Assembly (NCBI GenBank): GCA_022425465.1
Contig: JAKMFK010000170.1
Span: 1-18,435, forward strand
DNA from: Bacteroidia bacterium
GTDB lineage: Bacteria; Bacteroidota; Bacteroidia; NS11-12g; UBA9320
DNA: 18,435 bases
Direction of reading: 5' to 3'
Below are positions 1-18,435 of the stretch, piece by piece; positions within the stretch are counted from its first letter, which is position 1; the number at the start of each line of letters is the position of its first letter. The notes under the pieces were generated by a model. It was given only the letters and a program-made list of their open reading frames with translations. It did not search any database and was not told the DNA's origin. The position numbers and the translations under genes were made by a program.

Positions 1-1498
1 CCTTCATGTCAGCTGCATTACTTGGGTATACAATTTTGATTCCTTTAATAGGCAAGATGCTAGATTCGTTGGTGCCACTATGATATGGACCGCCACCACC
101 ATAGGCACCAGTAGGTACACGAATGACAGATTGAACTGGGAATTTCCCTCCAGACAAGTAGCTGCTTTTGGAGAGTTCGGTAACGAGTTGATTAACTCCA
201 GGCCAGATATAGTCTGCAAATTGAACTTCTACTATTGGTTTACATCCCACGGCACTCATACCTGCTGTACTTCCGATGATGTATGCTTCTTGAATTGGGG
301 TATTGAATACGCGGTGAGTACCATGTTTTTTGGCTAATGTAGCAGCCTCTCTAAATACCCCACCCAATCGATAACCAACATCTTGGCCATATAAAAGAGC
401 TTCAGGGTGCTTGGCAAGAATTTCATCAACAGCATGTAGTGCGGCATCCACCATGATAACGGTCTCTCCATTTTCTGGAGATCGATCACCTTGTTCTTCA
501 GTAATAGGAGTTTCTGCTAGCACATGCTTTGTCACATCCTGGGGATCCGGGTTTTCTGCATTTTTAGCATGCTCAAATGCTTCCTTAACACGTTGGGTAG
601 CACTCGTTTTAATTTCGTTTATTTTTTCCTGTGATACTCCTTTTTGAATTGAAGTTTCAATGAGGAAAGTTAAGGGATCTTGTTTTTCGGCTTCTTTTAA
701 ATCATCTCGATACCACTCACTACGAACTCCACTCGTGTGATGACCCAACAATGGTACTTTAGCATGAAGCAACATCGGTTTTTGATTTTTTCGCACCCAG
801 CGAATGGCTTTGCCTACTTCGTGATAACTTTCTGTAAAACTGCTACCATCTGTTCTTCTTCTTCGAATACCCTTGAATCCACTTGCAAATTCATAAGCAT
901 CCATGGCTCGCATTTCATCTCCACTTGCTGAAATACCCCAGTCATTATCTTGTACCAAATAGAGGATGGGCAACTGATGGAGTGCAGCCATTTGTAGAGC
1001 TTCTGATACCTCGCCCTCGGTCATCGATCCATCACCAATTGAGCATACTACGATCGACCCCTTAGTTCCTGGAGCATTTAATCGGTTATTCTTCAGGTAT
1101 TGCAGACCATGAGCAATTCCTGTAGTTGGAATGGCTTGCATTCCTGTGGCACTACTCTGATGAGCAATTTTGGCTTTGTCTTCATCCAATAATGAAGGGT
1201 GCGAGTAGTAGGTTCTGCCTTCAGAAAAAGGGTCATCTTTTTTCGCAAGCAATTGAAGCATCAATTGATAGGGGCTCATTCCTATACCCAGTAATATCGA
1301 TTCATCACGATAGTATGGGGCTACCCAATCAATTTCTTTGAGATGATATGCCGTAGCAAGTTGTATAGCTTCGTGGCCTTTTGAGGTAGAATGCACATAG
1401 CTTGTGATTTGTCTATTTAAATCATAAATATCAGCCATAGCTCTTGCAGTGAACATGTCGTTCAGTGCCTTTAGATATATGGATTTTTTAATGTACAT
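1..1498 (-). CDS. Fused alpha/beta E1 component of a 2-oxoacid dehydrogenase complex (partial, 3' end missing)
   Basis: Reading the minus strand from the ATG at 1498 gives one open frame of about 499 codons that reaches the window edge without a stop. The N-terminal half resembles an E1 alpha subunit: it has the thiamine diphosphate motif GDGS at residues 155-158 and closes about 27 residues later with QDND (183-186). From about residue 345 an E1 beta-type domain begins (IMVDAALHAVDEIL, then GQDVG), so alpha and beta are fused in one chain, an arrangement known in Bacteroidota. By family knowledge the enzyme decarboxylates pyruvate or a branched-chain 2-oxoacid and passes the acyl group to the lipoyl E2 subunit in the cytoplasm; the substrate cannot be decided here. 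An in-frame stop lies at 1544-1546 and the ATG at 1498 is the first after it. The transketolase C-terminal domain should lie left of the window. It is divergent from the DUF2147 gene. Confidence 0.9.
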   Translation of the reverse strand, partial: MYIKKSIYLKALNDMFTARAMADIYDLNRQITSYVHSTSKGHEAIQLATAYHLKEIDWVAPYYRDESILLGIGMSPYQLMLQLLAKKDDPFSEGRTYYSHPSLLDEDKAKIAHQSSATGMQAIPTTGIAHGLQYLKNNRLNAPGTKGSIVVCSIGDGSMTEGEVSEALQMAALHQLPILYLVQDNDWGISASGDEMRAMDAYEFASGFKGIRRRRTDGSSFTESYHEVGKAIRWVRKNQKPMLLHAKVPLLGHHTSGVRSEWYRDDLKEAEKQDPLTFLIETSIQKGVSQEKINEIKTSATQRVKEAFEHAKNAENPDPQDVTKHVLAETPITEEQGDRSPENGETVIMVDAALHAVDEILAKHPEALLYGQDVGYRLGGVFREAATLAKKHGTHRVFNTPIQEAYIIGSTAGMSAVGCKPIVEVQFADYIWPGVNQLVTELSKSSYLSGGKFPVQSVIRVPTGAYGGGGPYHSGTNESSILPIKGIKIVYPSNAADMK

Positions 1499-1579
1499 TG
1501 AACTCTTTTGATTCAGATAAAATACCTGTGCAATTTTAAGTATTTAAATAATCAGTATTATTGAAGAAAGAAAATAAAT

Positions 1580-2038
1580 ATGACACGATTATTTACATTA
1601 TTGATTTTAATAAGTAGTTCATGGATAGGAACTATGGCACAAACTGCTCAATCAGATGAAGTAAGAGGGACTTATTGGAATGCCGAAAAAACTTCTCATA
1701 TCCGCATTTATAGAGCTAAAAATGGAAAGTATTATGGAAAGATCGAATACTTAAAAGAGCCGAATGATGAGAACGGAAACCCAAAGACCGATCCAGAAAA
1801 TCCAGACAAAGAACTTAGAAGCAGAAGCCGATTGGGGATGGTTATTATGAATAGTTTTTCATGGAACGAATCGGAGTCACGTTGGCAAGATGGTACTATT
1901 TATGATCCTGTTTCAGGAAATACGTATGATGGTTACATGTATTTTGAGGGGGACAATCGAACAGTCCTTTATTTAAGAGGTTATATGCTGGGCATGACAT
2001 GGCTTGGAAGAACCTCGGAGTGGACTCGGGTAGAATAA
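1580..2038 (+). CDS. Secreted DUF2147 family protein
   Basis: This 152-residue protein starts with a signal peptide: a hydrophobic stretch follows MTR, and a likely cleavage site lies after TMA at residues 18-20. The rest matches the DUF2147 pattern, with an early VRGTYWN segment, a central KNGKYYGKIEYL strand, and the C-terminal DGTIYDPVSGNTY and LGRTSEWTRV stretches. Its length is usual for the family. The biochemical function of DUF2147 proteins is not established; a small beta-rich periplasmic or exported protein is expected. The start follows an A-rich leader with a weak GAAAG. It is divergent from the E1 gene (81 bp gap) and convergent with the amylase gene (43 bp gap). Nothing in the sequence ties it to starch use. 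Confidence 0.88.
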   Translation: MTRLFTLLILISSSWIGTMAQTAQSDEVRGTYWNAEKTSHIRIYRAKNGKYYGKIEYLKEPNDENGNPKTDPENPDKELRSRSRLGMVIMNSFSWNESESRWQDGTIYDPVSGNTYDGYMYFEGDNRTVLYLRGYMLGMTWLGRTSEWTRVE

Positions 2039-2081
2039 TTGTTCAGCTGAATTACTTAAATAATAGTCTAATCTTAAATGG

Positions 2082-4829
2082 TTACCTAATAAATTTTGCA
2101 TGACCTACTTTTTCCCCTGCATCAATTCTTAAAAAATAAATTCCTTCGGGTAAATTACTGACGTTAAGACCAATTTCAAAGGTTGGGTTGAAAGAAGATG
2201 ATGCTTTAATAGTTTTACCTTGTGAATCCATAATTTTATAGGATGAGATTAGTTCATCAGTTGATATGGTGAGGACCTCCTGAACAGGGTTTGGGTGTAA
2301 ATTGAACTTGAATGATGGATTTTTTATACTTCCAATATTTTGATTTGCTTGTATTCTTTTATCAGTCCAAACTTGGTATTCTCCAGCAGATAGGTTGAGT
2401 TGTGCAGCCACATCTTTTACATCCATACTGTCACCACTAAAATACTCATACCACGAACCAGTATGTTTAAAATTTGGTACAATAGACTGATTCACAACAT
2501 CAAAATTCCCCAAGACCAAGAAATTTTGTTCAGAGTGATTTAATTGGACCCGTTTAACTTTTTCTGATAAATTAGTGGTAAAATCGTTACCCTCGAATGC
2601 ATCATAGCTAGTTTTAAGTTTATTTATTTCAGAAAAAACGGAGTATACATCTTTTCTGTTTGAGGCTGTATTGTATTCCCATTTGATGGGTTTGTTACCA
2701 ACTCTACCATTATAATCTATGCTGTAGTCGTATCCAAGCTCGCTAAATTGCCAAATTAACTTAGGGCCAGGAATACTGTTAAAAACTACCCAAGTAAGTT
2801 CTAGACGATCTAAAGCCGTATTAAAGTCCTTTATTGAATATGAGCCTGAAACATTTCCAAATTCTAAATTTTTATACATCATTCGCTCTTCATCATGACT
2901 TTGAGCATAGGCAATTAGTTTTGGGTTATTCCAACCACGAGACTGGTGATTTGCCCAATTAAAATTGCCATTATATCCCATAGATGATTCCATTGCATCA
3001 TGACTAATATTACCCCAAAACATACATCCATAATTTGCTAAGTCTTTTTCTTCAGAATTGTCTGCAAAATGCTCCAGGATTATGTAAGAATCTGGATTAA
3101 TAGCTCTTACTTCATTAAATATTCTTTTTATGTTATTTACTCTTGACAAATCATATGCTCCCCATTCGTTCAAATTGCCTAGTGTATTTTTCTGAGTAAA
3201 ACCTTTGGATAGATCAAAACGGAAACCATCAATATGGTATTCGTTTATCCAATACTCTAAATTTTGTTTCATGTATGCTCTGAATGCAGGGCTTTCGTGA
3301 TTAAAATCATACCCAACGTTAAAATCATGTTTAGCGTCTTGGTTAACAAAGGGATTTGTGGCATCAGGCTTATTATTTTTTGAGTCCCAATAGAGTTGAC
3401 ATAGTGGATTCTGACTAAACCCGTGATTGAAAACGACATCTAAGATAACAGCAATACCTCGTTCATGACAAGCATCAACTAACCTTTTAAAATCATTGGG
3501 TGTTCCATAAAATTTATCCAAAGCTCCATGATATGAAGGGTTATATCCCCAACTTTCATTACCTTCAAATTCATTTATTGGCATAAACTCTATTGCATTA
3601 ATGCCTAAATTAGAAAGGTAGTCTAGAGTATCATAAAGACTTTTATAACTATGATCATCTAAAAAATCTCTAACTAATAATTCGTAAATAATTAATTTGT
3701 GTTCCTCTGGTGCTTTGAAACTTTCATCATTCCAATCAAACTCTTTCTTACCCATATCTAGAATAGTAGCATACCCCGTGAATGTTCCAGATTTAATAAT
3801 GTATGGATCAGGGTATACATTTGATTCAATGTATCGATCATTCCATGAGTCTGCAACCAACTCACTGTATGGATCGGCAATTGTTACTTCTCCGTCTACT
3901 AAGTACTGAAAAGCATATTTTTTTGTTGAGTCAAGGTCTTTAATATATGTCCACCAAGTAGAATTGTCGGAATCGAGCTTCATTGCGTAATCGCTTTTGA
4001 CCATCCATTGGGTAAAGTCACCTATGACATGAACATGTTTTTTATTTGGAGCATATAAACTCAGGAAAATACTTGTTGGTGAAACTTTAACCACACCTAA
4101 TTTTGTTGAAATTGGCAAATCTGACTTGTTGGGGCCGCTGAATACAATGAAATTGACTGTGTCATGGACAACATCCGAACCATTTTCAGCTGTCAAAACA
4201 ACTTCATAGTCTCCATCAATAGATGGCTTATAAATATGGTCAATACTATCTCCAATTTCTTCTTTTACCTTAGTTCCGTTAACAAATAGTTTTAGGGTAG
4301 CTGAAGAGGAGGCAAACCCCTTGATTTCAATATTACCTCCTAAGTCATATATGGAATTTGAGAATGGAGCAGCTAATTGCGTATAAAACCCATCATCATA
4401 CAAGTTGATGAAAATATCAGAACCATCAGTATCCCTTCCAGTAATTTCAGCATTTTCACTTCTGAATAAAATCGCAATTTGTAAAATTTTTTCTGTTTTT
4501 GGAGCTCCATAGAATTCATAAATATCACCTATGTTCAAAGTGTATTTATTGTCTGAAATTTTTGTCATTACAGGAGCATTATTTGTGCCCCATTTTCCTT
4601 GAACATATTTCCAATCTGAACCTGTTTTACTTTGATCCGTAATTAAGCCAGTGTGAGCATAAACAGTACCCTGAAAACCCTCTAGGCCTCTATTGCCTAA
4701 AGTAGCATCAAAAGTTAGGATAATTCTATCTTGAGAGCTTGGGAATGGTGGGTTTGGAGAAACAACTTGTGCCCATGAAATTGAAATAATTAATAATAAA
4801 AAAATAGATGTTATTATTGGTCGAATCAT
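2082..4829 (-). CDS. T9SS-sorted multidomain GH13 alpha-amylase family enzyme
   Basis: With the ATG at 4829 the protein is 915 residues and begins with a clean signal peptide cleaved after SWA (residues 18-20). About 220 residues of beta-rich N-terminal modules follow, then a CBM48/E-set-like domain (about 243-340, with HVIGDFTQW), then the GH13 barrel (about 375-740). GH13 conserved regions are all visible: DVVFNH (region I), GFRFDLSKG with nucleophile Asp539, ILEHF with acid/base Glu586, and QSHDEER with Asp646. The C terminus (about 840-915) is a type A T9SS sorting domain, starting NLHPNPVQE and ending HAKFIR. By family the enzyme hydrolyses alpha-1,4-glucans, and the sorting domain implies secretion or surface attachment by T9SS. 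An upstream in-frame ATG at 4928 would bury the signal peptide behind 33 extra residues and is less likely. It is divergent from susC and shares its control region. Whether it acts on alpha-1,6 bonds cannot be decided. Confidence 0.92.
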   Translation of the reverse strand: MIRPIITSIFLLLIISISWAQVVSPNPPFPSSQDRIILTFDATLGNRGLEGFQGTVYAHTGLITDQSKTGSDWKYVQGKWGTNNAPVMTKISDNKYTLNIGDIYEFYGAPKTEKILQIAILFRSENAEITGRDTDGSDIFINLYDDGFYTQLAAPFSNSIYDLGGNIEIKGFASSSATLKLFVNGTKVKEEIGDSIDHIYKPSIDGDYEVVLTAENGSDVVHDTVNFIVFSGPNKSDLPISTKLGVVKVSPTSIFLSLYAPNKKHVHVIGDFTQWMVKSDYAMKLDSDNSTWWTYIKDLDSTKKYAFQYLVDGEVTIADPYSELVADSWNDRYIESNVYPDPYIIKSGTFTGYATILDMGKKEFDWNDESFKAPEEHKLIIYELLVRDFLDDHSYKSLYDTLDYLSNLGINAIEFMPINEFEGNESWGYNPSYHGALDKFYGTPNDFKRLVDACHERGIAVILDVVFNHGFSQNPLCQLYWDSKNNKPDATNPFVNQDAKHDFNVGYDFNHESPAFRAYMKQNLEYWINEYHIDGFRFDLSKGFTQKNTLGNLNEWGAYDLSRVNNIKRIFNEVRAINPDSYIILEHFADNSEEKDLANYGCMFWGNISHDAMESSMGYNGNFNWANHQSRGWNNPKLIAYAQSHDEERMMYKNLEFGNVSGSYSIKDFNTALDRLELTWVVFNSIPGPKLIWQFSELGYDYSIDYNGRVGNKPIKWEYNTASNRKDVYSVFSEINKLKTSYDAFEGNDFTTNLSEKVKRVQLNHSEQNFLVLGNFDVVNQSIVPNFKHTGSWYEYFSGDSMDVKDVAAQLNLSAGEYQVWTDKRIQANQNIGSIKNPSFKFNLHPNPVQEVLTISTDELISSYKIMDSQGKTIKASSSFNPTFEIGLNVSNLPEGIYFLRIDAGEKVGHAKFIR

Positions 4830-4946
4830 ATTTACAAATTTGTATTTTTTTGAATAATTTCTAATTGAATCATATCCAAAAATCAATTTTACAGGTATAA
4901 ATTTAGATTTTATTTTGGCATTAATCAAACTCTATAGTTCTGATTT

Positions 4947-4963
4947 ACAGGTTTTTAACCTGT
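4947..4963. repeat. Inverted repeat in the amylase/susC divergent region
   Basis: The arms ACAGGTT and AACCTGT are perfect 7-bp inverted repeats separated by TTT. The repeat lies between the predicted amylase -7 element (4990-4997) and the amylase start (4829), so it would fall in the amylase 5' untranslated RNA, where it could fold into a tight hairpin. It differs in sequence from the GTGTA/TACAC repeat near susC. It could be a second regulator site or an RNA structure; nothing here decides between them. Confidence 0.5.
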
Positions 4964-4989
4964 TTAAAAAGCTCAATTTTAACTTAAAA

Positions 4990-4997
4990 CAAAATTA
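4990..4997 (-). promoter_or_regulatory. Predicted -7 element for the amylase gene
   Basis: On the minus strand this reads TAATTTTG, an exact match to the Bacteroidota -7 consensus TAnnTTTG. It lies about 160 bp upstream of the amylase start and back to back with the susC -7 element. I see no clear TTG at the -33 position. In AT-rich DNA such a match can arise by chance. Confidence 0.4.
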
Positions 4998-5001
4998 AAT
5001 A

Positions 5002-5009
5002 TATATTTG
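5002..5009 (+). promoter_or_regulatory. Predicted -7 element for susC
   Basis: TATATTTG matches the Bacteroidota -7 consensus TAnnTTTG exactly. It predicts a transcription start near 5016, about 47 bp before the susC ATG, right at the edge of the GTGTA/TACAC inverted repeat. A convincing -33 TTG is not visible, which is common for regulated promoters in this phylum. Confidence 0.5.
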
Positions 5010-5018
5010 TGCCCGTAG

Positions 5019-5043
5019 ACTTTGTGTAAAAACTACACAAAGT
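5019..5043. promoter_or_regulatory. Predicted operator (inverted repeat) of the susC promoter
   Basis: ACTTTGTGTA and TACACAAAGT form a perfect 10-bp inverted repeat around a 5-nt spacer (AAAAC). It lies just downstream of the predicted susC -7 element, where a bound protein would block transcription. The core GTGTA-N5-TACAC recurs with the same spacing at 13040-13054 in front of the regulator and GH65 genes, and the right arm extends the match (TACACAAAGT against TACACTAAGT). The recurrence at the two divergent promoter regions of one locus points to a shared regulator, most simply the Nudix protein encoded at 12247-12996. An mRNA hairpin is the main alternative. Confidence 0.65.
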
Positions 5044-5062
5044 TAGTGGTTAAATAACAATC

Positions 5063-8053
5063 ATGAAAATGAAAAGTGCAATTCTTGGTAGAATAGTCTT
5101 AGTAGTAATTTTACTATCAGCATCATTTGTTGGTTATGCTCAGGTTAAAATCTCAGGTACTATTTTAGACAACATAACAAAAGAACCCTTGGTAGGAGCT
5201 TATGTGGTTCCGGTAAACTTAGAAGGTGGTGCTATTTCAGATACAGAAGGTAAGTTTATTTTAAAGGTCGCCCAACAAATAAATCAATTCAAGGTAAGTT
5301 TTGTGGGATATACTTCCCAAACGATAGACGTTAATGATCAAACCCAGTTTGAAATTCTTTTAGTTTCTGAAGATAGGCTCGATGAAGTATTAGTTATAGC
5401 ATACGGAACCCAAAAAAAATCAGATAAAACAGGTGCCGTCACGCAAGTGACATCCAAAGAGTTAAATAAAGGAAGAATTACGGACCCTATCCAAGGAATG
5501 CAAGGGAAAGCAGCTGGAGTCAATATCTCAAAACAAGGGGGAGATCCCAACGGGGCATTTAGTGTAAACATACGTGGTGCAGCAAGTATAACTGGAGGCA
5601 CAGGGCCTTTGTATGTAGTTGATGGGGTCGTGGGAATTGATCCCACAACCCTCAATCCTGATGATATTGAGTCATTCAATATTCTCAAGGATGCTGCATC
5701 AACATCGCTTTATGGAACACAGGGCTCAAATGGTGTCATTATTATTACCACCAAGGGCGGATCTTTTGGTGCAAAAATTTCTGATCAAATCAATGTAGAA
5801 TACAACAGTTTTATATCGTTTGATAAAGTGTCTAATCGTTTAGATTTCTTGACAGGTGACCAACTTCGTCAATATGCAAATGATGTTAACTCTCAAAACT
5901 TTTCGGATAATGGTGCAAATACAGATTGGATGGATGAAATTTATAGAACGGGTATTTCGCAACAGCATACTTTAGCCTTCAGCAAATCAGATGAAAATAC
6001 GAATTACAGAGCTTCTATTTCTGCTAACAACTTAATGGGTGTTATTAAGGGTTCGAGACGCGATCGATACATTGCACGTTTGAATATTTCTCAAAAAGCA
6101 TTAAATAATAAATTAACTCTTACAGCCAGATTGAGTGGGACATTTCAAAAAAGTGATTTTGTTCAGTATGGTGGTGGGAGTAGTCCAGATAATGTGATTT
6201 ATCAAGCGATGAGAAGAAGTCCAACAGATCCTGTTTATAATGCGGACGGAACATATTATGAGTCAGATCGAAGTTTTCAATACAATAACCCTGTTGCTTT
6301 AATTGAACAAACTCAAAACGAGCAAGATGCAAAAAAATTACTAGGAAATTTTGACGCATCCTATGCAATTACAGATCATTTATCTGCTCAAATTAATACA
6401 GCATATGCAAGAGATGATAATCAATCTTTCTACGCTCAACAGGCGTCTGCTTTCAGTAATACCACCAATGGTCTTGCTGCAAGATCATATAATAACAAAA
6501 ACTATAAATACATTTCTGAGATACTGAATTATAACAACACTTTCAATCAAAAGCACAACTTGAACCTAATAGGTGGACATTCATGGCAGAGTGTTAGTTA
6601 TGACGGATTTAGAGCGGAAGCTAGAAACATTGACCCGTTCTATGAGGATGTTCAATCAAATAACCTTCAGGCATATTCCCAAATTGAATGGGGGTATGTG
6701 TCGTCATATCGGTCAATTGAAGAAGGTTTAGCTTCAATTTTTTCGAGAGCAATTTACGATTTTGATAAAAAATACTATTTGACAGCATCCTTAAGAAGGG
6801 ATAAGTCAACCAAGTACGGTGATGATATTGAATGGGGCACCTTTTGGGCTGTTTCATCTGCTTGGAATATAAATAAGGAAAAATTTATGGAAAACGTTTC
6901 TTTAATTTCTGAGCTCAAATTAAGAGTAGGATATGGACTAACTGGAAACGCAGACATTCCCAACGGGATAGACCGAGTATTATACCGTCCAACGGGTTTA
7001 GCACAAAATGCTGAGACAGGTGAATTAGAAGTGGTATGGAATAACAACCAAGGCAATATCTCCAATCCAAACTTAGCTTGGGAGGAAGTAGATGAAATAA
7101 ATGTAGGTATAGACTTTGGTTTGTTTAAAAATAGAGTATCGGGTTCATTTGAGATATACCAAAAAACAACTAAGGGGCTTGTCATGGAAGTAGCAGTTCC
7201 CGTTCCGCCAAATATCGCACCAAAAAAGTATGAAAATTCAGGAGAGATTCAAAACAACGGTATTGAGTTAACCTTAAATGCTGTTGTTGTTGATAATCAA
7301 AACTTTTCTTGGAAATCAACAGTAGCTTTATCAAGTAACACACAAGAGACAGTTACACTTGGGAATCTTGAAACCAATCAATTAGGTATAAAGAAATTGT
7401 ATGTTTCTGGTCGCGGATTAGTTGGAGGCGATAACTACACACAAGTTATTTTGCCAGGACATGAAATTGGCTCATTTTTCTTGCCAGTCTATGTTGGTTT
7501 GTCAAGTGATGGCAAATTTTTATTTGAAACTGCCTCTGGTGGTGTGACTAGAGATGTTACTCAAGCACAACGACAATTTGTAGGTTCTGCTCAACCAGAC
7601 TTAATTCTTGGGTGGTCTAACTATTTCAAGTTATTTAATGGATTTGATGCTAGTTTCAGTTTGCGTGGAATTTTTGGACATCAAATATTCAATGTTACTA
7701 AGATGGTATTTAGCAATCCTGCAGATGCTCCAACATTAAATGTGTTAGAGTCGGCCATTTCAGGAGAAGCTGCTGGAATAACAAGTGATCCAACAATTAG
7801 TACTTATTACTTAGAAGATGGAGACTTTATAAAACTCGACAATATTTCTTTTGGGTATAATATTCCCTTCAAATCAGAGAGTAGTGTAAAAAATCTAAGA
7901 GTTTTTGTAAATAGCAATAACTTATGGATGTGGACTAAATATACGGGTCTAGACCCAGAGTTGAATTTTAGTGGAACGGAGTTCGGTAGAGACCAATATG
8001 ACGTATATCCTAGAACAACAAGTTTAACGATTGGTCTAAACGCCTCATTTTAA
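5063..8053 (+). CDS. susC: SusC-like TonB-dependent outer-membrane transporter
   Basis: The 996-residue protein has a signal peptide cleaved after GYA (residues 24-26). A CarboxypepD_reg-like Ig domain (about 28-106) follows, then the TonB-box region with DEVLVIAYGT (107-116), a plug domain with GPLYVVDGV and the NGVIIITTKGG end, and a beta-barrel to the C terminus. The chain ends in an aromatic residue (LNASF), usual for outer-membrane barrels. In the Sus paradigm SusC is the TonB-driven channel that takes up malto-oligosaccharides delivered by SusD. SusC proteins import many glycans, so substrate assignment to starch rests on the surrounding GH13 and GH65 genes. A second ATG two codons in (MKMK) is an equally possible start. 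It leads the susC-susD-susE operon, with 21 bp to susD, and a predicted promoter and operator lie directly upstream. Confidence 0.95.
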   Translation: MKMKSAILGRIVLVVILLSASFVGYAQVKISGTILDNITKEPLVGAYVVPVNLEGGAISDTEGKFILKVAQQINQFKVSFVGYTSQTIDVNDQTQFEILLVSEDRLDEVLVIAYGTQKKSDKTGAVTQVTSKELNKGRITDPIQGMQGKAAGVNISKQGGDPNGAFSVNIRGAASITGGTGPLYVVDGVVGIDPTTLNPDDIESFNILKDAASTSLYGTQGSNGVIIITTKGGSFGAKISDQINVEYNSFISFDKVSNRLDFLTGDQLRQYANDVNSQNFSDNGANTDWMDEIYRTGISQQHTLAFSKSDENTNYRASISANNLMGVIKGSRRDRYIARLNISQKALNNKLTLTARLSGTFQKSDFVQYGGGSSPDNVIYQAMRRSPTDPVYNADGTYYESDRSFQYNNPVALIEQTQNEQDAKKLLGNFDASYAITDHLSAQINTAYARDDNQSFYAQQASAFSNTTNGLAARSYNNKNYKYISEILNYNNTFNQKHNLNLIGGHSWQSVSYDGFRAEARNIDPFYEDVQSNNLQAYSQIEWGYVSSYRSIEEGLASIFSRAIYDFDKKYYLTASLRRDKSTKYGDDIEWGTFWAVSSAWNINKEKFMENVSLISELKLRVGYGLTGNADIPNGIDRVLYRPTGLAQNAETGELEVVWNNNQGNISNPNLAWEEVDEINVGIDFGLFKNRVSGSFEIYQKTTKGLVMEVAVPVPPNIAPKKYENSGEIQNNGIELTLNAVVVDNQNFSWKSTVALSSNTQETVTLGNLETNQLGIKKLYVSGRGLVGGDNYTQVILPGHEIGSFFLPVYVGLSSDGKFLFETASGGVTRDVTQAQRQFVGSAQPDLILGWSNYFKLFNGFDASFSLRGIFGHQIFNVTKMVFSNPADAPTLNVLESAISGEAAGITSDPTISTYYLEDGDFIKLDNISFGYNIPFKSESSVKNLRVFVNSNNLWMWTKYTGLDPELNFSGTEFGRDQYDVYPRTTSLTIGLNASF

Positions 8054-8074
8054 ATAATATCAGAATTTGTAAAA

Positions 8075-9529
8075 ATGAAAAAAATACTTTATTCAATTTG
8101 TGTATTACTGACAGTCTCATGTACCAAATTTGATGATGCTTTATATGATAGTAGTTCAAAAGCAAAACAATCTATCGGTCCAGTGTATAAAGAACTTGCA
8201 GACCTTATTGATGATAATGGTTGGTGGTTTTGGGCTCAAGAGGTAAGTAGTGATGAAGTAGTTTTTCCTGTTCGGGGAACAGATTGGAATGACGGAGGAA
8301 AGTGGAGAGTACTACACCAACATACTTGGACAAATGACGTTGATGCAGTTAATTCTATGTGGTCACATTTATTTGATGGAGTCAGAGAGGCAAATAAATT
8401 ATTAGATGTATTATCCGATCAACAAGGAGATCCCTTAGTGGCAGTAGATATTGCAAAAATTAAGACTCTCCGTGCATTTTTTATGTACTTAGCAATGGAT
8501 AATTATGGAGATATTCCTATTATTACATCTTTTGTTAACGCATCTCCTCTTCCACTTAAAGAAAAACGAGAGGAAGTATACGAATTTTTAATAAATGATT
8601 TAAAGCCAATAGCTTCCCTTCTTCCAATTAGTACAAACAAATTTGCTGTTTCCAGAGGAATGGCATACAGTCTAATGGCTAAGCTTTATCTTAATGCAGA
8701 GGTATACACCGGAACTCCAGCTTATGCTGAAGCTGAGGCTATGTGTGACAGTATAATAAACTTAGGTAATTATGCTTTACAAAATGATGTAACATCAGCA
8801 TTTGCTGCTGACAATGTAAATATTCCTGAAAATATTTTTACGATTGCATTCGATGAATTTGATAACACAGGATTTAGGCTTCACATGCGAACTTTACATT
8901 ATCTCCATGACGCTACATTTAATATGAAAGTAGGTCCATGGAATGGTTTTGCTATCGTGAAAGATCATTACGATAAATATGAGGATGATGATCTAAGGAA
9001 AAATGAATGGTTCATTGTAGGGCAACAAAAAGATGCAAATGGAACAGACTTATTTGATGAGACAGCTGGAACTAAGCTAGTCATTGATCCATACATTCCA
9101 AAATTAGTAATGGATGCCTCAAATACACCAAATGAAATTCGAAATTCGGGAGCTCGCGTAAAAAAATATGAAATTGAAAGTGGAGCACTAGAAAATTTGA
9201 ATAATGATTTTCCATTATTTAGATACGCTGATATCTTATTAATGAAGGCTGAATGTGCTGTTAGAAATGGTTCGGCGGGTGACGGAGATGAATGGCTAAA
9301 CTTAATTAGACAAAGAGCAAATATTAGTTCAATTGCTGGTGCTAGTTTAGACGATATTCTTGAAGAACGAGGGCGAGAATTATTTTGTGAGGGTCATCGT
9401 AGACAAGATTTGATCAGATTTGGAAAGTTTGGAGATGCCTGGTGGGAAAAATCGCCATCAGGATCGGATAAAACTATTTTCCCTATACCACAATGGGCGA
9501 TTGACGCCAACCCAAATTTAGGCTTATAA
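8075..9529 (+). CDS. susD: SusD-like glycan-binding outer-membrane lipoprotein
   Basis: This 484-residue protein begins with a lipoprotein signal, lipobox TVSC with the lipidated cysteine at residue 16. The body has the features of the SusD/RagB family: an early helical part with DGVREANKLLDVL, the TLRAFFMYLAMDNYGDIPI segment, and the C-terminal LFRYADILLMKAECAVRNG and ERGRELFCEGHRRQDLIRFG blocks. SusD caps the SusC channel on the cell surface and binds the glycan before transport. It follows susC by 21 bp with no terminator, so the two are surely co-transcribed. The nearby GH13 and GH65 genes suggest malto-oligosaccharide or starch as ligand, but ligand residues cannot be read from sequence alone. 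Confidence 0.94.
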   Translation: MKKILYSICVLLTVSCTKFDDALYDSSSKAKQSIGPVYKELADLIDDNGWWFWAQEVSSDEVVFPVRGTDWNDGGKWRVLHQHTWTNDVDAVNSMWSHLFDGVREANKLLDVLSDQQGDPLVAVDIAKIKTLRAFFMYLAMDNYGDIPIITSFVNASPLPLKEKREEVYEFLINDLKPIASLLPISTNKFAVSRGMAYSLMAKLYLNAEVYTGTPAYAEAEAMCDSIINLGNYALQNDVTSAFAADNVNIPENIFTIAFDEFDNTGFRLHMRTLHYLHDATFNMKVGPWNGFAIVKDHYDKYEDDDLRKNEWFIVGQQKDANGTDLFDETAGTKLVIDPYIPKLVMDASNTPNEIRNSGARVKKYEIESGALENLNNDFPLFRYADILLMKAECAVRNGSAGDGDEWLNLIRQRANISSIAGASLDDILEERGRELFCEGHRRQDLIRFGKFGDAWWEKSPSGSDKTIFPIPQWAIDANPNLGL

Positions 9530-9565
9530 TTAAATTTTTATATATAACAACAAACAACAAACAAA

Positions 9566-10765
9566 ATGAGAAATTTATCTTTAAAACTGACAAAAAACGT
9601 GGCTGTAATCGCCGCATTATTTGGTCTAATTTCATTAAATTCGTGTAAAGACGACGATGAAGACCCAACACCAACAAACAATGCCATTGTTGAAGATGGC
9701 TTTTACATTCAAGGTGACGCAACTGCATACGCCGATTTTGATATAAAAGCAACACTTTCAACCACTAAAAATGAGGTATTACAAGAGGAAAGAAGTAGTT
9801 TGATGGAAATTTACGTAGCCGTAAAGGGTACTGGTGGATTTAACATCATACAAGTTAACGGTTCCGAGAGAACTACATGGGGTCCTTCTTCGGAGTTTGC
9901 ATTAACTCCTTCAAGAAATGAAGAACCTAACGAAGACGGAATGGATATCATTCAACGAGGAGCTATCCAAGCAACTGATGCTAAATTCTCAGTAGCTGAG
10001 GATGGACTTTATCACGTAATTATTGATACTGAACTAGGAGTAGGTGCAATTTTACCGGTAAAATGGGGCGTTATTGGTCAGGCTACACCTACTGGATGGT
10101 CTGGAAGCACTGCATTAGAATTACCAGCTTTTGATTTCAACTCGATGAAATTTAAGGCTGAAAATGTTGAAATGTCAAATGGAGAATGGAAATTCAGATA
10201 TACCAACGGTTGGAAAGTACAATTAGATACTAGTTTGGATTTAGGAGTTGAAGGCAAAAAGGGAGTTTATGCAAACTGTAACTATGGTGGAACTGTAGAA
10301 GCACTTGATGCAGGTGGAGCTAACTTCAACACTGGTCAAAGTGGAATTTACAATGTAGATATTACCTGGACAGCTGGCTCTGGTCATACTGCTTCACTAA
10401 CTCGTGTAGGTGACGTTCCAGCTAGAGATTATTCAGCTGTATCTGTTGGTCTAATTGGCGATGGAGTTGTAGGTGGAGACTGGAATGGAGAGAAATATGC
10501 ATCAACACCAGCAAAAAATGGAGACGTTTATACTTGGAATTTTAATGGTGTTGAATTGAACAATACTGGAGGATTCAAACTAAGAACTGCTGGTACTTGG
10601 GATGACATCAATGAAGGGTATAGTGACATTATTGGAGGTCCTGATGCTTCCGAAATTCAAGAGAGTGGAGGAAATATGCAGGCTGTAAACGGCGGTATGT
10701 TTGACATCGAATTTGTTATTGATGCTGCTGCTGAAACTAAAAGTATATCAATTACAAAAAAATAA
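9566..10765 (+). CDS. susE: SusE/SusF-like surface starch-binding lipoprotein
   Basis: The 399-residue protein has a lipoprotein signal ending LNSC, with the cysteine at residue 27. The run KDDDED follows directly; this lysine-plus-acidic pattern matches the Bacteroidota lipoprotein export signal for display on the outer surface. After an N-terminal beta domain there are two related modules in tandem, one starting near VKWGVIGQATPTGW and one near SVGLIGDGVVGGDW, each with Trp and aromatic residues as in SusE/SusF starch-binding modules. In the Sus model such proteins hold starch at the surface and are not catalytic. It follows susD by 36 bp, with a striking A-rich leader (repeated ACAAACA) before the ATG, and is followed by a strong terminator. 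Fewer modules than SusF fits SusE better, but the E/F label is loose. Confidence 0.85.
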   Translation: MRNLSLKLTKNVAVIAALFGLISLNSCKDDDEDPTPTNNAIVEDGFYIQGDATAYADFDIKATLSTTKNEVLQEERSSLMEIYVAVKGTGGFNIIQVNGSERTTWGPSSEFALTPSRNEEPNEDGMDIIQRGAIQATDAKFSVAEDGLYHVIIDTELGVGAILPVKWGVIGQATPTGWSGSTALELPAFDFNSMKFKAENVEMSNGEWKFRYTNGWKVQLDTSLDLGVEGKKGVYANCNYGGTVEALDAGGANFNTGQSGIYNVDITWTAGSGHTASLTRVGDVPARDYSAVSVGLIGDGVVGGDWNGEKYASTPAKNGDVYTWNFNGVELNNTGGFKLRTAGTWDDINEGYSDIIGGPDASEIQESGGNMQAVNGGMFDIEFVIDAAAETKSISITKK

Positions 10766-10781
10766 TTTAGTTGGTTTTTTT

Positions 10782-10816
10782 AAAAAAGGGGATCCATTTG
10801 GGGTCCCTTTTTTTTT
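10782..10816. terminator. Bidirectional rho-independent terminator between susE and the MFS gene
   Basis: AAAAAAGGG pairs with CCCTTTTTT, with extra inner pairing around an ATTT loop, and a run of nine T follows on the plus strand. Because the left arm begins with six A, the minus strand also reads a GC stem followed by a T run. The hairpin can therefore serve both convergent operons: susC-susD-susE from the left and regulator-MFS from the right. It begins 17 bp after the susE stop. Confidence 0.85.
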
Positions 10817-10866
10817 GGACAAAGTTGTAGAATTAGTATTAGCTAAAAATAGGACTATGAAATGGG

Positions 10867-12243
10867 TTAATCCTTAATCGCTTTTTTATTTGTAATTATT
10901 AAGTTGCACAGCCCTGAAATGGTTAAGCAAGTTCCAGCCAATAACATAGGTCCAATAGCTTTTTCCCCAAATAATATTTCTGAAAAGAAATTAATTCCAC
11001 CTATAGAGGCAACGATTTGTGGGATAACGATAAACATATTGAAAATACCCATAAAGATTCCCATTTTTTCAGCTTCAATCGAGCTAGATAACATGGCATA
11101 GGGCAATGATAAAATACTCCCCCATGCAATACCAATAAGTGTAAAAGACACATTGAGATTCTTATAATCGTTAGCATAATACATATAGAAAAAACCTATG
11201 CCACCTAAAATCAATGATACCATGTGAACCATTTTCCTATTGATAGAAATTTTTCGAGTAATAAGTGTGAATATAAGAGCAAAAATCATAGAAGAAAGCC
11301 CATATATTCCCATTGATGAACCAATTTGATCGGCGGCATCGTTGTATAGCCTGTCTTTTACTTGATAGACTGCTAATTCCTCCTGAATAGACATTTTAAA
11401 CATTGCTGCATCTGGTTTTGGAGCTTGAAAGACATGCTCTGAAAGTGCTGGTGTAGACATACTCCACATTGTAAAAAAGGCAAACCACGAAAAAAACTGA
11501 ATTAAGCCCAATTTTCTCATTGTCACTGGCATGGATCGAATATCACTAATTATTGCACTTATTCCCTTGCTAAAACCAGCAGTTTCTTTTTTATGTTTTT
11601 CAAAAGCTTCAAGATTTTCAGGAGGATATTCTTTAGTGGTTAAAACAGTGTATAGAATAGATAATAAAAATATGACGCCTCCTATAGCAAAGGCTACTTT
11701 TACATTGGGGGGGATAGTAGATTCCTCAGCAGTATTACTAACTCCCATTTGATTTAAAAACCAAGGTAATTGACTTGCAATCCAAGTACCGACACCTATG
11801 ATTAATGTTTGTACCATGAAACCGTATGATCGTTGAGAATCGTCCAATTTATCAGCAACTAAAGCTCGAAAGGGCTCCATGCTAATATTGATTGACGCAT
11901 CAAGCACTAATAAACTTCCTGCGGCAACCCATAGATAGGAAGAGTGCGGCATATATATCAAAGTAATTGATGCGAACAGAGATCCTATTAAAAAGTATGG
12001 TTTTCTTCTTCCAAAACGACTACTCCAAGTGCGATCACTCATGTATCCAATTATTGGTTGAACAACTAATCCTGCGACTGGGGCAGCTAACCATAAACCG
12101 GGTATCTCTTCAGGCGAAGCACCTAAAGTTTGAAAAATTCGAGACATAAATCCTCCTTGAAGTGCAAATCCGAATTGAATTCCAAGAAATCCAAAACTCA
12201 TATTCCAAACATCAAGAAAGCTTAATATGGGCTTCTTTTTCAT
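10867..12243 (-). CDS. MFS sugar transporter, probable maltose/maltodextrin uptake
   Basis: The 458-residue protein is hydrophobic, with about 12 predicted membrane segments. It carries the loop motif SDRTWSSRFGRRKPYFLIG, typical of the GPH/SLC45-like sugar transporter group, and MEPFRALVADKL in the fourth-to-fifth segment region. A longer hydrophilic stretch (about residues 200-235) between the two six-helix halves is normal for the family. It should carry sugar through the inner membrane by cation symport. Placement between susCDE and a GH65 maltose phosphorylase, and in one operon with the regulator, argues for maltose or short maltodextrins; a different glucoside is possible. Its ATG lies 3 bp after the stop of the Nudix regulator gene, so the two are co-transcribed and probably translationally linked. 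Confidence 0.88.
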   Translation of the reverse strand: MKKKPILSFLDVWNMSFGFLGIQFGFALQGGFMSRIFQTLGASPEEIPGLWLAAPVAGLVVQPIIGYMSDRTWSSRFGRRKPYFLIGSLFASITLIYMPHSSYLWVAAGSLLVLDASINISMEPFRALVADKLDDSQRSYGFMVQTLIIGVGTWIASQLPWFLNQMGVSNTAEESTIPPNVKVAFAIGGVIFLLSILYTVLTTKEYPPENLEAFEKHKKETAGFSKGISAIISDIRSMPVTMRKLGLIQFFSWFAFFTMWSMSTPALSEHVFQAPKPDAAMFKMSIQEELAVYQVKDRLYNDAADQIGSSMGIYGLSSMIFALIFTLITRKISINRKMVHMVSLILGGIGFFYMYYANDYKNLNVSFTLIGIAWGSILSLPYAMLSSSIEAEKMGIFMGIFNMFIVIPQIVASIGGINFFSEILFGEKAIGPMLLAGTCLTISGLCNLIITNKKAIKD

Positions 12244-12246
12244 GAA

Positions 12247-12996
12247 TTAGTAAAATTTAAACTTGTGATTGTTATCATTCTCAAATTCTTTTTCTATGAA
12301 TTTATAGAGACGTGCGGGCTTGTGAGGTACTCCCTCCTGGAAGTTGTCTGTTTCTTTCAAGAATCCTGTTTTCAATATTCTTCTTAAAAAATTTCTTCGA
12401 TCAAGTTTTGAATTCAAAATAGTATTGTATAGTGTATACAAATGATTAAGAGGGAAATATTTAGGCAACAGCTTGAATCCAACAGGTTCATGATAAAGTT
12501 TATTCCTTAATTTAATTATGGCTGTACGTAATATGTGGTTGTGGTCAAAACCTAATTCACCAACCTCATTAAAATCCTCCCATATAACATGTTTAGCAAA
12601 TCCAGCAGGTCTAATAGTGTAATTTTTGATGTTTACCAATGCAAAATATCCTATTGTTATTACACGAGATTCTGGGATTGGACGCACTAGGTCTAACCAA
12701 ACTTTATCTCTATCCTTAGCTAGACGATTTAAACTTCCAAATGCCCCAATTTGTTCTAAAAACAAATTATCAATTCCAGTTAAATCTAATAAAACTCTGG
12801 ATGCAGCGTCTTCTAAATCCTCATCTATATAAATTAAATCTCCCGGTAAAACGAGTGTGTCATCACCGTTATCAAGGTTATCCCTCAAATCTCTTTGAAC
12901 TAGCAGTACCTTTAAACTAAAGCCATCAAAACCGAAAACTACGCAATCTACCGAGACACTGTGGTTAATATTATTAGTTTTTCTGTTTGATTCCAT
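12247..12996 (-). CDS. Nudix-domain transcriptional regulator (NrtR/AraR-like) of the maltose/starch locus
   Basis: The 249-residue protein has an N-terminal Nudix domain (about 12-150) and a C-terminal winged-helix region (about 175-235) with the helix DRRNFLRR at 199-206 and later KPARLYKF, the pattern of NrtR-type regulators. The Nudix box (residues 52-75) is degenerate. The family form is G-x5-E-x7-R-E-U-x-E-E-x-G-U; here it reads GDLIYID, EDLEDAAS, RVLLDLTGI, so metal-binding glutamates are lost and one residue is inserted. This argues for a ligand sensor rather than a hydrolase. Family members bind ADP-ribose (NrtR) or sugars (AraR of Bacteroides); the effector here is unknown, with maltose or a related sugar the obvious candidate. 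It is first in an operon with the MFS gene and divergent from GH65. A palindrome in its promoter region suggests autoregulation. Confidence 0.85.
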   Translation of the reverse strand: MESNRKTNNINHSVSVDCVVFGFDGFSLKVLLVQRDLRDNLDNGDDTLVLPGDLIYIDEDLEDAASRVLLDLTGIDNLFLEQIGAFGSLNRLAKDRDKVWLDLVRPIPESRVITIGYFALVNIKNYTIRPAGFAKHVIWEDFNEVGELGFDHNHILRTAIIKLRNKLYHEPVGFKLLPKYFPLNHLYTLYNTILNSKLDRRNFLRRILKTGFLKETDNFQEGVPHKPARLYKFIEKEFENDNNHKFKFY

Positions 12997-13035
12997 TCTT
13001 TAATTCAAATTAAGTAAAAATTTATCTATTTTTTT

Positions 13036-13044
13036 CAAAGTGTA
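13036..13044 (-). promoter_or_regulatory. Possible imperfect -7 element of the regulator operon
   Basis: On the minus strand the sequence reads TACACTTTG, like TAnnTTTG but with one extra base between TA and TTTG. It overlaps the left arm of the GTGTA/TACAC palindrome and lies about 40 bp upstream of the regulator start. The mismatch in spacing makes this a weak call; no exact match is seen on this strand of the intergenic region. Confidence 0.25.
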
Positions 13045-13058
13045 TATTTTACACTAAG
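13039..13058. promoter_or_regulatory. Predicted operator between the regulator and GH65 operons
   Basis: AGTGTA and TACACT form a perfect 6-bp inverted repeat with a 5-nt spacer (TATTT) at 13039-13055. The core GTGTA-N5-TACAC is the same as at susC (5024-5038), and the right side matches for 9 of 10 bases (TACACTAAGT against TACACAAAGT). The repeat touches the predicted -7 element of the GH65 operon and lies within 45 bp of the regulator start, so one bound protein could control both divergent operons. Confidence 0.6.
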
Positions 13059-13062
13059 TTTG
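13055..13062 (+). promoter_or_regulatory. Predicted -7 element of the GH65-GH13-GH13 operon
   Basis: TAAGTTTG matches the Bacteroidota -7 consensus TAnnTTTG exactly and overlaps the last base of the palindrome. It predicts a transcription start near 13069 and a leader of about 145 nt before the GH65 ATG. No clear -33 TTG is seen. Confidence 0.45.
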
Positions 13063-13076
13063 TTAAAAGAAATCCT

Positions 13077-13102
13077 AAATATTGGATGATTAATCAATAT
13101 TT
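13077..13102. repeat. AT-rich inverted repeat in the GH65 leader
   Basis: AAATATTG and CAATATTT are perfect 8-bp inverted repeats around a 10-nt spacer that leads into the palindrome GATTAATC (13088-13095). It would lie in the 5' untranslated part of the GH65 mRNA if the predicted promoter is right. It could be a second protein site or a weak hairpin; in DNA this AT-rich chance is a real alternative. The rest of the leader (13103-13213) shows no gene and nothing further I can name. Confidence 0.35.
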
Positions 13103-13213
13103 TCATTCATTACCAATGGATATACAAGTATTACAAAATTCTCATTTAAAAAGATAAAACATCAAATTTATTTAGCGTTGAGTAGCACTAAACGTTCAAA
13201 GGGTTAGCAACTA

Positions 13214-15439
13214 ATGAAAAATTACATTAAATACCATCCATGGGAAATTATTGAGGAGGGCTTTAATACTGAATTAAATCGTGTGTCAGAAAGTCTATTC
13301 TCAATAGGCAATGGCAAATTTGGTCATCGAGGAAATTTTGAGGAAACATATACGGGGGATTCTCTTGGTGGTAATTATGTTGCGGGTGTATATTATCCTG
13401 ATAAGACTAGAGTTGGCTGGTGGAAAAATGGTTATCCAGAATATTTTGCTAAGGTTTTGAATGCACCTAATTGGACAAAATTATCAATTAAAATTAACGG
13501 TGAAATTCTAGATTTAGCCCATACTAAGGTTATAGATTTTAAGCGTGTTCTTGATATGAAAAATGGGTTTCTTATTCGCAATTTTAGTACGAAACTTAAA
13601 AATGGAATTTGCGTAACTGTTCATGCTAGTAGATTTTGTAGTTTGGATCAAGATGACATGGGTGCTTTGTCCTATAGTTTCACCGTAGATCAACCTGCTG
13701 AAATTCAGGTTTCTTCTTATATTGATGGAAATATTAAGAATGAAGATTCCAATTACGATGAGTTTTTTTGGGAGAATATCAAATCCGAATCCAATGATAA
13801 TCTGTGTACACTTATTTTAAGAACTAAGAAGACCCATTTTTATGTTGGAGTTAAAACGGAAACCAATTTATTCATAAATAATGAAAAGATAAATCATTTT
13901 CAGTCACTAAAATCTTCAACGAACTCTCCTTCTGTAAGTGCTAGTTTTTCGATACAACCTAATCAGTCTATTACTATTGAAAAAAAAGCGATTGTACTTT
14001 CTTCATTGAATGTAGATAAGGGTCTAATTGATCAAGTGTTGGTTAATGAGATTAGTAGTTTTCAAAAGTTGTGTTATGAAGATTTGTTGAATAATCATAA
14101 AAAAGCATGGGCAAAAAAATGGAATGAGTCTGATATAATCATTGAGGGTGATATCGTAGCCCAGCAAGCTATTCGATTTAATATTTTTCAGTTGAATTGT
14201 ACGTATAGTGGAAATGATGAACGATTAAATATTGGACCGAAAGGTTTTACAGGAGAAAAATATGGAGGAAGTACATATTGGGATACAGAAGCCTACTGTC
14301 TTCCTTTTTATCAATCAACTGCAGATAAGAGTGTAGCTAGAAATTTGTTAATTTACCGATATAACCATTTATCTAAAGCAATTGAAAATGCCGAAAAATT
14401 GGGATTTTCTGGTGGAGCAGCCCTATACCCCATGGTTACCATGAATGGTGAGGAATGTCATAATGAGTGGGAAATAACTTTTGAGGAAATTCATCGAAAT
14501 GGAGCTATTGCTTATGGGATATATGATTATATTAATTATACGGCTGATAAAAAGTATTTAGCTGAGTATGGGCTTGAAGTGCTTATTGGTATTGCAAGAT
14601 TTTGGAAACAACGCGTAAACTGGAGTGAAGAAAAACAAGCATATGTTATGCTTGGAGTGACTGGTCCCAATGAATTTGAAAATAACGTAAACAATAACTG
14701 GTATACGAATAAAATGGCTACATGGTGCCTAAATTATTGTGAGGAATCAATTGATTGGGTGAAGGAAAATTACCCTACTGATTATCAGCGAATATGTAAA
14801 GTTAGCGACTTTGATGAAAATGAGCGAAAAGCATGGGCTTTAATTACCAATCAAATGTATTACCCCTTTTCAGACAAGTATAATATTTACCTTCAGCAGG
14901 ACGGATTTTTAGACAAGGAGTTGATACCTGTAAGTCAGTTAAGTGACGATGAACGTCCAATTGTGGAACATTGGAGTTGGGATAAAATATTAAGAAGTTG
15001 CTTCATTAAACAAGCGGATGTGTTACAAGGGCTGTATTATTTTGAAAATGAGTTTACACAAGAAGAATTACAAAGACATTACGATTTTTACGAACCACTA
15101 ACTGTTCACGAATCTTCACTTAGTCCATGTATCCACAGCATACTCGCAGCAAAATTAGGTGATGAAAAAAGAGCGTATGACTTCTATTTAAGAACTGCAC
15201 GGCTGGATTTAAATGACTATAATAATGACACACGTGACGGATTGCACATTACAAGTATGGCTGGTACTTGGATGACTATAATTAAGGGATTTGCAGGGAT
15301 GGAGGTAAAAAATGACCAGCTTATTTTTAGTCCTTTATTACCCAAAAATTGGGAGAGCTTATCTTTTAAAATCAAATTTAGAGATGAAATTCAGCACGTT
15401 TTTTTAGATAAGAACGGGATAAAAATAAACATCAATTAG
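13214..15439 (+). CDS. mapA: GH65 maltose phosphorylase
   Basis: The 741-residue protein has the GH65 layout: N-terminal beta-sandwich (about 10-255), helical linker, (alpha/alpha)6 catalytic barrel (about 310-690) and small C-terminal domain. The catalytic segment NGEECHNEWEITFEEIHRNG (about 411-430) is the form seen in maltose phosphorylases; the general acid should be Glu418. The phosphate-site regions are present: KQADVLQGLY, then HESSLS from His632, and DGLHITSMAGTW with His678. It has no signal peptide, so it acts in the cytoplasm, where it should convert maltose plus phosphate to glucose plus beta-glucose-1-phosphate. Length is usual for the family. Kojibiose or trehalose phosphorylase are related alternatives, but the motif and the starch-locus setting favour maltose. 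It heads an operon: the next ATG is 8 bp after its stop. Confidence 0.9.
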   Translation: MKNYIKYHPWEIIEEGFNTELNRVSESLFSIGNGKFGHRGNFEETYTGDSLGGNYVAGVYYPDKTRVGWWKNGYPEYFAKVLNAPNWTKLSIKINGEILDLAHTKVIDFKRVLDMKNGFLIRNFSTKLKNGICVTVHASRFCSLDQDDMGALSYSFTVDQPAEIQVSSYIDGNIKNEDSNYDEFFWENIKSESNDNLCTLILRTKKTHFYVGVKTETNLFINNEKINHFQSLKSSTNSPSVSASFSIQPNQSITIEKKAIVLSSLNVDKGLIDQVLVNEISSFQKLCYEDLLNNHKKAWAKKWNESDIIIEGDIVAQQAIRFNIFQLNCTYSGNDERLNIGPKGFTGEKYGGSTYWDTEAYCLPFYQSTADKSVARNLLIYRYNHLSKAIENAEKLGFSGGAALYPMVTMNGEECHNEWEITFEEIHRNGAIAYGIYDYINYTADKKYLAEYGLEVLIGIARFWKQRVNWSEEKQAYVMLGVTGPNEFENNVNNNWYTNKMATWCLNYCEESIDWVKENYPTDYQRICKVSDFDENERKAWALITNQMYYPFSDKYNIYLQQDGFLDKELIPVSQLSDDERPIVEHWSWDKILRSCFIKQADVLQGLYYFENEFTQEELQRHYDFYEPLTVHESSLSPCIHSILAAKLGDEKRAYDFYLRTARLDLNDYNNDTRDGLHITSMAGTWMTIIKGFAGMEVKNDQLIFSPLLPKNWESLSFKIKFRDEIQHVFLDKNGIKININ

Positions 15440-15447
15440 TTTTGAAT

Positions 15448-17703
15448 ATGAACCCATTTAAGGAAATAAAAACATACATTTTGATGGTAATTGGATGGAT
15501 TTTTTTGCTTCTATCATGTTCAAAGGGGAATAGGACATATAGTTCTGCCATATATGGACTTGCTACCCCAATAGAACTTACAGACGATACCACTTATGCT
15601 TTATTATCTGATTATTTTCAATCTGCAATTAAAATTGATTCCTTAAAAATCACTGATGAAATTGAGTGTAAAATAATTGGGGACTCTATTCAATTTGTAT
15701 CTCATGCCCCAAAACAGCTAAATGTTTTGACACTTTACCATAAAAGTGTTCCTTATTCAATTCTGGTCAAAAAATCCAGATTTTCTAAATTTACGCTTAA
15801 TTTCAAACCTCCAAAAAAATATGGGCAAGTTTGTGTAAAAGGTGAGTTCAATCAGTGGAATGAAAAAGGAAGTAGTTTAAAATACGATTCAAATATGAAT
15901 AGTTGGGTTATTCATCTTGATTTAGAACCAGGACTATATGCTTATAAACTCGTAGCCGATAATAATGAAATTTTAGATATAAAAAATCCCAATCAAATTT
16001 CAAATGGCATGGGAGGTGTCAATAATTTTTTTAAAATTACAGAATTAAACAATAATCTAGAATCATTTATACAGACAAAAAAAATTACGGATAACCAGAT
16101 TATAATATCTAGTAAAAATATAAATCAAGTATACGCACTATGGGAAAACACTTTATTAGATGTAGATTTAAAGAATGGTGATTTTTATGTCAAAATACCC
16201 AAAAAAGCAAGTGATTTACATCGTTCTCATATCAGAATTTTTGGTTGTAATCAACAAACAACTAGTAACGACTTACTCATACCTCTATCAAATGGGCAAG
16301 TTATCTCTGACCCAAGACAATTAGATTCATCAGATTGGCACAATAGCGTCATGTATTTTATGATGATAGATCGTTTTTTTGATGGGGATACTTTAAATAA
16401 TGAAATTGTCAAAGATGAACGAATCCTTGCTAAAGCCCAGTATTTTGGTGGAGATATTAATGGGATAACTCAAAAAATAAGAGGCGGATATTTTCATCAA
16501 TTGGGTGTTAATACAATTTGGATTTCTCCCATCACCCAAAATCCTATTGATGCTTGGGGCCAATTTGAGAACCCTAATACTAAATTTAGTGGTTATCATG
16601 GATATTGGCCAGTCACAAGTACAACTACGGATTATAGACTCGGATCTGGATCGGATGTAAGAGAAATGCTGTCAGTTGCACATAAAAATGGTTTAAAAGT
16701 AATTCTTGATTATGTAGCCAATCATATCCATGAACAACATAGTGTCTTTAAAGATCATCCTGATTGGGTTACTCCTTTATATTTACCTGATGGGACCATG
16801 AACACTGAAAGATGGGATGAATATAGACTTACAACGTGGTTTGATACTTTCCTGCCAACACTCAATTTAGAAAATCAAAAAATCGCTAATTTCATGATTG
16901 ATTCTGCTATTTTTTGGATTGAAGAATATGATTTTGATGGTTTTAGACACGATGCCACTAAGCATATACCACTAAATTTTTGGCGTACCCTTAATAAAAA
17001 AGTAAAACTAGTTAGTCAAAAAAAAGGGAAATACATTTATCAAATTGGAGAAACATATGGTAGTCATAGTTTAATTAAAAGCTATATTAATAGTGGTATG
17101 CTTGATGCTCAATTTGACTTTAACCTTTATGATAATGCTCTCCCTGTTTTTGCCAAAAATACTGAGGATATGCGTCGTTTGGGAGATGCATTAAAAAACA
17201 GCCTAGCTAATTATGGGAGTCATCATTTGATGGGTAATATCACGGGTAATCAAGACAAACCAAGGTTTATTAGTTATGCTGACGGAACGCTTGATTTTGA
17301 AACACCTTGGATAGAATATAAACGAATTGGTTGGACACAAGATATTAAGGTTCAGGACACACTTGCCTATAAAAAACTTGCCCTATTTCATGCGTTTAAT
17401 ATGACAATACCTGGCATCCCTATTATTTATTACGGTGACGAATATGGATTACCAGGAGCTGGTGATCCTGATAATAGAAGAATGATGCAATTTAAGAATC
17501 TTCAAACTAGAGAGGAGTCATTAAGACAAGAAATAAAAAAATTAATTGACATAAGGCTATCAAATATGGCTTTAATCTATGGAGATTTCGAAATTACTGA
17601 GAATACAATTAATAAGCTTTCTTATAAACGAAAATACTTTGACAATGAGGTAAGTGTAACTTTAGATAAACACAAATGGACATACACTATCAATACTAAA
17701 TAA
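15448..17703 (+). CDS. GH13 alpha-amylase family lipoprotein with N-terminal CBM48-like domain
   Basis: From the ATG at 15448 the protein has 751 residues and a lipoprotein signal with lipobox LLSC and cysteine 24. An in-frame TTG two codons earlier is a less likely start. A beta-rich region precedes a CBM48/E-set-like domain (about 110-190, with VKGEFNQW), then a GH13 barrel from about residue 297. Catalytic regions: DYVANH (Asp421), GFRHDATKH with nucleophile Asp502, QIGETYG with acid/base Glu535, and GNQDKPR with Asp603. In region IV the usual His of NHD is Gln602. By family it cleaves or rearranges malto-oligosaccharides; neopullulanase or cyclomaltodextrinase-like activity is plausible. 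No acidic export signal follows the cysteine (SKGN), so a periplasm-facing anchor is likely. It lies 8 bp after GH65 and abuts the next gene. Confidence 0.9.
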   Translation: MNPFKEIKTYILMVIGWIFLLLSCSKGNRTYSSAIYGLATPIELTDDTTYALLSDYFQSAIKIDSLKITDEIECKIIGDSIQFVSHAPKQLNVLTLYHKSVPYSILVKKSRFSKFTLNFKPPKKYGQVCVKGEFNQWNEKGSSLKYDSNMNSWVIHLDLEPGLYAYKLVADNNEILDIKNPNQISNGMGGVNNFFKITELNNNLESFIQTKKITDNQIIISSKNINQVYALWENTLLDVDLKNGDFYVKIPKKASDLHRSHIRIFGCNQQTTSNDLLIPLSNGQVISDPRQLDSSDWHNSVMYFMMIDRFFDGDTLNNEIVKDERILAKAQYFGGDINGITQKIRGGYFHQLGVNTIWISPITQNPIDAWGQFENPNTKFSGYHGYWPVTSTTTDYRLGSGSDVREMLSVAHKNGLKVILDYVANHIHEQHSVFKDHPDWVTPLYLPDGTMNTERWDEYRLTTWFDTFLPTLNLENQKIANFMIDSAIFWIEEYDFDGFRHDATKHIPLNFWRTLNKKVKLVSQKKGKYIYQIGETYGSHSLIKSYINSGMLDAQFDFNLYDNALPVFAKNTEDMRRLGDALKNSLANYGSHHLMGNITGNQDKPRFISYADGTLDFETPWIEYKRIGWTQDIKVQDTLAYKKLALFHAFNMTIPGIPIIYYGDEYGLPGAGDPDNRRMMQFKNLQTREESLRQEIKKLIDIRLSNMALIYGDFEITENTINKLSYKRKYFDNEVSVTLDKHKWTYTINTK

Positions 17704-18435
17704 ATGAAAAGACTACTTTTTTATCTACTCATATTTTCTGGGTGCAATCAGATGGTTAAAACAAACTTAGAAATTAGCTCTGAGGAATCAGAAAATCTTT
17801 GGTTAAATCAAGCAACAATTTATGAGGTTAATCTTCGTCAATATACTGCTGATGGGACTATGAAATCATTCAAAAAAAAATTGCCAAAATTAAAAGAGCT
17901 GGGTGTAGATATTTTGTGGTTTATGCCGATACAACCCATTGGAATAAAGAATAGAAAAGCTGTGGGTGATTCATTTGTTGAGGACTTTCCTAATCCCGAT
18001 TATAAAAAGTACTGGGGGAGTCCTTACTCTATATCTGATTACAAACAGGTTAATCCAAGATATGGCACTTTAAGTGAGTTTAAAGAATTGGTAGAATTAT
18101 GCCATCAGTTGGATATGAAGGTCATATTAGATTGGGTTGCAAACCATACGGCGTGGGATAATTCCTGGATAATTGACCATCCAGAGTGGTACACTCATGA
18201 TAGTACAGGAAAAATTACAGACCCGATTGGTGAAGATGGGAAAAGTTGGGGGTGGACTGATGTGGCAGACTTAAATTATGATAATGATAAGATGAGAAAA
18301 GCTATGACGGATGCTATGAGCTTTTGGATAAAAGAGTGTGATATAGACGGTTTTAGATGTGATGTTGCTATGGAAGTACCTGTTGATTTTTGGAATGAAG
18401 CGTCAAAGCAATTAAATCAAATTAAGCCCATATTT
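17704..18435 (+). CDS. Second GH13 alpha-amylase family lipoprotein (partial, 3' end missing)
   Basis: The ATG at 17704 follows the previous stop with no gap, and 244 codons are open to the window edge. The protein starts with a short lipoprotein signal, lipobox FSGC with cysteine 14, then goes almost directly into a GH13 barrel (from about residue 33), so it lacks the extra N-terminal domains of its neighbour. Visible motifs are the ATIYEVNLRQYT first strand, DWVANH with Asp143 (region I), and GFRCDVAMEVP with the nucleophile Asp220 (region II); regions III and IV lie beyond the edge. It should be a membrane-anchored alpha-amylase-type hydrolase acting on malto-oligosaccharides. The Lys-His that often follows the nucleophile region in amylases is replaced by Met-Glu here. 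Translational coupling to the upstream GH13 gene is likely. Confidence 0.9.
   Translation, partial: MKRLLFYLLIFSGCNQMVKTNLEISSEESENLWLNQATIYEVNLRQYTADGTMKSFKKKLPKLKELGVDILWFMPIQPIGIKNRKAVGDSFVEDFPNPDYKKYWGSPYSISDYKQVNPRYGTLSEFKELVELCHQLDMKVILDWVANHTAWDNSWIIDHPEWYTHDSTGKITDPIGEDGKSWGWTDVADLNYDNDKMRKAMTDAMSFWIKECDIDGFRCDVAMEVPVDFWNEASKQLNQIKPIF

Follow-up and report, generated by a model that had tools for sequence, protein, structure and literature searches.

Putative operators of a Nudix-type regulator at the divergent promoters of a starch utilization locus in a Bacteroidia bacterium

Nudix-type regulators of sugar genes are already known in Bacteroidetes, and an earlier note on the DNA analysed here, which called such control unusual, overstated its novelty in view of AraR (from experiment) and XylR (from prediction). 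According to PMC4666351, AraR of Bacteroides thetaiotaomicron (BT0354, BtAraR) is a repressor of the NrtR family with an inactive Nudix domain and a winged helix, and its crystallised operator, GTGTTACTTTTACAC, has the form GTGT-N7-ACAC. XylR of the same species (BT0791) is described in PMC3878776 and PMC4666351 as a predicted NrtR-type regulator of the xylose pathway. Starch utilization in B. thetaiotaomicron is under SusR, which PMC3878776 presents as a membrane-bound activator, with direct repeats spaced by 67 or 77 bp predicted as its operators. Among the papers listed in a search of titles and abstract openings, in a library with few subscription papers and without RegPrecise, none names a Nudix-type regulator for genes of starch or maltose use. 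The switching of starch loci outside Bacteroides seems poorly known.

The window, i.e. the whole stretch of 18,435 nucleotides that we analysed, comes from a Bacteroidia genome (G000) of 1.78 Mb and 88% completeness, and carries a gene for a Nudix-type protein among alpha-glucan genes (Table 1).

Table 1. Genes, putative operators and candidate promoter elements of the window.
Feature	Position	Strand	Remarks
GH13 with Por secretion tail	2082..4928	-	divergent from susC
Candidate -7 element of susC promoter	5002..5009	+	TATATTTG (TAnnTTTG)
Operator 1 (putative)	5019..5043	.	perfect 25-bp palindrome ACTTTGTGTA-AAAAC-TACACAAAGT
SusC-like TonB-dependent transporter	5063..8053	+	
SusD-like lipoprotein	8075..9529	+	
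SusE/SusF-like protein	9566..10765	+	
MFS sugar transporter	10867..12243	-	same direction as regulator gene, 3 nt after it
Nudix-type regulator (NrtR/AraR type), 249 aa	12247..12996	-	
Operator 2 (putative)	13035..13059	.	TCAAAGTGTA-TATTT-TACACTAAGT; between divergent regulator and GH65 genes
Candidate -7 element of GH65 operon	13055..13062	+	TAAGTTTG; overlaps right arm of operator 2
GH65 glycosidase/phosphorylase	13214..15439	+	
GH13 with AMPK1-type glycogen-binding module	15442..17703	+	
GH13-like, truncated by contig end	17704..18435	+	weak matches, below cut-offs

The regulator is a protein of the NrtR/AraR type, with an N-terminal Nudix-like domain and a C-terminal winged helix. Its Pfam matches, NrtR_WHD (PF21906, 9.3e-21), AraR_C (PF19368, 3.3e-13) and NUDIX (PF00293, 7.3e-5), are all above cut-off; it matches BtAraR at 3e-39 over query residues 7-244, and its AlphaFold2 model (pLDDT 88.1) has apo BtAraR as best PDB matches (TM 0.74-0.75). 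The catalytic Nudix box, read by eye in the translation, is impaired, with R-V-L-L-D-L at residues 67-72 in place of REUxEE. The recognition-helix pattern D-K/R-R-N is shared with BtAraR. Of the residues by which BtAraR contacts DNA, D178, R180 and N181 are unchanged here, K179R, K184R and R205K are exchanges, and R183 and K204 are replaced by L and H.

In spite of this kinship, we rejected the possibility that the protein is an AraR orthologue responding to L-arabinose. Identity in the structural alignment is 33%, an insertion of about 15 residues precedes R86, and although R34, R86, F129 and H131 of the pocket are kept, the F, G, F and G of positions 36, 48, 49 and 89 are replaced by L, D, L and E, so that the arabinose pocket is changed by F36L, G48D and F49L. 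Moreover, the protein belongs to a clade of 98 members (branch support 81) that is separate from BtAraR and has neighbours enriched in GH65 and GH13, in line with the alpha-glucan rather than arabinose genes that surround it in the window. The likeness to XylR extends to the predicted NrtR type, the control of a sugar pathway and the occurrence in Bacteroidetes, the difference being the pathway. NrtR of Shewanella oneidensis (3GZ5, 3GZ6) has the same Nudix plus winged-helix make-up and a comparable fold (TM 0.65), whereas NrtR and NadQ respond to ADP-ribose or NAD and control NAD genes; a role as NAD-metabolism NrtR was rejected on the NCBIfam NtrR equivalog score of 104 bits against a cut-off of 400. 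Given this low score and the kinship with AraR, ADP-ribose appears unlikely as effector of this branch. Concerning SusR, the likeness lies in a starch locus with SusC/SusD under control; a SusR-type system was rejected, since we find a 249-aa Nudix protein with an inverted-repeat operator candidate and not a membrane-bound periplasmic sensor with direct repeats.

Each of the two divergent control regions of the window contains an exact copy of GTGTA-N5-TACAC, at 5024-5038 in one and at 13040-13054 in the other. The first is part of the only inverted repeat of the window with exact 10-bp arms (spacers 3-12), ACTTTGTGTA-N5-TACACAAAGT, and the second has 6-bp arms, AGTGTA-N5-TACACT, at 13039-13055, with the same 5-nt spacer. 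Core, spacing and places of these palindromes are as the earlier note had given them, and the agreement of their right flanks at nine of ten bases is correct when counted from TACAC (TACACAAAGT versus TACACTAAGT). Both sites share the GTGT-N7-ACAC geometry of the BtAraR operator.

The bare core alone is not rare across the source genome, with 3 exact copies versus about 2 expected from the base composition of the window, and 30 places at up to one mismatch versus 35 for a control pattern; the signal resides in location and extension. Two of the three exact copies fall within the two divergent intergenic regions (351 bp), where about 0.0004 are expected, and the remaining one is internal to a cytochrome-c biogenesis-like ORF. 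When extended to the 25-bp pattern ACTTAGTGTA-N5-TACACTAAGT and allowed 3 mismatches at most, the motif matches the source genome solely at 5019-5043 and 13035-13059 (control, 1), and is thus not a feature of many unrelated promoters, in a scan that is not fully independent because the pattern was built from relatives of this locus. Across the genus, 27 of the 35 forward matches to this pattern are located at susC, GH13 or this regulator, and bare-core counts separate the genomes weakly (40 copies in 11 genomes with a regulator orthologue, 20 copies in 8 without).

We then considered the wider family in a sample of 231 genes, drawn partly from 30 loci and 80 further matches among the matches listed. 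Loci L086-L094 were removed as repeats of L046-L055 before counting, and 245 segments were reduced to 242 by requiring a score of 80 or more and an upstream stretch of 60 nt or more, then to 231 by removing those with an identical 80-residue stretch. A search of all 1024 5-mers with spacers of 1-12 in the 300 nt upstream gave, for the helix class DKRN (n=132), AGTGT-N7-ACACT (60) and GTGTA-N5-TACAC (51) as top words, against a maximum of 5 in 20 shuffles. The motif is kept upstream of the regulator in orthologous loci: GTGT-N7-ACAC is present in 82/98 clade members, while spacers of 3, 4, 6 and 8-11 occur in none and a spacer of 5 in three; the exact site is absent upstream in the other 16, four of which are one mismatch off. 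Away from the regulator, 93 loci contain 59 such sites in non-coding DNA (4.05 per 10 kb) and 11 in coding DNA (0.085 per 10 kb), a roughly 48-fold difference in density, and other spacers of 2-12 reach at most 0.48 per 10 kb. A SusC, GH13, MFS or GH65 homologue starts within 400 nt of 49 of these 59 non-coding sites, and the remaining 10 are found at other genes or at no recognised gene. In the named strain Profundicola chukchiensis KMM 9724 (L141), a marine member of the clade, the site precedes a GH13 gene. With equal 3.5-kb flanks, GH65/GH13 homologues are near the regulator in 37/69 clade members and 3/94 others; we use this count since clade stretches are longer than the others (medians 17.0 and 8.7 kb), the unequal-flank figures being 68/98 and 3/133.

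TAnnTTTG is the consensus of the -7 element, and operator 1 closely follows the point at which susC transcription is predicted to start; in all eight susC promoters compared in the genus, window included, the site is 22-25 nt past the start of TAnnTTTG, being an exact GTGT-N7-ACAC in four and having one half as GCGT in the other four. At the place of operator 2, the exact core is present in 10/10 genus loci compared, window included, and the candidate -7 element of the GH65 operon, TACACTAAGTTTG, in the same ten. Both placements suit steric blocking, because the site lies past the predicted susC start and overlaps the candidate GH65 -7 element.

The palindromes therefore very probably serve the Nudix-type regulator as operators, and this protein would be a repressor of the NrtR/AraR kind that responds to sugar. 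What we observe is the domain make-up of the protein, the geometry, conservation and promoter position of the sites, and the pairing of recognition helix and half-site described below; from these, the protein presumably binds these sites, represses rather than activates, and answers to an effector. Without sugar, a regulator dimer would grip GTGT-N7-ACAC by its winged helices, blocking susCDE from operator 1 and, from operator 2, the GH65-GH13 operon as well as the operon of the regulator itself and the transporter. A breakdown product of maltodextrins, with maltose or a closely related compound as the likeliest candidate, would enter the inactive Nudix pocket and release the dimer. The earlier note had read the palindromes as the operator of the Nudix protein in a starch regulon, a reading that, at the level of sequence, is supported by the winged helix, the match to BtAraR and its operator, and conservation.

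The same protein could act on the same operator as an activator or in both senses, which we consider unlikely. Repression is carried over from BtAraR, in some relatives the site lies well upstream, at about -90 to -150 of the conserved region of the regulator, and two congeners have a copy about 130-170 nt before the gene for PEP carboxykinase. This last site is not conserved (2/16 genus genomes with the gene, counting G017 with its upstream region missing and G028 with a match that begins at residue 80; the source genome is without it), and activation fits poorly with the positions just past the susC start and over the GH65 -7 element.

The GH65 enzyme is probably of the maltose phosphorylase type, and the MFS transporter scores far below the cut-off of the sucrose/proton symporter model (96.9 against 511). 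The two control regions had been said to serve every starch gene, which is too wide in view of the GH13 gene divergent from susC, a BadF-like kinase and a beta-phosphoglucomutase. A separate operator for this GH13 gene is lacking both here and in the two nearest relatives, and one is found at it in 5/8 genus loci compared, window included. The kinase and mutase, in the operon in relatives, are elsewhere in this genome (contig C192), in a 3.3-kb stretch with no core at up to 2 mismatches. All 11 genus genomes with a regulator orthologue also have GH65 and SusE, and the orthologue was undetected in four with susC and the site (G013, G021, G022, G024), which are MAG-like drafts of 67-97% completeness.

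The residues at positions 179/180 of the recognition helix vary together with the half-site among paralogues: K/R-R goes with GTGT, K-P with AAGT, N-R with GCGT and V/T-R with TTGT. GTGT-N7-ACAC is found upstream of 116/164 K/R179-R180 proteins and 1/67 others, a pairing that ties the site to the protein. Among nine independent supported branch pairs, on average 4.6 changed in the same direction, 0.0 in the opposite one and 4.4 showed no difference, which is not significant after tree correction (median p 0.06, range 0.03-0.38). In 39 loci of the three other helix groups, GTGT sites number 0 in 42.1 kb of non-coding DNA and 2 in coding DNA. The same 39 loci hold no non-coding AAGTA, GCGTA or TTGTA targets beyond the regulators' own upstream regions, so that the helix code derives solely from regulator-upstream sites.

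These data bear on whether the palindromes serve another factor encoded elsewhere, of LacI, GntR or Crp type, with the Nudix protein as a bystander. The earlier note cites LacI-type control of starch systems in Bacteroidota, but we judge this quite improbable: the spacing equals that of the BtAraR operator, the site accompanies the regulator gene through its clade, a bystander would not show half-sites varying with its helix, and GTGT sites are lacking in the non-coding DNA of the other-helix loci. That the palindromes are chance, RNA structures or terminators is hardly credible, for although the bare core is near its expected count and operator 1 would sit in the susC leader, where a hairpin is possible, chance was rejected by the shuffles, clade conservation and non-coding enrichment, operator 2 is within a divergent promoter region, and the same kinds of promoters in distant genomes keep the spacer length with free spacer sequence.

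Operators of the Nudix-type regulator may belong to a broader scheme, which we favour with some reserve: Bacteroidota would possess a large, mostly undescribed set of Nudix-type sugar repressors sharing one 25-bp frame, with regulons split by residues 179/180 (K/R179-R180 GTGTA, K179-P/S180 AAGTA, N179 GCGTA, V/T179 TTGTA). The source genome would have one member of each of the first two kinds, namely the regulator for alpha-glucans and a paralogue, and the code would keep them separate. The paralogue adjoins GH16/GH3-like genes, which are probably laminarin genes. No intact AAGTA operator was found in the source genome, the nearest being 2-3 mismatches away (5 forward versus 4 for the control). 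The upstream region of the paralogue is lost at a contig end. Since K/R-R members in general share the GTGT half-site, it would not be unique to the present regulator should another of them be encoded in the 12% by which the genome is incomplete.

The alpha-glucan loci of many Flavobacteriales and relatives thereby gain a concrete candidate regulator and operator, sequence would allow their regulons to be predicted, and the link between helix and half-site offers a specificity code directly testable at the bench. Among the best 120 relatives listed, 33 bear a database name, of which 28 are “8-oxo-dGTP diphosphatase” and 3 “NUDIX hydrolase”; most named relatives are thus called enzymes, and the regulator is hidden by annotation.

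The regulator encoded in the window (249 aa) matches the NrtR winged helix (9.3e-21), the AraR C-terminal winged helix (3.3e-13) and, weakly, the Nudix domain (7.3e-5), whose catalytic box appears by eye to be impaired. Among solved structures, the nearest in sequence is B. thetaiotaomicron AraR (3e-39, residues 7-244 of the window protein), which is also the top structural match of an AlphaFold2 model (pLDDT 88.1; TM 0.74-0.75). AraR is a dimer that L-arabinose frees from DNA, its recognition-helix residues Lys179, Arg180, Asn181 and Lys184 touch the operator, and the crystallised operator includes GTGTTACTTTTACAC, i.e. GTGT-N7-ACAC (PMC4666351). The window palindromes have exactly this geometry, and the window protein carries a D-R-R-N recognition helix (residues 178-181 in AraR numbering) with R at 184, but differs from AraR at R183 (L), K204 (H) and R205 (K). 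The regulator family and its operator geometry are already known from AraR; searches of open-licence papers turned up no report of an alpha-glucan regulator branch, of its regulon, or of the helix-to-half-site pairing described below. Among the 120 relatives listed for the regulator, 28 of the 33 named homologues are called 8-oxo-dGTP diphosphatase, a name that is probably wrong.

The earlier note had proposed that one palindrome, lying both at the susC promoter and between the divergent regulator and GH65 genes, is the operator of a starch regulon, and both copies were borne out at their positions. At spacers of 3 to 12 nt, no inverted repeat in the window other than site 1 has exact 10-bp arms. 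The core by itself is nothing unusual, with three exact copies in the 1.78-Mb source genome vs about two expected, and allowing up to one mismatch gives no excess (30 matches vs 35 for the control pattern); what stands out is the location, two of the three exact copies sitting in the two divergent control regions of the window. A 25-bp form derived from relatives of the window locus, scanned with up to three mismatches, matched the source genome only in these two regions (control, one match). By eye, the stretch that separates susC from the GH13 gene divergent to it also shows a 7-bp inverted repeat (ACAGGTT-TTT-AACCTGT, 4947-4963).

Candidate operators and associated genes in the window and its source genome
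Feature	Location	Strand	Details
Site 1	5019-5043	palindromic	ACTTTGTGTA-AAAAC-TACACAAAGT
Site 2 core	13040-13054	palindromic	GTGTATATTTTACAC, arms 6 bp
Nudix-type regulator	12247-12996	-	
GH13 gene	2082-4928		
Second Nudix-type regulator	contig C293 (locus L085), 2-523	+	cut at contig end

We assembled 120 loci around relatives (nine repeats dropped), 16 paralogue loci and a class-wide AraR_C sample, where the family is present in 115/295 genomes; this yielded 231 distinct family proteins, themselves a sample. A motif-free count, pairing each 5-mer with its own reverse complement at spacers 1-12 within 300 nt upstream of family genes, ranked AGTGT-N7-ACACT (60) and GTGTA-N5-TACAC (51) first in helix class DKRN (n=132), with 20 shuffles reaching a maximum of 5. 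In a tree computed without the helix columns, the window protein belongs to a clade with 98 members (support 81). The motif is mostly kept where the regulator is kept, as the note's proposal implied: GTGT-N7-ACAC lies upstream of the regulator in 82/98 members, and among eight other spacers only spacer 5 occurs (three members). The exact motif is absent from the other 16, four of which are one mismatch off. Since a GH65 or GH13 homologue is nearby in 37/69 clade members vs 3/94 others (equal 3.5-kb flanks), this is largely an alpha-glucan clade.

The same motif marks candidate target promoters. Across 93 clade loci, excluding the regulator upstream region, non-coding sequence (145.7 kb) contains 59 copies of it and coding sequence (1299 kb) contains 11 (4.05 vs 0.085 per 10 kb, the first 60 nt of every ORF being taken as non-coding because starts are uncertain); no other spacing between 2 and 12 exceeds 0.48 per 10 kb. 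A SusC, GH13, MFS or GH65 homologue starts within 400 nt of 49 of the 59 non-coding sites, and ten are without one. In the genus, the susC site starts 22-25 nt past the start of TAnnTTTG, which we take to be the -7 consensus of candidate promoters, in 8/8 loci including the window (four exact, four with one half reading GCGT), and at the regulator/GH65 site TAAGTTTG overlaps the right arm in 10/10 loci. Judged from sequence, these layouts would suit steric repression. Across 19 genomes of the genus, the 25-bp form has 35 forward matches vs 5 for the control; hand-sorting placed 27 at susC, GH13 or a window-type regulator, two upstream of a paralogue, two before PEP carboxykinase, a third probably so, and three elsewhere. 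The PEP carboxykinase copies are near-perfect in G019 (L305, 3268) and G027 (L306, 2808), G015 has another in the corresponding position, close to the end of a contig (L312, 257), and none was found in the other readable genomes of the genus.

Some results tell against this model, and coverage of the putative regulon is uneven. No separate operator was found for the window GH13 gene, though one is present in 5/8 loci of the genus. The kinase and phosphoglucomutase genes lie away from GH65 in the source genome (contig C192, L300/L304), where no operator was found for them, and likewise in its close relative G018, where a one-mismatch site is kept before the kinase gene. Four draft genomes of the genus have susC with the site, yet no regulator was detected.

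In relatives, a BadF-like ATPase/kinase gene (below the Pfam cut-off) and a HAD protein reading like beta-phosphoglucomutase lie between regulator and GH65; taken with GH65, these genes would suggest a maltose phosphorylase route. Equivalents of the arabinose-pocket residues R86, F129 and H131 are invariant in all 98 clade members and R34 is R (52) or Q (46), so a network of contacts to sugar hydroxyls has probably been retained. D or N occupies position 48, and position 49 is L or H in most members; at position 89, 85/98 members have E, D or Q, where the 16 proteins of the paralogue clade have A, L, V or M. Given that the putative regulon includes GH65 and a transporter, the likeliest effector is maltose or an immediate cleavage product of it, to which we would give about an even chance.

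The source genome encodes two family proteins. The second adjoins a transporter and ORFs resembling GH3, GH16 and SusD (by sequence reading; SusD also by search), probably a laminarin locus, and its relatives carry a candidate operator that keeps the frame but differs in sequence, ACTTAAAGTA-N5-TACTATAAGT. The recognition helix may thus set the half-site through a code. Counted over the 231 proteins by residues 178-181, GTGT-N7-ACAC lies upstream in 99/132 DKRN, 17/32 DRRN and 1/67 of all others (spacers 6 and 8, none of 231; 5, four; 9, seven). The AAGTA type occurs in 0/164 DKRN/DRRN, 10/17 DKPN, 2/8 DKSN and 1/1 DISN; GCGTA in 2/5 DNRN and 2/32 DRRN; TTGTA in 3/5 DVRN, 1/7 DTRN and 2/4 DKGN; DKAN has none of these types (0/9). 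Loss of the G from the half-site with V or T at 179 is expected from the crystal, where Lys179 contacts G. The AAGTA, GCGTA and TTGTA half-sites, seen upstream of regulator genes only, have too few independent changes for a branch-pair test. For GTGT, over nine independent pairs of supported branches, the trait follows the helix in 4.6 and shows no difference in 4.4 (median p 0.06), and runs opposite to it in 1/200 random pairings. Two Asn179 regulators, in L151 (8520) and L160 (9967), have palindromes with GCGTA half-sites, those of L151 with perfect 10-bp arms.
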